This document shows, in pieces, positions 1-64,000 of a stretch of DNA of 64,000 nucleotides (positions are counted from its first letter, which is position 1; the number at the start of each line of letters is the position of its first letter). This DNA is from Actinoplanes derwentensis. GTDB taxonomy: Bacteria > Actinomycetota > Actinomycetes > Mycobacteriales > Micromonosporaceae. The notes under the pieces are model-generated. The model was given only the letters and a program-made list of their open reading frames with translations, searched no databases and was not told the DNA's origin. The translations under genes and the position numbers were made by a program. The stretch lies in assembly GCF_900104725.1 (NCBI RefSeq), contig NZ_LT629758.1, positions 9,820,001 through 9,884,000 on the forward strand, read 5' to 3'.

Positions 1-1
1 G

Positions 2-577
2 GCCACGTTCCGCTGGGCCGCCCCGTCGGGGACGCTCACCGGCGTCGACGAGATCGGTGGCCGCCGGATCGCCACCGCCTACCCCGGGGTGGTCGGCCGC
101 TACCTGGCCGAGCACGAGCTGAAGGCCGACGTGGTGCGTCTCGACGGTGCGGTCGAGAACGCGGTCCGGCTCGGGGTGGCCGATCTGATCGCCGACGTGG
201 TGGAGACCGGTGCGACGCTGCGCCAGGCGGGTCTGGTCACCCTCGGTGAGCCGATCATGGAGTCCTCGGCGATCCTGATCGGGCGTGACCAGGAGGCCGT
301 CGGCGGGGCCGCGCAACTGCTGCGGCGGCTGCACGGTGTGCTGGTGGCCCGCAGTTTCGTGATGCTGGCGTACGACGTCCGGGCCGACCTGCTCGACCAG
401 GCCACCGCCCTGACCCCCGGTATCGAGTCGCCGACGGTGTCCCCGCTGCACCGGGAGGGCTGGGTGGCCGTCCAGGCGATGGTCCAGCGCAGTGACGTGC
501 ACCGGATCATGGACGAGCTGTACGACCTGGGCGCCCGCGCCATCCTGGTCACCGCCATCGCGAATTGCAGGCTCTGA
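2..577 (+). CDS. hisG: ATP phosphoribosyltransferase, C-terminal part (5' end outside window)
   Basis: Catalyses the first step of histidine biosynthesis, ATP + PRPP to phosphoribosyl-ATP, in the cytoplasm. The frame is open from base 2 and 191 residues are visible. The segment RIATAYPGVV, the block LDGAVENAVRLGVADLIADV and the motif VETGATLRQ-GL are typical of the HisG phosphoribosyl-binding domain. The last ~75 residues (from about REGWVAVQAM to AILVTAIANCRL) look like the C-terminal histidine-binding ACT-like regulatory domain, so this is the long, feedback-inhibited form. It stops one base before the next gene's ATG, so the two are probably co-transcribed. The N-terminus lies outside the window. 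Confidence 0.95.
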   Translation, partial: ATFRWAAPSGTLTGVDEIGGRRIATAYPGVVGRYLAEHELKADVVRLDGAVENAVRLGVADLIADVVETGATLRQAGLVTLGEPIMESSAILIGRDQEAVGGAAQLLRRLHGVLVARSFVMLAYDVRADLLDQATALTPGIESPTVSPLHREGWVAVQAMVQRSDVHRIMDELYDLGARAILVTAIANCRL

Positions 578-578
578 G

Positions 579-1028
579 ATGACTGGTGTGCTCTATCGCC
601 CGAAGAAGATCCGCTGGGTGGCCGTGCCCCTGGCGATCGCGCTCGCGCTGTTCTTCACGGTGATCAGTTTCGGCCTCACCGGTTCGGCCGGGTTCGAGAA
701 CAAGAACGCCAGCTTCCAGCGCGGCGACCAGTTCGCCATGATCGGCCTGGGGATCCTGCTGGGCCTCGGCGTGCTCACGTTCTGCCGGCCACGGGTCACC
801 GCCGACGACGACGGTGTGCACGTGCGCAACGTCATCGGCGGTTACGACCTGCCGTGGAACGTGGTGCGCGCGGTCCGTTTCGACCGGAACTCGGCGTGGG
901 CGCACCTGGAGCTGGAGAACGACGACCAGGTACCGATCCACGCGCTGCAGGCGGTGGACAAGGACTATGCCGTTGATGGCGTACGAACGCTGCGGTCTTT
1001 GCATTCGGCCTCGCAACCACCTGCGTAG
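579..1028 (+). CDS. PH domain-containing membrane protein, DUF-type
   Basis: Predicted protein of 149 residues. Two hydrophobic segments (about residues 13-31 and 50-65) form an N-terminal membrane hairpin. A C-terminal beta-rich part (PRVTADDDGVHVRN, then YDLPWNVVRAVRFD) resembles the small bacterial PH-like domain. The ATG at 579 follows the hisG stop by one base. An in-frame upstream ATG at 492 would lie inside hisG and was not used. Such a gene next to hisG is, to my knowledge, common in Micromonosporaceae, but its role is unknown. The PH assignment rests on pattern only. Confidence 0.75.
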   Translation: MTGVLYRPKKIRWVAVPLAIALALFFTVISFGLTGSAGFENKNASFQRGDQFAMIGLGILLGLGVLTFCRPRVTADDDGVHVRNVIGGYDLPWNVVRAVRFDRNSAWAHLELENDDQVPIHALQAVDKDYAVDGVRTLRSLHSASQPPA

Positions 1029-1054
1029 AGGCATGCGGGCTGCTCTTCAGGCGC

Positions 1055-1073
1055 CTGCTAGGATGGCTAGCAG
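1055..1073 (+). promoter_or_regulatory. Possible infC-operon promoter and leader start
   Basis: The hexamer TAGGAT at 1059-1064 fits the TAGnnT -10 class that recurs in this window. It sits inside a short inverted repeat (CTGCTAG, loop GATGG, CTAGCAG). No convincing -35 is visible. If used, it gives a leader of about 310 nt before infC. Confidence 0.3.
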
Positions 1074-1171
1074 TCGACCACGTCCATGCTTAGGCTCCGT
1101 GCTTTTGCAGGGACGCGAAAGAGGAGCCCGCTGGTTCCCACCCGAGTCATTCAGTGGCCGGGTCCGGTCTC

Positions 1172-1310
1172 CCTGACAGGGATTAGTCCCTGTCAGGTGT
1201 GCGTCCTTGGTTGTGGGCGCCGATGACCGGTCGAGCGGGCCCCGGCATGCTCTTTTTCATTCAGAGCGTGCGGGGCCTTCTGCTTTCCCGGCGTCCCGCC
1301 GCCAGCGGGA
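1172..1310 (+). promoter_or_regulatory. Structured 5' leader of infC (three hairpins)
   Basis: Three stems lie in the non-coding region before infC. One is a perfect 11-bp stem, CCTGACAGGGA at 1172-1182 pairing with 1187-1197 over a TTAG loop. A second is a long stem at 1238-1252 / 1264-1277 (GGCCCC...GGGGCC core, 11-nt T-rich loop). A third is TCCCGC/GCGGGA at 1294-1310. None is followed by a strong T-run, although the second is followed by TTCTGCTTT. infC-rpmI-rplT operons of other bacteria are autoregulated by L20 or IF3 through such leaders. A comparable role here is inferred. Confidence 0.5.
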
Positions 1311-1381
1311 CACTCGGGGCCGACCGACATTGGCAGCGCCTGGCCTAATTGGCCGGGCGAGGTATCAACTGAGGAGGCCCC

Positions 1382-2041
1382 ATCAGCGTCGAACCACGCG
1401 TGAACGAACAGATCCGGGCTCGTGAGGTCCGCCTGGTCGGTCCGGAGGGTGAGCAGGTCGGCATCGTGCCGCTCGAGCGCGCTCTCCAGCTGGCCGCGGA
1501 TGTCGATCTGGATCTGGTCGAGGTTGCTCCGATGGCGCGGCCGCCGGTGTGCAAGCTCATGGACTTCGGCAAGTTCAAGTACGAGAGCGCACTCAAGGCC
1601 CGCGAAGCGCGACGCAACCAGCAGCAGACCGTCATCAAGGAAATGAAGCTTCGGCCGAAGATCGACCCGCACGACTACGAGACCAAAAAGGGTCACGTGG
1701 TGCGGTTCCTCAAGGCGGGCGACAAGGTCAAGGTGACGATCATGTTCCGTGGTCGTGAGCAGAGCCGTCCCGAGCTGGGTTTCCGGCTCCTGCGCCGGCT
1801 CAGCGAGGAGATCTCGGAACTCGGCTTCGTCGAGGCCAGTCCGAAGCAGGACGGCCGAAACATGATCATGGTGCTGGCTCCGCACCGGGCCACCAAGGCC
1901 GCTGCCGTCGCCGCTGTCGCCGCCGGCGCCAAGCCCGCACGTGAGCCGCGCGAGGGCGACGTCGTCGAGGACGATGTCGTCGAGTCCGAAGCCGAGGCCG
2001 CGGTTTCGGTTCCGGTTCCGGCCGAGACCACCGCAGAGTAA
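1382..2041 (+). CDS. infC: Translation initiation factor IF-3, non-canonical ATC start
   Basis: IF-3 binds the 30S subunit, prevents premature 50S joining and proofreads the start codon and initiator tRNA. The product has 219 residues: the N-domain ([20 protein letters not shown], then LDLVEVAP), a linker rich in Lys/Arg, and the C-domain ([16 protein letters not shown]). An acidic/Ala/Val-rich tail of about 35 residues follows. The start is set at ATC 1382 because a strong Shine-Dalgarno GAGGAGG (1371-1377) lies 4 nt upstream, and because the resulting N-terminus (I/M)SVEPRVNEQ matches the actinobacterial family. The GTG at 1400 has no comparable ribosome binding site and would drop six conserved residues. 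Rare AUU/AUC starts on infC are known and let IF-3 repress its own translation. Confidence 0.93.
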
Positions 2042-2094
2042 ACAGCTTTTCCCCGTCCCCCTGGTTGCGGGGAAAGACCAGAAAGAGGCGTCAA

Positions 2095-2289
2095 GTGCCG
2101 AAGATGAAGAGCCACACCGGCATGGGTAAGCGGGTGAAGGTGACCGGCAAGGGCAAGATCCTGCGCGAGCAGGTCGGCAAGCGTCACTACCTGGAGCACA
2201 AGAGCTCCAACGTCACCCGCCGGATGACCGGCACGGTCGTTGTGGCCAAGGCCGACACCGCTCGTGTGAAGAAGCTTCTGGGCCGCTGA
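2095..2289 (+). CDS. rpmI: Large-subunit ribosomal protein bL35
   Basis: Small basic 50S protein of 64 residues, the usual bL35 length. The sequence PKMKSHTGMGKRVKVTGKGK and the block KRHYLEHKSSN are diagnostic. GTG 2095 was chosen because it gives the canonical (M)PKMKSH N-terminus and has a purine-rich GAAAGAGG about 7 nt upstream. An in-frame ATG at 2065 would add a non-conserved decapeptide. The gene lies 53 nt after infC and 40 nt before rplT in the classic infC-rpmI-rplT operon. Confidence 0.96.
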   Translation: MPKMKSHTGMGKRVKVTGKGKILREQVGKRHYLEHKSSNVTRRMTGTVVVAKADTARVKKLLGR

Positions 2290-2329
2290 CGCGCGCCTGA
2301 CCCGGTTTTCCCTGAAGGAGTAACTAGAA

Positions 2330-2722
2330 ATGGCACGCGTCAAGCGGGCGGTAAACGCCCAGAAGAAGCGCCGCACACTGCTCGAGACCGCGAGCGGCTA
2401 CCGCGGTCAGCGCTCCCGCCTGTACCGGAAGGCCAAGGAGCAGGTACTGCACTCGATGCAGTACTCGTACCGTGACCGTCGTGACCGCAAGGGCGACTTC
2501 CGTCAGCTCTGGATCACCCGTATCAACGCGGCGGCCCGGGCCAACGGCATGACCTACAACCGTCTCATCCAGGGTCTGAAGCTGGCTGAGGTCGAGGTCG
2601 ACCGCAAGATCCTGGCCGACCTCGCGGTCCACGACGGGGTTGCCTTCGCCGCCATCGTCGAGGTCGCTCGCGCGGCCGTCGCGGCCGAGGGCACCGGCGG
2701 CGCCGCCGCGCAGGCTGCCTGA
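2330..2722 (+). CDS. rplT: Large-subunit ribosomal protein bL20
   Basis: bL20 binds 23S rRNA and is needed early in 50S assembly; in several bacteria it also represses its own operon. The product has 130 residues. The N-terminal basic arm [15 protein letters not shown] and the core [20 protein letters not shown] are diagnostic. The tail has a short Ala/Gly-rich extension ([10 protein letters not shown]). AAGGAG at 2315-2320 is a good ribosome binding site. A rho-independent-type terminator follows immediately, so this is the end of the operon. Confidence 0.97.
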
Positions 2723-2741
2723 TTTCGCGTAGCACTTTTCA

Positions 2742-2774
2742 AACGCCTCCCGGTCACTGATCGGGAGGCGTTTT
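2742..2774 (+). terminator. Terminator after rplT
   Basis: A perfect 11-bp stem (AACGCCTCCCG at 2742-2752 with CGGGAGGCGTT at 2762-2772, 9-nt loop) ends in TTTT. It closes the infC-rpmI-rplT transcript 13 nt before the next gene's start codon. Confidence 0.85.
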
Positions 2775-2786
2775 CGTGAGGAGACC

Positions 2787-3560
2787 ATGTTCACGCCCCG
2801 TACCCCCCGCATCGTCGCCGCCCGCCGCCTGCAACGCCGCCGGGACCGGGACCAGGCCGGGCGTTTCCTGGCTGAAGGACCGCAGGCCGTCCGTGAGGCG
2901 CTCGCCGCGGGCGCGGTGATCGAACTCTTCGGGACCCCGGCCGCCCTGGACCGGCACGCCGACCTGGCCGCCCAGGCTCCGGAGCTGTCGCCGGTCACCG
3001 ACGACGCCCTCGCGGCGCTCGCCGAGACCGTGCACCCACAGGGCCTGGTGGCGATCTGTGAGCAGGGCGACGTCTCGATCGGTGAGGCCCTGGCGAAGAA
3101 CCCGCGGCTGGTCGCGGTGGTCGCCGAGATCCGGGACCCCGGGAACGCCGGGACCGTGCTGCGCACGGCGGACGCGGCGGGGGCCGGGGCGGTCATCTTC
3201 GCCGGCGACGCCGTCGACCCCTACAACGGCAAGTGTGTACGGTCGTCAGCCGGCTCACTGTTCCACGTGGACGTGGTCCGTTCCCCGCTGAGCGTCGTCG
3301 ACCTGTTGCAGGACAACGGGCTGCAGGTGCTCGCGACCAGTGGCACCGGCGAGGACGACGTGGACTCGCTGCTGGACGGCGGTCAGCTCGCCGCCCGTAC
3401 CGCCTGGTTGTTCGGTTCGGAAGCCCACGGCCTGCCGTCCGAGGTGCTGAAAGCCGCCGACCGCCGGGTCCGCGTACCGATCTATGGCGGCGCGGAGAGC
3501 CTCAATCTGGCCGCGGCCGCCGCCGTCTGTTTATATGCTTCGGCCCGCGCGCAACGCTGA
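2787..3560 (+). CDS. SpoU/TrmH-family RNA 2'-O-methyltransferase
   Basis: Predicted SPOUT-class enzyme that transfers a methyl group from S-adenosylmethionine to a ribose 2'-OH, probably in 23S rRNA; 257 residues. The N-terminal substrate-binding part (RRLQRRRDRDQAGRFLAEGP) precedes the knotted catalytic domain. All three SpoU motifs are visible: IRDPGNAGTVLRTADAAG (motif 1, about residues 115-132), LFGSEAHGLP (motif 2) and VPIYGGAESLNLAAAAAV (motif 3). A gene of this family (annotated tsnR in mycobacteria) usually lies between rplT and pheS in actinobacteria. The exact target nucleotide cannot be told from sequence. Confidence 0.9.
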   Translation: MFTPRTPRIVAARRLQRRRDRDQAGRFLAEGPQAVREALAAGAVIELFGTPAALDRHADLAAQAPELSPVTDDALAALAETVHPQGLVAICEQGDVSIGEALAKNPRLVAVVAEIRDPGNAGTVLRTADAAGAGAVIFAGDAVDPYNGKCVRSSAGSLFHVDVVRSPLSVVDLLQDNGLQVLATSGTGEDDVDSLLDGGQLAARTAWLFGSEAHGLPSEVLKAADRRVRVPIYGGAESLNLAAAAAVCLYASARAQR

Positions 3561-4828
<1,268 letters not shown>

Positions 4829-4832
4829 AGCG

Positions 4833-7313
4833 ATGAAGACGTCACTGTCGTGGCTGCGCGAGTACGTCGAGCTGCCCGCGGGGATCACCGCTTCGGAGCT
4901 GGACACGGCGCTCACGAATCTCGGCATGGAGGTCGAGAGCATCGTCGACCAGGCCGGGACGATCCTCGGTGACCTGGTCGTCGGCCGGGTGCTGACGATC
5001 GAGGAGCTGACCGGTTTCAAGAAGCCGATCCGGTTCACCACCGTCGACGTGGGCCGGAGCACCCCGCAGGAGATCGTCTGTGGTGCGCGGAACTTCGCCG
5101 AGGGCGACCTCGTCGTGGTCATCCTGCCCGGTGGCGAACTGCCCGGCGGGTTCAAGATCGGTGCGCGCAAGACGTACGGGCGGAACTCGCACGGCATGAT
5201 CTGCTCGGCCCGGGAGCTGGGAGTCTCCGACGACCACGAGGGCATCATCGTGCTGCCCGCTGCCGAGGGTGTGACGCCCGGTATCGACGCACGGCCGGTC
5301 GTGGGACTGGACGAGGTGCTGATCGAGGTCGAGATCACCCCGGACCGCGGGTACGAGATGAGTGTCCGTGGCATCGCACGGGAGCTGTCCACGTACTTCA
5401 ACGTGGGTTTCGTCGATGTTGCCGACCTCGCGTCGGCCGCCGGAACGGAAGACGTCCCGCATCCGGTCGTGATCGACGACACCGTCGGCTGTGACCGGTT
5501 CGCGGCCCGGGTCGTCCGTGGTGTCGACCCGGCCGCGCAGTCTCCCGAGTGGATGCAGCGCCGCCTGATCCAGGCCGGCATCCGGGCCATCTCGCTGCCG
5601 GTGGACATCACCAACTACCTGATGCTCGAATTCGGTCAGCCGATGCACGTCTTCGACCTGGACCGGCTGCACGGCGGCCTGGTCGTCCGGCGGGCCCGGT
5701 CCGGCGAGAAGCTGACCACCCTGGACGGTGTCGCGCGGGTGCTCGACGCCGAGGACATGGTGATCTGCGACGAGACCGGCCCGATCTCGCTGGCCGCGGT
5801 GATGGGCGGCGAGACCAGTGAATGGCAGGAGGGCACCGTGAACGTGCTTCTCGAAGCCGCCCACTGGGACCCGGTCATGGTCGGCCGTACCGCCCGCCGG
5901 CACAAGCTGTTCAGCGAGGCCGCCAAGCGCTGGGAACGGGGCGTCGACCCGGCGCTGCCGCTCGCCGCGCTGCAGAAGGCCGTCGACATCCTGGTCGAGC
6001 ACGCCGGCGGGACCGTCGACGAGCGGGTCCTGGACATCGACAACGTGGTGGCGCCGGTCGCCCTGACCTTGCCGGTTGACGCGCCGTCGCGTCTGATCGG
6101 CCTGCCCTACACCGGCGCCCAGTCGGCTGACCTGCTGCGCAAGATCGGCTGCGAGGTCACCGGGGACGAGGTGCTCAGTGTCGTGCCGCCGACCTGGCGT
6201 CCCGACCTGGTCGCCCCGATCGACCTGATCGAGGAGGTGGCGCGGCTCGGCGGTTACAACGAGATCCCGAGCGTGCTGCCGCCCGCCGGAGCCAGCCGTG
6301 GGCTCACCCCCGCGCAGAAGCGGCGCCGGTCGATCGGCCGGGCGCTCGCCGAGAACGGTTACGTCGAAGTCCTGTCGTACCCGTTCGTCGCACCCGGCAC
6401 CGCCGACGCTCTCGGGCTCGCCCCCGAGGACCCCCGGCGCAGCGCCGTCCGCCTCACCAACCCGCTGTCCGAGGAGGAGCCGCTGCTGCGCACCACGCTG
6501 CTCGGCCCGCTGCTCGGCACCCTGAAGCGGAACCTGGGCCGGGGCCGCCGGGACGTGGCCCTGTTCGAGGCCGGCACGGTGTTCCTGCCGCACCTGACCT
6601 CGATCTCCCCGCCGGCCCTGGGCGTGGACCGCCGGCCCACGAATGCCGAATGGGCGGCCGCCAACGCGATCGTCCCCGAGCAGCCGTGGCACCTGGCCGT
6701 CGTCCTGTCCGGCGACATCGACCCGGCCGGCTGGTGGGGTGCGGGCCGGGCCGCGACGTGGGCGGACGCCATCGAGGCGGCGCGCGTCACGCTCGCCGCC
6801 GCGGGCGTCACCGAGGACCGGATCGCGGTACGCGCGGCCGAACGCGCGCCGTGGCACCCCGGACGGTGCGCTGCCGTGCTGGTCGACGGCGAGGTCGTCG
6901 GCCACGCCGGCGAACTGCACCCCGCCGTGCTGGCCGCCCTGGAGCTGCCGAAACGCACGTCGGCCGCGGAGCTCGACCTCGACGCCCTGCCGGAGTCCCC
7001 GGTGGTCGAGGCCCCGAAGATCTCCACGTTCCCGCCGGCCCTGATCGACGTCGCCCTGATCCTCGACGAGACGGTCCCGTCCGCCGAGGTCCAGGCGGCG
7101 CTGGCCGAGGGCGCCGGCCCGCTGCTGGAGTCGGTGTCGTTGTTCGACGTCTACGAGTCCGAGCAGCTGGGCGAGGGCAAGCGTTCCCTGGCGTACAAGC
7201 TGACGTTCCGGGCCGCCGATCGCACCCTCACCTCCGAGGAGACGATCACCGCTCGCGACACCGCGGTGGCCCTGACCGCGTCCCGTTTCGGAGCGACCCT
7301 CCGCGGCGCGTAA
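4833..7313 (+). CDS. pheT: Phenylalanyl-tRNA synthetase beta subunit
   Basis: Non-catalytic and editing subunit of PheRS; 826 residues, normal for the family. In order: N-terminal tRNA-binding (EMAP/OB) domain at about residues 40-150 (VVGRVLTIEEL, VCGARNFAEGD), the B3/B4 editing domain (YLMLEFGQPMHVFDLDRL, near residues 255-275), the B5 domain (LRKIGCEV, RLGGYNEIPS), the core that pairs with PheS, and the C-terminal anticodon-binding (ferredoxin-fold) domain (KISTFPPALIDVAL to the end). ATG 4833 lies 4 nt after pheS. A strong bidirectional terminator follows. Confidence 0.97.
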   Translation: MKTSLSWLREYVELPAGITASELDTALTNLGMEVESIVDQAGTILGDLVVGRVLTIEELTGFKKPIRFTTVDVGRSTPQEIVCGARNFAEGDLVVVILPGGELPGGFKIGARKTYGRNSHGMICSARELGVSDDHEGIIVLPAAEGVTPGIDARPVVGLDEVLIEVEITPDRGYEMSVRGIARELSTYFNVGFVDVADLASAAGTEDVPHPVVIDDTVGCDRFAARVVRGVDPAAQSPEWMQRRLIQAGIRAISLPVDITNYLMLEFGQPMHVFDLDRLHGGLVVRRARSGEKLTTLDGVARVLDAEDMVICDETGPISLAAVMGGETSEWQEGTVNVLLEAAHWDPVMVGRTARRHKLFSEAAKRWERGVDPALPLAALQKAVDILVEHAGGTVDERVLDIDNVVAPVALTLPVDAPSRLIGLPYTGAQSADLLRKIGCEVTGDEVLSVVPPTWRPDLVAPIDLIEEVARLGGYNEIPSVLPPAGASRGLTPAQKRRRSIGRALAENGYVEVLSYPFVAPGTADALGLAPEDPRRSAVRLTNPLSEEEPLLRTTLLGPLLGTLKRNLGRGRRDVALFEAGTVFLPHLTSISPPALGVDRRPTNAEWAAANAIVPEQPWHLAVVLSGDIDPAGWWGAGRAATWADAIEAARVTLAAAGVTEDRIAVRAAERAPWHPGRCAAVLVDGEVVGHAGELHPAVLAALELPKRTSAAELDLDALPESPVVEAPKISTFPPALIDVALILDETVPSAEVQAALAEGAGPLLESVSLFDVYESEQLGEGKRSLAYKLTFRAADRTLTSEETITARDTAVALTASRFGATLRGA

Positions 7314-7324
7314 TCCGGATCAGA

Positions 7325-7364
7325 ACAGGCCGGGCCGGTGGTTCACTCCACCGGCCCGGCCTGT
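7325..7364. terminator. Bidirectional terminator between pheT and tetR
   Basis: A perfect 17-bp inverted repeat (7325-7341 with 7348-7364, 6-nt loop TTCACT) sits exactly between the converging pheT and TetR genes. The right side is followed by CTCTGTTC rather than a clean T-run. Confidence 0.8.
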
Positions 7365-7370
7365 CTCTGT

Positions 7371-7922
7371 TCAGTCGGCGGTCAGGTAGCGCTGGATCGT
7401 CGGGCCCAGCCAGCCGGCCGCCTCGTCGGGGGTCAGGTCCACCACCGGAGGGAGCCGCAGCACGTAACGGCACAGGGCGAAACCCAGCATCTGGGTCGCG
7501 ACCAGTCCGGCCCGGGTGGGGGCCTGGTCCGGGGCGGGGGCCAGGCGGGCGGCGACCGGGCCGATCTGGGTGGCGAAGACGGTGCGGACCCGGTCGGCCG
7601 CGGCCTGTTTGGTGACCGCCGCCCGCAGCAGCGCCAGCAGGGTCTCGTCACCCTCCCAGCGGTGCAGGAAGTGCCGGGCCAGGGTGTCGCCGATCTGGCC
7701 GGCCGGGGTGTCGCCGAGCTCGGGCAGGCGCAGGTCGAAGTCGGCGGCCGCAGCGAACAGGGCCTCCTTGTTGCCGTAGTAACGCATCACCATCGACGGG
7801 TCGATGCGGGCGTCGGCGGCGATGGCGCGGATGGTGGCGCGCTCGAAGCCGTCGGTCGCGAAGCGCTCGCGGGCGGCGGCCAGGATGGCGGCCCGGGTGG
7901 TGTCGGAGCGGCGGGTCGTCAT
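7371..7922 (-). CDS. TetR-family transcriptional regulator
   Basis: Predicted repressor of 183 residues. The N-terminal helix-turn-helix (ILAAARERFATDGFERATIR, IAADARIDPSMVMRYYGNKE, about residues 13-52) is a classical TetR domain. The C-terminal ligand domain (FLHRWEGDETLLALLRAAVT) resembles the TetR_C domain of small-molecule-sensing members. It is divergent from a flavin monooxygenase, and three inverted repeats occupy the shared promoter, so it most likely represses that enzyme and itself. On its strand TAAGCT (7934-7929) lies 6 nt before the ATG, suggesting a leaderless mRNA. The inducer is unknown. Confidence 0.92.
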   Translation of the reverse strand: MTTRRSDTTRAAILAAARERFATDGFERATIRAIAADARIDPSMVMRYYGNKEALFAAAADFDLRLPELGDTPAGQIGDTLARHFLHRWEGDETLLALLRAAVTKQAAADRVRTVFATQIGPVAARLAPAPDQAPTRAGLVATQMLGFALCRYVLRLPPVVDLTPDEAAGWLGPTIQRYLTAD

Positions 7923-7936
7923 GGTTTCAGCTTATG

Positions 7937-8008
7937 CCAACGGGCGTTGGCCAACAAGTGTTGACCTGGCTTCGCGACGCCGCATATGGTTTTGCCAACA
8001 CCTGTTGG
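7937..8008. promoter_or_regulatory. Triple operator between tetR and monooxygenase
   Basis: Three copies of the same 6-2-6 dyad are visible. O1 is CCAACG-GG-CGTTGG (7937-7950), O2 is CCAACA-AG-TGTTGA (7951-7964) and O3 is CCAACA-CC-TGTTGG (7995-8008). O3 extends to perfect 10-nt arms (7991-8000 and 8003-8012). O1 and O2 abut with a 14-bp period. O1 lies just upstream of the tetR -10, O2 overlaps the monooxygenase -35 and O3 covers its likely start point. Confidence 0.8.
7961..7990 (+). promoter_or_regulatory. Promoter of the flavin monooxygenase gene
   Basis: TTGACC (7961-7966), an 18-nt spacer and TATGGT (7985-7990) form a good sigma70-type promoter. The predicted start near 7997 falls within operator O3. 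This makes the GTG at 8028, not the in-frame ATG at 7986, the plausible translation start. Confidence 0.65.
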
Positions 8009-8027
8009 CAAACGTGGGGAGGACGTC

Positions 8028-9410
8028 GTGCACACCACTGTCGCGATCATCGGGGCCGGTCCGACCGGTCTGCTGCTCGCCGGCGACCTGGCCCGGGCCG
8101 GGATCCCGGTCACCCTGTTCGAACGACGGGCGAACACGTCCAACCTGACCCGGGCGTTCGGCGTGCACGCCCGTACGCTCGAATTGCTCGACGCCCGGGC
8201 CCTCGCCGACCGCATCGTGGCCGGCGGCGCGAAAGTCGAACACCTGCGCCTCTTCGACCGCATCCGGCTGGACCTGTCCCGGCTGCCGTCCCGCTACCCG
8301 TTCCTGCTGATCACCCCGCAGTCGCGGGTGGAGGAAGCGCTCGAGGAGCGGGCCGTGGCGGCGGGCGCCCGGATCGAGCGCGGCGCCGCGCTGACCGGCC
8401 TGCGGCAGGACGACGAGCGGGCCACCCTGGAGTTCGGCGAGCAGACGGTCACCGCGGACTGGGTGGTCGGCGCCGACGGGGTGCACAGCACCGTCCGCGA
8501 TGCGCTCGGCCTGCCGTTCCCCGGAAAGGCCGTGCTCACCTCGATCATGCTGGCCGACGTCCGCCTGGCCACCCCGCCGGAGGACGTGCTGGCCGTCAAC
8601 GCGGTCGGTGACGCGTTCGCCATGGTCGCGCCGTTCGGTGACGGGTGGTACCGGATCTTCGCCTGGGACCGCCGGCACCAGGTCGGCGACGACGTTCCGG
8701 TGACGCTCGACGAGATGCGCGGGGTGACCCGCCGGGTGCACGGCACCGATTTCGGCATCACCGAGGCCCGTTGGCTGGCCCGGTTCCACAGCGACGAACG
8801 GCAGTCCCCGCGCTACCGGGTGGGCCGGATCCTGCTCGCCGGCGACGCCGCTCACGTGCACTCCCCGGCCGGCGGCCAGGGCATGAACACCGGTCTGCAG
8901 GACGCGGCGAACCTCTCCTGGAAACTGGTCGCCACCATCCAGGGCTGGGCGCCCGCCGGCCTGCTCGACACCTACGAGGCCGAGCGCCACCCGGTCGGCC
9001 GGCTGGTCCTGCGCAGCAGCGGCGCCCTGATCCGGATGGCGATGATCCACTCGGCTCCGGCCCGTGCCCTCCGCAACACCCTGGGCAACATGCTGCTCGG
9101 CCTTCCGCCGGTGGCCCGCCGCGCCACGGGTGTCGTCTCCGGCGTCGGCATCGGTTACCCCGGAGCACCGCGGGCCACCGACGTCGCGCTGGCCGAGGGC
9201 AGCCGCCTTTACCAGGCGCTTCGCGAGGGCCGGCACGTCCTTCTCACCGATCGGTCCGTGCCTGGTCACGCCGATCGCCTGCTCGTGGCGGTCCCGGCGA
9301 TTTCCGGCAGTGAGGCGGTCCTCGTCCGCCCGGACGGCTACGTGGCCTGGCGCGGTCCCGCCGCGGACGCTCCGGCCGCGGTCAGTCGCTTCCTCAGCCC
9401 TGCTACCTAG
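8028..9410 (+). CDS. Class A FAD-dependent monooxygenase (PheA/TfdB type)
   Basis: Predicted aromatic hydroxylase using FAD, NAD(P)H and O2; 460 residues. The three landmarks of the family are present: the dinucleotide fold VAIIGAGPTGLLLAGDLARA (residues 5-24), the DG motif VVGADGVHSTVRDAL, and the GD motif RILLAGDAAHVHSPAGGQGM followed by NTGLQDAANL. The C-terminal 100 residues are compatible with the thioredoxin-like tail of phenol hydroxylases. GTG 8028 is preceded by GGGGAGGA. Relatives act on phenols, polyketides and some antibiotics, so under an inducible TetR control it may be a detoxification or degradation enzyme; the substrate is not predictable. Its 3' end overlaps the convergent gene by 8 bp. 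Confidence 0.9.
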   Translation: MHTTVAIIGAGPTGLLLAGDLARAGIPVTLFERRANTSNLTRAFGVHARTLELLDARALADRIVAGGAKVEHLRLFDRIRLDLSRLPSRYPFLLITPQSRVEEALEERAVAAGARIERGAALTGLRQDDERATLEFGEQTVTADWVVGADGVHSTVRDALGLPFPGKAVLTSIMLADVRLATPPEDVLAVNAVGDAFAMVAPFGDGWYRIFAWDRRHQVGDDVPVTLDEMRGVTRRVHGTDFGITEARWLARFHSDERQSPRYRVGRILLAGDAAHVHSPAGGQGMNTGLQDAANLSWKLVATIQGWAPAGLLDTYEAERHPVGRLVLRSSGALIRMAMIHSAPARALRNTLGNMLLGLPPVARRATGVVSGVGIGYPGAPRATDVALAEGSRLYQALREGRHVLLTDRSVPGHADRLLVAVPAISGSEAVLVRPDGYVAWRGPAADAPAAVSRFLSPAT

Positions 9411-9699
9411 CGACACTTCTCCGCAGCAGCCCGCGGGCGTGCGGGCGCTCGGACGGATCCAGGCGGGTGCAACCGGAGTCGCGCACCCGCCAGCCACCGG
9501 CGGCCAGCGCGGCGTCGATGCCGGACCGTGCCTCGCCGACCCGGTCCGGCTCGGCCGCGAAGAGCACCCGCAGACGGATCTCGTCCCCGGCGGCAACAAC
9601 CGCGACGTGGTGTTGCGGGAGAGCATCGGCGAGCGTGGCTCCCGGATCGGTGCCGGGCTCGGGCACGAGCGTCGCCTGATGGGCGTAGACCTGCCGCAT
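9403..9699 (-). CDS. Small hypothetical protein downstream of DUF3616 gene
   Basis: A 98-residue protein with no family I recognise. It starts on the TGATG stop-start overlap with the upstream gene (stop 9701-9699, ATG 9699-9697), which supports real, coupled translation. The sequence is soluble-looking, without signal peptide or membrane segment. It has an alpha/beta pattern in the middle (EIRLRVLFAAEPDRVGEARS) and a basic C-terminus. Codon use matches neighbours. Confidence 0.6.
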   Translation of the reverse strand: MRQVYAHQATLVPEPGTDPGATLADALPQHHVAVVAAGDEIRLRVLFAAEPDRVGEARSGIDAALAAGGWRVRDSGCTRLDPSERPHARGLLRRSVAR

Positions 9700-10769
9700 C
9701 AGGGCAGTTCAAGCACATCGGCGATGACCGTGCCGTCCGTGCCGAGCCGGATCGGGGCCGGGCTGTCGTAGACGACGAGCACCCGGTCGGTGCCGAGCAG
9801 GCTCAGGCCCTCGGCGTGATCGTCACCCTCGCCATAGGTCAGTTCCAGCACCCGGCTGATCAGAACGTCGCGCACGATCGTCGGGACCTCGGCCGCGAAC
9901 GCACCGTGCCAGCGGTAGATCCGCACCGGCCCGTCCAGATCCATCGTCGGACCGGCCAGGATCAGCACGTCGTCGCCGATCGGGCAGAGGTCACGCACCC
10001 CCAGACCATCAAGATCAAGGACATGCTTGCGGTACGGGGACCCGTCCTCGAAACGGTGCAGCCGCAGCCGGGTGGGTTCGTCGTCGAGCACGTAGGGCCG
10101 CAACTCCAGCACGAACGCCCAACCGCGCAGCACCGGGCCGCGCAACCCGACGAAGACCCTGTCCCCGCGTACGGCGATGCCTTCGACGTCCAGGCCGTTG
10201 TCCTTGCCCGGAATCGCCAGGAACGGGGCCAGATGCTCGTCATCGCGCAGCAGCCGCCGCAGATCGTCGCGCCGGCTGAGGGCGGCGGCCCGGTGTGTCA
10301 TGCCGTCCGCGTGCAGCTCCCGGACCGGGGTGGGGATCCCGTCCACGTCGGCGATCGGCAGCCGCACCAGGATCTGCCGATTGTCCTGCCCCTCCACGCG
10401 GGCCAGCCGGCGCAGTGCCCGCGGGCCCTCGTGGCGGTCCTTGATCTGTTTGCGGCGCAGGCTGTGCGAACCGATCGCCCAGAGGAAGCGGCCGGTGCGG
10501 GCCAGGCCCTCCACGTCCGCCTCCTCGTCGGCGTCAGCGCCCGGCAGATCGACGAAATCGGCCAGCCGGAACCGTGCCTCCGCCCCGAACTCGGTGGGCC
10601 GCTCCGGATCGTCGGCGAGCAACCGCTCGACCGTCGCCGTCTCGTCGCCGGCGATCCAGAGGGCCCGCCCGTCGAGGCGGATGGCAGAGAGGTTCGTGTG
10701 GGTGGCCGTGGCCCGCGACTCGTCGGAGAACCGCAGCCGCACCGTGTAGTCGACCGTCATGGTCGACAT
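9699..10769 (-). CDS. DUF3616 domain-containing protein
   Basis: Protein of 356 residues. The pattern HTNLSAIRLDGRALWIAGDE, then ADVEGLARTGRFLWAIGSHS and further repeated strand segments ending in G/D turns, fits DUF3616, a beta-propeller-like family of unknown function. No signal peptide is evident. The ATG at 10769 (MSTMTVDYTV) was chosen; the ATG at 10760 is equally possible and neither has a strong ribosome binding site. It lies 40 nt downstream of a GNAT gene on the same strand and is probably co-transcribed with it. Confidence 0.75.
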   Translation of the reverse strand: MSTMTVDYTVRLRFSDESRATATHTNLSAIRLDGRALWIAGDETATVERLLADDPERPTEFGAEARFRLADFVDLPGADADEEADVEGLARTGRFLWAIGSHSLRRKQIKDRHEGPRALRRLARVEGQDNRQILVRLPIADVDGIPTPVRELHADGMTHRAAALSRRDDLRRLLRDDEHLAPFLAIPGKDNGLDVEGIAVRGDRVFVGLRGPVLRGWAFVLELRPYVLDDEPTRLRLHRFEDGSPYRKHVLDLDGLGVRDLCPIGDDVLILAGPTMDLDGPVRIYRWHGAFAAEVPTIVRDVLISRVLELTYGEGDDHAEGLSLLGTDRVLVVYDSPAPIRLGTDGTVIADVLELP

Positions 10770-10809
10770 CGTCGCACCGGCACGCACCTGAAATCGGTGG
10801 GTTCTTCGG

Positions 10810-11565
10810 TCAGCCTTGCGAGATGTACAGCCGGTACCCGGACGGCACGAACCCGACCCGCTCGTAGACCCGCCAGGAGTCGTCGCCGGACGCCTCCAGC
10901 CAGGCGAACTCCGCGCCGCCCTCGAAGAGCCGCCGGGTGACGCCCGCACTGATCGCCCCGCCGAGACCACGCCGCCGGAACTGCTCCCGCACCGCGATCC
11001 CGGCCACCTCGCTCAGGCCGTCGTTCGGTGGGCTCGACTGCCCGCCACCAGCCCAGACACCGTCAGCCGAGCGGGCGCCGAGGACCACTCCGCCGCGCTC
11101 CTGACTACGGCGCATCCGGGCCACGGCGGCCTCGGACGGATCGTCCGGGAACTCGCCGAAGGCCTCGTTCTGCGCGGAGACGATGGCGGCCCGGTCCCGG
11201 TCCGTCTCCGGTTCCACCAATTCCAGACCGGTGGGTACGGGGGGAGCGTTCAGCGTCGACGGGGAGCAGATCAGGTACTGGTTGCGCTCCTCGACGGTGA
11301 ATCCGGCACCGAGCAGCAGCCCTTCCAGCTCCGGGGAGCAACTGGTCACGTACTCCAGGCGGGGTTTGCGGCCCGCGCCGGCGAATGCCGTGACCAGGGC
11401 GGTGATGTCGGCTGCCGTGATCGGGACACCGGGCACGGGAGTGGCGTAGTTGATGTAGGGACTGTCGGTCTCCGGGTCGAACCCGGCCACGAACGGGCCG
11501 GTGTCGATGGCCTGCGGCCGGGTACGGAGGTTGGACACGACGGAGCGCTGAATGCGCAGATCCAT
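10810..11565 (-). CDS. GNAT-family N-acetyltransferase
   Basis: Predicted acetyl-CoA-dependent acetyltransferase of 251 residues. The C-terminal half holds the GNAT fold: motif A reads EVAGIAVREQFRRRGLGGAI (Q/RxxGxG/A pyrophosphate loop as RRRGLGG) and motif B reads WLEASGDDSWRVYERVGFVP. The N-terminal half (to about residue 105) also has a GNAT-like look, so it may be a tandem or degenerate double domain. The substrate is unknown. It is the first gene of a three-gene reverse cluster. Confidence 0.85.
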   Translation of the reverse strand: MDLRIQRSVVSNLRTRPQAIDTGPFVAGFDPETDSPYINYATPVPGVPITAADITALVTAFAGAGRKPRLEYVTSCSPELEGLLLGAGFTVEERNQYLICSPSTLNAPPVPTGLELVEPETDRDRAAIVSAQNEAFGEFPDDPSEAAVARMRRSQERGGVVLGARSADGVWAGGGQSSPPNDGLSEVAGIAVREQFRRRGLGGAISAGVTRRLFEGGAEFAWLEASGDDSWRVYERVGFVPSGYRLYISQG

Positions 11566-11922
11566 GATGAGTGAAGCCTTTTCGCCAGAGAAACGGATGC
11601 CTACGCGGAAGATTTCGCGGGGCCGCCTGCTGGGCGTGCGAGCGTCAGCGGCGGCCGAAGGGCCGGGCCGAGGGCATTGGCGTCACTCTTTCAAGAAGTC
11701 GGGACCGTGTGCTTTCACACGACCGCCCGCAAATCCTGCCACGGGCGGGTGTTCTCCCGCAAACATCGGCGCGGGCCGGCCGCCTGCACGGCCCGCACCG
11801 ATGTCCCTCACTCTGTCCCATCCCGATCGGGAAGTCCATGGACGTCGATGTGTTCCCCTTTTTGTCGGAGGGGGTCGTTAGGGTTCAGCCGACCGATCGA
11901 GCGATGCCTGGGAGAGTGAGCC
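11566..11922. promoter_or_regulatory. Intergenic region upstream of the DUF4132 operon
   Basis: No gene is supported in these 357 nt. They hold a stem ACCGCCCG/CGGGCGG (11722-11748). They also hold a stronger stem, ACATCGG-c-GCGGGCC (11763-11777) with GGCCCGC-a-CCGATGT (11790-11804), 14 bp with one internal mismatch. TAGGGT at 11879-11884 is a plausible -10 for the operon. GGGAGAG at 11911-11917 is the ribosome binding site. Promoter confidence is low because no -35 is clear. Confidence 0.45.
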
Positions 11923-14900
11923 GTGACATTTGTCGTGCCGGCCGGGTGGAAACGGTTCCTGCTGCCGCGTCGCGGTGACGCCCCGGCGTTCCCACAGGTC
12001 AAGCTCGCCGAGGTCACCGCCGCCGACGAGCTGCTGACCGCCTTCGACGGCGACGTCCGGGGCGCGCTCGGCCATCGGCTCACCCCCGGCGACCTGTCCG
12101 CTGCCGGGCACGCCCATCTCTCCGGCGAGGCCCCCTCCCCGCTCGGCGCGGCGGTCGTGGCCGCGGCGGTGGCCAACGTGCTGCAGTGGCCCCGGCAGGA
12201 GGAGCTGCTCGCCTTCACCGAGCTGTGGCGCTCCCGGCACGGGCTGCCCTTCGCCGCGGCGGCCGTCGCCGAGTTGACCACGATCTTCCACGGGAGTCAG
12301 CGGGTCGACCGCCCGATCACCCGGGCCGTGCCGGACCTGGACGCCGACGGCTTCGCCACCCGGGTTCTGCTGCCGATGGCCTTCCGGCTGCGGCGCGCCG
12401 TCGCCGCTGTCCCCGCGGGGGAGTATGCACAGGTCGTCGCCGCTCTGGCCGCGGTGCGCGGGCCGTCGCTGCTGCAGCGGGTGACCGTCTCGGTGCTGAC
12501 CCCCGACGAGACCGGGTGGGCCACCGACATCACCGGCGCGCTGCTGGCGGTCTCCGGACGGGACGGGCTGAAGGCCCTGATGCTGACCGTCGTCACCGAC
12601 GAGGCGGCGGCCGCCCGGCTGGCCGCCCCACTCAGCCCGTGGCAGGTGCTGAACTGGAACGAGGTCGTCTACACCTTCACCGCCACGCTCGGCCCGGCCG
12701 CCGCCCCGGCGCTGGCCCAGTGGCTCGACGCCACCACGACCGCCGCGCAGCTGCGGCGCAGACTGCTCACCCTGCTGACCACGATCGGTGGCGACGCGGC
12801 CTTCACCGCCCTGCTCGTCCGGCTCGACCAGCCGGACGTGGCCGCCGCGATCGCCGATTCGGCCGGTCGCTCCCCGGCCCGGGCCCTGCGGCTGCTGGCT
12901 GAGGCGCCGGTCGGCGACCGGCTGCTGCGCAACCACCTGGCCAACCATCGTGACCTCGCCGACGAGGTCCGGCCCCTGCTCACCGACGAGGCCGCCGGCC
13001 GGTTCGACGCCGCCCACGCCGTGCTGACCGCGGTCGGCGGCGACGTGGCCGGCCCCGCCGACCTGCCGCCGATCCTGGTCAGCCCGCCCTGGACCGACCC
13101 GGTCCCGCGCAAGCCCCTGGTCGTCACCGGCCTGATCGGCGACGACGCGCCCCAGGTGGAGTGGGCGCCGGGTGAGCGGGAGAGCTGGGGCGACGGATCC
13201 TGGCCCGCCCGGCACGGTGGCTCCCGCGACTGGGCGACCATCGCCGCCGACTTCGGCACCAGCCGGGCCAACCCGTGGCACGAGACGTTCTTCTTTCTGC
13301 AGGGCCCCGACGAGGTGACCCTGTCCCGGATCACCGGCTGGCGCCCGGAGTGGACCCACTATCTGGACGACTGGGGTCCCGAGTTGCTCGCCCGCTACCA
13401 GGCCGACGCCGTCCCGGCCCTGGTCGCGGCGGCGAAACGCACCCCGGTCGCGGGCGCGCCGGTGCTGCTCCCGGCCGCCACCGCCGAGGTGGCGCTGCTG
13501 ATGGCCGGATGGCTCGCCAAGTCCCGCGCGATCCGCACGACAGCCCTGGCCTGGTTCGCCCGCCACCCGGCGTTCGCCGCCCGCGCCCTGATCCCGATCG
13601 CCGTGGGCAAGGTGGGCAAGACCCGGACCGAGGCCGAGGCCGCGCTGCGTGTCCTGCCCCGCGACGAGGTCCTGACCGCCGCCGCCGGTCACGGCCCGGA
13701 GGCCGTCGCGGCGGCCGAGGAGATCCTGGCCGTCGATCCGGTGACGATCCTGCCCAAGGTCATCCCCGCGGTGCCCGACTGGGCGAACCCGGCGGTGCTG
13801 CCCCCGGTCCGGCTCACCGGCGGTCGCGGCACGCTGCCCGCCGACGCCGTCCGGCACCTGCTGACCATGCTCGCCCTGTCCCGTCTCGACGGCGTCTACC
13901 CGGGCCTGCCCCTGGTCGCCGCCGAGTGCGAGCCGGCCGACCTGGCCGAGTTCGCCTGGGTCCTGTTCACCGAGTGGCGCGAGGCCGGCCATCCGGCCAA
14001 GGCGAGCTGGCCGCTCGACGCCCTCGGCCTGCTCGGCGACGACGAGACGGTCCGGCGGCTGGCCCCGGTGATCCGCGCCTGGCCCGGCGAGGGCGGCCAC
14101 ACCCGCGCGGTCACCGGGCTCGACGTGCTCGCCACGATCGGCACCGACGTGGCCCTGATGTACCTCAACGGCATCGCGCAGAAGGTCAAGTTCAAAGGCC
14201 TGAAGGAGCGTGCCGAGGAGAAGATCGCCGAGCTCGCGGCCGGGCTCGGGCTCACCAGCGAGGAACTGGCCGACCGCCTCGTCCCCGACCTGGGCCTCGG
14301 CGAGACCGGCAGCCTCACCCTGGACTACGGGCGCCGCACCTTCACCGTCGGTTTCGACGAGCAGCTCAAGCCCTACGTCACCGATGCCGGCGGTAAAAAG
14401 CTCAAAGCCCTTCCCAAGCCTGGTACGCAGGACGACCCGGTCCTCGCCCCGGAGGCCTACCAGCGGTTCACCGCCCTGAAGAAGGACGTTCGCGCCATCG
14501 CCACCGACCAGGTGCGCCGACTGGAACGGGCGATGGTCGACCAGCGCCGGTGGACCGGCGCCGGCTTCCGGCAGTTCCTCGCCGGGCATCCGCTGCTACG
14601 GCACCTGGTCCGGCGGCTCGTCTGGGTGCGCTTCGACGAGGCCGGGCGCCCGGCCGGTGGGCTGCGCCTGGCCGAGGACGGCAGCCTCGCCGACCGCACC
14701 GACGAGACCGTCACCCTGCCCGACGACGCCCTGATCGGGATCGGTCACCCACTGCACCTCGGCGACGACCTGGCCACCTGGGTCGAGTTGTTCGCCGACT
14801 ACGAGATCCTCCAGCCGTTCGACCAGCTCGGCCGGGGCACCGAACCGCTCACCCCGGAGCGGGCCGCCGGATTCACCGGCCGCACCGTGCCCAGCACCAC

Positions 14901-15192
14901 ACTGCTCGGGTTGGAACGGCGCGGATGGCGGCGCGGCAGCCCGCAGGACGGCGGCGTGCAGGGCTGGTTCGAACGCGACGTTCCCGGCGCCCGGCACCTG
15001 GTGGTGGCGATCGACCCCGGTATCCCGGTCGGCGCCGTCGACGTCCTCGGTGACCAGACGATCGAGGCGATCTTCGTGGAGCCGGCCGCCGCGTACCACT
15101 GGTCCCGCCGGGACCAGGACGACCACATCCGCGAACTCGATCCGATCACCGCCGCCGAGGCGCTGCGCGAACTATCCGAGGTGCTCCCGTGA
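11923..15192 (+). CDS. DUF4132 domain-containing protein (YehI/MolR-like)
   Basis: Large cytoplasmic protein of 1089 residues and unknown biochemistry. The C-terminal region (about residues 800-1000) contains the DUF4132 core: FDEQLKPYVTDAGGKKLKAL, a helix with RLERAMVDQRRWTGAGFRQF, and HPLLRHLVRRLVWVRFDEAG. The first ~750 residues are Ala/Leu-rich helical repeats resembling HEAT/ARM scaffolds. There is no signal peptide. The GTG start at 11923 has GGGAGAG upstream. Its stop overlaps the MoxR start (GTGA), making it the first gene of a five-gene coupled operon. E. coli YehI/MolR carries the same domain and neighbours, so a scaffold role for the AAA+/VWA pair is my inference. Confidence 0.88.
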   Translation: MTFVVPAGWKRFLLPRRGDAPAFPQVKLAEVTAADELLTAFDGDVRGALGHRLTPGDLSAAGHAHLSGEAPSPLGAAVVAAAVANVLQWPRQEELLAFTELWRSRHGLPFAAAAVAELTTIFHGSQRVDRPITRAVPDLDADGFATRVLLPMAFRLRRAVAAVPAGEYAQVVAALAAVRGPSLLQRVTVSVLTPDETGWATDITGALLAVSGRDGLKALMLTVVTDEAAAARLAAPLSPWQVLNWNEVVYTFTATLGPAAAPALAQWLDATTTAAQLRRRLLTLLTTIGGDAAFTALLVRLDQPDVAAAIADSAGRSPARALRLLAEAPVGDRLLRNHLANHRDLADEVRPLLTDEAAGRFDAAHAVLTAVGGDVAGPADLPPILVSPPWTDPVPRKPLVVTGLIGDDAPQVEWAPGERESWGDGSWPARHGGSRDWATIAADFGTSRANPWHETFFFLQGPDEVTLSRITGWRPEWTHYLDDWGPELLARYQADAVPALVAAAKRTPVAGAPVLLPAATAEVALLMAGWLAKSRAIRTTALAWFARHPAFAARALIPIAVGKVGKTRTEAEAALRVLPRDEVLTAAAGHGPEAVAAAEEILAVDPVTILPKVIPAVPDWANPAVLPPVRLTGGRGTLPADAVRHLLTMLALSRLDGVYPGLPLVAAECEPADLAEFAWVLFTEWREAGHPAKASWPLDALGLLGDDETVRRLAPVIRAWPGEGGHTRAVTGLDVLATIGTDVALMYLNGIAQKVKFKGLKERAEEKIAELAAGLGLTSEELADRLVPDLGLGETGSLTLDYGRRTFTVGFDEQLKPYVTDAGGKKLKALPKPGTQDDPVLAPEAYQRFTALKKDVRAIATDQVRRLERAMVDQRRWTGAGFRQFLAGHPLLRHLVRRLVWVRFDEAGRPAGGLRLAEDGSLADRTDETVTLPDDALIGIGHPLHLGDDLATWVELFADYEILQPFDQLGRGTEPLTPERAAGFTGRTVPSTTLLGLERRGWRRGSPQDGGVQGWFERDVPGARHLVVAIDPGIPVGAVDVLGDQTIEAIFVEPAAAYHWSRRDQDDHIRELDPITAAEALRELSEVLP

Positions 15193-16400
15193 CCCGTTCC
15201 ACCCCGCCGAACTCCGCTTCGTCCTTCGTTTCGCCTTCCGGGGCCTCCGCTGCTTCGCCTTCCGGGGCCTCCGCTGCTTCGCCTTCCGCGTCGTCCTCCG
15301 CTTCGTCCTCCGCGCCGGAGCACGTTCAGCGGCCGCCGGCCGAGGTTCGCTACGCCGACGAGCTGGCTCGTCTCCGCGCCGCCGACGACGCGCCCACCCC
15401 GCCCGGCTGGGCGCTCAGCCTCCGGGCCGCCCGTGCGTTCGTCGTCGGCGACGAGAACCTCGGCGTCACCCGCAAGTTCGTCGGCGACCCGTCACTCATC
15501 GACCGGGCCCTGGTCAGCCTCGCCACCAGTCGCGGTCTGCTGCTCGTCGGCGAGCCCGGCACCGCCAAGTCGCTGCTGTCCGAACTGCTCGCGGCGGCCG
15601 TCAGCGGCGACTCGACCCTGACCATCCAGGGCGGCGCGGCCACCACCGAGGACCAGATCAAATACTCGTGGAACTACGCCCTCCTCGTCGCCGAGGGCCC
15701 GACCGAGCGGTCCCTGGTCCCGGCACCGCTGCTGCGCGGCATGGCCCACGGCAAGGTGGTCCGCTTCGAGGAGATCACCCGTTGCCCCCTCGAAGTGCAG
15801 GACTGCCTTCTCTCCCCGCTGTCCGACCGGGTCCTCGCGGTGCCCGAGCTGCCCGGTGCCGCGAGCATGGTGTTCGCCCGGGAAGGCTTCAACATCATCG
15901 CCACCGCGAACACCCGCGACCGGGGTGTCAACGACATGAGCTCGGCGCTGAAACGGCGCTTCAACTTCGAGACGGTCTTCCCGATCGGCGACTTCGACAC
16001 CGAACTGGCTCTGGTCGAAACCGAGGCCGGCGCCCTGCTGCGGCGCTCCGGCGTCACCGCCCCGCCCCGTCGTGACGTGCTCGAAGTGCTGGTCACCGCG
16101 TTCCGGGAACTGCGCACCGGGCGTACCGGGCGCGGCGACGAGATGGAGAGACTGTCGTCGGTGATGAGCACCGCCGAGGCGGTGTCGGTCGCCCACGCCG
16201 TCGGGCTGCGCGGCTGGTTCCTCAACGGCACCGCCGGCACCACCACCGACCTGGTCTCCTGCCTGGCCGGCACCGCCGCCAAGGACAGCCCGGAAGACCT
16301 CGCGAAACTGCGCCGCTACCTGGAGCAGCACACCTCGTGGCGGTCCGGACCGCAATGGCGTGAGCTGCGGGACGCGCGCCGGGAACTGCCCGGCGGATGA
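15189..16400 (+). CDS. MoxR-type AAA+ ATPase (YehL-like)
   Basis: Predicted AAA+ ATPase of 403 residues. After a Ser/Ala/Pro-rich N-terminal extension (residues 1-45) come Walker A GEPGTAKS (121-128), Walker B VVRFEE (190-195), sensor 1 with Asn in IIATANTRD (around 241) and an arginine-finger-type KRRF. MoxR proteins act with VWA-domain partners as chaperone-like machines, as in RavA-ViaA, CbbQ-CbbO and NorQ-NorD. The VWA partner is two genes downstream. The GTG start overlaps the upstream TGA by 4 nt, and the stop overlaps the next ATG (ATGA). The N-terminus is encoded by a 24-bp tandem repeat. Confidence 0.93.
   Translation: MTRSTPPNSASSFVSPSGASAASPSGASAASPSASSSASSSAPEHVQRPPAEVRYADELARLRAADDAPTPPGWALSLRAARAFVVGDENLGVTRKFVGDPSLIDRALVSLATSRGLLLVGEPGTAKSLLSELLAAAVSGDSTLTIQGGAATTEDQIKYSWNYALLVAEGPTERSLVPAPLLRGMAHGKVVRFEEITRCPLEVQDCLLSPLSDRVLAVPELPGAASMVFAREGFNIIATANTRDRGVNDMSSALKRRFNFETVFPIGDFDTELALVETEAGALLRRSGVTAPPRRDVLEVLVTAFRELRTGRTGRGDEMERLSSVMSTAEAVSVAHAVGLRGWFLNGTAGTTTDLVSCLAGTAAKDSPEDLAKLRRYLEQHTSWRSGPQWRELRDARRELPGG
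15230..15288 (+). repeat. 24-bp tandem repeat in the MoxR gene
   Basis: Two identical 24-nt units (15230-15253 and 15254-15277) and an 11-nt partial third encode the octapeptide period SPSGASAA in the N-terminal tail of the AAA+ protein. The repeats preserve the reading frame. Confidence 0.9.
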
Positions 16401-19045
16401 ACCTCACCGTCATCGGGGTCCGGCACCACAGCCCCGCCTGCGCCCGCCTGGTCGGCACCACGATCGCCGCGCTCCAGCCGGCGTTCGTGCTGATCGAGGG
16501 GCCCGCCGACATGAACGCGCGGATCGGTGAACTCCTGCTCGGCCACGACCTGCCGGTGGCGGTCTTCACCAGCTACCTCGACGAACAGCGGCGGCACGGC
16601 TCGTGGGCGCCGTTCTGCGAGTACTCACCCGAGTGGGAGGCCCTGCGCGCAGGCCACGCGAGCGGGGCGGAACTCCGGTTCATCGACCTGCCGGCCTGGC
16701 ACGAGGCGTTCGCCGACCGCGACAACCGCTATGCCGACGCCGAACTGCGCTACGCCGAAGCCGTCGACCGGCTGTGCACCGAGTTCGGCGTCGACAACAG
16801 CGACGCCCTCTGGGACCACGTCGTCGAGATGGCGCCGGCCGACGGTCTGGCCGACCGCCTGGCCGCCTACTTCGAGCTGATCCGCGGCGACACGGCGGCC
16901 GGCCCCTCCGACACGGCCCGCGAGGCCTACATGGCCGCCTGGCTCCGGGCCGCGTGTGCCGAGGCCGGTGACCGCCCGGTCGTCGCGGTCGTCGGCGGTT
17001 TCCACCGCCCCGCCCTCCTCCGCCTGGCCACCACACCGGCTGACCCGCCGATCCCCACATCCGCGCCCGCGCCCATCCCCGCGCCCACCCCCACCCAGAC
17101 TCCGGCCTTCTCGGCCGTGGCGCCTGCCGCCGCGTCGTCATCCCCGCCTGCTTCTGAATCTCCCGGCGCCGTGGCGGGTTTCTCCCCGCTCACATCCCGG
17201 TCTTCCGGGGCCGGCTCGGCGGCGGGCGGGGCCGGGTGGCCGGAGATTCCCGCTCCGCCGGACGGGGCTACCGCCGGGAGCTATCTGGTGCCGTATTCGT
17301 TCCGGCGGCTGGACGCGTTCGGGGGATACCAGTCGGGGATGCCGTCACCCGAGTACTACCAGCGGCTCTGGGAGAGCGGCCCGGAGGAAGCGGCCCGATA
17401 CCTGGTGACCGCCGTCGCGGGGCGGTTGCGGAAACGCGGTCAGCCTGTCTCCACGGCCGACCTGATCGCCGCCCGTGCCGGGGCCGAAGCGCTCGCACTG
17501 CTGCGCGGGCACGACCACCCGGCCCGAGTCGACGTGCTCGACGGGCTGGCGTCCGCGCTGGTCAGCGAAGCTTTGGAAGTGCCACTGCCGTGGGCGGTGC
17601 GCGGGACCGTCAGCGCCGGGCAGCATCCGGCCGTCGTCGAGATGACCGCCGCGCTCAGCGGGGAACGGGTCGGGCGGCTGCATCCGGACACCCCGCTGCC
17701 GCCGCTCGTCCACGCGGCCACCGCCGAACTGGAGCGGTACCGCCTCGACGAACCCGGCGAACACACCGCCGACCTCACCGAGGCGCACGGCCGTACCGTC
17801 AGCCGGGTCCTGCACCGCCTGCGGGTCCTCGGGGTGCCGGGCTTCCGGCGTGACGCCGGGCCGGCCACCGGCATCGACCCGGTGCTGCGGGAACGATGGA
17901 CCACCACCGCGCACGAGCACCGGCTCGCCGCACTCATCGAGGCCGGCGGCTACGGCCCGACACTGGAGGCCGCCACCGCCGCCCTGATCACTCAGCGCAT
18001 CGCCGGATCGTCCGGAGACCTGGCCCGGCTCGCCGACGCGCTCTTCGACGCGGCGCTCAGCGGGGTCACCGACCTCGGCACCGATGTCCCCGCCCTACTC
18101 GAACGCGGTGTCGCCGCCGGGAGCGACCTGGCCGAACTGGGCCGGGTCCTGGCGATCACCCTGGCTCTGTGGCGGCACGACCGGCTGCTCGGTACCGCGG
18201 GCAGCGACACCCTCGGTACCGTGATCGCCGCAGCCACCCGCCGGATCCTCTGGCTGTCCGAGGGCTGGCACGCGGCCGGAGCACCCGCCGACCGGACCCG
18301 GATCGCCGCCGTCGTGGCGGTCCGCGACGCGGTGTTGCACGCCGGGGCGGTGGGCGTCGACCGTACCGCCGCCGTTGAATCAGCCGGCCGGATCGCCGCC
18401 GACCGCGCCGCACCGCCGGACCTTCGCGGCGCCTTCTACGGCCTCGGCCGAACCCTCCTCGCCGCCACCGCACCACCCGCCGGCCTTGCGCCTGCCGTTC
18501 CCGCTGGCCTTGAGCCCGTCAGCCTTGAGCCCGCTGGCCTCGTGATCCCGGCGGACTCGGTGGCCGCTGACGATCCGCCCGTCGCGCCCGGTGGTTCGCC
18601 GCCCGGTCCAGGCCGTGGCGGGGGCTCCTCGGGCTCCGGTGGGAGCGGGGAGCCTTTTCCGGCGCCGGATCATGCGGTTCGGGGAGCGTTCGCGGCGGGG
18701 ACCGCGGGGGACTGGCTGGCGGGGCTCTTCGGGGTGGCCCGGGAGCCGGTGCTCGCGCCGGACGGGATCCTCGACCTGCTCGACGATCTGATCAGCGGGT
18801 TCGCCGCTGAGGACTTCCTGGTGGCGTTACCGGCGCTGCGGCAGGCGTTCGAATATTTTCCGCCGCGGGAGCGGGCCACCATCGGTGACCGGTTGCTGGC
18901 CCGGCGCGGGCTCGCCGGATCGGGGCGTGACCTGCTGCGGGCCACCGGCGATCCGCGGCTGGTGGCGGCCGGGATGGCGCTGGACGAGACCATCGAGCAG
19001 CGACTCGTGCGAGCGGGGCTGATCAGCTTGAGGGAGACGGCATGA
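16397..19045 (+). CDS. DUF5682 family protein (YehM-like)
   Basis: Protein of 882 residues, third in the operon. The N-terminus VIGVRHHSPACARLV and the motif VLIEGPADMNARI are typical of DUF5682. Their GxxHHSP and IEGP elements recall the TraB/TIKI-like metal-dependent fold, which is only a weak resemblance. Two low-complexity inserts, Pro/Ala/Thr-rich at about residues 215-290 and Gly/Pro/Ser-rich at about 693-755, separate three compact regions. No signal peptide or membrane helix was seen. It overlaps both neighbours by 4 nt. Its function is unknown; the context ties it to the AAA+/VWA machine. Confidence 0.85.
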   Translation: MNLTVIGVRHHSPACARLVGTTIAALQPAFVLIEGPADMNARIGELLLGHDLPVAVFTSYLDEQRRHGSWAPFCEYSPEWEALRAGHASGAELRFIDLPAWHEAFADRDNRYADAELRYAEAVDRLCTEFGVDNSDALWDHVVEMAPADGLADRLAAYFELIRGDTAAGPSDTAREAYMAAWLRAACAEAGDRPVVAVVGGFHRPALLRLATTPADPPIPTSAPAPIPAPTPTQTPAFSAVAPAAASSSPPASESPGAVAGFSPLTSRSSGAGSAAGGAGWPEIPAPPDGATAGSYLVPYSFRRLDAFGGYQSGMPSPEYYQRLWESGPEEAARYLVTAVAGRLRKRGQPVSTADLIAARAGAEALALLRGHDHPARVDVLDGLASALVSEALEVPLPWAVRGTVSAGQHPAVVEMTAALSGERVGRLHPDTPLPPLVHAATAELERYRLDEPGEHTADLTEAHGRTVSRVLHRLRVLGVPGFRRDAGPATGIDPVLRERWTTTAHEHRLAALIEAGGYGPTLEAATAALITQRIAGSSGDLARLADALFDAALSGVTDLGTDVPALLERGVAAGSDLAELGRVLAITLALWRHDRLLGTAGSDTLGTVIAAATRRILWLSEGWHAAGAPADRTRIAAVVAVRDAVLHAGAVGVDRTAAVESAGRIAADRAAPPDLRGAFYGLGRTLLAATAPPAGLAPAVPAGLEPVSLEPAGLVIPADSVAADDPPVAPGGSPPGPGRGGGSSGSGGSGEPFPAPDHAVRGAFAAGTAGDWLAGLFGVAREPVLAPDGILDLLDDLISGFAAEDFLVALPALRQAFEYFPPRERATIGDRLLARRGLAGSGRDLLRATGDPRLVAAGMALDETIEQRLVRAGLISLRETA

Positions 19046-20160
19046 CCGACGCCGGACTGGAACGATGGCGGCTGGTCCTGGGCGAACCCGCCGGTGGCAG
19101 CCTCGGGGAACCCGGCGGTGACGCAGCCGCCCGGGACGCGGCCCTGGACTGGCTCTACGGCCGCGACGGCGAACTGGACCGGCGTGACATCCGGCGGCGC
19201 CAGGGCGGTTCCGGCCCGTCCCAGATCACCACCGTGGACTGGCTCGACGACATCACCCGGCTGTTCCCGAAGGAGACCGTCGAACGTCTGCAGCGCGACG
19301 CCGTCGAACGGTACGAGATCGACGACATCGTCACCGACCCGAAGGTCCTCGAACGGATCGAGCCGAACCCGTCCCTGCTGCGTGCTGTGCTCCGCACCAA
19401 GCATCTGATGAACCCCGAGGTGCTGCGGCTGGCCCGGCGGATCGTCGAAGCGGTCGTCCGCGATCTGATGGAACGGCTCGCCACCGAGGTCCGGCAGAGT
19501 TTCTCCGGCGCCCGGTCCCGGCGGTCCAGCCGGTTCAAACAGGCCCGCGACTTCGACGCCCGGCGCACGATCCGGGCGAACCTCGGCAACTACCGGCCGG
19601 ACGAAGGGCGGATCTATGTCGAGACGCCGTACTTCACGTCCCGGACCCGGCGCCAGCTCACCCAGTGGCAGGTGATCCTGCTCGTCGACCAGTCCGGGTC
19701 GATGCTCGACTCGGTGATCCACTCGGCGGTCACGGCGGCCTGCCTGTGGGGGCTGCCCGGGGTGCGTACCCATCTGATCGCCTTCGACACCGACGTCGTC
19801 GACCTCACCTCCGACGTCAGCGACCCTGTCGAACTGTTGATGAAGACCCAGCTCGGCGGGGGTACGGACATCGGGCGCGCGGTCCGGTTCGCGGCTCAGC
19901 TCGTCGAGCAGCCACGACGAGCGATCGTGGCGGTGATCAGTGACTTCTACGAGGGCGGATCGGAGGCGACCCTGGTGCGGGCGGTGCGGGAACTCGTCGA
20001 GCAGGGCACGATCGTTCTCGGTCTGGCGGCTCTCGACGAACAGGCGGATCCGGCGTACGACCGGGCCTGTGCCCAGCGACTCGCCGACGTCGGCGCCTGG
20101 GTCGGCGCGATGACTCCGGGTGAACTGGCCGCGTTCGTCGCCGAGCGGGTCGGCCGATGA
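19042..20160 (+). CDS. VWA domain protein (YehP-like), AAA+ partner
   Basis: 372 residues. The N-terminal helical part (about 1-200) contains the conserved WLDDITRLFPKE and a basic stretch. The C-terminal von Willebrand factor A domain begins near residue 208 (WQVILLVDQSGSML) and has an intact metal-ion-dependent adhesion site: D216-x-S218-x-S220, T275 in GGGTD and D301 in VISDF. VWA partners of MoxR ATPases bind clients through this metal site. It overlaps the upstream and downstream genes by 4 nt each, consistent with fixed stoichiometry. Confidence 0.93.
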   Translation: MTDAGLERWRLVLGEPAGGSLGEPGGDAAARDAALDWLYGRDGELDRRDIRRRQGGSGPSQITTVDWLDDITRLFPKETVERLQRDAVERYEIDDIVTDPKVLERIEPNPSLLRAVLRTKHLMNPEVLRLARRIVEAVVRDLMERLATEVRQSFSGARSRRSSRFKQARDFDARRTIRANLGNYRPDEGRIYVETPYFTSRTRRQLTQWQVILLVDQSGSMLDSVIHSAVTAACLWGLPGVRTHLIAFDTDVVDLTSDVSDPVELLMKTQLGGGTDIGRAVRFAAQLVEQPRRAIVAVISDFYEGGSEATLVRAVRELVEQGTIVLGLAALDEQADPAYDRACAQRLADVGAWVGAMTPGELAAFVAERVGR

Positions 20161-22478
20161 GCCTGCCGGTACGCGCCGACCTGCTCGCCCTCGACGACGC
20201 CGCTCTCGCCGCACTCGCCAACCGGGGCCTGGTGAAACGGGCCGCCCGGGAGGTCGAGCGCGAATCCCCGCTGCTGTCCGCCCGGCAGACCACGATCGTG
20301 GCCGGCTGGCCCGACGGCATTCACACCGAACTCCCGGAAGGCGGCCTGGACCGGGGCACCTGCTCGTGCGGCGCGACCGGGGTGTGCCGCCACCTGATCG
20401 GCCTGGTCTTCGCCTACCAGCACGTCTCCACCGCCCCACCATCCGCCGCGTCATCGTCGGCCGCCACGCCGTCCACCGTGTCGCAGTCCGCCGTCGCGGT
20501 CCCGACGGCCGAGCCGTCCGTTGCCGCGTCGGCCGCCATCCAACTGGCCGCCACCACGTCGGACGCCGGTGAGTCGTCGCCTGCCGGGTCGCCCGCCGCG
20601 GAGAAGCCGCCTGCCAGGGTGTCCGTGTCGTGGTCGCCCGGAGCGTTCAGCGACGCTGATCTGGTCGGCCGGATCGGGGCACGGCTCGTCGACGCGGCCC
20701 GCCGGGCCGAACGTGGCGGATACACCGCCCGGATCCGGCGCGGACCGGTTCCGGTGGCCGAACTACCCGCGGCGACGGTCCGGTTCCTGGTGCCGAACGA
20801 TCTCGGATACGTGCACACCGACGCCAAAGCCGGTGTCCGAGACGATGTGATCGCCCTGGCCGTCTGGGCGTTCCGGGCCGCCGACGAGCAGCAGCCGGGC
20901 GCCGACGACTGTGTGGTCGACGTCGGCGGGTCACGAACCGGGGCCGCCACCTCCGATTCCGGGCTCGAACAGGTGGTGGAGTTCGCCGCCGAGGTACTGC
21001 GGGCCGGTGCCGTACACGCGGGTGCCGGGCTGGCCGCGATGGCCGCTGGGCAGATCACCGCCCTGGAGAAGAGCAGCCTGCGGTGGCCGCTCGACGCCGT
21101 CACCGAACTCGCCGGTCAGCTCGCCGCCTACCGGGATCGCGGCGCTCGTTACTCCCCGGACGTACTCGCCGATCTGATCGCCGAGTTGTTCGCCCGGCAT
21201 CGTGCCGTCATCGCGGGCGGCGGCACGGCCGTGCGTTCCCGGGTGCTCGGTACGGAGGAGGCGGCCGAGACCCCATTGCGGAGAGTACGACTGGACGGCC
21301 TCGGTGCCCGAGTCACCGCGGTCGACGACGAACGCCGGGTCGAGATCTTCCACGGCCAGGCAGCCAGTGGTGTGGTCCTGGTGTCACACCGGCAGTGGAC
21401 CGCCACCGACGACGGCCCGGCCCTGTCGAGACGCCGCCTGGCCGGTGCCACGATCGCCGCGCTGGCCGCCGGAACCCTGGTGACCGAATCCGCGATCCGC
21501 AGCGCCAGCCGTTCGGTGCGCCTGACCGCCAGCCGCGTCGCCAAGTCCACGGTGACCGCCTCGACCGGCGCCTGGGAACACCTGCCATCCGCCTTGCGGG
21601 TGCATGACTATGCGAAGTTCGCCGCCGAACTGGACGCCATGCCACCCCGCCCGGTCCGCGCCCGGGTGCGAGCCGACCTGGTCCGCGTCCTGGAGATCGC
21701 CGAGGTCGGCGAGAGCCACTACGCGCCCGGAGCCCAGCGCCTGACGGTGCAGATCCGCGACAGCCTGGGCAACACGGCCACGGTGGTGGCGACGCACTCG
21801 GCGGTGGCTCCGGCCCGCCTGGACGCGGTGGCCGCCGCCCTGAACGGCACCCGGGGCCGCCCCCGCTACGTGGCCGGCAGCATTCACCGCAGTGGCGGCG
21901 GCTTGGTGATCGACCCTTACGCGATCGCCGCCGACGGCCCACCGGTGGTCCCCGACCTGGCTTCCCCTGCCGACTTCCCCACCTTGACGGTCACGCACCC
22001 CGCCGGGCCACCAGCCGCCTCATCGGCGCTGCCGGCTGCGGATGACGGGTTGTCGAGCGGGGATGTCCTTCCGGTGAGTGCTCCGCATCCAGCCGCAGCT
22101 TCGGACATGGCGTTGCCGGTTGTGGAAGGCGAAGGACGATTGGGCGGGAGTGGTGCTCCGGGGGGTGAAGTCTGTGGTGGGGTGGAACCCGGAGCCGCTT
22201 CGGTCGACGACGGGACGACGGATGTGCTGGCGGCTGTGGTGGCGGCCGCCCGGGAAGTCTTGGCCGAGGCCGCGCACAGTGGGCTCGCCCATCTGCCGCC
22301 GGCTTATGCCGAGCGGCTGGGGACCGCCCGTGGCTCACTGGCCGGGGCCGGCCTGCATCGGGTGGCTTCGGCGTTCGGCGAACTGGCCGCCCGGATCAGC
22401 CCCGACCCGGGTATCGAGACCGCCCAGGCCTGGGTCGACGCCTACCTGCGGGTGAGTCTCGCAGCCGATCTCCTGTGA
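20157..22478 (+). CDS. SWIM zinc-finger protein (YehQ-like)
   Basis: 773 residues. A SWIM zinc finger with pattern CxC-x5-CxH is visible at C69, C71, C77 and H79 (GTCSCGATGVCRHLIG). SWIM fingers bind DNA or proteins. Two Ala/Ser/Pro-rich inserts (about residues 91-160 and 616-686) flank a large central region with no fold I recognise (RRVRLDGLGARVTAVDDERR and so on). It is the last gene of the coupled operon and overlaps the VWA stop by 4 nt. E. coli YehQ has the same domain in the same gene neighbourhood. Confidence 0.88.
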   Translation: MSLPVRADLLALDDAALAALANRGLVKRAAREVERESPLLSARQTTIVAGWPDGIHTELPEGGLDRGTCSCGATGVCRHLIGLVFAYQHVSTAPPSAASSSAATPSTVSQSAVAVPTAEPSVAASAAIQLAATTSDAGESSPAGSPAAEKPPARVSVSWSPGAFSDADLVGRIGARLVDAARRAERGGYTARIRRGPVPVAELPAATVRFLVPNDLGYVHTDAKAGVRDDVIALAVWAFRAADEQQPGADDCVVDVGGSRTGAATSDSGLEQVVEFAAEVLRAGAVHAGAGLAAMAAGQITALEKSSLRWPLDAVTELAGQLAAYRDRGARYSPDVLADLIAELFARHRAVIAGGGTAVRSRVLGTEEAAETPLRRVRLDGLGARVTAVDDERRVEIFHGQAASGVVLVSHRQWTATDDGPALSRRRLAGATIAALAAGTLVTESAIRSASRSVRLTASRVAKSTVTASTGAWEHLPSALRVHDYAKFAAELDAMPPRPVRARVRADLVRVLEIAEVGESHYAPGAQRLTVQIRDSLGNTATVVATHSAVAPARLDAVAAALNGTRGRPRYVAGSIHRSGGGLVIDPYAIAADGPPVVPDLASPADFPTLTVTHPAGPPAASSALPAADDGLSSGDVLPVSAPHPAAASDMALPVVEGEGRLGGSGAPGGEVCGGVEPGAASVDDGTTDVLAAVVAAAREVLAEAAHSGLAHLPPAYAERLGTARGSLAGAGLHRVASAFGELAARISPDPGIETAQAWVDAYLRVSLAADLL

Positions 22479-22488
22479 CGGAGGGATC

Positions 22489-22968
22489 ATGCCCGACGGG
22501 TTCGTGATCCGGGACGCGGTGCCGGGTGACCGGGATGCGGTGCTGTCCTTCTGGCCGCATCCCGACCGCTTCGACCGGCGGCTGGCCTCGTCCGTATCGG
22601 GTGAGGAATCGCTGCTCGTGGCCGTTCACGGCGACCTGACCGCCGGGATTGTCGGCATTCGGTGGGACGGCGGGTGTGATGACGCGGCGCGACCGTTGCT
22701 GTACGCCCTGGAGATCCGGGCGGAGCAGCGTGGGCGCGGCGGTGGGACCGCGTTGATCAGGCATGTCGCCGGTCTGGTGGCGGATCGGGGGTTCGCCGAG
22801 CTCACCCTGGAGGTCGAGGTGGCCAACGCCGGGGCGATCAGGCTCTATCACCGTCTCGGCTTCGTGACGGCCGGCCCGCACCGGCACGTCTGGCATTCCG
22901 GCAAGTCCTGCGGGATCGCCGACGTCCTGATCATGCACGGCGGGGCCGGCGACCTGGCCCGCCGGTGA
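22489..22968 (+). CDS. GNAT-family N-acetyltransferase
   Basis: 159 residues with a complete small GNAT fold. Motif A is ALEIRAEQRGRGGGTALIRH (residues about 71-90, acetyl-CoA loop QRGRGGG). Motif B is EVANAGAIRLYHRLGFVTAG. ATG 22489 follows GGAGGG with normal spacing and lies 10 nt after the SWIM gene, so it may share that transcript. The substrate is unknown. Confidence 0.88.
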   Translation: MPDGFVIRDAVPGDRDAVLSFWPHPDRFDRRLASSVSGEESLLVAVHGDLTAGIVGIRWDGGCDDAARPLLYALEIRAEQRGRGGGTALIRHVAGLVADRGFAELTLEVEVANAGAIRLYHRLGFVTAGPHRHVWHSGKSCGIADVLIMHGGAGDLARR

Positions 22969-22983
22969 GTCCCGACTGGCGGG

Positions 22984-23023
22984 CCGTCACTGACGGCCAC
23001 CACTGACAAGGCATCAGTGACGG
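22984..23023. terminator. Inverted repeat between convergent genes
   Basis: A perfect 10-bp dyad (CCGTCACTGA at 22984-22993 with TCAGTGACGG at 23014-23023) has a smaller nested hairpin (GGCCGTC-ACT-GACGGCC at 22982-22998). There is no T-run. Its position between the convergent GNAT and YdcF-like genes supports a terminator role. Confidence 0.55.
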
Positions 23024-23033
23024 GGCGCTGTGG

Positions 23034-23876
23034 TCAGCTGAGGCTGACGGCCTGGTCGACGCTGGTTTCGTACCGGCCCAGGAAGATCGGGTCGCGGGCG
23101 GTCAGGACATCAGCGGCGGCTTTCACGGCGGCTCCGTACTCGCGGACCTCCCCGCGTACCCACATCTGTTTGAAGACCCGGACAGAGGAGTCGCCCACGC
23201 CGGTGGCTTCGATGCCCTGTTCGCGGCAGAGGGTCACGGCTCGGGGCAGGTGGAAGTCCTGAGTCACGACGATGGCCTCGCGTACGCCGAAGATCTTGTT
23301 GGCTCGGGAGCACGAGTCGTAGGTGTCGAAGCCGGCGTGGTCGAGGGCCACCCGGTCGGCGGGGACCCCGTTGGCCACCAGCCAGTTCTGCATGGCGCCG
23401 GGCTCGTCGTAGGCCCAGCGGCCGTGGTCGCCGGAGACCAGGATCGCCTTCACCTTTCCGGCTGCCAGTAGTTGGCGGGCGATCTCCAGGCGCGCGGCGA
23501 GGAAGGCCGACGGCTGGCCGTCCGCACCGACCTGAGCGCCGAGGACCAGGGCGACAGGGGCGGCGGGAACGGAGGCGGCGTCATAGATGTGACCGTCGGC
23601 GGCCGAACGTATCCACTGGGAACAGCCGAGGACGACAGCCACCGCGACGGCCATGCCCAGCGCGCCCACCGTGATCAGGCGGCGCAGGCGCCGGGCGCTG
23701 AAGAACGCGGCGATCCGGGTGAGGAGTGCGGGGAGGCGAGGCGCGACGCGGGAGAAGCGCGCGGGGAGGTGAACCGCGACCCGGCTGAAGCGCGCGGCGG
23801 CGCGGGCGGAAAGGGTGGTGAGGGCGGGTCGCTTCGGCACCGGGCCGAGGATGCCAGACCTGGTCAATGGCACCAT
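23034..23876 (-). CDS. YdcF/SanA-like DUF218 protein
   Basis: About 280 residues. A membrane helix (LITVGALGMAVAVAVVLGC) is followed by the DUF218 domain: VALVLGAQVGADGQPSAFLA, ILVSGDHG, then TQDFHLPRAVTLCREQGI. SanA and YdcF relatives are envelope proteins of poorly known role. Before the helix is an arginine-rich region with a short repeat (ARFSRVA twice). The start is uncertain: ATG 23876 and 23885 and GTG 23840 are all possible, none with a clear ribosome binding site. The divergent GNAT gene begins within a few bases, so the true start may be internal. Confidence 0.75.
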   Translation of the reverse strand: MVPLTRSGILGPVPKRPALTTLSARAAARFSRVAVHLPARFSRVAPRLPALLTRIAAFFSARRLRRLITVGALGMAVAVAVVLGCSQWIRSAADGHIYDAASVPAAPVALVLGAQVGADGQPSAFLAARLEIARQLLAAGKVKAILVSGDHGRWAYDEPGAMQNWLVANGVPADRVALDHAGFDTYDSCSRANKIFGVREAIVVTQDFHLPRAVTLCREQGIEATGVGDSSVRVFKQMWVRGEVREYGAAVKAAADVLTARDPIFLGRYETSVDQAVSLS

Positions 23877-23883
23877 GACGGCC

Positions 23884-24636
23884 ATGATCGAGATCGCTGA
23901 CCCGTTGATCCGCTGGGCCTTGCACGCACGGGGCGCGTGCCGGTGGGAGCGATCGGGCGCGGTGGTCGTCGCCTGCCCGGAACTGGCGCACTGGGACCGG
24001 CTGGTGACGAGCGGCGAACCGGCGGCGGTGGCGGACCTGCTGAGGGTGGTGCTGGCGGAGACGGGGGAGACGTTCCGGCCGTTCGGCACCGAGGAACTGA
24101 TCACCGAGGTGGTCGCCCGGCTGCCGGAACTGGAGGTGAGCGCCAGGTTCGCCTGGATGGAGACAACCGTCCCGGTGAAGCGGGTGGAGACGACCGCGCG
24201 GGTGAAACACGGGGAGACGGCGACGCGGATTCCGTCGAGTGGGGATGACGGTGGGGGACCGGTTTGGCTCACCGAAGCGGACTGGCCCGCGGTGGCCGAG
24301 TTGATCCGGGAGGCCTATCCGGATTCGTATGCCTGGCCGGGGGACCCGGATGTGCGGCGCTGGGCCGGCATCCGTGGCACGGACGGTGAGCTGCTGGCGG
24401 TGGCTGCGGAGGCGTGGTCGGCGCCGGAGGTCGGGTTCCTGTCGGGAGTGGCGACCCGGCCGTCCGCGCGGGGCCGCGGCTTGGGGGCGGCGATCTGCGC
24501 TTTCACCGCGAACGAGCTGCTCGACGGCCGGGAACGGGTGGCGCTGCTGGTCGACTACGGGAACACGGCGGCGGTGGCCACCTACACACGGCTCGGGTTC
24601 ACGATGCGCCGGGTCGCGGCCGCCCGGCGTTCCTGA
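23884..24636 (+). CDS. GNAT-family N-acetyltransferase, two-part
   Basis: About 250 residues (ATG 23884; ATG 23875 is also possible). The N-terminal ~110 residues have no clear family. A charged, repetitive linker (METTVPVKRVETTARVKHGE) joins them to a C-terminal GNAT domain with motif A FLSGVATRPSARGRGLGAAI and motif B LVDYGNTAAVATYTRLGFTM. The arrangement resembles acetyltransferases with a separate substrate-recognition domain. The substrate is unknown. It overlaps or abuts the start of the divergent YdcF-like gene. Confidence 0.78.
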   Translation: MIEIADPLIRWALHARGACRWERSGAVVVACPELAHWDRLVTSGEPAAVADLLRVVLAETGETFRPFGTEELITEVVARLPELEVSARFAWMETTVPVKRVETTARVKHGETATRIPSSGDDGGGPVWLTEADWPAVAELIREAYPDSYAWPGDPDVRRWAGIRGTDGELLAVAAEAWSAPEVGFLSGVATRPSARGRGLGAAICAFTANELLDGRERVALLVDYGNTAAVATYTRLGFTMRRVAAARRS

Positions 24637-24702
24637 GAAAGCCGAATCGAGAAGGCCGGTCCGGAGAAAGGCCGAATCGAGGGAAGACGATCGGGGGGAT
24701 AT

Positions 24703-24740
24703 GGTGCCCGGCGGCCCCTGGGACGCGACCGCCGGACACC
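24703..24740. terminator. Hairpin between convergent GNAT and GH3 genes
   Basis: GGTG-c-CCGGCGG (24703-24714) pairs with CCGCCGG-a-CACC (24729-24740) around a 14-nt loop, with no T-run. Upstream, AAGGCCGAATCGAG-like sequence occurs twice (near 24640 and 24668). The position fits a bidirectional terminator. Confidence 0.5.
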
Positions 24741-24745
24741 GGCTT

Positions 24746-27049
24746 CTAGGAGATCCGGAACTTCGCGGCGAGCAGGGACGACGGCCGCGAGTCCGGGCCG
24801 ACCAGCAGTTCGAAGTCGCCGGCTTCGACGACCCGGGTCGCGGTGGCGTCGACCAGGGTGCAGTCGGCGGCCGCTACCGACAGGGCGACCGTGACACTCT
24901 CCCCGGGTGCGACGGTGACCTGCCGGTACGCCTTCAGTTCCCGGCTCGCCCAGGTCACGCTGGTGACCAGGTCGCTGACGTAGACCTGCACGGTCTCCAG
25001 CGCCGGACGAGTGCCGGTGTTGGTCAGCCGCACGGTGGCCCGCACGGTCCCGTCGGCGGTGACGTCGGGTTCCTCGATGCTGAGCCCGTCGTAGGTGACG
25101 GTCGTGTAGCTGAGCCCTTCCCCGAAGGCGAAGAGCGGATCCTGGGTGAGGTCGGCGTACCGGGCGCCGTGCTGCCCGCGCACCTGGTTGTAGAAGACCG
25201 GCTGCTGTCCGGCGTGCCGGGCCGCCGAGATGGGCATCCGCCCACTCGGTTCGATCAGGCCGAGAAGTAGTTCGGCGATGGCTTGCCCGCCGCGCATGCC
25301 GGGGTTGAACGCCTGCACGATCGCGGCCGCGGAGAGCGCCGACGGCGGTAGGGCGTGCGGTTTGCCGTCGACCAGCACCACGATCATCGGTGTGCCGGTG
25401 GCGGCGACCGCGTCGAGCAGCGCGATCTGCCCGCCCTGGAGTTCCAGGGTGGCGGTGGACTTGCCCTCGCCGGTCAGGTTGACGGTGTCGCCGACGACGA
25501 CGATCGCGTAGTCGGCGGCGGCCGCGAGGGAGGCCGCGGCGGCGACCTGAGCGGGAGAGGCCGGGACGGCCTGGGAGATCGCCGGCCGGGGCTGCCCGTC
25601 CGGGAACGTCTCGCCCGCCGGGTCCGGTACGAGCTGTTCGATCGCGACGGCCGGGTCGAAGTCCAGGGTCCATCCGGACGGCAGCAGCGCGCGCAGCCCG
25701 TCGAGGACGGTCGACGTCAGGGCGCGCGGGTGCCCGCCGGGCATCCAGTCGACCTGCCCGGAGTCGCCGGCCCAGTCGCCGAGCTGCGCGGACACGTCGT
25801 CGGCGTTGGGTCCGAGGAGCGCGATCCGGCCGGGAAGCGCGATCCGGCCGGGATCCGGGATCCGGTCGGGGTCCGCGATCCGGCCGGGGTCCGCGATCCG
25901 GCCGGGGGAGGTCAACGGCAGAACCCCGTCATTACGCAGCAGTACGAGGGACCGGCGCGCCACTTCCAGGTTGAGCGAGGTGTGGGCCGCGCATCCGATC
26001 ACTTCCCGCTGACGGGCGGCGTCCGGGGTACGCGGGTTCTCGAACAGGCCGAGTTCGAATTTCAGGCGCAGGATCCGCCGTACGGCCGCATCGATCTCGG
26101 TCTCGGACAGCGACCCGCGGCGGACCGCTTCTTGAGCGCCCTCGAAGAAGCCCGGCGTCGTCATGATCAGGTCGTTGCCGGCCTGCACGGCGACCGTCGC
26201 CGCTTCGGCGTGGTCGGCGCAGACCTTCTGTTCCCAGACCATCCGGCCGACGTTGTCCCAGTCGGTGACCAGCGTGCCGGTGAAGCCCCACTCGTCTTTG
26301 AGCACGTCGTTGAGCAGCCATCGGTTGGCGGTGATCGGCACGCCGTCCATCGACTGGTAGCCGAGCATGAAGACCCGGCAGCCCTCCCGGGCGGCTCGTT
26401 CGAACGGTGGCAGGAACCAGGAGCGCAGTTTGCGCCGGCTGATGTCGGCCTCGCTGGCGTCCCGGCCGCCCTGGGTCTCGGAGTAGCCGGCGAAGTGTTT
26501 GGCGGTGGCCAGGATCGCGGTCGGGTCGGTGAGGCCGTCACCCTGGTAGCCGCGGATCATCGCGGCGCCGAGTTCACCGATCAGGTACGGGTCCTCGCCG
26601 AACGTCTCGTCGACGCGTCCCCAGCGCAGGTCGCGGGTGATGCAGAGGACCGGGGAGAAGGTCCAGTGCACGCCGGTCGCGGAGGCTTCCACAGCGGTGG
26701 CCCGGCCGACCTTCTCGATCAGCGCCGGGTCCCAGGTGGCGGCCATCGCGAGCTGGGTGGGGAAGACGGTGGCGCCGGGCCAGAAACCGTGGCCGTGGAT
26801 GCAGTCCTCGGCGGTGAGCAACGGGATCCGCAGCCGGGTCCGGGTGACCAACGTCGCAGCTTCGGCGAGCTTCGCCGGGGAGGTGTGCAGGATCGATCCG
26901 GCGAGCTTGCCGAGCACGATCTCGGGCAGGTCCAGCCGGGCGTCGAGCTGGAGCATCTGGCCGGCCTTCTCCGGCAGCGTCATCCGGCCCAGCAGGTCCT
27001 CCACCCGTTCCGGCACGCCCAGCGAGGGGTCCTGATATGGCAAGGGCAT
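24746..27049 (-). CDS. GH3 beta-glucosidase
   Basis: Glycoside hydrolase family 3 enzyme of 767 residues, removing terminal beta-linked glucose or xylose; no signal peptide, so probably cytoplasmic. The N-terminal (alpha/beta)8 domain has DLRWGRVDETFGEDPYLIGE and KHFAGYSETQGGRD. The likely nucleophile is D263 in LVTDWDNVG. The second alpha/beta sandwich follows (IVVVGDTVNLTGEGKSTATL), then a C-terminal fibronectin-like domain (LTNTGTRPALETVQVYVSDL). Between domains lies an unusual hexapeptide repeat. GGGAGAAG before the ATG is a good ribosome binding site. Palindromes upstream suggest sugar-responsive repression. Confidence 0.93.
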   Translation of the reverse strand: MPLPYQDPSLGVPERVEDLLGRMTLPEKAGQMLQLDARLDLPEIVLGKLAGSILHTSPAKLAEAATLVTRTRLRIPLLTAEDCIHGHGFWPGATVFPTQLAMAATWDPALIEKVGRATAVEASATGVHWTFSPVLCITRDLRWGRVDETFGEDPYLIGELGAAMIRGYQGDGLTDPTAILATAKHFAGYSETQGGRDASEADISRRKLRSWFLPPFERAAREGCRVFMLGYQSMDGVPITANRWLLNDVLKDEWGFTGTLVTDWDNVGRMVWEQKVCADHAEAATVAVQAGNDLIMTTPGFFEGAQEAVRRGSLSETEIDAAVRRILRLKFELGLFENPRTPDAARQREVIGCAAHTSLNLEVARRSLVLLRNDGVLPLTSPGRIADPGRIADPDRIPDPGRIALPGRIALLGPNADDVSAQLGDWAGDSGQVDWMPGGHPRALTSTVLDGLRALLPSGWTLDFDPAVAIEQLVPDPAGETFPDGQPRPAISQAVPASPAQVAAAASLAAAADYAIVVVGDTVNLTGEGKSTATLELQGGQIALLDAVAATGTPMIVVLVDGKPHALPPSALSAAAIVQAFNPGMRGGQAIAELLLGLIEPSGRMPISAARHAGQQPVFYNQVRGQHGARYADLTQDPLFAFGEGLSYTTVTYDGLSIEEPDVTADGTVRATVRLTNTGTRPALETVQVYVSDLVTSVTWASRELKAYRQVTVAPGESVTVALSVAAADCTLVDATATRVVEAGDFELLVGPDSRPSSLLAAKFRIS
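25818..25907 (-). repeat. Five 18-bp tandem repeats inside the GH3 gene
   Basis: Five 18-nt units run from 25818 to 25907. Units 1 and 2 are identical, units 4 and 5 are identical, and unit 3 is diverged. On the reverse strand they encode hexapeptides of the PGRIAD/PGRIAL type in the loop between the two catalytic domains of the beta-glucosidase. The reading frame is kept. Confidence 0.92.
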
Positions 27050-27098
27050 GCGCTTCTCCCGAGAAATGACGGCCGTGAACGGTTCGGAGTCTTCCAGT

Positions 27099-27136
27099 CC
27101 GGAACCGGTTCCGGCACCCTGCCGTGGTTCCGGAAC
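27099..27136. promoter_or_regulatory. Operator-like palindromes upstream of GH3 and egtA
   Basis: A perfect 16-nt palindrome CCGGAACCGGTTCCGG (27099-27114) and a perfect 10-nt palindrome GTTCCGGAAC (27127-27136) share the half-site GGAAC. They lie 50-90 nt upstream of the GH3 start and further from egtA. A LacI-type repressor of the glucosidase is a reasonable guess. Confidence 0.45.
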
Positions 27137-27239
27137 TTCATCTTGGGTATGAGGCGAATTCGACGGCTTGCGGGTAGGGTCGTCGAGGAAAGGTACTCAT
27201 TGGAGTCTATCTATCGCTCTCAGTAATCAGAGGGAGAAC

Positions 27240-28427
27240 ATGGGTTCGGCTGACCAGGTCCTGCAGAGGGCCGACGACGCGATCGAGCACATACGTGGCA
27301 TCTGCTTCAAGACCGGCCCACCCCGTCAGGTCGGCGCCGAACTGGAGTGGACCACCCACCGCACCGCTGACCCGACCGCGTACCTGCGGCCCGGTGAGCT
27401 GGTCGAGGCTCTCGGGGCACACGCCCCCGCCACCCTCGGCAACCCGAACCCGGTGCCGCTGCCCGGAGGAGGCGCAGTCACCGTCGAACCCGGCGGTCAG
27501 GTCGAGATATCGTCGGCCCCGGCCGGTTCCCTGACCGCGTTGCACGCCGCGGTCACCGCGGACGAGACGGCGCTCACCGATCTGCTCGGCCGTGCCGGTC
27601 TCTCCTTGGGAGAGCGGGGCCTCGACCCCCACCGGGAACCCCGCCGCATCCTCGACACCCCGCGCTACGCGGCCATGGAGCGCATCTTCAACCCCGCCGG
27701 ACGCACCATGATGGGCGGCACCGCGGGTTTCCAGATCTGCCTCGACGCGGGCGAGGCCGCGCAGATCCCGGCACGCTGGGCCGCCCTGCACGAGATCGGG
27801 CCGGCGATGCTGGCCCTGTTCGCCAACTCGCCGCGGGACGGCTGGGCCTCCGCCCGGATGGCCGCCTGGTACGGCATCGAAACCCACCGCACCGACCCGG
27901 TCCCGCAGACCGCCGACCCGGCCCTGAGCTGGGCGGAGTACGCAGTGGACGCCCCGCTGCTCTGCATCCGCCGGCCGGACGGGAACTGGGACGCGCCACG
28001 GGGAATGACGTTCCGGCAGTGGATCGACGAGGGTGTACCGACCCTGGACGATCTCGACTACCACCTCGGGACCCTGTTCCCACCGGTCCGCCCTCGCGGT
28101 TACCTGGAGGTCCGCTACCTGGACACCCAGCCCGCCGGCGAGTGGATCGCCCCGGCCGCGCTGATCGTCACCGTGTTCGCCGACGACGTCCTCACCGACC
28201 GGGCCCGGGACCTGGCCGCCTCGGCGGCGGGGCGCTGGCACACCGCCGCCCGGCTCGGGCTGGCCGACCACCCGGTGCGTGAGGCCGCGACCGCCCTCGC
28301 CGATCTGGCCCTGCGCAACCTGCACCGGACCGGGCTCCCGGCTCCGGTCCGCGACACCGTCACCGACATCGTCACCAGCCGCCTGCACCACGCGGCCTCC
28401 GGACGAGGATTGGGGATCCCCGCATGA
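27240..28427 (+). CDS. egtA: Glutamate-cysteine ligase EgtA
   Basis: Makes gamma-glutamylcysteine from Glu and Cys for ergothioneine biosynthesis; 395 residues. The GCS2-type fold is indicated by QVGAELEWTTH, VEPGGQVEISSAP, the metal/substrate region MMGGTAGFQICLDAG and YLEVRYLDTQPAGEW. ATG 27240 has AGAGGGAG upstream. TAGGGT at 27175-27180 is a possible -10. It begins the egtABCD operon and overlaps egtB by 4 nt (ATGA). Confidence 0.93.
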   Translation: MGSADQVLQRADDAIEHIRGICFKTGPPRQVGAELEWTTHRTADPTAYLRPGELVEALGAHAPATLGNPNPVPLPGGGAVTVEPGGQVEISSAPAGSLTALHAAVTADETALTDLLGRAGLSLGERGLDPHREPRRILDTPRYAAMERIFNPAGRTMMGGTAGFQICLDAGEAAQIPARWAALHEIGPAMLALFANSPRDGWASARMAAWYGIETHRTDPVPQTADPALSWAEYAVDAPLLCIRRPDGNWDAPRGMTFRQWIDEGVPTLDDLDYHLGTLFPPVRPRGYLEVRYLDTQPAGEWIAPAALIVTVFADDVLTDRARDLAASAAGRWHTAARLGLADHPVREAATALADLALRNLHRTGLPAPVRDTVTDIVTSRLHHAASGRGLGIPA

Positions 28428-29722
28428 CCACCCAGGACCTGCGGCTCACCATCGCCGCCGAGTTGGAGCGCACCCGGGCCCGGACCGCGCTGCTCACCGA
28501 AGCGGTCGACGACGACGACCTGACCCGGCAGCACTCACCGCTGATGTCGCCGCTGGTCTGGGACCTGGCGCACGTCGGCAACCAGGAGGAGTTGTGGCTG
28601 GTCCGGGACGTCGGCGGCCGTGACCCGGTGCGCCATGACATCGACGAGCTGTACGACGCGTTCAAACACTCCCGCCGGGACCGCACGGCCCTGCCGCTGC
28701 TGAACCCGGCCGAGGCCCGCGCCTACGTCGGCCAGGTCCGGGACAAGGTGTTCGACGTGCTGGACCGGGTCCGGTTCGACTCCGCGCAGCGTCTGGTCGA
28801 CGGCGGGTTCGCCTTCGGCATGATCCTGCAACACGAGCAGCAGCACGACGAGACCATGCTCGCGACGCACCAGCTCAGGGCCGGTTCGCCGGTCCTCACC
28901 GCGCCGTCGCCCCCGGCCGCGACAGCGGTCCCCGCCGGTGAGATCTTGATCAGAGCAGGGACCTTCACCATGGGTACGGATACCGAGCCCTGGGCCCTGG
29001 ACAACGAACGGTCCGCACACCTCGTGGACGTGCCGGCGTTCTGGATCGACGCCGCCCCGGTCACCAACGGTGACTACCTGGCGTTCATCGACGCCGGTGG
29101 CTACGACGAGTCACGCTGGTGGAGCGAGCGCGGCTGGGCCCACCGGCAGTCGGCCGGCCTGGAAGCGCCGATGCACTGGCTGCGCGATCACGACGGCTGG
29201 CACTACCGGCGGTTCGGGCGGGTCGAGCCGGTGAACCCGGCCGAACCGGTCGTGCACGTCTGCTACTTCGAAGCCGAGGCGTACGCCGCGTGGGCCGGGA
29301 AACGCCTGCCCACCGAGGCCGAGTGGGAGAAGGCGGCCCGCTGGGACCCGGCGACCGGCCGCTCCCGGCGGTTCCCGTGGGGCGACGACCCGCCCGGCCC
29401 GCAGCACGCCAACCTCGGGCAGCGACATCTCTCCCCGGCTCCGGTCGGCGCCTACCCGGACGGGGCCTCGCCGTCGGGGGTGCACCAGCTCATCGGGGAC
29501 GTCTGGGAGTGGGTGTCGTCCGGGTTCGAGCCCTACCCGGGATTCGCCGCGTTCCCCTACCAGGAGTACTCCGAGGTGTTCTTCGGCGGCGACTACAAGA
29601 TGCTGCGCGGTGGCTCGTTCGGCACCGACACGACCGCTGTGCGCAGCACCTTCCGTAACTGGGACCACCCGATCCGGCGGCAGATCTTCAGCGGCTTCCG
29701 CTGCGCGCGGGACGCGAGCTGA
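28424..29722 (+). CDS. egtB: Hercynylcysteine S-oxide synthase EgtB
   Basis: Non-haem iron enzyme that couples O2, hercynine and gamma-Glu-Cys to the S-oxide in ergothioneine synthesis; 432 residues. The N-terminal DinB-like domain supplies the iron ligands: H50 (WDLAH) and the HEQQHDE motif with H137 and H141. The C-terminal FGE/sulfatase-modifying-like domain includes GTFTMGTDTEPWALDNERSA, FWIDAAPVTNGDYLAF, RLPTEAEWEKAA and RGGSFGTD near the end. It overlaps egtA by 4 nt and egtC by one base. Confidence 0.95.
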   Translation: MTTQDLRLTIAAELERTRARTALLTEAVDDDDLTRQHSPLMSPLVWDLAHVGNQEELWLVRDVGGRDPVRHDIDELYDAFKHSRRDRTALPLLNPAEARAYVGQVRDKVFDVLDRVRFDSAQRLVDGGFAFGMILQHEQQHDETMLATHQLRAGSPVLTAPSPPAATAVPAGEILIRAGTFTMGTDTEPWALDNERSAHLVDVPAFWIDAAPVTNGDYLAFIDAGGYDESRWWSERGWAHRQSAGLEAPMHWLRDHDGWHYRRFGRVEPVNPAEPVVHVCYFEAEAYAAWAGKRLPTEAEWEKAARWDPATGRSRRFPWGDDPPGPQHANLGQRHLSPAPVGAYPDGASPSGVHQLIGDVWEWVSSGFEPYPGFAAFPYQEYSEVFFGGDYKMLRGGSFGTDTTAVRSTFRNWDHPIRRQIFSGFRCARDAS

Positions 29723-30477
29723 TGTGCCGCCACCTCGGGTACCTCGGCCCACCCGTACCGCTGCGAAGCCTGCTCTTTGATCCTCCGCACTCGCTGGCCA
29801 CGCAAGCCTGGGCGCCACGGGACATGCGTGGCGGGGGCACGATCAACGCGGACGGGTTCGGGGTGGGGTGGTGGCCGCCCGGCGCCGTCGTCCCGGTGCG
29901 GCACCGCAGTGCGATGCCGATCTGGACCGACACCACCCTGCCCGCCCTGGCCGGGGCGGTGTCGTCCGGTGCGGTGCTGGCCGCGGTGCGCTCGGCGACC
30001 GTCGGGATGCCCGTGGTGGAGACGGCCGCGGCCCCCTTCACCGACGGGCGGTGGCTCTTCAGCCACAACGGCGTGATTCGCGGCTGGCCTTCGGCCGTCG
30101 CCGCTCTGGCGCGTGACCTTCCGGTCGACGATCTGCTCACGCTCGACGCGCCCACCGACTCGGCGATCCTCTGGGCTTTGGTACGAGCGAGGCTACGGTC
30201 CGGTGAGCCCCCGGCGAAAGCGGTGGCCGCCGTGGTCGGCGACCTGGTGACCGTCGCACCGGGTTCCCGTCTCAACCTGCTGCTCACCGACGGTCACCAG
30301 ATGATCGCCACCACGCTGGGGCACGCCTTGTCGGTCCGTCCTGGCCGTGGCTCCACCCTGATCAGCTCCGAACCCCTCGATCCCGGGCCGTCCTGGCAGC
30401 CCGTCGCCGACGGTCACCTGGTGACCGCGACCGCCACCGAGGTGGAGATCACCCCGATCTTCTCTGCGCCTTCCTGA
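29722..30477 (+). CDS. egtC: Gamma-glutamyl hercynylcysteine S-oxide hydrolase EgtC
   Basis: Class II glutamine-amidotransferase-type hydrolase that removes the gamma-glutamyl group during ergothioneine synthesis; 251 residues. Cys2 directly after the initiator Met (MCRHLGYLG) is the N-terminal nucleophile. NADGFGVGWW and LFSHNGVIRGW are family motifs. The ATG is joined to the egtB stop as TGATG. Its last codons lie in a 23-bp direct duplication that continues into the egtD ribosome binding site. Confidence 0.94.
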   Translation: MCRHLGYLGPPVPLRSLLFDPPHSLATQAWAPRDMRGGGTINADGFGVGWWPPGAVVPVRHRSAMPIWTDTTLPALAGAVSSGAVLAAVRSATVGMPVVETAAAPFTDGRWLFSHNGVIRGWPSAVAALARDLPVDDLLTLDAPTDSAILWALVRARLRSGEPPAKAVAAVVGDLVTVAPGSRLNLLLTDGHQMIATTLGHALSVRPGRGSTLISSEPLDPGPSWQPVADGHLVTATATEVEITPIFSAPS

Positions 30478-30503
30478 GGGTCTTCTCTGCCGCTTCCTAA
30501 GGG
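30458..30503 (+). repeat. 23-bp tandem duplication at the egtC-egtD junction
   Basis: TCTTCTCTG... at 30458-30480 is followed at once by a copy at 30481-30503 with three differences by eye. Copy 1 carries the egtC TGA stop. The equivalent triplet in copy 2 is TAA, and its TAAGGGG supplies the Shine-Dalgarno region for egtD. Confidence 0.85.
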
Positions 30504-30510
30504 GAAAAAC

Positions 30511-31479
30511 GTGCTCGACGTCTATCTCGATGAGGATCACGCTGCCCGTGAACTGCGCGCCGACGTGCGGGCCGGGCTCACCGCCGACCCGCGCTGGACG
30601 CCGCCCAAGTGGTTCTACGACGCCCGGGGCAGCGAGTTGTTCGAGGAGATCACCGGTCTGCCGGAGTACTACCCGACCCGTACCGAACGGGCCATCCTCG
30701 ACGAACGGGCCGCCGAGATCGCCCGGATCACCGAGGCCAAGACCCTGATCGAACTCGGCTCCGGCTCCTCGGCGAAGACCCGGCTGCTCCTCGACGCGCT
30801 CCTCGGCCACGGGACGCTAGGCGCGTTCGTGCCGCTCGACGTGTCCGCGTCCGCCCTGACCGCGGCCGTGGAGTCGCTGTCCGCCGCCTATCCCGGGCTC
30901 AGCGTCCGCGGGGTCGTCGGCGACATGACCCGGCACCTGCGCCACCTGCCGGACGGCGACAACCGGCTCGTCGCCTTCCTCGGCGGGACCATCGGCAACC
31001 TGACCCCCGGCGAACGCGCGGCCTTCCTCGCCTCGGTGAGGTCGGTCCTGCACGAGGGCGAGTGGCTGCTGCTCGGTGCCGACCTGGTCAAGGACCCGGC
31101 GGTGCTGCTGCCCGCCTACGACGACGCCGCCGGGGTCACCGCCGCGTTCAACCGCAACGTCCTGTCGGTGATGAACCGCGAGCTGGGAGCCGACTTCGAC
31201 CCGGCGTCCTTCCAGCACGTCGCGCACTGGGACCCGGAGCGGGAGTGGATCGAGATGCGGCTGCGCTCACTGCGGGACCAGCAGGTCAGCATTCCGGCCC
31301 TGTCCCTGGACGTCGCGTTCGCCGCCGGGGCGGAACTGCGCACCGAGATCTCCGCCAAGTTCCGCCGGGAGGGCCTGGCCGCCGAACTGGCCGCCGCCGG
31401 CTTCTCCGCCCGGCACTGGTGGACGGATCCGCAAGGGTGGTTCTCGGTCACCCTGGCCCAGGCCGGTCCGCCGCTCTGA
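30511..31479 (+). CDS. egtD: L-histidine N-alpha-methyltransferase EgtD
   Basis: Adds three methyl groups to histidine to give hercynine, the first committed step of ergothioneine synthesis; 322 residues. Family marks are PPKWFYDARGSELFEEITGL, PEYYPTRTERAIL, the SAM-binding LIELGSGSSAKTRLLLDAL and FLGGTIGNLTPGE. The GTG start at 30511 follows TAAGGGG. egtE, the final lyase, is not next to it; in other actinomycetes it can be elsewhere or replaced by general PLP enzymes. Confidence 0.96.
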   Translation: MLDVYLDEDHAARELRADVRAGLTADPRWTPPKWFYDARGSELFEEITGLPEYYPTRTERAILDERAAEIARITEAKTLIELGSGSSAKTRLLLDALLGHGTLGAFVPLDVSASALTAAVESLSAAYPGLSVRGVVGDMTRHLRHLPDGDNRLVAFLGGTIGNLTPGERAAFLASVRSVLHEGEWLLLGADLVKDPAVLLPAYDDAAGVTAAFNRNVLSVMNRELGADFDPASFQHVAHWDPEREWIEMRLRSLRDQQVSIPALSLDVAFAAGAELRTEISAKFRREGLAAELAAAGFSARHWWTDPQGWFSVTLAQAGPPL

Positions 31480-31752
31480 CCAGACTGTCCCGTTCCGTCG
31501 ACCAGCCGGGTCCGGTTCTTTGACCAGGCCGTTCGCTGTCGCGCGTGTATCGGTTTCGCGTTTTCCGGGCGCGGGCGGCGGTAAAGGTTGAGGCATCGTG
31601 CTTTTCTTGCGGTGTCACACATCGCCCTCGCGGCAATCGCGGGGGACGGCTGTGGGGCACCGGAACGGGCCGAGCCGTGAAGGTGCCCGTGCGTCGCCTT
31701 CACGGCCGGGCTGGTCCCGCCGCGCCGGGAGGCGGGAAAGAGGGGGTGTCTC
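31480..31752 (+). promoter_or_regulatory. Structured leader before the 163-residue gene
   Basis: No gene is seen here. Three stems precede the ATG at 31753: CCCTCGCG/CGCGGGGG near 31625-31645, a perfect 10-bp stem GCCGTGAAGG/CCTTCACGGC (31674-31683 and 31697-31706), and TCCCGCC/GGCGGGA (31715-31721 and 31731-31737). The last ends at the purine-rich ribosome binding site AAAGAGGGGG. This is compatible with RNA-level control, but no known riboswitch class was recognised. Confidence 0.45.
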
Positions 31753-32244
31753 ATGGAGTCCGATCGAATAGTGCCAGCCGATCCCGAGCGCCCGGTCTCC
31801 GGCGAACCACACGTCCGCCTGGTCGACGCGGTGCTCCGCAGTTCCCGCGGGCACGCCGACTGGCAGGCCGAGGGCGGCCCCCGGCCGCAGCTTCCACGGG
31901 GCTGGACCGAGCTGTGGAACGACGCGGTCCGGCGGCAGATGGACCTGGCCGAAGAACCGGAGAACGATGCCCGCCGGACCGTTCAGGCCATGCTCGACCA
32001 GTTGACCCGCCTGGACCGGGAGGCCGAGTGGTTCCGCAGCGACCCGTTGCTGCGGACCCGGGCCATCTCCGAGACACTGCTGCACTGCACCCGGCTCGGG
32101 CCGGACGTGCCGAGCCGGCTCGCGCAGGCCGCCTGGCACCGCCAGCAGGGGCTGCGGCCGGTCGACTACGCCCGGATCCAGGCCATCGCGGCCGCCCAGG
32201 ACGACTGGCTGGAAGCGTGGAACATCTGGGCGACCACCCGCTGA
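31753..32244 (+). CDS. Hypothetical protein, 163 residues
   Basis: No family recognised. It is soluble-looking, helical and Arg/Trp-rich: WTELWNDAVRRQMDLAEEPE, LDREAEWFRSDPLLRTRAIS, LEAWNIWATTR at the end. High third-position GC and a strong ribosome binding site (AAAGAGGGGG, 5 nt from the ATG) support it as real. It stands alone between egtD and argC, with its own leader and terminator. Confidence 0.7.
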   Translation: MESDRIVPADPERPVSGEPHVRLVDAVLRSSRGHADWQAEGGPRPQLPRGWTELWNDAVRRQMDLAEEPENDARRTVQAMLDQLTRLDREAEWFRSDPLLRTRAISETLLHCTRLGPDVPSRLAQAAWHRQQGLRPVDYARIQAIAAAQDDWLEAWNIWATTR

Positions 32245-32266
32245 TCTCGCACTGATCATCCGACTT

Positions 32267-32320
32267 CACCCCGTACCGCAACATCTGAGCGCCACGCTCA
32301 GCATGCGGGACGGGGTGTTT
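32267..32320 (+). terminator. Terminator before argC
   Basis: A two-stage hairpin: outer stem CACCCCGT...ACGGGGTG (32267-32274 with 32310-32317) with CCGC/GCGG, and inner CTGAGCG-CCA-CGCTCAG, followed by TTT. It ends the 163-residue gene. Confidence 0.8.
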
Positions 32321-32338
32321 CGCTGTTGCCGCCGGGTA

Positions 32339-32375
32339 TTGCGAGTTGATACGGTGGTTTGCATATTCATGCGAA
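32339..32375 (+). promoter_or_regulatory. argC promoter with putative ArgR box
   Basis: TTGCGA (32339-32344), a 17-nt spacer and CATATT (32362-32367) form a weak promoter. Overlapping the -10 is GCAT-ATTC-ATGC (32361-32372), flanked by TTT and GAA to give an 18-nt imperfect dyad. The same GCAT-N4-ATGC core occurs upstream of argH. ArgR operators of other bacteria are built from similar A/T-rich TGCAT or TGAAT half-sites. Confidence 0.6.
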
Positions 32376-32396
32376 GGCGGAGAGGCGGCGGAGGTC

Positions 32397-33398
32397 ATGG
32401 GCATCCGGGTCGCGGTAGCGGGAGCCAGTGGTTATGCGGGCGGTGAGTTACTGCGCCTGATCACCGGGCACCCCGAGTTCGACCTGGTGGCCGCGACCGC
32501 GCACAGTCAGGCCGGTTCGCCGGTCAGCGCGGTGCACCCGCAGCTGACCGGGCTCGATCTGACACTGGGCAGCACCGACGCGGCGACGCTGAGTGACGCC
32601 GATCTGGTGTTCCTCGCGCTGCCGCACGGACAGTCGGCGGCCCTGGCGGCCCAGCTGACCCCCGGCACCAAGGTCGTCGACCTGGGCGCCGACTTCCGGC
32701 TGCAGAGCGCCGAGCAATGGACGCGCTACTACGGCGGCGGCCACGCCGGCACCTGGACCTACGGGCTGCCCGAGCTGCCCGGCGCCCGTGAGGCCATCGC
32801 CGCCTCCGACCGGGTGGCCAACACCGGGTGTTACGCCGCGACGATCACCCTGGCTCTCGCGCCACTGATCGCCGCCGGTGTCGCCGACCCCCAGGACGTG
32901 GTGGTGGTCGCCAGCTCGGGCACCTCCGGCGCCGGCCGCAGCGCCAAGGTCAACCTGCTGGCCAGCGAGATCATGGGTGACCTCTCGCCCTACAAGGTCG
33001 GCGCCCACCAGCACGTCGCCGAGATCAAGCAGGCCACCGGCGCGGCCTCGCTGTCGATGACACCGATCCTGGCGCCGATGCCGCGCGGCATCCTGGCGAC
33101 GGTGACGGCCCGCCGGCTCAACGGCGGCGACCCGCGCGAGGCGCTGCAGGCGGCCTACGCCACCGACCCGTTCGTGCACGTGCTGCCGGAGGGTTCCTGG
33201 CCGCACACGGCCGCCACCGCGGGTTCCAACTCCTGCCACCTGCAGGCCACTGTCGACATCGACTCGGGCCGCATCATCGTGGTGAGCGCACTCGACAACC
33301 TCGGCAAGGGCGCCGCCGGTCAGGCCGTGCAGAACGCCAACATCATGTTCGGTCTGCCCGAGACCACGGGCCTCAGCGTCTTCGGAGTCGCACCGTGA
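32397..33398 (+). CDS. argC: N-acetyl-gamma-glutamyl-phosphate reductase
   Basis: NADPH-dependent third enzyme of arginine synthesis; 333 residues. The Rossmann motif VAVAGASGYAGGELLRL (residues 5-21) and the active-site segment VANTGCYAATITLAL, with its catalytic Cys, are visible; GTSGAGRSAKVNLL and HQHVAEI follow. ATG 32397 was chosen over an in-frame ATG at 32346 that lies in the promoter region. GGAGG at 32390-32394 is close to the start. argJ overlaps by 4 nt (GTGA). Confidence 0.96.
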   Translation: MGIRVAVAGASGYAGGELLRLITGHPEFDLVAATAHSQAGSPVSAVHPQLTGLDLTLGSTDAATLSDADLVFLALPHGQSAALAAQLTPGTKVVDLGADFRLQSAEQWTRYYGGGHAGTWTYGLPELPGAREAIAASDRVANTGCYAATITLALAPLIAAGVADPQDVVVVASSGTSGAGRSAKVNLLASEIMGDLSPYKVGAHQHVAEIKQATGAASLSMTPILAPMPRGILATVTARRLNGGDPREALQAAYATDPFVHVLPEGSWPHTAATAGSNSCHLQATVDIDSGRIIVVSALDNLGKGAAGQAVQNANIMFGLPETTGLSVFGVAP

Positions 33399-34567
33399 GC
33401 GTCACCCAGCCCAAGGGCTTCCGGGCCTCCGGAGTCGCCGCCGGCCTCAAGGCCAGCGGCAACCCCGACGTCGCCCTCGTCGTCAACGACGGTCCCGACT
33501 ACACCGCGGCCGCCGTCTTCACCGGCAACCGGGTCAAAGCCGCGCCGGTCCTGTGGAGCCAGCAGGTCCTCAAGGGCGGCATAGTCCGCGCCGTGGTGCT
33601 CAACTCGGGCGGCGCCAACGCGTGCACCGGCTCGCAGGGCTTCCGGGACACCCACGCCACCGCCGAGCACACCGCCACGGTGCTTCGCGGCGGCGCCAAC
33701 CGGATGATGATCGGCCCCGGCGACGTGGCGGTCTGCTCCACCGGCCTGATCGGTGAGCTGCTCCCGATGGACAAGCTGCTCCCCGGGGTCAACGCGGCGG
33801 CCAAGGCACTCGCCGCCGACGGCGGCCCGCGAGCGGCCGAGGCGATCATGACCACCGACACGGTCGCGAAGACCTCGGTGGCCGAGCGCGAGGGCTGGTC
33901 GGTCGGCGGCATCGCCAAGGGCGCGGGCATGCTCGCCCCGGCCCTGGCCACCATGCTCGTCGTCATCACCACCGACGCTTCCGCCGACAACGACACGCTC
34001 GACGCCGCGCTGCGCGCCGCCACCCGGGTCACCTTCGACCGGATCGACGCCGACGGCTGCATGTCCACCAACGACACGGTGCTGCTGATGGCCAGCGGGG
34101 CGTCCAACCGGCAGCCGACGGTCGAGGAGCTGACGGCCGCGGTCACCGAGGTCTGCCACGACCTCGCCCAGCAGCTGATCACCGACGCCGAGGGCGCCAC
34201 CAAGCACATCGCGATCGAGGTGCAGGGCGCGGCCAGTGAGGCCGACGCGGTGCAGGTGGGCCGCACGGTCGCCGGCAACAACCTGGTCAAGACGGCGTTC
34301 TTCGGCAACGACCCGAACTGGGGCCGGATCCTCGCCGCGGTCGGCACCACCAGCGCGGCCTTCGAGCCGGACCGGATCGACGTGGCGATCAACGGCGTCT
34401 GGATCTGCAAGGGCGGCGCCGCCGCGGAGGACCGCAACAAGGTCGACCTGTCCGGCCGCGACGTGACCGTCACGATCAACCTGCGGGAGGGCGAGATGGC
34501 CGCGACGATCTGGACCACCGATCTGTCCCACGCCTACGTCCACGAGAACTCGGCGTATTCGTCGTGA
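33395..34567 (+). CDS. argJ: Glutamate N-acetyltransferase / amino-acid acetyltransferase
   Basis: Transfers the acetyl group from N-acetylornithine to glutamate, recycling it; 390 residues. The precursor is self-cleaved before a conserved threonine, here T186 in [16 protein letters not shown]. Other marks are [13 protein letters not shown] near residue 70 and [11 protein letters not shown] near residue 305. If bifunctional it can also use acetyl-CoA, which cannot be judged from sequence. It overlaps argC and argB by 4 nt each. Confidence 0.96.
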
Positions 34568-35430
34568 AAGCGCAGAAGAAAGCCGAGATCCTGATCGAGG
34601 CGCTGCCCTGGCTGGAGCGTTTCCACGGCAGCACCATCGTGATCAAGTACGGCGGCAACGCCATGATCGACCCCGCGCTGTCCGCCGCGTTCGCCGCGGA
34701 CATGGTGTTCCTGCGACACGTCGGCATCAAGCCGGTCGTGGTGCACGGCGGCGGTCCGCAGATCAACCGGATGTTGAAACGGGTCGGTATCGAGAGCGAG
34801 TTCCGCGGCGGCCTGCGGGTCACCACGCCGGAGACGATGGAGATCGTCCGGATGGTGCTCACCGGCCAGGTCGGCCGCGAGCTGGTCGGCCTGATCAACC
34901 AGCACGGCCCGCACGCGGTCGGTCTCTCCGGTGAAGACGCGCGACTGTTCACCGCGGTCCGCCGGGGCGCCGTCGTCGACGGCGAAGAGGTCGACATCGG
35001 CCTGGTCGGCGACGTCGAGCAGGTGGACACGTCGGCCGTCGACGACCTGATCGCGGCCGGCCGGATCCCGGTGATCGCCACCGTCGCGCCGGACGTCAAC
35101 GGCGTCGCCCACAACGTGAACGCCGACACCGCCGCCTCCGCGCTCGCGGTCGCGCTCGGCGCCCGCAAGCTGGTGGTCCTCACCGACGTGCCGGGTCTCT
35201 ACACGAACTGGCCGGACACCTCCTCGCTGACCAGCGAGATCGACGCGGCCACGCTGGAGAGGCTGCTGCCGTCGCTGGAGTCCGGGATGGTGCCCAAGAT
35301 GGAGGCCTGCCTGCGCGCGGTCCGCGGCGGAGTGCCCTCCGCACACGTCGTCGACGGCCGGGTCGCTCATTCGACCCTGCTCGAAGTCTTCACGGAAGAA
35401 GGATTCGGAACCATGGTGGTCCCCTCATGA
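34564..35430 (+). CDS. argB: Acetylglutamate kinase
   Basis: Phosphorylates N-acetylglutamate, commonly the arginine-inhibited step; 288 residues. Amino-acid-kinase family motifs: [29 protein letters not shown], and the ATP-site segment [15 protein letters not shown]. The N-terminal helix ([20 protein letters not shown]) is the extension found in hexameric, arginine-sensitive forms. Start GTG 34564 overlaps the argJ stop. Confidence 0.97.
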
Positions 35431-35503
35431 GCGAGCTCGCGAGCGAATCAGGCAGCACAGGTGGCAAGTCATGTCGGTGCCGGAGCGCAGCGGAGGTAAC
35501 GGC
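35431..35503 (+). other. argB-argD spacer with overlapping palindromes
   Basis: Other junctions from argC to argG are 4-nt overlaps; only this one has a spacer (73 nt). It begins with GCGAGCTCGC (35431-35440) overlapping GCTCGCGAGC (35435-35444). It may be a small repeated element or an internal regulatory site. Confidence 0.4.
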
Positions 35504-38080
<2,577 letters not shown>

Positions 38081-38084
<4 letters not shown>

Positions 38085-38974
38085 CGTTCACACCAGCGGT
38101 GGAGGTTCGGTTCCCCGACTTCGCCGACCACACCGACAGCCTGGCCGGGCACGGTGTGGAGTTCTTCCTCGCCTCCAACGAGACACTGCGGCCGCAGTTC
38201 AACGAGACGCCGTACGGGCACAAGGTCACCTGGCTCGACTTCACCGAGACCGCCGAGAAGGACTGGTCGATCCGGGACTTCCTGAACTTCTTCAACGTGA
38301 TCAACGGCATCGCGTTCGGTGACCGGGGTATCCCGATGCCGCAGTGGGTGATGGTCGACCTGATCCTGATGCCGGCCGCCGCCCTGATCGCCGGTCTGCC
38401 GCAGGCGGAGTTCGCGGCCATGGTCGAGCGGTCCACGTTCCGGTTCGACACCGACGTGAAGCAGCTGCTGCGCAAGGTCCAGCAGGACATGAAGGACAGC
38501 GGCTACCGGGGCCCGGTCCCGGTCGGTGGCTACTGTGCCGCCCCGAGTGCCGAGCCGGGCCGCTGGACGGGCTGGTCGCTGTGGTCGCTGATGCCGGCGG
38601 TCGGTCTCGGCAAGGCGGCCAAGGCGCTCGCGCTGTCCGCGTACCGCGCGCAGAAACTGGACGGCGTCACCCAGTACGACAACAGCGCGCTGAAGGTGCA
38701 CACCGAGTTCGGCGCGCTGAAGATCCTGGTCGCGACCGTGCCGTTCCACACCTCGCCGGGCTCGTTCGTTTACCAGAGTGACCTGACCCTCCCGGCCGGC
38801 GCGGAGGTGCCCGAGCCGACCTTCCTGCTCGATCCGTTCGACTACAGCCGCCAGCGGGCGATGCAGAAGGACATCGAAGCAGGTCGCTGTGACTTCTATG
38901 TCCTGCCGCCCGGCCACGTCCGCCGGGACGGCAAGACATACGTGCCGATTCTCGAGAAGGAAATTCCCCGATGA
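38081..38974 (+). CDS. Unknown protein inside the arg operon
   Basis: A 297-residue protein with no family I recognise, translationally coupled by 4-nt overlaps to both argR and argG. It appears cytoplasmic. Segments likely to be conserved: [60 protein letters not shown] and [20 protein letters not shown]. There is one hydrophobic helix-like stretch ([15 protein letters not shown]). I know no arginine enzyme of this type. The coupling implies a role in arginine metabolism, a partner of the unusual ArgG, or a gene that moved together with it. Confidence 0.8.
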
Positions 38975-40203
38975 CCAAGCGCAAGATCGTCCTCGCTTTC
39001 TCCGGTGGACTGGACACCTCGTACGCCCTCGTGGACTTCCGCGAGAAGGGCTGGGACGTGGTGACCGCCAACATCGACACCGGCGGCCTGCACAGCGGGG
39101 AGGCCGAGGTCGTCACCAAGCGGGCCGAGGAGCTGGGCGCCGTCGAGCATCACGTCGTCGACGCCCGGTCGGAGCTGTACCACCGGGTCATCACCTACGC
39201 GATCAAGGCGAACTACCTGCGTAACGGCGCCTACCCGTCGTGTGTCGGCGCCGAGCGGCTGATCCAGGCCGAGAAGGTCGTCCAGGTCGCCCTGGAGGTC
39301 GGCGCGGACGCGGTGGCGCACGGCTCGACCGGTGCCGGGGCGGACCACGTCCGTTACGACGCGGTGATCCGGGCCCTGGCCCCGCACCTGGAGATCGTCA
39401 CCCCGATCCGGGACGAGCGGCTCACCCGGGAGGGGGAGACCGACTTCCTGCGTTCCCGCGGTTACGAGGTCAGCGAGAAGGTCAAGCTCTACTCGATCAA
39501 CGAGGGCCTGATCGGTACGTCCATCGGTGGCGAGGAGACCTACGGCTCCTGGGACTACCTGCCGGAGTCGGCCTGGACCTACACCAAGTCGATCGACGAG
39601 GCGCCGGACAAGGGTGTCGAACTGCTGCTCACCTTCGAGAAGGGTGAGGTGGTGTCGGCGGTGACCGCGGACGGCGACGCGCTGCCCAGCGAGCACAACT
39701 ACTCGATCCTGTCGGCGCTGAACACGCTCGGTGGCGAGCACGGTATCGGCCGGGGCATCCACATGGGTTCCACCATGGTCGGCAACCTGGCCCGGGTCGG
39801 GTTCGAGGCGCCCGGCATGCTGATCCTGCTGGCCGCGCACCGCGAGCTGGAGAAACTGGTCCTGTCGAACCGGCAGCAGGCCACCAAGGCGACGCTCGGC
39901 AACACGTACGGCGACCTGCTGCACGAGGCCGTCTACTTCGACCCGATCATGGACGACTTCCGGGCCTTCCTGGACTCCAGCCAGCGCCGGGTCACCGGCA
40001 CCGTGCGGGTCCTGCTGCACAAGGGCAACATCGTGCTCCTGGGCAGCAAGAGCCCGTACTCGTTGCTGGACGCCGCGACCCGTTCGGGTGTCGTCTACGG
40101 CCACGGTTCGTCGCTGTGGACCGGCGAGCAGGCCCGCGCGTTCGCCCACATGTACTCGGTCCCCGGCGCCATCGCCCGCGCCGCCGCCAACCCCGCCGAG
40201 TAG
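38971..40203 (+). CDS. argG: Argininosuccinate synthase, unusual lineage
   Basis: ATP-dependent ligation of citrulline and aspartate; 410 residues. The PP-loop AFSGGLDTS (residues 9-17), then NIDTGG, YPSCVGAERLIQ, HGSTGAGADHVRYD and GETDFLRSRGYEVSEKVKLY identify the family. The wording FSGGLDTSYAL with D-T-G-G differs from the YSGGLDTSVAI form I associate with most actinobacteria. It looks closer to the Xanthomonas/Bacteroidetes-type ArgG. Coupled by ATGA to the unknown gene upstream; acquisition or displacement is inferred, not shown. Confidence 0.93.
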   Translation: MTKRKIVLAFSGGLDTSYALVDFREKGWDVVTANIDTGGLHSGEAEVVTKRAEELGAVEHHVVDARSELYHRVITYAIKANYLRNGAYPSCVGAERLIQAEKVVQVALEVGADAVAHGSTGAGADHVRYDAVIRALAPHLEIVTPIRDERLTREGETDFLRSRGYEVSEKVKLYSINEGLIGTSIGGEETYGSWDYLPESAWTYTKSIDEAPDKGVELLLTFEKGEVVSAVTADGDALPSEHNYSILSALNTLGGEHGIGRGIHMGSTMVGNLARVGFEAPGMLILLAAHRELEKLVLSNRQQATKATLGNTYGDLLHEAVYFDPIMDDFRAFLDSSQRRVTGTVRVLLHKGNIVLLGSKSPYSLLDAATRSGVVYGHGSSLWTGEQARAFAHMYSVPGAIARAAANPAE

Positions 40204-40210
40204 CCAGGTT

Positions 40211-40318
40211 CAGCGTGGTGACTTGCGGTCCGGATCGAGCCGCGGGTCACCACGCGATGCGGGCGTGGCGGCAGCGTGGTGACCCGCGGTCCGGATCGAG
40301 CCGTAAGTCACCACGCTG
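40211..40318. repeat. Duplicated hairpin element between argG and dapE
   Basis: Two 45-nt copies (40211-40255 and 40272-40316, period 61) each form a hairpin with arms GCGTGGTGAC and GTCACCACGC. They differ in the inner arm so that CAGCGTGGTGACTTGCGG (40211-40228) pairs with 40301-40318, and 40240-40255 pairs perfectly with 40274-40289. Two competing folds are therefore possible. It fills the gap between convergent genes and probably terminates both transcripts. Confidence 0.85.
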
Positions 40319-40322
40319 GGAG

Positions 40323-41381
40323 TCAGGACAGCCAGGAACGCAGGACGGCGTGGGCCTGGCGGATCTCCGGGATCGGGACGAACTCGTTGTCGGTGTGGGC
40401 CAGCAGTGGGTCGCCGGGGCCGAAGTTGACCGCGGGGACGCCCAGCACGGCGAAGCGGGACACGTCGGTCCAGCCCAGCTTGGCCTGCGGCTCGCGGCCG
40501 ACCAGCTCGACGAACTCCTTGGCGGCCGGGCGGTCCAGGCCGGGGCGGGCGCCGGGGGCGGCGTCGACGACCTCCAGCTCGAAACCGGCGAACACCTCCC
40601 GCAGGTGGGCCTCGGCGTCGGCCACGGAGCGGTCGGGGGCGAAGCGGTGGTTGACGTAGACCGTGCACAGGTCGGGGATCACGTTGCCGGCGATGCCGCC
40701 TTCGATCTTCACCGCGTTGAGGCCCTCGTGATACTGCAGGCCGTCGACGATCGGCTGGCGCGGCACGTAGGCGCGGAGCACGTCGAGGACCGCCCCGGCG
40801 CTGTGGATGGCGTTGCTGCCGCGCCACGAGCGGGCCGAGTGCGCCGCCACCCCGGGCACGGTGATCGTCACCCGCATGGTGCCCTGGCAGCCGCCCTCGA
40901 CGGTGCCGTCGGACGGCTCGCCGAGGATCGCGAAGTCGCCGGCCAGCCACTCAGGGTGGTTGCGGACCAGTCGCCCGAGCCCGTTGAGCTTGGCCGCGAC
41001 CTCCTCGTGGTCGTAGAACACGTAGGTCAGGTCGTAACGCGGCTCGGTCAGCGTCGCGGCGAGGTGCAGCGCCACGGCCACGCCGGCTTTCATGTCGCAG
41101 GTGCCGCGCCCGCGCATCAGGTCACCGTCGACGACGACCGGCAGGTTGTCCTTGATCGGCACGGTGTCGAGGTGGCCGGCGATCACCACCCGGGTGTCGC
41201 GCCCCAGCGAGGTGCGTGCCACGACGGCGTCACCGTCCCGGAGGACCTCCAGATGCCCGAACGAGCGCAGGGCGGTCTCGACGGCGTCGGCCAGGGCCTT
41301 CTCCTCGCCGCTGACGGACGGAATGTCACAGATGGCCCGAGTGAGTTCGACGACATCACCGGTCAGATCGAGCGTGGTCAT
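40323..41381 (-). CDS. dapE: Succinyl-diaminopimelate desuccinylase
   Basis: M20-family di-zinc hydrolase making L,L-diaminopimelate for lysine and peptidoglycan; 352 residues. Metal-binding motifs: VVIAGHLDTVP (His, Asp) and GRGTCDMKAG (bridging Asp), then YDHEEVAA (catalytic Glu and ligand) and the C-terminal HTDNEFVPI. GWTDVSRFAVLGVPAVNFGP is typical of actinobacterial DapE. It lies on the opposite strand between argG and argH, and its promoter region is shared with argH. Confidence 0.93.
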   Translation of the reverse strand: MTTLDLTGDVVELTRAICDIPSVSGEEKALADAVETALRSFGHLEVLRDGDAVVARTSLGRDTRVVIAGHLDTVPIKDNLPVVVDGDLMRGRGTCDMKAGVAVALHLAATLTEPRYDLTYVFYDHEEVAAKLNGLGRLVRNHPEWLAGDFAILGEPSDGTVEGGCQGTMRVTITVPGVAAHSARSWRGSNAIHSAGAVLDVLRAYVPRQPIVDGLQYHEGLNAVKIEGGIAGNVIPDLCTVYVNHRFAPDRSVADAEAHLREVFAGFELEVVDAAPGARPGLDRPAAKEFVELVGREPQAKLGWTDVSRFAVLGVPAVNFGPGDPLLAHTDNEFVPIPEIRQAHAVLRSWLS

Positions 41382-41402
41382 GTTGCAAACTTATCAGACA
41401 TC

Positions 41403-41468
41403 AGGCATTTTTATGCACGGCGATGTGGTCCCACCCCGTGCCGTGGCCGACCGTCGCACCGATAGGGT
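41403..41468 (+). promoter_or_regulatory. argH control region with putative ArgR box
   Basis: GCAT-TTTT-ATGC (41405-41416) repeats the GCAT-N4-ATGC architecture seen before argC. TAGGGT at 41463-41468 is a plausible -10 for argH. The box lies about 50 nt upstream of it, and 24 nt upstream of the divergent dapE start, so it could affect both. Confidence 0.55.
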
Positions 41469-41506
41469 CAGGAAGGTAACGAAACGTGAACGACCGAGGA
41501 GAACCC

Positions 41507-42937
41507 GTGGCGGAGAGCGACGAGCCGACCAGGCTGTGGGGTGGCCGCTTCGCCGGTGGCCCGGCCGAGGCGCTGGCCCGGCTGAGCGTCAGCGTCCAGT
41601 TCGACTGGCGGCTCGCGCCGTATGACCTGCTGGCCTCCCGCGCGCACGCCCGGGTCCTGGCCAACGCGGGCCTGCTCGACGCCGACGAGCTGGGCAAGAT
41701 CCTGGCCGCGCTGGACGATCTGGCGTCGGCCTGTGCCGCGGGCGAGTTCCGTCCCACGATCGAGGACGAGGACGTGCACACCGCCCTGGAGCGCGGCCTG
41801 CTGGAGCGCCTCGGAGCGCTCGGCGGCAAGCTGCGCGCCGGCCGGTCCCGCAACGACCAGGTCGCCACCGACCTGCGGCTCTACCTGCGTGACCACGCCC
41901 GTGGGGTGGCGGTGGCCCTGATCGAGCTGGCCGATGCACTGACCGAGCAGGCGTCCCGCAACGTCGACACCCCGGCGCCGGGCCTGACCCACGTGCAGCA
42001 CGCGCAGCCGGTGAGTTTCGGCCACTGGCTGCTGGCGCACGTCCAGCCGCTGCTGCGTGACCTGGAGCGGCTGCGCGACTGGGATGTCCGCACCGCGATC
42101 AGCCCGCTGGGGTCGGGCGCGCTGGCCGGTTCGTCGCTGCCGCTGGACCCGGCCGCGGTGGCCAAGGAGCTGGGTTTCACCGCTCCCGCGCAGAACTCGA
42201 TGGACGCCGTCGCCGACCGCGACTTCGTGGCCGAGTTCCTCTTCATCACCGCGCTGATCGGTGTGCACCTGTCCCGCCTCGGCGAGGAGGTGGTGCTCTG
42301 GACGTCGACCGAGTTCGGCTGGGTGGAGCTGGACGACGCCTTCGCCACCGGTTCGTCGATCATGCCGCAGAAGAAGAACGCGGACATCGCCGAGCTGGCC
42401 CGGGGTAAGAGTGGCCGGCTGATCGGTGGCCTGGTGGCGGTGCTGACCATGCTCAAGGGCCTGCCGTTGACGTACGACCGGGACATGCAGGAGGACAAGG
42501 AGCCCGCTTTCGACGCGGTGGACACCTTGCAGCTGCTGCTGCCGGCGCTGGCCGGGATGATCTCGACGATGACCGTCCGGGTGGACCGGCTGACCGCCGC
42601 GGCGCCGGTGGGCTTCTCGCTGGCCACCGAGGTCGCCGACTGGCTGGTGCGCCGCAACGTGCCGTTCCGGGACGCGCACGAGATCACCGGCCGGCTGGTG
42701 GCGCTCTGTTCAGCTCGCGAGTGTGAGCTGGAGGACGTGACCGACGACGACCTGAAGACGGTCAGCGAGCACCTGGACCCGTCGGTGCGTGAGGTGCTGT
42801 CGGTGTCGTCGGCGCTCGCGGCCCGCACGACGCCGGGTTCGACCGGTCCCGGCCCGGTGGCCGACCAGCTCGCCACGGTGCAGCACAAGCTGGACAACTG
42901 GCGTCAGTGGGCGGTCGAGCAGGTGGTTCCGCGCTAA
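41507..42937 (+). CDS. argH: Argininosuccinate lyase
   Basis: Cleaves argininosuccinate to arginine and fumarate; 476 residues. Family motifs: LWGGRFAGGPAEALARLSVS, LRAGRSRNDQVATDLRLYLR, HVQHAQPVSFGHWL, and the signature GSSIMPQKKNADIAEL with the catalytic Ser loop. GTG 41507 was chosen (GAGGAG 5 nt upstream). An in-frame GTG at 41486 also has a GGAAGG upstream, but would sit only 17 nt after the putative -10. Confidence 0.96.
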   Translation: MAESDEPTRLWGGRFAGGPAEALARLSVSVQFDWRLAPYDLLASRAHARVLANAGLLDADELGKILAALDDLASACAAGEFRPTIEDEDVHTALERGLLERLGALGGKLRAGRSRNDQVATDLRLYLRDHARGVAVALIELADALTEQASRNVDTPAPGLTHVQHAQPVSFGHWLLAHVQPLLRDLERLRDWDVRTAISPLGSGALAGSSLPLDPAAVAKELGFTAPAQNSMDAVADRDFVAEFLFITALIGVHLSRLGEEVVLWTSTEFGWVELDDAFATGSSIMPQKKNADIAELARGKSGRLIGGLVAVLTMLKGLPLTYDRDMQEDKEPAFDAVDTLQLLLPALAGMISTMTVRVDRLTAAAPVGFSLATEVADWLVRRNVPFRDAHEITGRLVALCSARECELEDVTDDDLKTVSEHLDPSVREVLSVSSALAARTTPGSTGPGPVADQLATVQHKLDNWRQWAVEQVVPR

Positions 42938-42952
42938 GCGGGCAGAACGCGG

Positions 42953-42988
42953 AAGCGGTGACGGGCACGACGCCCGTCACCGCTTTTT
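42953..42988 (+). terminator. Terminator after argH
   Basis: A perfect stem AAGCGGTGACGGGC with GCCCGTCACCGCTT (42953-42966 and 42972-42985, loop ACGAC) runs into TTTTT: a classic intrinsic terminator. Confidence 0.9.
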
Positions 42989-43009
42989 CATGCGCGGATC
43001 CGGCATCGA

Positions 43010-43164
43010 CTTGCAGTCCGTTTTGCAAGATTTTTCAGAGTGAGAACGATCGAAAGCCGATCGGCAGCGCAACGCTGGCGCTTTTATGCGCTTTTGTCCC
43101 ACCGGCTTGTTTCCGATGAGTGCGCAAGGGGTTTCTGGCGATGAAACTTCTTGCTAGCGTCCGG
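43010..43164 (+). promoter_or_regulatory. Maltodextrin transporter promoter and operators
   Basis: CTTGCA-N8-TGCAAG (43010-43029) and a long dyad GCAAG-GG-GTTTC / GAAAC-TT-CTTGC (43124-43135 and 43143-43154) precede the transporter genes. The last CTTGC abuts TAGCGT (43155-43160), a -10 of the class used in this window. The 15-mer CTTGCTAGCGTCCGG (43150-43164) recurs exactly before the amylase-pullulanase gene. CTTGCA-type repeats are reported for MalR-controlled genes in streptomycetes. Confidence 0.6.
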
Positions 43165-43196
43165 TCGACATCGAGCCGGTCGTCAAGGAGCGCAAC

Positions 43197-44477
43197 ATGC
43201 GTCGCATCACCACGGGACTCGCCGCCGCCGGTCTGGTCCTCACGCTCGCCGCCTGCGGTGGCACTAAAACCGCCAAGACCACCGAGGAACCGGCCCCGCC
43301 CACTGAACTCACCTGGTGGGACACCTCGGACGCCAAGAACGAGGGCCCGGTCTTCCAGGAGCTGATCAAGAAGTTCTCCGCCGAGTTCCCGAACGTGCGG
43401 ATCAACTACCAGTCGGTGCCGTTCGCCGACGCGCAGAACAAGTTCAAGACCGCCGCCGCGGCCAAGACCGGCGCCCCGGACATCCTGCGCGCCGAGGTCG
43501 CCTGGGTGCCGGAGTTCGCGTCGCTCGGTTACCTCTACTCGCTGGACGGCTCCGACCTGACCGCCGACGCGGCCGACTACAACCCGGCCGCGCTCGCCTC
43601 CACCAAACTGGACGGCAAGACGTACGGCGTCCCGCAGGTCACCGACAGCCTCGCCCTGCTCTACAACAAGGATCTGGTCGAGAAGGCCGGTGTTGAGATC
43701 CCGAAGACCTGGGCCGAACTGAAGACCGCCGCGCGGACGGTCAAGCAGAAGACCGGCGCCGACGGCCTCTACCTGAACCCGGCCGGCTACTTCACCCTGC
43801 CGTTCCTCTACGGCGAGGGCGGCGACCTGGTCGACACGGCGGCGAAGAGCATCGTGGTGAACTCGGCGCCGAACGTCGCCGGCCTGAAGATCGCCAAGGA
43901 CCTGATCGACAGTGGCGCCGCGGTGAAGCCGTCCGCCACCGACGGTTACAACACGATGATGACCCTCTTCAAGGAGAAGAAGATCGCCTTCATCATCAAC
44001 GGCCCGTGGGAGGTCGGAAACGTCAAGTCCGCCCCGGACTTCGGTGGGGTCGAGAACCTCGGCGTCGCGCCGGTCCCGGCCGGGTCGGTCCGGGCCGGTA
44101 CCCCGATCGGCGGCCACGACTACGTGGTCTGGTCCGGTGTCCCGCAGGAGAAGGCCGCGGCCGCCGTCGCGTTCATCAAGTTCATGAACTCCGCCGAGTC
44201 GCAGGCGTTCCTGGCCGGCAAGCTGGGCCTGCTGCCGACCCGCAAGTCGGCGTACGAGATCGACACGGTGGAGAACGACGCGGTGATCTCCGCGTTCAAG
44301 CCGGTTTCGGAGACCGCGGTGAGCCGCCCGTGGATTCCGGAGGGTGGCCAGTTCTTCGGCGCGCTCGACCAACTCGCCACCGAAGTCCTGGTGCAGGACG
44401 CGGACCCGAAGACCGCGCTCGACGCAGTGGCGGCGAAGTACAAGGCCGAGGTCGTCCCGGCGTACGCCACCAACTGA
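43197..44477 (+). CDS. ABC transporter sugar-binding lipoprotein (MalE-like)
   Basis: Extracellular solute-binding protein, family 1; 426 residues. Lipoprotein signal with lipobox LAAC, so Cys20 is the lipidated residue (RRITTGLAAAGLVLTLAACG). Mature-domain marks are FPNVRINYQSVPFADAQNKF, GKTYGVPQVTDSLALLYNKD, AFIINGPWEVGN and IGGHDYVVWSGV. Maltose/maltodextrin specificity is inferred from the adjacent amylase-pullulanase and LacI regulator. AAGGAG precedes the ATG; malF-type permease follows on TGATG. Confidence 0.9.
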   Translation: MRRITTGLAAAGLVLTLAACGGTKTAKTTEEPAPPTELTWWDTSDAKNEGPVFQELIKKFSAEFPNVRINYQSVPFADAQNKFKTAAAAKTGAPDILRAEVAWVPEFASLGYLYSLDGSDLTADAADYNPAALASTKLDGKTYGVPQVTDSLALLYNKDLVEKAGVEIPKTWAELKTAARTVKQKTGADGLYLNPAGYFTLPFLYGEGGDLVDTAAKSIVVNSAPNVAGLKIAKDLIDSGAAVKPSATDGYNTMMTLFKEKKIAFIINGPWEVGNVKSAPDFGGVENLGVAPVPAGSVRAGTPIGGHDYVVWSGVPQEKAAAAVAFIKFMNSAESQAFLAGKLGLLPTRKSAYEIDTVENDAVISAFKPVSETAVSRPWIPEGGQFFGALDQLATEVLVQDADPKTALDAVAAKYKAEVVPAYATN

Positions 44478-45442
44478 TGGCCACGATGACCGCACTCCGG
44501 CGGAGCTGGGACAAGCACTGGACGGCCTGGGCGATGGTCGTACCGGTCGTGCTGGTCCTGGCGGTCCTGATCCTTTATCCCCTGGCCAACGGCATCTGGC
44601 TGAGCTTCACCGACCAGACCGAGGCCAACCAGCTCGCCGAGATCTGCACCAGGTCGATCACCGGTGGCGAGGTGTGCCGGGACAACCCGGACGTCTGGTC
44701 GTTCGTCGGTCTCGGCAACTATGCCGACGTGCTCACCGGCCGGATCGGCGAGTTCTGGCAGTGGACCGGCACCACCCTGATCTGGACGGCCGCCGGGGTC
44801 ACCTTCCACTACGGTCTCGGGCTGGGCCTGGCCGTCCTGATCCACCGGGAGATGCGATTCCGCGGCCTCTACCGGGTGCTGCTGGTCCTGCCGTGGGCGG
44901 TGCCCGCGTTCATCAGCGCATTCGCCTGGAAGTTCCTCTTCAACGAGCGGCTCGGCCTGGTCAACTCGGTGCTCAACGCGTTCGGGGTGGACTCGGTGGC
45001 CTGGTTCGCCGATCGCTGGACGTCGCTGTTCGTCGCGGTGCTCACCAACATCTGGCTGGGTGTGCCGTTCATGATGGTGGCTCTGCTCGGCGGGTTGCAG
45101 AGCATCCCGGGGGACCTGTACGAGTCGGCCGCGATCGACGGCGCGTCGCCGTGGCAGCGGTTCCGGGCCATCACCCTGCCGGGGCTGCGACCGGTCAGCA
45201 CGACGGTGATCCTGCTCGGCACGATCTGGACGTTCAACATGTTCCCGATCATCTTCCTGGTCACCGAGGGACAGCCGGCCGGGCAGACCGAGATCCTGGT
45301 GACCGGCGCGTTCCGGGCCGCGTTCGAGGGCATCCGGAACTACTCGCTGGCCTCCACGTACGGCGTACTTATCCTCTCGATTCTGTTGATCTTCTCGGTG
45401 TTCTACCGGCGGGTGCTGCGCGAGCAGGGCGAGGTGTGGTGA
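44477..45442 (+). CDS. ABC transporter permease (MalF-like)
   Basis: Inner-membrane permease of 321 residues with about six helices. The first is AMVVPVVLVLAVLILYPLAN. The EAA loop that contacts the ATPase reads YESAAIDGASPWQRFRAITL with G at the expected place. The extracytoplasmic insertion between helix 1 and 2 (EICTRSITGGEVCRDN) has two cysteines. ATG 44477 overlaps the upstream stop by one base. Confidence 0.92.
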   Translation: MATMTALRRSWDKHWTAWAMVVPVVLVLAVLILYPLANGIWLSFTDQTEANQLAEICTRSITGGEVCRDNPDVWSFVGLGNYADVLTGRIGEFWQWTGTTLIWTAAGVTFHYGLGLGLAVLIHREMRFRGLYRVLLVLPWAVPAFISAFAWKFLFNERLGLVNSVLNAFGVDSVAWFADRWTSLFVAVLTNIWLGVPFMMVALLGGLQSIPGDLYESAAIDGASPWQRFRAITLPGLRPVSTTVILLGTIWTFNMFPIIFLVTEGQPAGQTEILVTGAFRAAFEGIRNYSLASTYGVLILSILLIFSVFYRRVLREQGEVW

Positions 45443-46269
45443 TGGCCCGGAGCAGGCGCAGTTCGGTCGCGCTGCACGGGACTCTGATCCTGGCCTCGTT
45501 GATCGCGGCCGGCCCGATCCTGTGGGTGGTGCTCAGTTCGTTCAAGCCCGGATACGCCGTGCAGAGCACCGAGATCACCCTGATCAAGGACCCGACACTG
45601 GCGAACTACCGGTACGTGCTGTTCGAGACGAGCTTCCCGATCTGGTTCCGGAACTCGGTGATCGTGGCGAGCCTGACCATGCTGATCGGCATCTTCCTGT
45701 CGGCCACCACCGGTTACGCGCTGTCCCGGTTCAACTTTCCGGGCCGCCGCTCGCTGATGACGGTCTTCCTGGTCACCCAGATGTTCCCGGTGTCGATCCT
45801 GATCGTGCCGATCTACTCGATCATGTCCGGCCTCGGGTTGATCAACACGCTTCCGGCGCTGATCATCGCGTACCTGACGATCGCTGTGCCGTTCTGCGCC
45901 TGGATGCTGAAAGGATATTTCGACTCGATCCCGACCTCGCTCGACGAGGCGGCGGCACTGGACGGGTGTGACCCGTTCCGGACCTTCTGGCGGGTGATCC
46001 TGCCGCTGGCCCGGCCGGCGATCGCGGTCACCGGCTTCTACTCGTTCCTCACCGCCTGGGGCGAGGTGGCTTACGCGTCGGCCTTCACCCAGACCGACGA
46101 CACATTCACCCTGGCGTACGGGTTACAACAGTTCGTCCCGCAGTTCAACGCGCAGTGGGAATACCTGACCGCGGCGGCCGTGCTCGTCACGATTCCAGCC
46201 GGAATCGTATTCCTCTTCGCACAACGGCATCTCGTGTCGGGCCTTACCGCCGGTGGCACGAAGGGCTGA
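45442..46269 (+). CDS. ABC transporter permease (MalG-like)
   Basis: Second permease, 275 residues, six predicted helices. The EAA motif reads LDEAAALDGCDPFRTFWRVI. ATG 45442 overlaps the MalF stop (TGATG). No ATP-binding subunit is encoded nearby, so a shared multi-sugar ATPase such as the MsiK type encoded elsewhere is presumably used, as in other actinomycetes. Confidence 0.92.
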   Translation: MARSRRSSVALHGTLILASLIAAGPILWVVLSSFKPGYAVQSTEITLIKDPTLANYRYVLFETSFPIWFRNSVIVASLTMLIGIFLSATTGYALSRFNFPGRRSLMTVFLVTQMFPVSILIVPIYSIMSGLGLINTLPALIIAYLTIAVPFCAWMLKGYFDSIPTSLDEAAALDGCDPFRTFWRVILPLARPAIAVTGFYSFLTAWGEVAYASAFTQTDDTFTLAYGLQQFVPQFNAQWEYLTAAAVLVTIPAGIVFLFAQRHLVSGLTAGGTKG

Positions 46270-46283
46270 TCTGCGGAAAGGAG

Positions 46284-46317
46284 ACGCCGGTATTCGGGAT
46301 TTCCGAATACCGGCGTT
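46284..46317. terminator. Bidirectional terminator between malG and lacI-type genes
   Basis: A perfect 14-bp stem ACGCCGGTATTCGG (46284-46297) with CCGAATACCGGCGT (46303-46316), 5-nt loop, lies between converging genes. Confidence 0.85.
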
Positions 46318-46322
46318 ATCGG

Positions 46323-47360
46323 TCAGGCGACCGGAAGTGCGGCCCGGGACGGCGCGATTGCCGTCGAGTTGCGCACCACCAGTTCGGGATGGAAAAGGTA
46401 CTCCGATTTCGGAGCACCGTGCCCGTTGATCTCGTCGATCAGGGAACGGACCGCGGCCACCGCCATCGAGGCGACCGGCTGGCGCAGTGTGGTCAGCGGC
46501 GGGTCGGTGAACGGGATCAGCGTCGAGTCGTCGAACCCGATCACCGACACGTCCTCGGGAACCCGCAGCCCCCGGCGCCGGGCGGCCCGGATCGCACCGA
46601 GCGCCATCATGTCCGACGCACAGATGATGCCTGTCGCACCCCTGCTGAGCAGGCGTTCCGCGGCGACCTCGCCACCTTCGACACCGAACAGGGTCAGCGA
46701 GACCAACTCGTCGACCTCGGCGTCCGGGATGTTCAGCTCCCGCTTGAGCGCCGTGCGGTAACCCTCCAGCTTGCGCTGGGTGGTGATGAACCGGTTGGGC
46801 CCGGAGATCATGCCGATCCGGCGGTGCCCGAGCGCGACCAGGTGAGTGACCCCCAGCTCGCCGGCGACCCGGTCGTCACAGGACACGAACGGCGCCTCCA
46901 GCTCCTTGGCGAAGCTGTTGACCAGCACGATCGGGAGCGGACGGTCGAGCAGCCGCTGGTAGCGCGACCGGTCCGAAGTGGTGTCGGCGGCCAGGGACGA
47001 GATGAAGACGATCCCGGAGACCTGCCGGTCCAGCAGCATCTCGACGTATTCGTCCTCGGTGACGCCGCCCGGCGACTGGGTGCAGAGCACCGGGGTGTAA
47101 CCGTGCTGGGCCAGTGACGACTCGACCGCCTGCGCGAAGGCCGGGAAGATCGGGTTCTCCAGCTCGGGGACCACCAGGCCGACGAGTCCGGCGCTTCGTT
47201 TGCGCAGGCGCTCGGGCCGTTCGTAACCGAGAACGTCGAGGGCGGTCAGGACCGCCTGTCTGGTTTCAGCGGAGACACCGGGGCGGTCATTGATGACACG
47301 CGACACCGTCGCCTCACTGACCTGAGCCTGTTTGGCGATATCGGCCATTCGCGCACGCAT
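46323..47360 (-). CDS. LacI-family regulator of the maltodextrin locus
   Basis: 345 residues. The N-terminal helix-turn-helix MADIAKQAQVSEATVSRVIN (residues 5-24) is typical, followed by the hinge helix region (RPERLRKRSAGLVGLVVPEL). The periplasmic-binding-like sensor domain contains GIVFISSLAA, LGHRRIGMISGP and VSVIGFDDSTLIPF. It lies between the transporter genes and the amylase-pullulanase, and CTTGC/GCAAG repeats precede both, so it probably represses them (MalR-type). On its strand TAGAGT (47372-47367) is 6 nt before the ATG, suggesting a leaderless transcript. Confidence 0.94.
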   Translation of the reverse strand: MRARMADIAKQAQVSEATVSRVINDRPGVSAETRQAVLTALDVLGYERPERLRKRSAGLVGLVVPELENPIFPAFAQAVESSLAQHGYTPVLCTQSPGGVTEDEYVEMLLDRQVSGIVFISSLAADTTSDRSRYQRLLDRPLPIVLVNSFAKELEAPFVSCDDRVAGELGVTHLVALGHRRIGMISGPNRFITTQRKLEGYRTALKRELNIPDAEVDELVSLTLFGVEGGEVAAERLLSRGATGIICASDMMALGAIRAARRRGLRVPEDVSVIGFDDSTLIPFTDPPLTTLRQPVASMAVAAVRSLIDEINGHGAPKSEYLFHPELVVRNSTAIAPSRAALPVA

Positions 47361-47420
47361 GCTCCCACTCTAGTCACCTGCCGGGTGTCGGGCATGGTCC
47401 TGAAAGCTCTTCCATTGCCT

Positions 47421-47442
47421 GCAAGACCTTGCTAGCGTCCGG
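47421..47442 (+). promoter_or_regulatory. Amylase-pullulanase promoter and operator
   Basis: GCAAG-AC-CTTGC (47421-47432) is a perfect dyad abutting TAGCGT (47433-47438). The block CTTGCTAGCGTCCGG (47428-47442) is identical to that of the transporter promoter. Transcription would start near 47446, giving a leader of about 110 nt. Confidence 0.6.
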
Positions 47443-47557
47443 CGACAAGAGTGATACACGTTGATTCTTCGATGCAGTGGTCCCGGTGTCGTCCACGCCG
47501 GGGCAGCGCAAAATCAATGACAATCGATCCGATACCACCGAATCGGAAGGGTGCGCC

Positions 47558-50500
47558 GTGGCACCGAAAAGACATCGACTGAGGCTGGGCGCCGCATTGC
47601 TCAGCCTGTTCCTCCCACTGATAGCGGTCCCGGCTGCGGCCGCCCCGAAGGTTCCCGGCGATGCCGTCGTCGCGAGCTGGGGCTCCGACCAGCCCACCGG
47701 CGGCGAACAGTTCTACTTCGTGCTGCCGGACCGGTTCGCCAACGGGAATCCGGGCAACGACAAGGGCGGTCTCTCCGGCGACCGGCTGTCCACCGGCCTC
47801 GACCCCACCGACAAGGGCTTCTATCACGGTGGCGACCTCCAGGGCGTGATCGACCGCCTGGACTACATCCAGGGTCTGGGCACCACCGCGATCTGGCTCG
47901 CCCCGGTCTTCAAGAACCGTCCCGTGCAGGGCACCGGCGCCGACGTGTCGGCCGGTTACCACGGGTACTGGATCACCGACTTCACCCAGGTGGACCCGCA
48001 CTTCGGCACCAACGCCGACCTGAAGAAGCTGGTCGGGCTCGCGCACCGGCGCGGGCTCAAGATCTACCTGGACATCATCGTCAACCACACCGCCGACGTC
48101 ATCAAGTACGCCGAGGACACCTACACCTACGTCGACAAGACGGACTCGCCGTACACCGACACTGACGGGCAGCCGTTCGAGGACCGCAACTACGCCACGG
48201 CGGAGCGGTTCCCGAAGACCGACGCGACCTCGTACCCGTACACACCGGTGTTCGGCAGTGAAAAAGACAAGACGGTCAAGAAGCCCGGGTGGCTCAACGA
48301 CGTGAACATGTACCACAACCGCGGTGACTCCACCTTCGCCGGTGAGAACAGCGAGTACGGCGACTTCTTCGGCCTCGACGACCTCTTCACCGAGCGTCCC
48401 GAGGTGGTCGAGGGCATGACGAAGATCTACGCGGACTGGGTGCGGGACACCGGGATCGACGGCTACCGGCTCGACACCGTCAAACACTCCAACCTGGAGT
48501 TCTGGCAGCAGTGGGCGCCGGCCATCGAGAAGGCGGCGAAACCGGGCTTCTTCATGTTCGGCGAGGTCTACACCGCCGACCAGGAGATCCAATCCGCCTA
48601 CGTACGCCAGGGCCGGCTCCCGGCGACGCTTGACTTCTCGTTCCAGGAGGCGGCTCGCGGTTTCGTCACCGGCGACAGTGGTGCCGAGGCGCTGTCCGAT
48701 CTCTACGCCAAGGACGACCTCTACACCGCCCGCGACACCGGCGCCGACCGTCTGCCGACCTTCCTCGGCAACCACGACATGGGCCGGATCGGCTCGTTCA
48801 TCGCCGCCACGGCGACTGCCGACACCCAGCTCAAGCGGGACCAGCTCGCTCACGAGCTGATGTTCCTGACCCGCGGCCAGCCGGTCGTCTACTCCGGCGA
48901 CGAGCAGGGCTTCACCGGGCCGGGCGGCGACAAGGACGCCCGTCAGGACCTGTTCGCCAGTAGGAGCGCGGACTACCTGGACGACGACCTGATCGGCACC
49001 GACCGCACCCACGCGGTCGACAACTACAACACCGCGCACCCGCTCTACCGGACCATCGCCGACCTCGCGAAGCTACGGAAGGCCCATCCGGCGCTGGTCA
49101 CCGGCGTGCAGACGACCCGGTACGCGGCCGACGGCGTGTTCGCCGCCTCACGGATCGCCCGCGACACCCGGTCGGAGTACGTGGTCGCGGTCAACAACGC
49201 GACCACCGCGAAGACGGTCACCTTCGCCACCTCGTCACCGGGCGCGAGCTTCACCGGCGTCTACGGAGCAACGGGCCGAGCCACCACGGGCTACGACGGC
49301 ACGATCACCATCTCGGTACCGGCGCTGTCGTCGGTCGTCTTCAAAGCCGGCGCGAAAGTACCCGTACCAGCGAGCGGTCCGTCGGTGACCATCAGCAGCC
49401 CACAGCCGGGCGCATCGGTCCCCACCCGCACCGAGATCGTCGCCGGCGTCACCGGTGACCCGCTGACCACGGTCACCTTCGCCGCTCAGGTCGGCGACGG
49501 CGCGTGGAAGCTGCTCGGCACCGCCGACCGGGCACCCTACCGGATCTACCACGACCTGACCGGGCTCGCCGGGAACACTCCGGTGCGGTACAAGGCGGTG
49601 GCCCGGGACGGTAAGGGACGGCTCGGGTCGTCGACCGTGACCATCGGGGTCGGCACCCCGGCGGCCACCTCCACCGCCGGTTACGCGGTCGTGCACTACC
49701 AGCGCCCGGCCGGCGGATACGACGACCAGAACCTCTACGTGTGGGGTGACGTCGACGCGTCGATGACCACCACCTGGCCGGACGGGCAGCCGTTCACCGG
49801 CGAGGACTCCTACGGGCGCTTCGCCTACGTCAAACTCGGACCGGGCGCTAGGTCCGTCGGATTCATCGTGGTCAGCGACGGCGGGATCAAGGACACCGAC
49901 GCTGATCGTACGATCGACGTGGCGTCGAACCCGGAGATCTGGATCAAGCAGGGAGATACCGCGGTCTACCCGACACGGCAGGCGGCCACCGGGCAACCTG
50001 ATCCTGTGCAGGACGAGTCCACCGCGATCATCCACTGGAAACGGGCCGATGGGAACTACGACGGCTGGGGCCTGCACGTCTGGTCCGGCGCGGCGAACCC
50101 GACCGACTGGTCCAGCCCACTGCTCCCGGCCCGGATCGACGCGTACGGCGCGGTGTTCGAGGTGCCGCTCGCGGCCGGCGCGCCCTCACTCAGCTACATC
50201 CTGCACAACGGGGACGCCAAGGATCTGCCGACCGACCAGTCCCTCGACTTCGCCAAGGCCGGCCGGGAGGTCTGGCTGCTCGCCGGTTCGGAGACCCGGC
50301 TCTTGCCGCTGGTCAAGACCGCCGGAGGAGGCGGCGTCGTGGACGTGACGAAGTCCGCCGCGGTGTGGATCGACCGGGGGACCATCGCCTGGAGGACCGG
50401 GACCGGCAGCACCCTGGAACCGGTCGGCGCGGGCACCGACGGCAGGGTCTACCAGCTCGCGTACGCTCCGTCCGGTGGGATCGGGACCGCCGCCGGCGAA

Positions 50501-52978
50501 CTGACCGGCACCTACAAGACGATCGCCTTGACGGCACGGCGTACCGGGCTGACCGAGGCACAGCGGGAGAGATTCCCGCACCTCTGGCAGTACGGGTCGT
50601 TCAAGCTCGACAGGTCCGCCATCACCGACATCCTGCGTGGTCAGGTAGTGGTCACCGAGCGGGACGCGACCGGAAAGCTGCTGTCCGCCACCGGGGTCCA
50701 GCTCGCCGGAGTCCTCGACGACGTCTACCGGAGTGCCGCCGCCGCTAGCCTCGGCCCGGTCGTCGACGGCCGGCAAGCCAGCGTCGCGGTCTGGGCGCCG
50801 ACCGCCCGCAGCGTCCAGCTGGAGGTCTACGCCGACGCCGCCGCGGCCACTGCGCCGGCCCTGGTCGAGTTGAGCCGGGACACCCGCACCGGCGTCTGGT
50901 CCGGCCGTGGTGACTGGGCCGGAAAGTTCTACAAGTTCCGGGTGACCGCGTGGCAGCCGGCCACCCAGCGGATCGTCACGGCGTCGGTGACCGACCCGTA
51001 CTCGGTCGCGCTCGCCACCGACTCCACCCGCAGCCGGTTCGTCAGCCTGTCCGACCCCGCGCTCACCCCGGCCGGATGGAACGGTCTGACCAAACCGGCC
51101 GCCGTCCCGGCCGCGAAGATCCAGATCTCCGAACTGTCGGTACGCGACTTCTCCATCGCCGACTCCACCGTGGCACCCGGCAAACGGGGCACGTTCAGCG
51201 CCTTCACCGTGGACTCGGCCGGCACCCGGCACCTGAAGAGCCTGGCCGGCGCCGGTCTCACCCACCTGCACCTGCTTCCGGCGTTCGACTTCGCCACCAT
51301 CCCGGAGAACCGCGCCGACCAGCGGCAACCCGCCTGTGACCTGGCGTCGTTGCCACCCGACTCGCCGGAGCAGCAGGCCTGCGTCGCGGCGGTCGCGGCC
51401 ACCGACGGCTACAACTGGGGTTACGACCCGCTGCACTACACGGTGCCCGAGGGGGGTTACGCCGTGGACCCGGACCAGCGGACCCGCGAATTCCGGGAGA
51501 TGGTCGCCGGAGTCAACAAAGCCGGCCTGCGGGTGGTCATGGACGTCGTCTACAACCACACCGCGGCCGCCGGAACCGACCCCCGGTCGGTACTCGACCA
51601 GATCGTGCCCGGCTACTACCACCGCCTGCTCTCCGACGGGACGGTCGCGAACTCCACCTGCTGCGCCAACACCGCGCCGGAGCACACCATGATGGGCAAG
51701 CTGGTGGTGGACTCCATCGTGACCTGGGCCAAGGCGTACAAGATCGACGGGTTCCGGTTCGACCTGATGGGCCACCACCCGAAGGCGAACATCCTGGCGG
51801 TGCGCGCGGCCCTCGACAAGCTCACCCTCGGCCGGGACGGGGTCGACGGCAAGAGCATTCATGTGTACGGGGAAGGCTGGAACTTCGGGGAGGTCGCCGA
51901 CGACGCCCGCTTCGTGCAGGCCACCCAGCTCAACATGGGCGGCACCGGGATCGGCACGTTCAACGACCGGCTCCGGGACGCCGTGCGGGGCGGCGGTCCC
52001 TTCGACGACAACCCGCGGGTGCAGGGCTTCGCGTCCGGGCTCGCCGGAGCACCCAACGGTGACCCGGTCAACGGGACCGAAGCCGAGCGGGCGGCGCGGC
52101 TGCGGCACTACCAGGACCTGATCAAAGTCGGGCTCACCGGCAACCTGGCCGACTACTCGTTCACCAGTGCGTCGGGGGCCGTCGTCAAGGGTTCCGAGGT
52201 CGACTACAACGGCCAGCCCGCCGGGTACACGGCCGACCCGGGGGACGTGATCACCTACGTGGACGCGCACGACAACGAGATCCTGTTCGACTCACTGGCG
52301 TACAAACTTCCGCAGGCCACCATGGCCGCCGACCGGGCTCGCGCGCAGTCGGTGGCGCTCGCCACCACGGTCCTCGGGCAGGGCCCCGGCTTCGTCACCA
52401 CCGGCAGCGAACGGCTTCGGTCGAAGTCGCTGGACCGCAACTCCTACGACTCGGGCGACTGGTTCAACCAGATCACCTGGGACTGCGTTCAGGGCAACGG
52501 ATTCGGTCGCGGGCTGCCGCCCAAGGCGGACAACGAGGCGAAGTACGAGTACGCCAGGCCGCTGCTCGCCGACCCGGCTCTGGTGCCGGACTGCGCGGCG
52601 ATCAACCTGACCGACTCGCTCTACCGGGAGCTGCTGCGGATCCGGAAGTCGACTCCGGCGTTCGGTCTGGCCACCGGATCCCAGGTGCGCAAGCGGGTGG
52701 GGTTCCCGCTCGCCGGCCCCGGGGAGACCCCCGGCGTGATCACCATGACGATCGACAGCCGCGGTCTCGACCCGCAGTGGAAGTCGATCACGGTCGTCTT
52801 CAACGCCGGTCCGGCGGCGGCTACCCAGACGGTGCCCGCGCTGGCCGGGCAGAAGGTGACCCTGCATCCGATCCAGCAGACCTCCGCCGACCCGGTGACC
52901 CGCTCCGCGTCGTTCACCGCCGCCACCGGGACCCTGACCGTCCCCGGCCGAACCGTCTCGGTGTTCGTACAGAACTGA
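47558..52978 (+). CDS. Secreted bifunctional alpha-amylase/pullulanase
   Basis: 1806 residues. Signal peptide with core [20 protein letters not shown]. First GH13 domain (about 40-540) with catalytic D306 (YRLD), E336 (FGEVYT) and D407 (GNHDMG). Then an Ig-like segment (about 610-700), two pullulanase-associated starch-binding modules ([40 protein letters not shown]), an N2-like module, a CBM48 ([18 protein letters not shown]) and a second, pullulanase-type GH13 domain with D1402 (FRFD), E1439 (YGEGWN) and D1572 (VDAHDN), ending in the DUF3372-like tail. It should cut alpha-1,4 and alpha-1,6 bonds of starch. GTG 47558 follows GGAAGGG; GTG 47477 would put an extra 27 residues before the signal peptide. 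Confidence 0.95.
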
Positions 52979-53111
52979 CCGGCCCCGGCCGGTCAGGGCC
53001 GGTTCCGGCCGGGCGGTCCCTGACCGGCCCCGGCCGGTGTCGGCTGATCGCCGGGTCCACCGCATTCGGCCCGGCGGTCGCGAGGCGGTCCCGGTGCGGG
53101 ACCGCCTCGCG
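52975..53111. terminator. Hairpin cluster after the amylase-pullulanase gene
   Basis: A perfect dyad CTGACCGGCC-CC-GGCCGGTCAG (52975-52996) spans the stop codon. A second copy of its left 19 nt lies at 53020-53038. A perfect 15-bp hairpin with a GTG loop follows (53079-53093 and 53097-53111). No T-runs are present; high-GC terminators without U-tracts are common in actinomycetes. Confidence 0.6.
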
Positions 53112-53260
53112 TCGTCACTACGGGACCGTTCTGTGGGGCGTACAAGATCGGCGGTTTTTGGGAAGTGCCTCGACCGGTGACCTCAGGGAGCCGTCCGGGC
53201 CGCCGATCAGGACGGTCCGAGCGGTGGCCGACGGCCGCCCGAACCCGGAGGTGCCCACTG

Positions 53261-53488
53261 GTGGACCCGATGCTGCTGCTCCTGCGTGAACAGATGTCCC
53301 GCAAACTGGCGGAGGTGGCCGGCGCGATGTCGGCGACCATGGAGGTGCTCAGCGCCACCCGGACGATCGCCGGTGACGTCCGCGGCACCGAGTCGCTGCG
53401 GGCCGCCATCGAGGAACTCGGCACCACCCGCGACCAGCTGCTCAACCAGGCCCGCGCCTTGGACGCCTTCGCACCCACCCGAGCCTGA
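53261..53488 (+). CDS. Small helical protein, 75 residues
   Basis: Start GTG 53261 with GGAGG 9 nt upstream; codon use is typical. The sequence (LLLLREQMSRKLAEVAGAMS, SLRAAIEELGTTRDQLLNQA) looks like one or two amphipathic helices, possibly a coiled coil. No family recognised. The gene stands alone before a hairpin of the family seen at argG. Confidence 0.6.
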   Translation: MDPMLLLLREQMSRKLAEVAGAMSATMEVLSATRTIAGDVRGTESLRAAIEELGTTRDQLLNQARALDAFAPTRA

Positions 53489-53544
53489 ACCCCGGGCCAC
53501 CCGAGCCCAGGTCCGTTTCACGGTCACGGCGCGATCGCCCAATT

Positions 53545-53587
53545 GCGTGGTGAGTCGGGGTGCGAATCGTACCCCGACTCACCACGC
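53545..53587. repeat. Perfect 17-bp hairpin, same family as the argG element
   Basis: GCGTGGTGAGTCGGGGT (53545-53561) pairs perfectly with 53571-53587 around a 9-nt loop. The outer nine bases GCGTGGTGA/TCACCACGC equal those of the argG-dapE element. It lies between convergent genes and probably acts as a terminator. Confidence 0.8.
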
Positions 53588-53623
53588 GACCCGGACGACG
53601 AACGTCTCCGGATCCGCCGAGCC

Positions 53624-54700
53624 TTACCCCTCGTTGATCTCGTCGATCTCCTCGTGGAACGACGCCCAGTCCAGGCCCAGTTTCCGGAGCCGGCGCAGCG
53701 ACGAACGGCTCCGGGTGCCGACGTAGACCTCGAACCAGTCCGCGTCGTCCTCGCCGACCAGCGCGATCGTGTCCGGCCCGGCATAGATCCGGGAACGTGC
53801 CGACGGCCAGCGCAACGGCCGCAACGGCACCCGCCGCAACGGGGCGACGATCCGCCGGGCCTGCGCCCGGTCCACGAACGCCATCCCACCGGCCGCGGGC
53901 CCGTCCATCGCGGCGGCGGCCAGAACCGAGAGCAGCAGGTACCGGCCCAGCCGCTCCCGCTCCCGCAACGGCCGGTCACTGAGACCGTGGTAGTAGACGG
54001 CCGGATCATCCACCCCGGCGTCCATCAGCAGCTCGAACGTCCCGTCCCCGGCCTCGCCGAACACCAGGGTCCCCTCGGGGCCGCCCGGCACCGGCTCCGG
54101 GTAGATCCGCAGCGAGCCGCTCTCCGCGCGCCCGGCGACCGCCCGCTGGAACACCCGCAACGCCTCCGGCAGCCGGTCCGTGACCTCGGCCGGCGCGGTG
54201 GGCGGCGCGTCCCACCAGTCGGCGGCGAACCGTTCCATGGCAGCCAGCGGATCGTCCGGCAACAGGTCCAGCCAGTCAGCACCCGGTTCGCCGATCTCGG
54301 TCAGGCCCAGCAGATGCTCCGGCAGCGGCGTGTCCAGGCGCAGGTCCAGCCGTTGCAGGACACCACGGCGGCGGGCGGGTTCGGTGACCCGGGCGGTGCC
54401 CAGAGTCAGACAGCCGTCCGGCAGCCGGGCGAAGACGTGCAACGGCGGACCGTCCCCGCCGGTCAGACGGCCCTCGATGAGACGCGGAAACGGCCCGGAG
54501 ACGGTCAGATCCTCCGCGTTGCGCACCCCGGTCGCGATCATGACGGTGCCGTCCGGCCCCGCGGCGAACACCGCGTCCGCGGTCTCGTGAACCCGCGCGC
54601 CGGGCCCGGCGACAGCGAGGGCCCCGGGCTCGGCGACGACGTCCCAGAGGCGGATCTCCACCAGGTCACGGTAGTTGCCACCCGCCACCGTCCGGTGCAC
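53624..54700 (-). CDS. Hypothetical protein, 358 residues
   Basis: No family recognised; no signal peptide or membrane helix. The GTG start at 54700 is preceded by GGGGGAGG at good spacing. Upstream in-frame codons run into the promoter of the divergent esterase and were excluded. Regions that look folded: YRDLVEIRLWDVV, ADWLDLLPDDPLAAMERFAA, RLGRYLLLSVLAAAAMDGPA and a C-terminal LDWASFHEEIDEINEG. The middle resembles enzyme-like mixed alpha/beta sequence, but no catalytic motif is evident. Confidence 0.75.
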   Translation of the reverse strand: MHRTVAGGNYRDLVEIRLWDVVAEPGALAVAGPGARVHETADAVFAAGPDGTVMIATGVRNAEDLTVSGPFPRLIEGRLTGGDGPPLHVFARLPDGCLTLGTARVTEPARRRGVLQRLDLRLDTPLPEHLLGLTEIGEPGADWLDLLPDDPLAAMERFAADWWDAPPTAPAEVTDRLPEALRVFQRAVAGRAESGSLRIYPEPVPGGPEGTLVFGEAGDGTFELLMDAGVDDPAVYYHGLSDRPLRERERLGRYLLLSVLAAAAMDGPAAGGMAFVDRAQARRIVAPLRRVPLRPLRWPSARSRIYAGPDTIALVGEDDADWFEVYVGTRSRSSLRRLRKLGLDWASFHEEIDEINEG

Positions 54701-54803
54701 GCGGGTGGCCTCCCCCTCGGCGGCCACCCGCGTGCCCGCACCCCGACGGTATCCGGTGGCGGCACGTGTTCCGATCGTTGACGGGCTGGGCGAGGATGCC
54801 CTC

Positions 54804-55715
54804 ATGTTCCGGCTCACGTTTCTGATCCTGCCGCTGCTTCTGGTGCTCGCGGGCTGCACCGAGCCGTCCGCCACCGGCTTCGTGACGGGTGCGTCCGACC
54901 ATGCCCTCGGCGAGCGGACCTTCCGGGTCTACCGGCCGTCGTCGTTGCCGGCCGGGCAACGGGTGCCGTTGGTGCTGGTCCTGCACGGGGGCGCCGGTTC
55001 CGGGGCGCAGGCCGAGAAGGCGTACGGGTGGGACACCACCGCCGACGGCAACGGTTTTGTGGTCGCGTACCCGGACGGGGTGGGCCGCTCGTGGAACGCG
55101 GGTCCCGGCTGCTGCGGCCGGGCCGCCCGGGACGGTGCCGACGACGTCGGCTTCCTGGAGGACGTGGTGGAGGCCGTCTCCGGAGGTGTCCCGATCGACC
55201 CGGCCCGGGTCTTCGTCACCGGCATGTCCAACGGCGCGATGATGACCTACCGGCTGGCCTGTGAGAGCACCCTGTTCCGGGCGGTCGCCCCGGTCGCCGG
55301 CACACTGATCGGCGACTGCCCGGCTCCGGCGCCCGTCTCGCTGCTGCACATCCACGGCACCGCCGATCGGAGCGTTCCCTGGGCCGGTGGCCCCGGCCGG
55401 CAGGACAACGGCGGCACCGGCCGGGTTCCGGTCCGGATCGACGGACCGCCGATCACCGAGGTGACCGATGCCTGGCGCCGCCGGGCCGGATGCGCCGCCT
55501 TCACCGAGCAGACCGCCGATCCGGTGACCAGGCGGACCGCCACCTGTCCCGGCGGCCGGACCGTCGAGTTGATCAGCGTCACCGGTGCTGGTCACCAATG
55601 GCCGGGCGCCGTCCCGGAGAGCCGGGCGGTGACGGGGATCCTCTCGCTGGACCCGCCGTCCGGCGCCCTCGACGCCACCGCGACGATCTGGAGCTTCTTC
55701 GCCGGCAGCCGGTGA
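54804..55715 (+). CDS. PHB-depolymerase/feruloyl-esterase-like lipoprotein
   Basis: Secreted alpha/beta hydrolase of 303 residues, lipid-anchored at C18 (lipobox LAGC after FLILPLLLVLAGC). Family marks: VPLVLVLHGGAGSGAQAE (oxyanion-hole region), GRSWNAGPGCCG, the nucleophile S142 in VTGMSNGAMMTYRLAC, and the catalytic His in TGAGHQWPG. These fit the polyhydroxybutyrate depolymerase/LpqC group. The natural ester is unknown. It is divergent from the 358-residue gene. Confidence 0.9.
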   Translation: MFRLTFLILPLLLVLAGCTEPSATGFVTGASDHALGERTFRVYRPSSLPAGQRVPLVLVLHGGAGSGAQAEKAYGWDTTADGNGFVVAYPDGVGRSWNAGPGCCGRAARDGADDVGFLEDVVEAVSGGVPIDPARVFVTGMSNGAMMTYRLACESTLFRAVAPVAGTLIGDCPAPAPVSLLHIHGTADRSVPWAGGPGRQDNGGTGRVPVRIDGPPITEVTDAWRRRAGCAAFTEQTADPVTRRTATCPGGRTVELISVTGAGHQWPGAVPESRAVTGILSLDPPSGALDATATIWSFFAGSR

Positions 55716-55739
55716 CGCCGTCGTCAGTGACGCCGGCGG

Positions 55740-56258
55740 TCAGTGATCGTCGTGGTCGGTGGCGCGGGCCGCGCACAGGAAGGTGCCGCCGACCGCGAAA
55801 GCGCCCAGCACGGCCAGCGAGATCTGAGTCTCGTGGTCGATCTGCCGTTCGTAGACAGCGCGGCCGACGATCGTCTCCCGGCCGCGGTCCATCAGCACGT
55901 AGGTTCCGCCGCGTTCCAGCGGGCTTCCGTTCAGCGCGGCGAACGCCAGCACCAGAGCCAGCCAGAATCCGGCGAAGATCAGGGCCGCCGCGATCGCCGC
56001 CCACACCGGCACGTGCGGCGGTACCCAGGAGGCGAGGCTCCAGAGGCGGCGGGGCTGCTGGGTGCGGTAGCCGCGGCGGTTGGCGAGGATGCCGGCCGCG
56101 AAACCGGGCACCGTCAGGATCGCGGCGAACCCCACCGCGAGCTGGGTGATCACCGGCCGCACCTCGAACGCCAGGGTCCCGATCAGGACCGCACACCACA
56201 GCACGCCGACCCCGGACACCAGGCTCAGCCAGGACAGACCGCGTCTCGTGAACATCAC
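55740..56258 (-). CDS. Integral membrane protein, four helices
   Basis: 172 residues with about four hydrophobic helices: LSLVSGVGVLWCAVLIGTLA, ITQLAVGFAAILTVPGFAAG, AAIAAALIFAGFWLALVLAF and ISLAVLGAFAVGGTFLCAA, with a polar loop before the last. No family recognised. TAGCCT on the reverse strand ends 5 nt before the GTG at 56258, suggesting a leaderless mRNA; ATG 56255 is an alternative start. Confidence 0.75.
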   Translation of the reverse strand: MMFTRRGLSWLSLVSGVGVLWCAVLIGTLAFEVRPVITQLAVGFAAILTVPGFAAGILANRRGYRTQQPRRLWSLASWVPPHVPVWAAIAAALIFAGFWLALVLAFAALNGSPLERGGTYVLMDRGRETIVGRAVYERQIDHETQISLAVLGAFAVGGTFLCAARATDHDDH

Positions 56259-56346
56259 CGCCGAGGCTAGTGCCCGTTCGCGCCCACGGGGTTATTTCAC
56301 CACAAAACGCCGGGTGGAAACGCCTGCGGCACCCGCCGTGCGTTTC

Positions 56347-56352
56347 TAGAGT
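56347..56352 (+). promoter_or_regulatory. Leaderless-type -10 of the ricin-like gene
   Basis: TAGAGT lies 6 nt before ATG 56359. The intervening GAGGCG could be read as a weak ribosome binding site, but it is too close to the start; a leaderless transcript fits better. Confidence 0.55.
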
Positions 56353-56358
56353 GAGGCG

Positions 56359-56826
56359 ATGCGTGTAGTCCTGCCGTCTCTGACCGCCGTCGTCGCGCTC
56401 TCCCTGCTGCCCGCTCCGGCGGCCGCGGTGCCCGCCCCGCCGCCACTGCATCAGGGCTGGATCGTCACCCAGCAGACCCCGTACCGCTGCCTGACCGGCG
56501 GCGCGGCCGGCACGTCACTGTTCACCAGCGTGTGCGACCGGGCGAACAAGGCCCAGGACTTCTACCAGACCAGCGACGGCCACTTCACCCAGGGCGAGAA
56601 CTGTGTCGAGCCGAAGACCACCGCCAAGGGGGTGAAGGTGAAGGTGGTGCCGTGCACGTACCAGGCCGACCAGAAGTGGTGGTTCACCACGGCACTGCAG
56701 GCCGGCGACCAGTGGGGCCCCTGCCTGACCGAGACCCCGCTCGACTCGGCAGGTCACGGCCGGATCCGTCTGCAGGACTGCACGGGCGCCGTCGACCAGC
56801 AGTGGCGTTCCTTGAACCCCTGGTGA
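56359..56826 (+). CDS. Secreted ricin-type (beta-trefoil) lectin-like protein
   Basis: 155 residues with a signal peptide (VVLPSLTAVVALSLLPAPAA, cleavage after AVA or AAA). The mature part carries repeats like CLTGG...SVCDRANKAQDFY, NCVEP...VVPCTYQADQKWWF and CLTETP...LQDCTGAVDQQWRS, i.e. three C...C..QxW subdomains typical of a ricin B carbohydrate-binding fold. Six paired cysteines suggest disulfides. The ligand is unknown. Confidence 0.85.
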   Translation: MRVVLPSLTAVVALSLLPAPAAAVPAPPPLHQGWIVTQQTPYRCLTGGAAGTSLFTSVCDRANKAQDFYQTSDGHFTQGENCVEPKTTAKGVKVKVVPCTYQADQKWWFTTALQAGDQWGPCLTETPLDSAGHGRIRLQDCTGAVDQQWRSLNPW

Positions 56827-56827
56827 G

Positions 56828-57421
56828 TCAGTGAGCGGCCGGCCGGCGTCGCGGAGTGTGCCGCCGGTAGGTGCTGACCGTCGGGTCCCCGGTGATCCAG
56901 AACCGCCACGGCACGTCGTGCGCCGAGGTCACCCCGACCCGTGGCCCGGCCGAGACCGGCCCCACCGGAGCGTCCGGTGGGGTCAGCGTGGCCGGTCCGC
57001 CGCCGGACAACGGGGTGTTGTCGGCGGCCCGGTCCAGGCCGAGGACCAGTGTGAGCTTGCCGGGACCATCGGCCAGAGCGGCGGCGGTACGGGCGGTCGG
57101 CCGCCGTTGCCGGGCGAGTCCGGCGCCGTCGACCACCTCGCCGGCCCGCAGCAGCACGGCGGCGGCCGTCCCGTTCTCGCCGCAGACCACGTTGGCGCAG
57201 AAGTACATCCCGTAGATCTGGTAGACGTAAAGCTGCCCGGCCGGGCCGAACATCACCGCGTTCCGGCTGGTCAACCCGCGGTGCGCGTGGCTGGCCGGGT
57301 CCTCGCCGAGGCCGCCGTACGCCTCCGTCTCGGTCAGGCGCACGGTCACCCCGTTCGCGGTGAGCCGCCAGCCGAGCAGCCGGCGGGCCACCTCGTCGAC
57401 CGGCTCGCTGTCGAGCATCAC
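56828..57421 (-). CDS. 3-methyladenine (alkyladenine) DNA glycosylase, AAG family
   Basis: Base-excision repair enzyme of 197 residues. Motifs: VDEVARRLLGWRL, the catalytic Glu region RLTETEAYGG, ASHAHRGLTSRNAVMFGPAG and LYVYQIYGMYFCANVVCG, then a C-terminal RVGVTSAHDVPWRFWI. Its start overlaps the dioxygenase stop by 4 nt (ATGA). It is therefore the third gene of a MarR-dioxygenase-glycosylase operon, an unusual setting for a repair enzyme. Confidence 0.93.
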   Translation of the reverse strand: MMLDSEPVDEVARRLLGWRLTANGVTVRLTETEAYGGLGEDPASHAHRGLTSRNAVMFGPAGQLYVYQIYGMYFCANVVCGENGTAAAVLLRAGEVVDGAGLARQRRPTARTAAALADGPGKLTLVLGLDRAADNTPLSGGGPATLTPPDAPVGPVSAGPRVGVTSAHDVPWRFWITGDPTVSTYRRHTPRRRPAAH

Positions 57422-58299
57422 GGCAGGGTCTGGAACGACCGCTTGGAGAAGCCCAGCATGTAGCCGTCGATCGCGGTCCGCACCGGGGCGTCCGGCCGGT
57501 CCGCCGCACCGAGGGTGACGAAGAGCGGGGTGAAGTGGTCCGGGGTCGGGTGCGCGTACGGCATGCCCGGCGCCCGGTCCTGGTAGGCGGCCAGTTCGTC
57601 GACGTCACCACGGCCGAGCGCGTCGGCGGCCCAGGCGTCGAAATCGGACGACCAGGACGGCACCGTGCCGCGGGTGACCATCTCGCGGGTCAGGAACGGC
57701 AGGCCGTGCACCATGAACCCGGAGCCGATCACCAGCACCCCTTCGGCACGCAGCCCACGTAGCCGTTCGCCGATCGCGAGCAGCCTGGCCGGGTCCTGGC
57801 TGGGCATGCTGAGTTGCAGCACCGGTACGTCGGCCAGCGGGTACATCGCCATCAGCGGCACCCACGCCCCGTGGTCCAGGCCGCGGCTCGGATGCTGGTG
57901 CACCGGCTCGCTGTCGGGCATCACGGCGGCGACCCGGCGGGCCAGGGCGCCGGCGTCGGGTGTGGCGTACCGCATCTGGTAGTAACGCCGGTGGAAGCCG
58001 CCGAAGTCGTAGACGAGCGGGGTGTGCGCGGCCGGCGCGGACAGCGACAGCGGCGCGCTCTCCCAGTGCGCGGAGACGATCAGAATGCCGGTGGGTTTAG
58101 GCATCGACTGCGCCCAGTCGAAGAGTTCCCGCAGCCAGGGGCCGTCGTCGAAGAGCGGCGGCGCGCCGTGGCTGAGATAGAGCGCGGGCAGCGCGGCATC
58201 ACCGGTCTGCCAGGCGCGTTGCGCTCGAGCGAGGGGCTGGGCGCCGATCAGGAACTGGTCGTACGCCCCCGCGGGAACCGCCGGATTCAGAGTGGTCAT
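57418..58299 (-). CDS. LigB-type extradiol dioxygenase (DODA class)
   Basis: Class III ring-cleavage dioxygenase of 293 residues, of the 4,5-DOPA dioxygenase-like group. Metal ligands are expected in YLSHGAPP, VSAHWES and HPTPDHFTPL; GLDHGAWVPL holds the catalytic His region. The substrate is a catechol-type compound, otherwise unknown. It overlaps the MarR gene upstream and the glycosylase downstream by 4 nt each, so phenol- or quinone-induced expression is likely. Confidence 0.92.
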   Translation of the reverse strand: MTTLNPAVPAGAYDQFLIGAQPLARAQRAWQTGDAALPALYLSHGAPPLFDDGPWLRELFDWAQSMPKPTGILIVSAHWESAPLSLSAPAAHTPLVYDFGGFHRRYYQMRYATPDAGALARRVAAVMPDSEPVHQHPSRGLDHGAWVPLMAMYPLADVPVLQLSMPSQDPARLLAIGERLRGLRAEGVLVIGSGFMVHGLPFLTREMVTRGTVPSWSSDFDAWAADALGRGDVDELAAYQDRAPGMPYAHPTPDHFTPLFVTLGAADRPDAPVRTAIDGYMLGFSKRSFQTLP

Positions 58300-58790
58300 C
58301 GGGTGCTCCTGGAGGTGGGGCAGGGGTCGTCCGGGCCGATCGCCGCCGTGATCCGCCGGCCGATCTCGTGGAGTTGTCTGACCTGCGCTTTGGTGAGGGA
58401 GTCGAAGATCAGGGCGCGCACGTTCTCGACGTGGCCGGGCGCCGCGTCGACGACCTTCGCCCAGCCGTCATCGGTGAGCGTGGCCAGGGTGTAACGGCCG
58501 TCGGCCGGGTCGGTGCCGCGGGTGACCCAGCCCCGCCTCTCCAGTCGCCCGACCGCCTGGGAGAGGCGGGCCAGTGATCCTTCGGCGAGCAGTGCCAGCA
58601 CGCTCATCCGCATCGTCCGGTCCGGTGCCTCGGAGAGGCCGGCGAGGATGCCGTATTCGAAGTTGCTGAGGCCGGCGTCGCGCTGCAACTGCGCGTCGAG
58701 GGCGGTGGGCAGGCGCATGAAGACGCCCATCAGGGTCATCCAGGCGGCCCGCTCTTCGCTGTTCAGCCACCGTGTCTCGGTGTTCTCCAC
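58296..58790 (-). CDS. MarR-family regulator
   Basis: 164 residues with the winged helix: LSNFEYGILAGLSEAPDRTM, LALLAEGSLARLSQAVGRLE, RRGWVTRGTDPADGRYTLAT (wing). MarR proteins are dissociated from DNA by phenolics or oxidants. Start GTG 58790 lies 6 nt after TAGCAT on its strand (58802-58797), with TTAAAC 18 nt further up, so the mRNA is probably leaderless. It likely controls its own operon and divergent doxX. Confidence 0.93.
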   Translation of the reverse strand: MENTETRWLNSEERAAWMTLMGVFMRLPTALDAQLQRDAGLSNFEYGILAGLSEAPDRTMRMSVLALLAEGSLARLSQAVGRLERRGWVTRGTDPADGRYTLATLTDDGWAKVVDAAPGHVENVRALIFDSLTKAQVRQLHEIGRRITAAIGPDDPCPTSRSTR

Positions 58791-58796
58791 CCCTAA

Positions 58797-58861
58797 ATGC
58801 TAGCTCACGGTTACTTGCATGTTTAAGTCACTGCCCCTACCTTTCACTCAACTGCTTGAGT
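58797..58861. promoter_or_regulatory. MarR/doxX divergent promoters and operators
   Basis: Reverse strand: TTAAAC-18-TAGCAT. Forward strand: TTGCAT (58816-58821)-16-TACCTT (58838-58843). Two dyads overlap them: ACTT-N8-AAGT (58813-58828) and ACTCAA-CTGC-TTGAGT (58846-58861). Together they suit binding by a MarR dimer that blocks both directions. Confidence 0.6.
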
Positions 58862-58884
58862 CAACTGAATGAGTCGAGGCAATA

Positions 58885-59259
58885 ATGAACGTCGTCCTGT
58901 GGATCATCGCGGGCCTGTTGGCGGCGGCCTTCCTGGCAGCCGGTGCGATGAAGGCGCTGCAGCCCAAGGAGAAGCTCGCCGCCTCCGGACTGACCTGGGT
59001 CGAGGACTTCAGCGCCGGTCAGGTCAAGGCGATCGGGGTGGTGGAGGTGCTCGGCGCGATCGGCCTGGTCCTCCCGGCGCTGCTGGACATCGTCCCGATC
59101 CTGGTCCCGATCGCGGCCACCGGCCTGGCCGTCGCGATGATCGGCGCGATCGTGGTGCACGCCCGTCGCAACGAGATTCCGGGGATCGCGCCGGGCGCGG
59201 TTCTGTTCGTACTGGCGGCGGTTGTCGCGTGGGGACGATTCGGGCCCTACGCGTTCTGA
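58885..59259 (+). CDS. DoxX-family membrane protein
   Basis: 124 residues with four membrane helices (VVLWIIAGLLAAAFLAAGAM first). The conserved KAIGVVEVLGAIGLVLP fits the DoxX/DoxX-like family, linked to redox or thiosulfate-quinone functions. It is divergent from marR across an operator-rich gap, so it probably belongs to the same aromatic/oxidant response. Confidence 0.88.
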   Translation: MNVVLWIIAGLLAAAFLAAGAMKALQPKEKLAASGLTWVEDFSAGQVKAIGVVEVLGAIGLVLPALLDIVPILVPIAATGLAVAMIGAIVVHARRNEIPGIAPGAVLFVLAAVVAWGRFGPYAF

Positions 59260-59337
59260 CCGGCTGTTTCGCCAGGTGCGAATCGGCAATTACATCGATA
59301 TAGTTCGTCGTCCGGGGGTCGGGGCGGGGAGCGTGTG

Positions 59338-60141
59338 ATGCGGCAGCCGGGCGGCGACGAGGCGGGCACCGAAGCCGAGGGCAGTGGCCTGGCCGCCCTC
59401 GGTGGGCTGGAGCTCGGGGACCTCGACGCCGGACCGGGCGGGAGCGCGGGGGAGGCGGGACGCTCCGGCCGTTCCGCCAGGAACCGGAATCTGATCGTCT
59501 CCACCCTGCTCACCGCGCTCCTGATCGCCTGCCTCGGCACCGCGGTCCATCTCTTCCTGCGGATCAACGAACCGTCGGCGGCCGGGCGGCCGCCCCCGCC
59601 CCCGCCCCCGCCCCCGCCCCGCCCTGGTCCGAGTTCGGGTGGCCCGCAGCCCGCCGGGCAGTCGGTGCGCACCGAGAGCGACCTGGGCCAGGTCTGCGCC
59701 GACAAGTTCTACCCGTCCGCGCCGAGGTACCGCGGTTCCGCCCCGCATCCGGTTCTGATCAGCGAGGGCGAGGACGCCGTGGCGGACTCCCGGTCGACAC
59801 GTACCCTCAACCGGGCCGCCTTCGCCGGGTCGGCCACTCAGCGCCGCACCTGGGCGCCCGGCCCGGAGCGCGCCCAGATCGTCGCCTGCCTGGACCTCAC
59901 CGGCCCCGGCCGCAAGATCCGCGACTGCCGCACCGGTGACGGCACGCTCCCGCTGGTCGAAGGGCGGTACCGGCTGTCGGTCTACGAGGTCGCCACCCGG
60001 CGCCGGCTTCTGCGGACCGCCGTGACCGGAACAGATCGTTCCTGCCCGTTCGTGATCCCGAGCGGGTCCGGCGACATCCTGCACAGCGCGGTGAAGGATC
60101 AGCAGCTCTACGACCTGCTCCGGGACCGGGTCGAAGGCTGA
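59338..60141 (+). CDS. Membrane-anchored protein with polyproline linker
   Basis: About 267 residues. A cytoplasmic Gly/Asp/Glu-rich tail precedes one membrane helix (LIVSTLLTALLIACLGTAVH, about residues 51-70). Then comes a run of ten prolines in a linker encoded by CCCCCG repeats, and an extracytoplasmic domain of ~150 residues with paired cysteines (VACLDL, IRDCRTG, DRSCPF). No family recognised; the C-terminal domain recurs, I believe, in related actinomycetes. TATAGT at 59299-59304 is a good -10. ATG 59338 was preferred to GTG 59335. Confidence 0.75.
   Translation: MRQPGGDEAGTEAEGSGLAALGGLELGDLDAGPGGSAGEAGRSGRSARNRNLIVSTLLTALLIACLGTAVHLFLRINEPSAAGRPPPPPPPPPPRPGPSSGGPQPAGQSVRTESDLGQVCADKFYPSAPRYRGSAPHPVLISEGEDAVADSRSTRTLNRAAFAGSATQRRTWAPGPERAQIVACLDLTGPGRKIRDCRTGDGTLPLVEGRYRLSVYEVATRRRLLRTAVTGTDRSCPFVIPSGSGDILHSAVKDQQLYDLLRDRVEG
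59591..59618 (+). repeat. CCCCCG hexanucleotide repeat
   Basis: A run of about four to five CCCCCG units encodes the polyproline linker. Gain or loss of whole units keeps frame, so linker length may vary among strains. Confidence 0.85.
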
Positions 60142-60145
60142 GCCG

Positions 60146-60388
60146 TCAGGGCCCGGCCCAGCCGAGGAACCGTTCGTAGAGATCGGTCGGCGCCCCGCCG
60201 CTGCCCGCCGCCCAGTCGTCGATCGCCTCCAGCAGGCACGAGCCGAGATAGACCGAGAGCCCGTGCGGGAAGTTCTGGTACTGCTCGGTCAGTTCGACCT
60301 TCGCGGTGGCGCACGGCCAGGGCTGCCCGCAGACCCGGCAGTCCCAGGACGGGCGCTCACCGACGTGTTCGGTCCTCGGTACGAGCAT
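60146..60388 (-). CDS. Small Cys-motif hypothetical protein
   Basis: 80 residues starting at ATG 60388. The segment WDCRVCGQPWPCATAKVELT has a CxxC-x5-C metal-binding look, and the end DLYERFLGWAGP is a motif I recall from small actinomycete proteins of unknown function. An upstream in-frame ATG (60706) would run through the divergent XRE promoter and gene, so it was rejected. Confidence 0.75.
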   Translation of the reverse strand: MLVPRTEHVGERPSWDCRVCGQPWPCATAKVELTEQYQNFPHGLSVYLGSCLLEAIDDWAAGSGGAPTDLYERFLGWAGP

Positions 60389-60545
60389 GAAAACCTCACC
60401 ATGTGCAATTCGACGACTACACATTGGAGCGTGACTTGCCTTAGGCTCAGTCTCAAGCCGTGACGGCGAGAATCCCGGAAATGGATTCTCAGCGTCTCGT
60501 TCACAGCATCCGGATCGTCTCGTTCGATACAACCGTGGGAGAGAT
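60389..60545. promoter_or_regulatory. Divergent promoter region, Cys-motif gene and XRE gene
   Basis: 157 nt without a gene. Candidate elements are TTAGGCT near 60442 and GATACA near 60530 for the XRE gene. No strong dyad was found. GGGAGAG before ATG 60546 is the ribosome binding site. Confidence 0.3.
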
Positions 60546-61421
60546 ATGACCGAGACGGGCTCGACCGTTCCGCGGCGGCAGGTCGGCCGGCTGTTACGGC
60601 AGCTGCGCGAGCAGGCCGGCGTCTCGCTCATGGCGGCGGCCCACGAGCTGGAGTTCTCCCGGGCCCGGATGTACCGGATCGAGAACGGCGAGGTCCCGGT
60701 CCGCAAACACGACGTGATCGCGATGTGCGGGGTCTACGCGGCGCCCGGCCACATGACCGAGGTGCTGATCGGGCTGGCCGCCGAGTCCAAGGCGAAAGGC
60801 TGGTGGCACGCGTACGGCGACGTGGTCCCCGCCTGGTTCGAGCTCTACGTCGGCATGGAGCAGGCGGCGTCCCGGCTGCGGTCCTTCGCCCCCGGAGTGA
60901 TCCCCGGCCTGTTGCAGACCCGGGAGTACGCGGAGGCGGTCTTCCGGAAATGGCACGGCGACGACGAGGAGGCGGTGGCCAACGCGGTGGCCGTGCGGCT
61001 GGAACGCCAGTCGCTGCTCAGCCGGCGGCTGCCCGAGGCGCCCCGGCTCGACGTGGCGATCGACGAGGGGGTGCTGCGCCGGGCGATCCCGGACACCCTC
61101 GGCATGCAGAAACAGCTCGCCCACCTGGTCAACGTCTCGACCCGGACCAACATCAGCGTGCGGGTGATCCCGTTCGCGGCCGGCCCGCACCAGGCGTCCA
61201 GTTCGGGGCAGTTCACCGTGCTGGAGTTCCCGGCCGTCGGCACCGCCTCACCCGAGCCGTCGACCATCTACTGCGAGAACCTCACCGGAGCGCTCTACCT
61301 CGATAAGCTCGCGGAGGTGGCGGCGTACGAATCGATCTGGGCCGAGATCGACGCGATCGCGCTGAACCGGGCCGATTCCGACGATCTCATCCGCACGATC
61401 ATCGAGGAGAGCGATGGCTGA
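60546..61421 (+). CDS. XRE-family regulator with DUF5753
   Basis: 291 residues. N-terminal helix-turn-helix (GRLLRQLREQAGVSLMAAAH, ELEFSRARMYRIENGEVPVR). The C-terminal DUF5753 domain contains SFAPGVIPGLLQTREYAEAV, then RTNISVRVIPFAAGPH and FTVLEFP. Such regulators are paired with DUF397 proteins in actinomycetes (as with BldB/AbaA-orf-like pairs) and influence development and antibiotic production. Its last 8 nt overlap the DUF397 gene. Confidence 0.94.
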   Translation: MTETGSTVPRRQVGRLLRQLREQAGVSLMAAAHELEFSRARMYRIENGEVPVRKHDVIAMCGVYAAPGHMTEVLIGLAAESKAKGWWHAYGDVVPAWFELYVGMEQAASRLRSFAPGVIPGLLQTREYAEAVFRKWHGDDEEAVANAVAVRLERQSLLSRRLPEAPRLDVAIDEGVLRRAIPDTLGMQKQLAHLVNVSTRTNISVRVIPFAAGPHQASSSGQFTVLEFPAVGTASPEPSTIYCENLTGALYLDKLAEVAAYESIWAEIDAIALNRADSDDLIRTIIEESDG

Positions 61422-61617
61422 CCTGACCGGTGCCGTCTGGCGCAAGAGCACTCGCAGCGGCGGCAACGGGGGCGACTGCGTCGAGGTGGCCGGCAACCTT
61501 CCCGGCGTTGTGGCCCTGCGTGACAGCAAGGACCCCGGCGGCGCGACGCTGATCTTCGACCGTGCCGAGTGGACGGCCTTCCTGGCCGGTGTGCGGGCCG
61601 GGGAGTTCGACCTTTAG
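61414..61617 (+). CDS. DUF397 domain protein
   Basis: 67 residues, entirely DUF397: VWRKSTRSGGNGGDCVEVAG, VALRDSKDPGGATLIFDRAE, WTAFLAGVRAGEFDL. It overlaps the XRE gene by 8 nt. DUF397 partners are thought to modulate their cognate XRE regulator. A weak hairpin (AGGAATCC 61616-61623 with GGGTTCCT 61640-61647) and TTT follow the stop. Confidence 0.93.
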   Translation: MADLTGAVWRKSTRSGGNGGDCVEVAGNLPGVVALRDSKDPGGATLIFDRAEWTAFLAGVRAGEFDL

Positions 61618-61728
61618 GAATCCGTGAGCCCAGCCTTAAGGGTTCCTTTGCGGGCGGATGCGAGCTTCCGGCCTGGTGCATGGTGATGGGGCGCCGTCCC
61701 CTGTCCCGTCTCGCCGAGGTGAACATCC

Positions 61729-62508
61729 GTGCCCTTCTCCGCTGCCGCCCGATTCCGGTATTCCCTGGCAGCAGGGTCGACAGCGGTGGTGATCGGTGCG
61801 GCCTTCCTGGTGGCGGGCCTGGCCCCCGGTGGCACCGAGTCCGTCGAACCCACCGCGGTGACCGCTCCGCTCGCCGCCGCCGCGCCCCCCGGTGGTGACG
61901 AGACCGAGCCGGTCGTCCCGGAGTCGGCCGCGGCGTCCCCGAGCGCCACCACCGCGTCCCCGTCACCGTCGGTGAAGTCGAAGAGTCCCTCGCCGAAGGT
62001 GACCGCGAAGAAGACGGCCACCGCGAGTACGAGCAAGAAGGCGAGCACCTCGTCCGGGGCGTCGAAGACCACCGTGCCGGTCACCTCCGGGACCGTGGCC
62101 GAGCAGGTTCTCGCACACATCAACGAGGCGCGGGTGGCCGAGGGGCTCAAGGCGGTCACCCTGGACGCCGACCTGTCCAAGGCCGCCGCCATCCACACCC
62201 AGCTGATGATCGACGGCTGCGGGCTGTCCCACCTGTGCTCGGGTGAGGCCGACCTCGGTGATCGGTTCAGCGCCCAGGGCGTCTCGTGGAGCCGGGCGGC
62301 CGAGAACATCGGTTACGGCTCCAGCGGCAGCAGCACCTCCGCGATGGTCGGCGCGGCCAACGGGCTCACCGACTCGATGCTGGCCGAGGTCCCGCCGAAC
62401 GACGGCCACCGGGAGAACCTGCTGAACGCCGCCTACACCCGGATCGGCCTGAGCATCGTCCGCGACGCCAAGGGCATGACCTGGATGACCCAGGACTTCG
62501 TGGGCTGA
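61729..62508 (+). CDS. CAP/SCP-domain secreted protein (YkwD-like)
   Basis: 259 residues. A signal or anchor segment (AAGSTAVVIGAAFLVAGLAP) is followed by a long Ser/Thr/Pro/Lys-rich linker (about residues 40-120) and a C-terminal CAP domain: VAEQVLAHINEARVAEGLKA, DLSKAAAIHTQLMIDGCGLS, then SRAAENIGYGSSGS and DGHRENLLNAAYTRIGLSIV. The CAP tetrad residues (His in HTQL, Glu in AENIG, His in DGHRENLL) are present. The role in bacteria is unclear. GTG 61729 lacks a strong ribosome binding site. Confidence 0.88.
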   Translation: MPFSAAARFRYSLAAGSTAVVIGAAFLVAGLAPGGTESVEPTAVTAPLAAAAPPGGDETEPVVPESAAASPSATTASPSPSVKSKSPSPKVTAKKTATASTSKKASTSSGASKTTVPVTSGTVAEQVLAHINEARVAEGLKAVTLDADLSKAAAIHTQLMIDGCGLSHLCSGEADLGDRFSAQGVSWSRAAENIGYGSSGSSTSAMVGAANGLTDSMLAEVPPNDGHRENLLNAAYTRIGLSIVRDAKGMTWMTQDFVG

Positions 62509-62555
62509 GCCGGGGCCGGAGATCTTGGTCCTGTGCGGCCGGGGTGATCCGGCTT

Positions 62556-62561
62556 TAGGGT
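62556..62561 (+). promoter_or_regulatory. Leaderless-type -10 of the PemK-like gene
   Basis: TAGGGT lies 6 nt before GTG 62568, with no Shine-Dalgarno in between. This predicts a leaderless mRNA. Confidence 0.6.
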
Positions 62562-62567
62562 GGCGCG

Positions 62568-63143
62568 GTGCTCGAATTCCTGAAAACTCTGCTCCGGTGG
62601 CTGACGGGCGCGTCGGAGAAGCAAGCCGACCCCGCGTCTCCTAAGCCCTCTCGGCCTTCCGCGCCGAAACCCGCCCCGCCGAAGCCGGCAGCGTCGAAGC
62701 CGGCCGCACCGAAACCCGCTCCTCCGAAGCCCGCCGAGGTTCGCCGGGTTCCGCGGACGGTGCCGGTGCCGAAGCAGGGCCGGCACCTGGCCTACGCGCC
62801 CAGCCTGGACGGTGACGCCGATCCGGGTGAGATCGTCTGGACCTGGGTGCCCTACGAGGGCGATCCGGCCCAGGGCAAGGACCGGCCGGTGCTGGTGGTG
62901 GGACGCGACGCCGGTACCCTTCTCGGCCTGATGCTCTCCAGCCAGAGCGACCGGGACGGTCAGCGGCACTGGATGGCCCTCGGCCCCGGCGAGTGGGACC
63001 GCGACTCGCGTCCGAGCTGGATCCGCCTGGACCGGGTGCTCGAGATCGAGGAGGACGGCATCCGCCGCGAGGGCGCGGTCCTGGACCGGCCCCGGTTCGA
63101 CCGGATCGCCGCGATCCTGCGCCGCAACTACGGCTGGCCGTGA
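62568..63143 (+). CDS. PemK/MazF-like protein with Lys/Pro-rich N-terminal tail
   Basis: 191 residues. A short amphipathic helix (LEFLKTLLRWLTGA) and a tail of repeated APKPA-type units (residues about 20-60) precede a PemK/MazF-like beta-barrel: DPGEIVWTWVPYEGD, KDRPVLVVGRD, LGLMLSSQSDRD and RLDRVLEIEEDGIRREGAVL. MazF proteins are ribonucleases. No antitoxin gene is adjacent, and the extension is unusual, so toxin activity is uncertain. Confidence 0.75.
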   Translation: MLEFLKTLLRWLTGASEKQADPASPKPSRPSAPKPAPPKPAASKPAAPKPAPPKPAEVRRVPRTVPVPKQGRHLAYAPSLDGDADPGEIVWTWVPYEGDPAQGKDRPVLVVGRDAGTLLGLMLSSQSDRDGQRHWMALGPGEWDRDSRPSWIRLDRVLEIEEDGIRREGAVLDRPRFDRIAAILRRNYGWP

Positions 63144-63152
63144 TCCGCCGGA

Positions 63153-63158
63153 TAGCGT
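63153..63158 (+). promoter_or_regulatory. Leaderless-type -10 of the next gene
   Basis: TAGCGT lies 7 nt upstream of ATG 63166 with no ribosome binding site between. Confidence 0.55.
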
Positions 63159-63165
63159 TGCTGTC

Positions 63166-63735
63166 ATGGACGTCATGACCGGTTTCGGTGGCAAGCAGGC
63201 CTGGCTCGCCGTCGCGGCCGCCGAACCCTCCGCGGTGATCGAAGCGCTCAGCCTGCGCGACCTCGGCACAGTGCCCTGGCGAGACGGGCTGGACCTGGCT
63301 CACCTGACCGACGACCGGGTGGCGGTCACCCCGCCGCTGCCCGGCGCGCGGGGTGTGTCGTGGGTGCTCGCGGTGGGGCGGCGGCTGATGACGCCGGGCC
63401 CTGACGTCGTCGCCCTGTCCACCGCGCTGCGGACCGAGGTGCAGTTCTTCGCCACGCACCGGGTCACCGAGTTGCACCGCTGGCAGCGGGCGGTCGACGG
63501 GGAGCTGGTGCGGACGTTCGGTTATGTGGGGCAGACCGGTGACGTCACCTCCTGGTTCGGTGATCCCGATCCGGCCGAGCGCGACGCCGGGCTACCCGGC
63601 GAGTTCGATCCCGAGGAGGCGTCCGTGCTGGTCGCCGAGCGGGATGTGTTCCGGGTGGCCGGCGCCTGGAGCATCGACCCGACCACGTTGTCCGGGCCCG
63701 CGCCCGGCCCGCTGCGCCTGGGCGCGGCGGACTGA
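63166..63735 (+). CDS. Hypothetical protein, 189 residues
   Basis: No family recognised. It looks cytoplasmic: KQAWLAVAAAEPSAVIEALS, GARGVSWVLAVGRRL, TEVQFFATHRVTELHRWQRA and VRTFGYVGQTGDVTSWFGDP. The last two blocks are aromatic-rich and probably conserved. Its -10 is 7 nt from the ATG, suggesting a leaderless message. The adenylate-kinase-type gene starts 17 nt downstream with its own ribosome binding site and may be co-transcribed. Confidence 0.75.
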   Translation: MDVMTGFGGKQAWLAVAAAEPSAVIEALSLRDLGTVPWRDGLDLAHLTDDRVAVTPPLPGARGVSWVLAVGRRLMTPGPDVVALSTALRTEVQFFATHRVTELHRWQRAVDGELVRTFGYVGQTGDVTSWFGDPDPAERDAGLPGEFDPEEASVLVAERDVFRVAGAWSIDPTTLSGPAPGPLRLGAAD

Positions 63736-63752
63736 TTCGGTTTGGAGGCGCG

Positions 63753-64000
63753 ATGCGCAAGTACGTGATCATGGGCGTGCAGGGCAGCGGCAAGGGCACC
63801 CAGGCCAAGATGCTGCGCGAGGAGTTCGACCTGGTGCACATCAGCGTGGGTGACATCTTCCGCTGGCACGTGCGCCAGCACACCAAGATCGGCGCCCAGG
63901 TCAAGCGGATCATGGCGGCCGGCGATCTGGTCGGCGACGACCTGGTCGCGGAGGTGGTGCGCCGCCGGCTGGGCATCCACGACTGGAACTACGGCTTCAT
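63753..64000 (+). CDS. Adenylate-kinase-family nucleotide kinase, N-terminal part (cut by window end)
   Basis: The frame is open from ATG 63753 to the end of the window (82 full codons). GGAGG (63744-63748) precedes it. The P-loop is VIMGVQGSGKGTQAKMLREE; HISVGDIFRWHVRQHTKIGA and RIMAAGDLVGDDLVAEVVRR match the NMP-binding segment of adenylate kinases. GVQGSGKGTQ differs from the GPPGAGKGTQ I associate with the adk beside secY in actinobacteria. This is probably a second, paralogous nucleoside monophosphate kinase. Confidence 0.9.
   Translation, partial: MRKYVIMGVQGSGKGTQAKMLREEFDLVHISVGDIFRWHVRQHTKIGAQVKRIMAAGDLVGDDLVAEVVRRRLGIHDWNYGF

Follow-up and report, generated by a model that had tools for sequence, protein, structure and literature searches.

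A yeh-type operon of Actinoplanes derwentensis joins a MoxR AAA+/VWA pair to DUF5682, a putative hydrolase with a Tiki/TraB-like domain

What might a MoxR-type AAA+ ATPase and a VWA protein do together with the DUF4132, DUF5682 and SWIM-motif proteins encoded beside them, and does any of these partners bring a chemistry of its own? The question is raised by a five-gene operon in the window, i.e., the whole 64,000-nucleotide stretch of Actinoplanes derwentensis DNA that was analysed, which covers positions 9820001-9884000 of a single 10.65-Mb contig. An earlier note on this DNA had described five plus-strand ORFs spanning 11923-22478 and joined by four 4-nt overlaps, and these were present when the coordinates and the sequence were re-read. 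Gene A (11923..15192, GTG start, 1089 aa) encodes a DUF4132 protein homologous to YehI, gene B (15189..16400, GTG start, 403 aa) a MoxR-type AAA+ ATPase homologous to YehL, gene C (16397..19045, 882 aa) a DUF5682 protein homologous to YehM, gene D (19042..20160, 372 aa) a CoxE-type VWA protein homologous to YehP, and gene E (20157..22478, 773 aa) a SWIM-motif protein homologous to YehQ. The stop-start overlaps, each GTGA or ATGA on the plus strand, lie at 15189-15192, 16397-16400, 19042-19045 and 20157-20160.

The domain set claimed for the operon was likewise found, with Pfam scores of 174 bits for DUF4132 (A), 121 for AAA_5 (B), 316 for DUF5682 (C) and 190 for VWA_CoxE (D). Gene E gave no Pfam match at E 0.01; it carries CSCGATGVCRH at residue 69, which reads as the SWIM motif CxCxnCxH, and its E. 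coli homologue YehQ matches SWIM PF04434 in Pfam. The Walker A (GEPGTAKS) of the AAA+ protein and the MIDAS metal site (DQSGS, residue 216) of the VWA protein, both said earlier to be intact, were directly legible. Gene B was placed in the YehL subfamily, one of seven MoxR subfamilies (PMC3893208, partial text), from its BLASTP identity to YehL and its adjacent VWA gene, while the bpMoxR profile scored 22 bits, below its 27-bit cut-off.

On the 5' side the operon is preceded by a minus-strand GNAT gene and by phenylalanyl-tRNA synthetase genes. A second GNAT gene (22489-22968) starts 10 nt past gene E; it was rejected as a sixth member because it was seen at one related locus (L039) but at neither of two others (L040 and L041). 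No promoter-like site was found between 11500 and 23100 with a sigma-70 model, which tells little for an actinobacterium. Among proteins with a named source, the closest DUF5682 relatives of gene C are from Actinoplanes. Elsewhere in the window, a glutamate-cysteine-ligase family 2 gene overlaps a DinB_2/FGE-sulfatase gene by 4 nt (27168-29722), a pair that we take to be ergothioneine-biosynthesis-like, and 47477-52978 encodes a pullulanase-like protein of 1833 aa, preceded by an alpha-amylase domain.

The equivalence to the E. coli yeh genes held for every member, as each window protein was homologous by BLASTP to YehI, YehL, YehM, YehP or YehQ in the same gene order. Identity to the K-12 proteins was 63% for the AAA+ protein (over 357 residues), 58% for the VWA protein, 37-43% for the two main DUF5682 segments, 35% for the C-terminal 600 residues of DUF4132 and 24% for the SWIM protein (E 2.8e-33). 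In E. coli K-12, yehI, yehK, yehL, yehM, yehP and yehQ lie on one strand; this set differs from that of the window by the extra small gene yehK, by lacking a 4-nt overlap at some junctions, and by a WGR-domain gene and a broken DUF4132-like gene (yehF and the pseudogene yehH, L009 4475-8270) ahead of yehI. A literature search by name, with subscription papers outside its scope, found no functional study of the yeh genes or of DUF5682 among the matches listed.

A constant core with exchangeable partners

To sample related loci, genome contigs were scanned with an AAA+ alignment and the best 80 of at least 593 stretches were kept, so that this sample leans toward close relatives. DUF5682 adjoined the AAA+ gene in all 80 of these best loci, and all five families occurred in 71 of the 80, or in 61 of the 64 where both flanks sufficed (the exceptions being L041, L117 and L118). 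Such counts, in loci fetched with the AAA+ protein alone, show the five-family set to be more than chance. An in-frame NTGA overlap was observed, again among the best 80 of at least 593, at 43 of 76 A/B, 17 of 80 B/C, 57 of 75 C/D and 59 of 73 D/E junctions; such overlaps are common at yeh-type junctions and not universal.

The Pfam DUF5682 family was present in 10 of 149 sampled Actinomycetota genomes and in 34 of 117 Myxococcota genomes, and the neighbourhoods examined were all 14 actinobacterial places besides that of the window and 20 of the 38 myxobacterial ones. AAA+ and VWA genes adjoined DUF5682 in all 34 neighbourhoods, in five arrangements. The view that the genes belong together was thereby upheld, since AAA+, DUF5682 and VWA were not found to occur singly as a rule. 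The arrangements are numbered here by a scheme of our own. Type I (7 of 34) has the order DUF4132-AAA-DUF5682-VWA-SWIM, as in the window and E. coli (L036, L037, L169, L170, L173, L174, and L168 without DUF4132). Type II (14 of 34; L026-L032, L034, L156-L161) combines SWIM and DUF5691 with AAA-DUF5682-VWA; the DUF5691 score was just 37-50 bits in L030-L032 and L161, and the SWIM-DUF5691 pair lies on the opposite strand in L026-L028. Type III (3 of 34; L033, L035, L175) contains a DUF5682-VWA fusion, and type IV (2 of 34) reads VWA-AAA-DUF5682 (L038 and L025). Type V (8 of 34) reads AAA-DUF5682-VWA, followed by a SWIM-motif ORF in six cases (L162-L167; not L171 or L172). In total, a SWIM homologue or motif was detected in 30 of the 34 neighbourhoods, mostly by motif alone in types III and V, and was not found at L025, L038, L171 and L172.

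Several further sets were noted. The genome that holds the window has a divergent VWA-AAA-DUF5682 set besides, the type IV locus L025 (C1:9492000-9511900, approximately 6529-11753, plus strand), which is preceded by two ORFs of 186 and 455 aa without Pfam matches. Of 30 plasmid records, three were read with their annotation (Deinococcus, Iodobacter and Sinorhizobium), and all three carry AAA+, DUF5682, VWA and SWIM together with DUF4132 or DUF5691. On the conjugative plasmid of Sinorhizobium (L178 5878-16268) the order is AAA-DUF5682-DUF4132-VWA-SWIM, with DUF4132 moved inside. The yeh-type set on the mobilizable plasmid of Iodobacter fluviatilis is complete and includes two DUF4132 genes, and genes for a type I modification subunit and a PDDEXK nuclease lie directly downstream of it (L177 13083-15731). 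A DUF5682-like stretch (29% identity over half of the query) was seen at 11331-12755 of MT835988.1, a phage-labelled, unannotated 14-kb record from faecal samples that could be bacterial DNA.

The five proteins differ in how fast they change and how strictly they are kept. Between the window and L039, best-segment identity was 97% for B, 95% for D, 91% for C, 87% for E and 82% for A, the values for C and E coming from partial segments that flatter them; this ranking (B > D > C > E > A) recurred for L040, L042 and L044. Long DUF4132 copies numbered 0, 1, 2, 3 and 4 in 5, 43, 16, 15 and 1 of the best 80 of at least 593 loci, some of the zeros being contig ends. From the linkage, copy-number and identity data it was deduced that B, C and D form a constant core, that E is a frequent partner, and that A is an exchangeable, fast-evolving module.

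The earlier suggestion that DUF4132 is a scaffold fared unevenly. It fits the fold of gene A, which is predicted to be a helical solenoid to about residue 790, followed by an alpha/beta part with PF13569; the fold matches were to generic helical-repeat proteins and covered mainly residues 64-784, and no sequence relative was found in the PDB. However, the protein is dispensable. DUF5691 stands in its place in other DUF5682 systems, and seven of the eight DUF4132 genes of the genome stand alone, with no AAA+, DUF5682, VWA or SWIM homologue in the 19.5 kb fetched around each. In Actinoplanes rectilineatus (L041, upstream of 10001), genes B, C, D and E occupy the same site, with pheT and GNAT upstream, and no DUF4132 match was obtained (best E 0.22). 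The absence at this locus may represent natural module loss or the ancestral state.

The N-terminal domain of DUF5682

Fold matches suggest a Tiki/TraB-like domain for residues ~1-214 of gene C, the remainder being mostly helical with low-confidence linkers at 219-278 and 696-750. In an alignment of 36 DUF5682 proteins, four candidate active-site residues were recognised, namely His10 (codon 16424-16426), Glu34 (16496-16498), Arg175 (16919-16921) and His203 (17003-17005, all plus strand). The first three were present in 36 of 36 proteins and His203 in 35 of 36 (one alignment gap), and the set was kept across the five architectures. It agrees with the published active sites of Tiki, TraB and ChaN proteins, which consist of His, Glu, a basic residue and His.

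The best TraB-like Foldseek match of the N-terminal domain had an E value of 0.06, below significance, and of 28 DUF5682 pieces searched against Pfam, five matched ChaN and four TraB, weakly (best E 0.0097 and 0.013). Profile-profile comparison by hhalign of DUF5682 with TraB/GumN was negative (probabilities 0.1, 0.1 and 1.3), and gene C had no sequence relative in the PDB. The domain shares the His-Glu-Arg-His set of the Tiki/TraB/ChaN/Ere superfamily and probably resembles it in fold. It differs in lacking a significant profile-profile match to TraB/GumN, in looking cytosolic, in continuing into a long helical part of the protein and in being tied to a MoxR-VWA pair. Haem binding is reported for ChaN, a member of the Tiki fold group, and the fold alone is therefore no proof of hydrolysis. 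From the fold matches, the weak Pfam matches and the conserved residues, the domain looks like a putative hydrolase of the Tiki/TraB/ChaN superfamily, perhaps a peptidase. The idea that DUF5682 is the effector gains from this to the extent that a Tiki/TraB-like domain with conserved candidate active-site residues would suit such a role.

The proposed machine and its rivals

Our preferred reading, with a probability of about 0.45, is that the five genes specify a MoxR-VWA complex which remodels proteins at the expense of ATP and carries a putative hydrolase of its own. The gene set, its conserved linkage and the exchangeability of DUF4132 are directly supported, and the data also point to a likeness of DUF5682 to the Tiki superfamily at the level of fold and residues. 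For complex formation, order of action, chemistry and target we infer the following scheme. Target recognition would fall to the SWIM protein together with the solenoid of DUF4132, the VWA protein would grip part of the target through its MIDAS metal site, and a presumed MoxR AAA+ ring would reshape or pull the target. The Tiki/TraB-like domain of DUF5682 would then cut the target, most likely at a peptide bond, by means of His10, Glu34, Arg175 and His203. DUF4132 and SWIM would be target-choice modules and DUF5682 the constant third component.

A possible but rather doubtful alternative is that the AAA+-VWA pair is a maturation chaperone that activates or assembles a client complex, as CoxD-CoxE, NorQ-NorD and RavA-ViaA do, with DUF5682 as a ligand- or cofactor-binding subunit of Tiki fold and DUF4132 or DUF5691 as the client or its adaptor. 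Those systems likewise consist of AAA+ and VWA partners, the window VWA protein is of the CoxE type, the haem binding reported for ChaN would suit such a subunit, and those MoxR proteins that have been characterised behave like chaperones (PMC3893208 and PMC7159879, partial texts). YehL is listed as a separate MoxR subfamily (PMC3893208, partial text), and the window set adds DUF5682, SWIM and solenoid components. What speaks against this explanation is that His, Glu, Arg and His residues matching those of hydrolytic Tiki members are retained over five architectures, as does the lack of a constant client gene beside the operon in the 80 loci and the window, by a cluster count from simple gene calls. 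When neighbouring ORFs of these loci were clustered, the top 25 clusters contained, beyond large minus-strand clusters taken as antisense readings of core genes, only small ones of 3-8 loci.

The notion of a conflict system, raised in the earlier note, found no support. On this view the operon would be a MoxR-vWA ternary system directed against phages, in which DUF5682 acts as effector and variable DUF4132 and SWIM parts act as sensors. The organisation is like that of the ternary systems, in which a MoxR AAA+ protein, a VWA protein and a third component share an operon (PMC7159879, partial text); DUF4132 is the fastest to diverge and varies in copy number, and some copies lie on plasmids (30 records), one of them beside restriction-modification genes. 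The third components described there are VMAP, iSTAND, FtsH and beta-propeller proteins, and 'YehL', 'DUF4132' and 'TraB' are absent from the main text of that source. Here the third component is DUF5682, and Pfam gave DUF5682 and DUF4132 for the window proteins and none of those four classes. A PADLOC search with seven proteins returned just two marginal matches (REase_II, 12 bits; AbiEi, 14.6 bits; both at E ~0.009), three viral-contig stretches fitted the search patterns but none encoded a relative, and one phage-labelled record matched. A yehM match is present in 5284 of 5426 E. coli genomes and is chromosomal at 5289 of 5291 places, and the GNAT gene ahead of the operon is retained at three compared Actinoplanes loci, with pheT at two of those three. 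A conflict role is accordingly judged improbable. That the genes are merely co-inherited while their proteins act separately, as the seven isolated DUF4132 genes might suggest, is very unlikely given that AAA+, DUF5682 and VWA occur together in members of four phyla, in differing gene orders and with fusions.

Damage-response leads and the wider family

Hints of DNA-damage control were found outside the actinobacteria. In E. coli, molR maps at 47.3 min (PMC4245954, partial text) and is listed as LexA-regulated (PMC11039860, partial text); by map position it would correspond to the yehF-yehI stretch of K-12. It has been linked to molybdate in the literature and is reported to slow growth when combined with a lepA deletion. 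Across 24 kb of E. coli there was no match to the full LexA consensus with up to three mismatches and none to CTGTN8ACAG. The sequence CTGGATAAAATTACAG ends 9 bases ahead of yehF and is presumably the published molR box; CTGN10CAG is over-represented in these 24 kb (16 against 5.9 expected), and hence the match alone proves nothing.

In Deinococcus, drA0165-drA0166, the latter with DUF4132, belong to the DdrO regulon, and the DRA0166 protein rose after mitomycin C in the wild type but not in an irrE mutant (PMC8533742, partial text). The operon of Deinococcus taeanensis, ordered SWIM-DUF5691-AAA-DUF5682-VWA, has a DdrO-motif match with two mismatches that ends 20 bases before its first gene (one record); over the 430-kb plasmid the motif matched 7 times and its reversed pattern 6 times, i.e., no enrichment. 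Immediately before this DdrO-motif-like palindrome (L176 4717-4780) lies TTGACA-N16-TACAAT, its hexamers read by eye. A search for a damage box at the Iodobacter operon found none convincing, and at Sinorhizobium one GTTCN7GTTC approximately 690 bases upstream of the AAA+ gene was set aside as unconvincing. No actinobacterial LexA-type box was found near 11923 in the window, and among 50 related actinobacterial loci none had a box with up to one mismatch and three had one with two, as in the random control. A stress role under damage control is for this reason no more than a lead, confined to some lineages: E. coli and Deinococcus give hints of it, actinobacteria none.

A bolder generalisation, speculative and on balance unlikely, is that DUF5682 systems form a widespread, unrecognised class of ATP-dependent proteases, in which substrates would reach a Tiki/TraB-type peptidase by way of a MoxR ring with its VWA adaptor, SWIM and interchangeable solenoids (DUF4132, DUF5691) would give specificity, and DNA damage would in some lineages induce the machine by regulators unrelated to each other, LexA in E. 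coli and DdrO in Deinococcus.

The operon itself was already visible in E. coli. New here are the probable identity of DUF5682 as a putative hydrolase, the modular build of these operons and the lead to a damage response. If DUF5682 is a peptidase, the complex would be a MoxR-driven protease, and we know of no described system in which ATP-dependent proteolysis is arranged in this way. The long-known but uncharacterised Yeh gene set thus gains a testable activity, and its four candidate catalytic residues open DUF5682 to mutagenesis and activity tests in E. coli.
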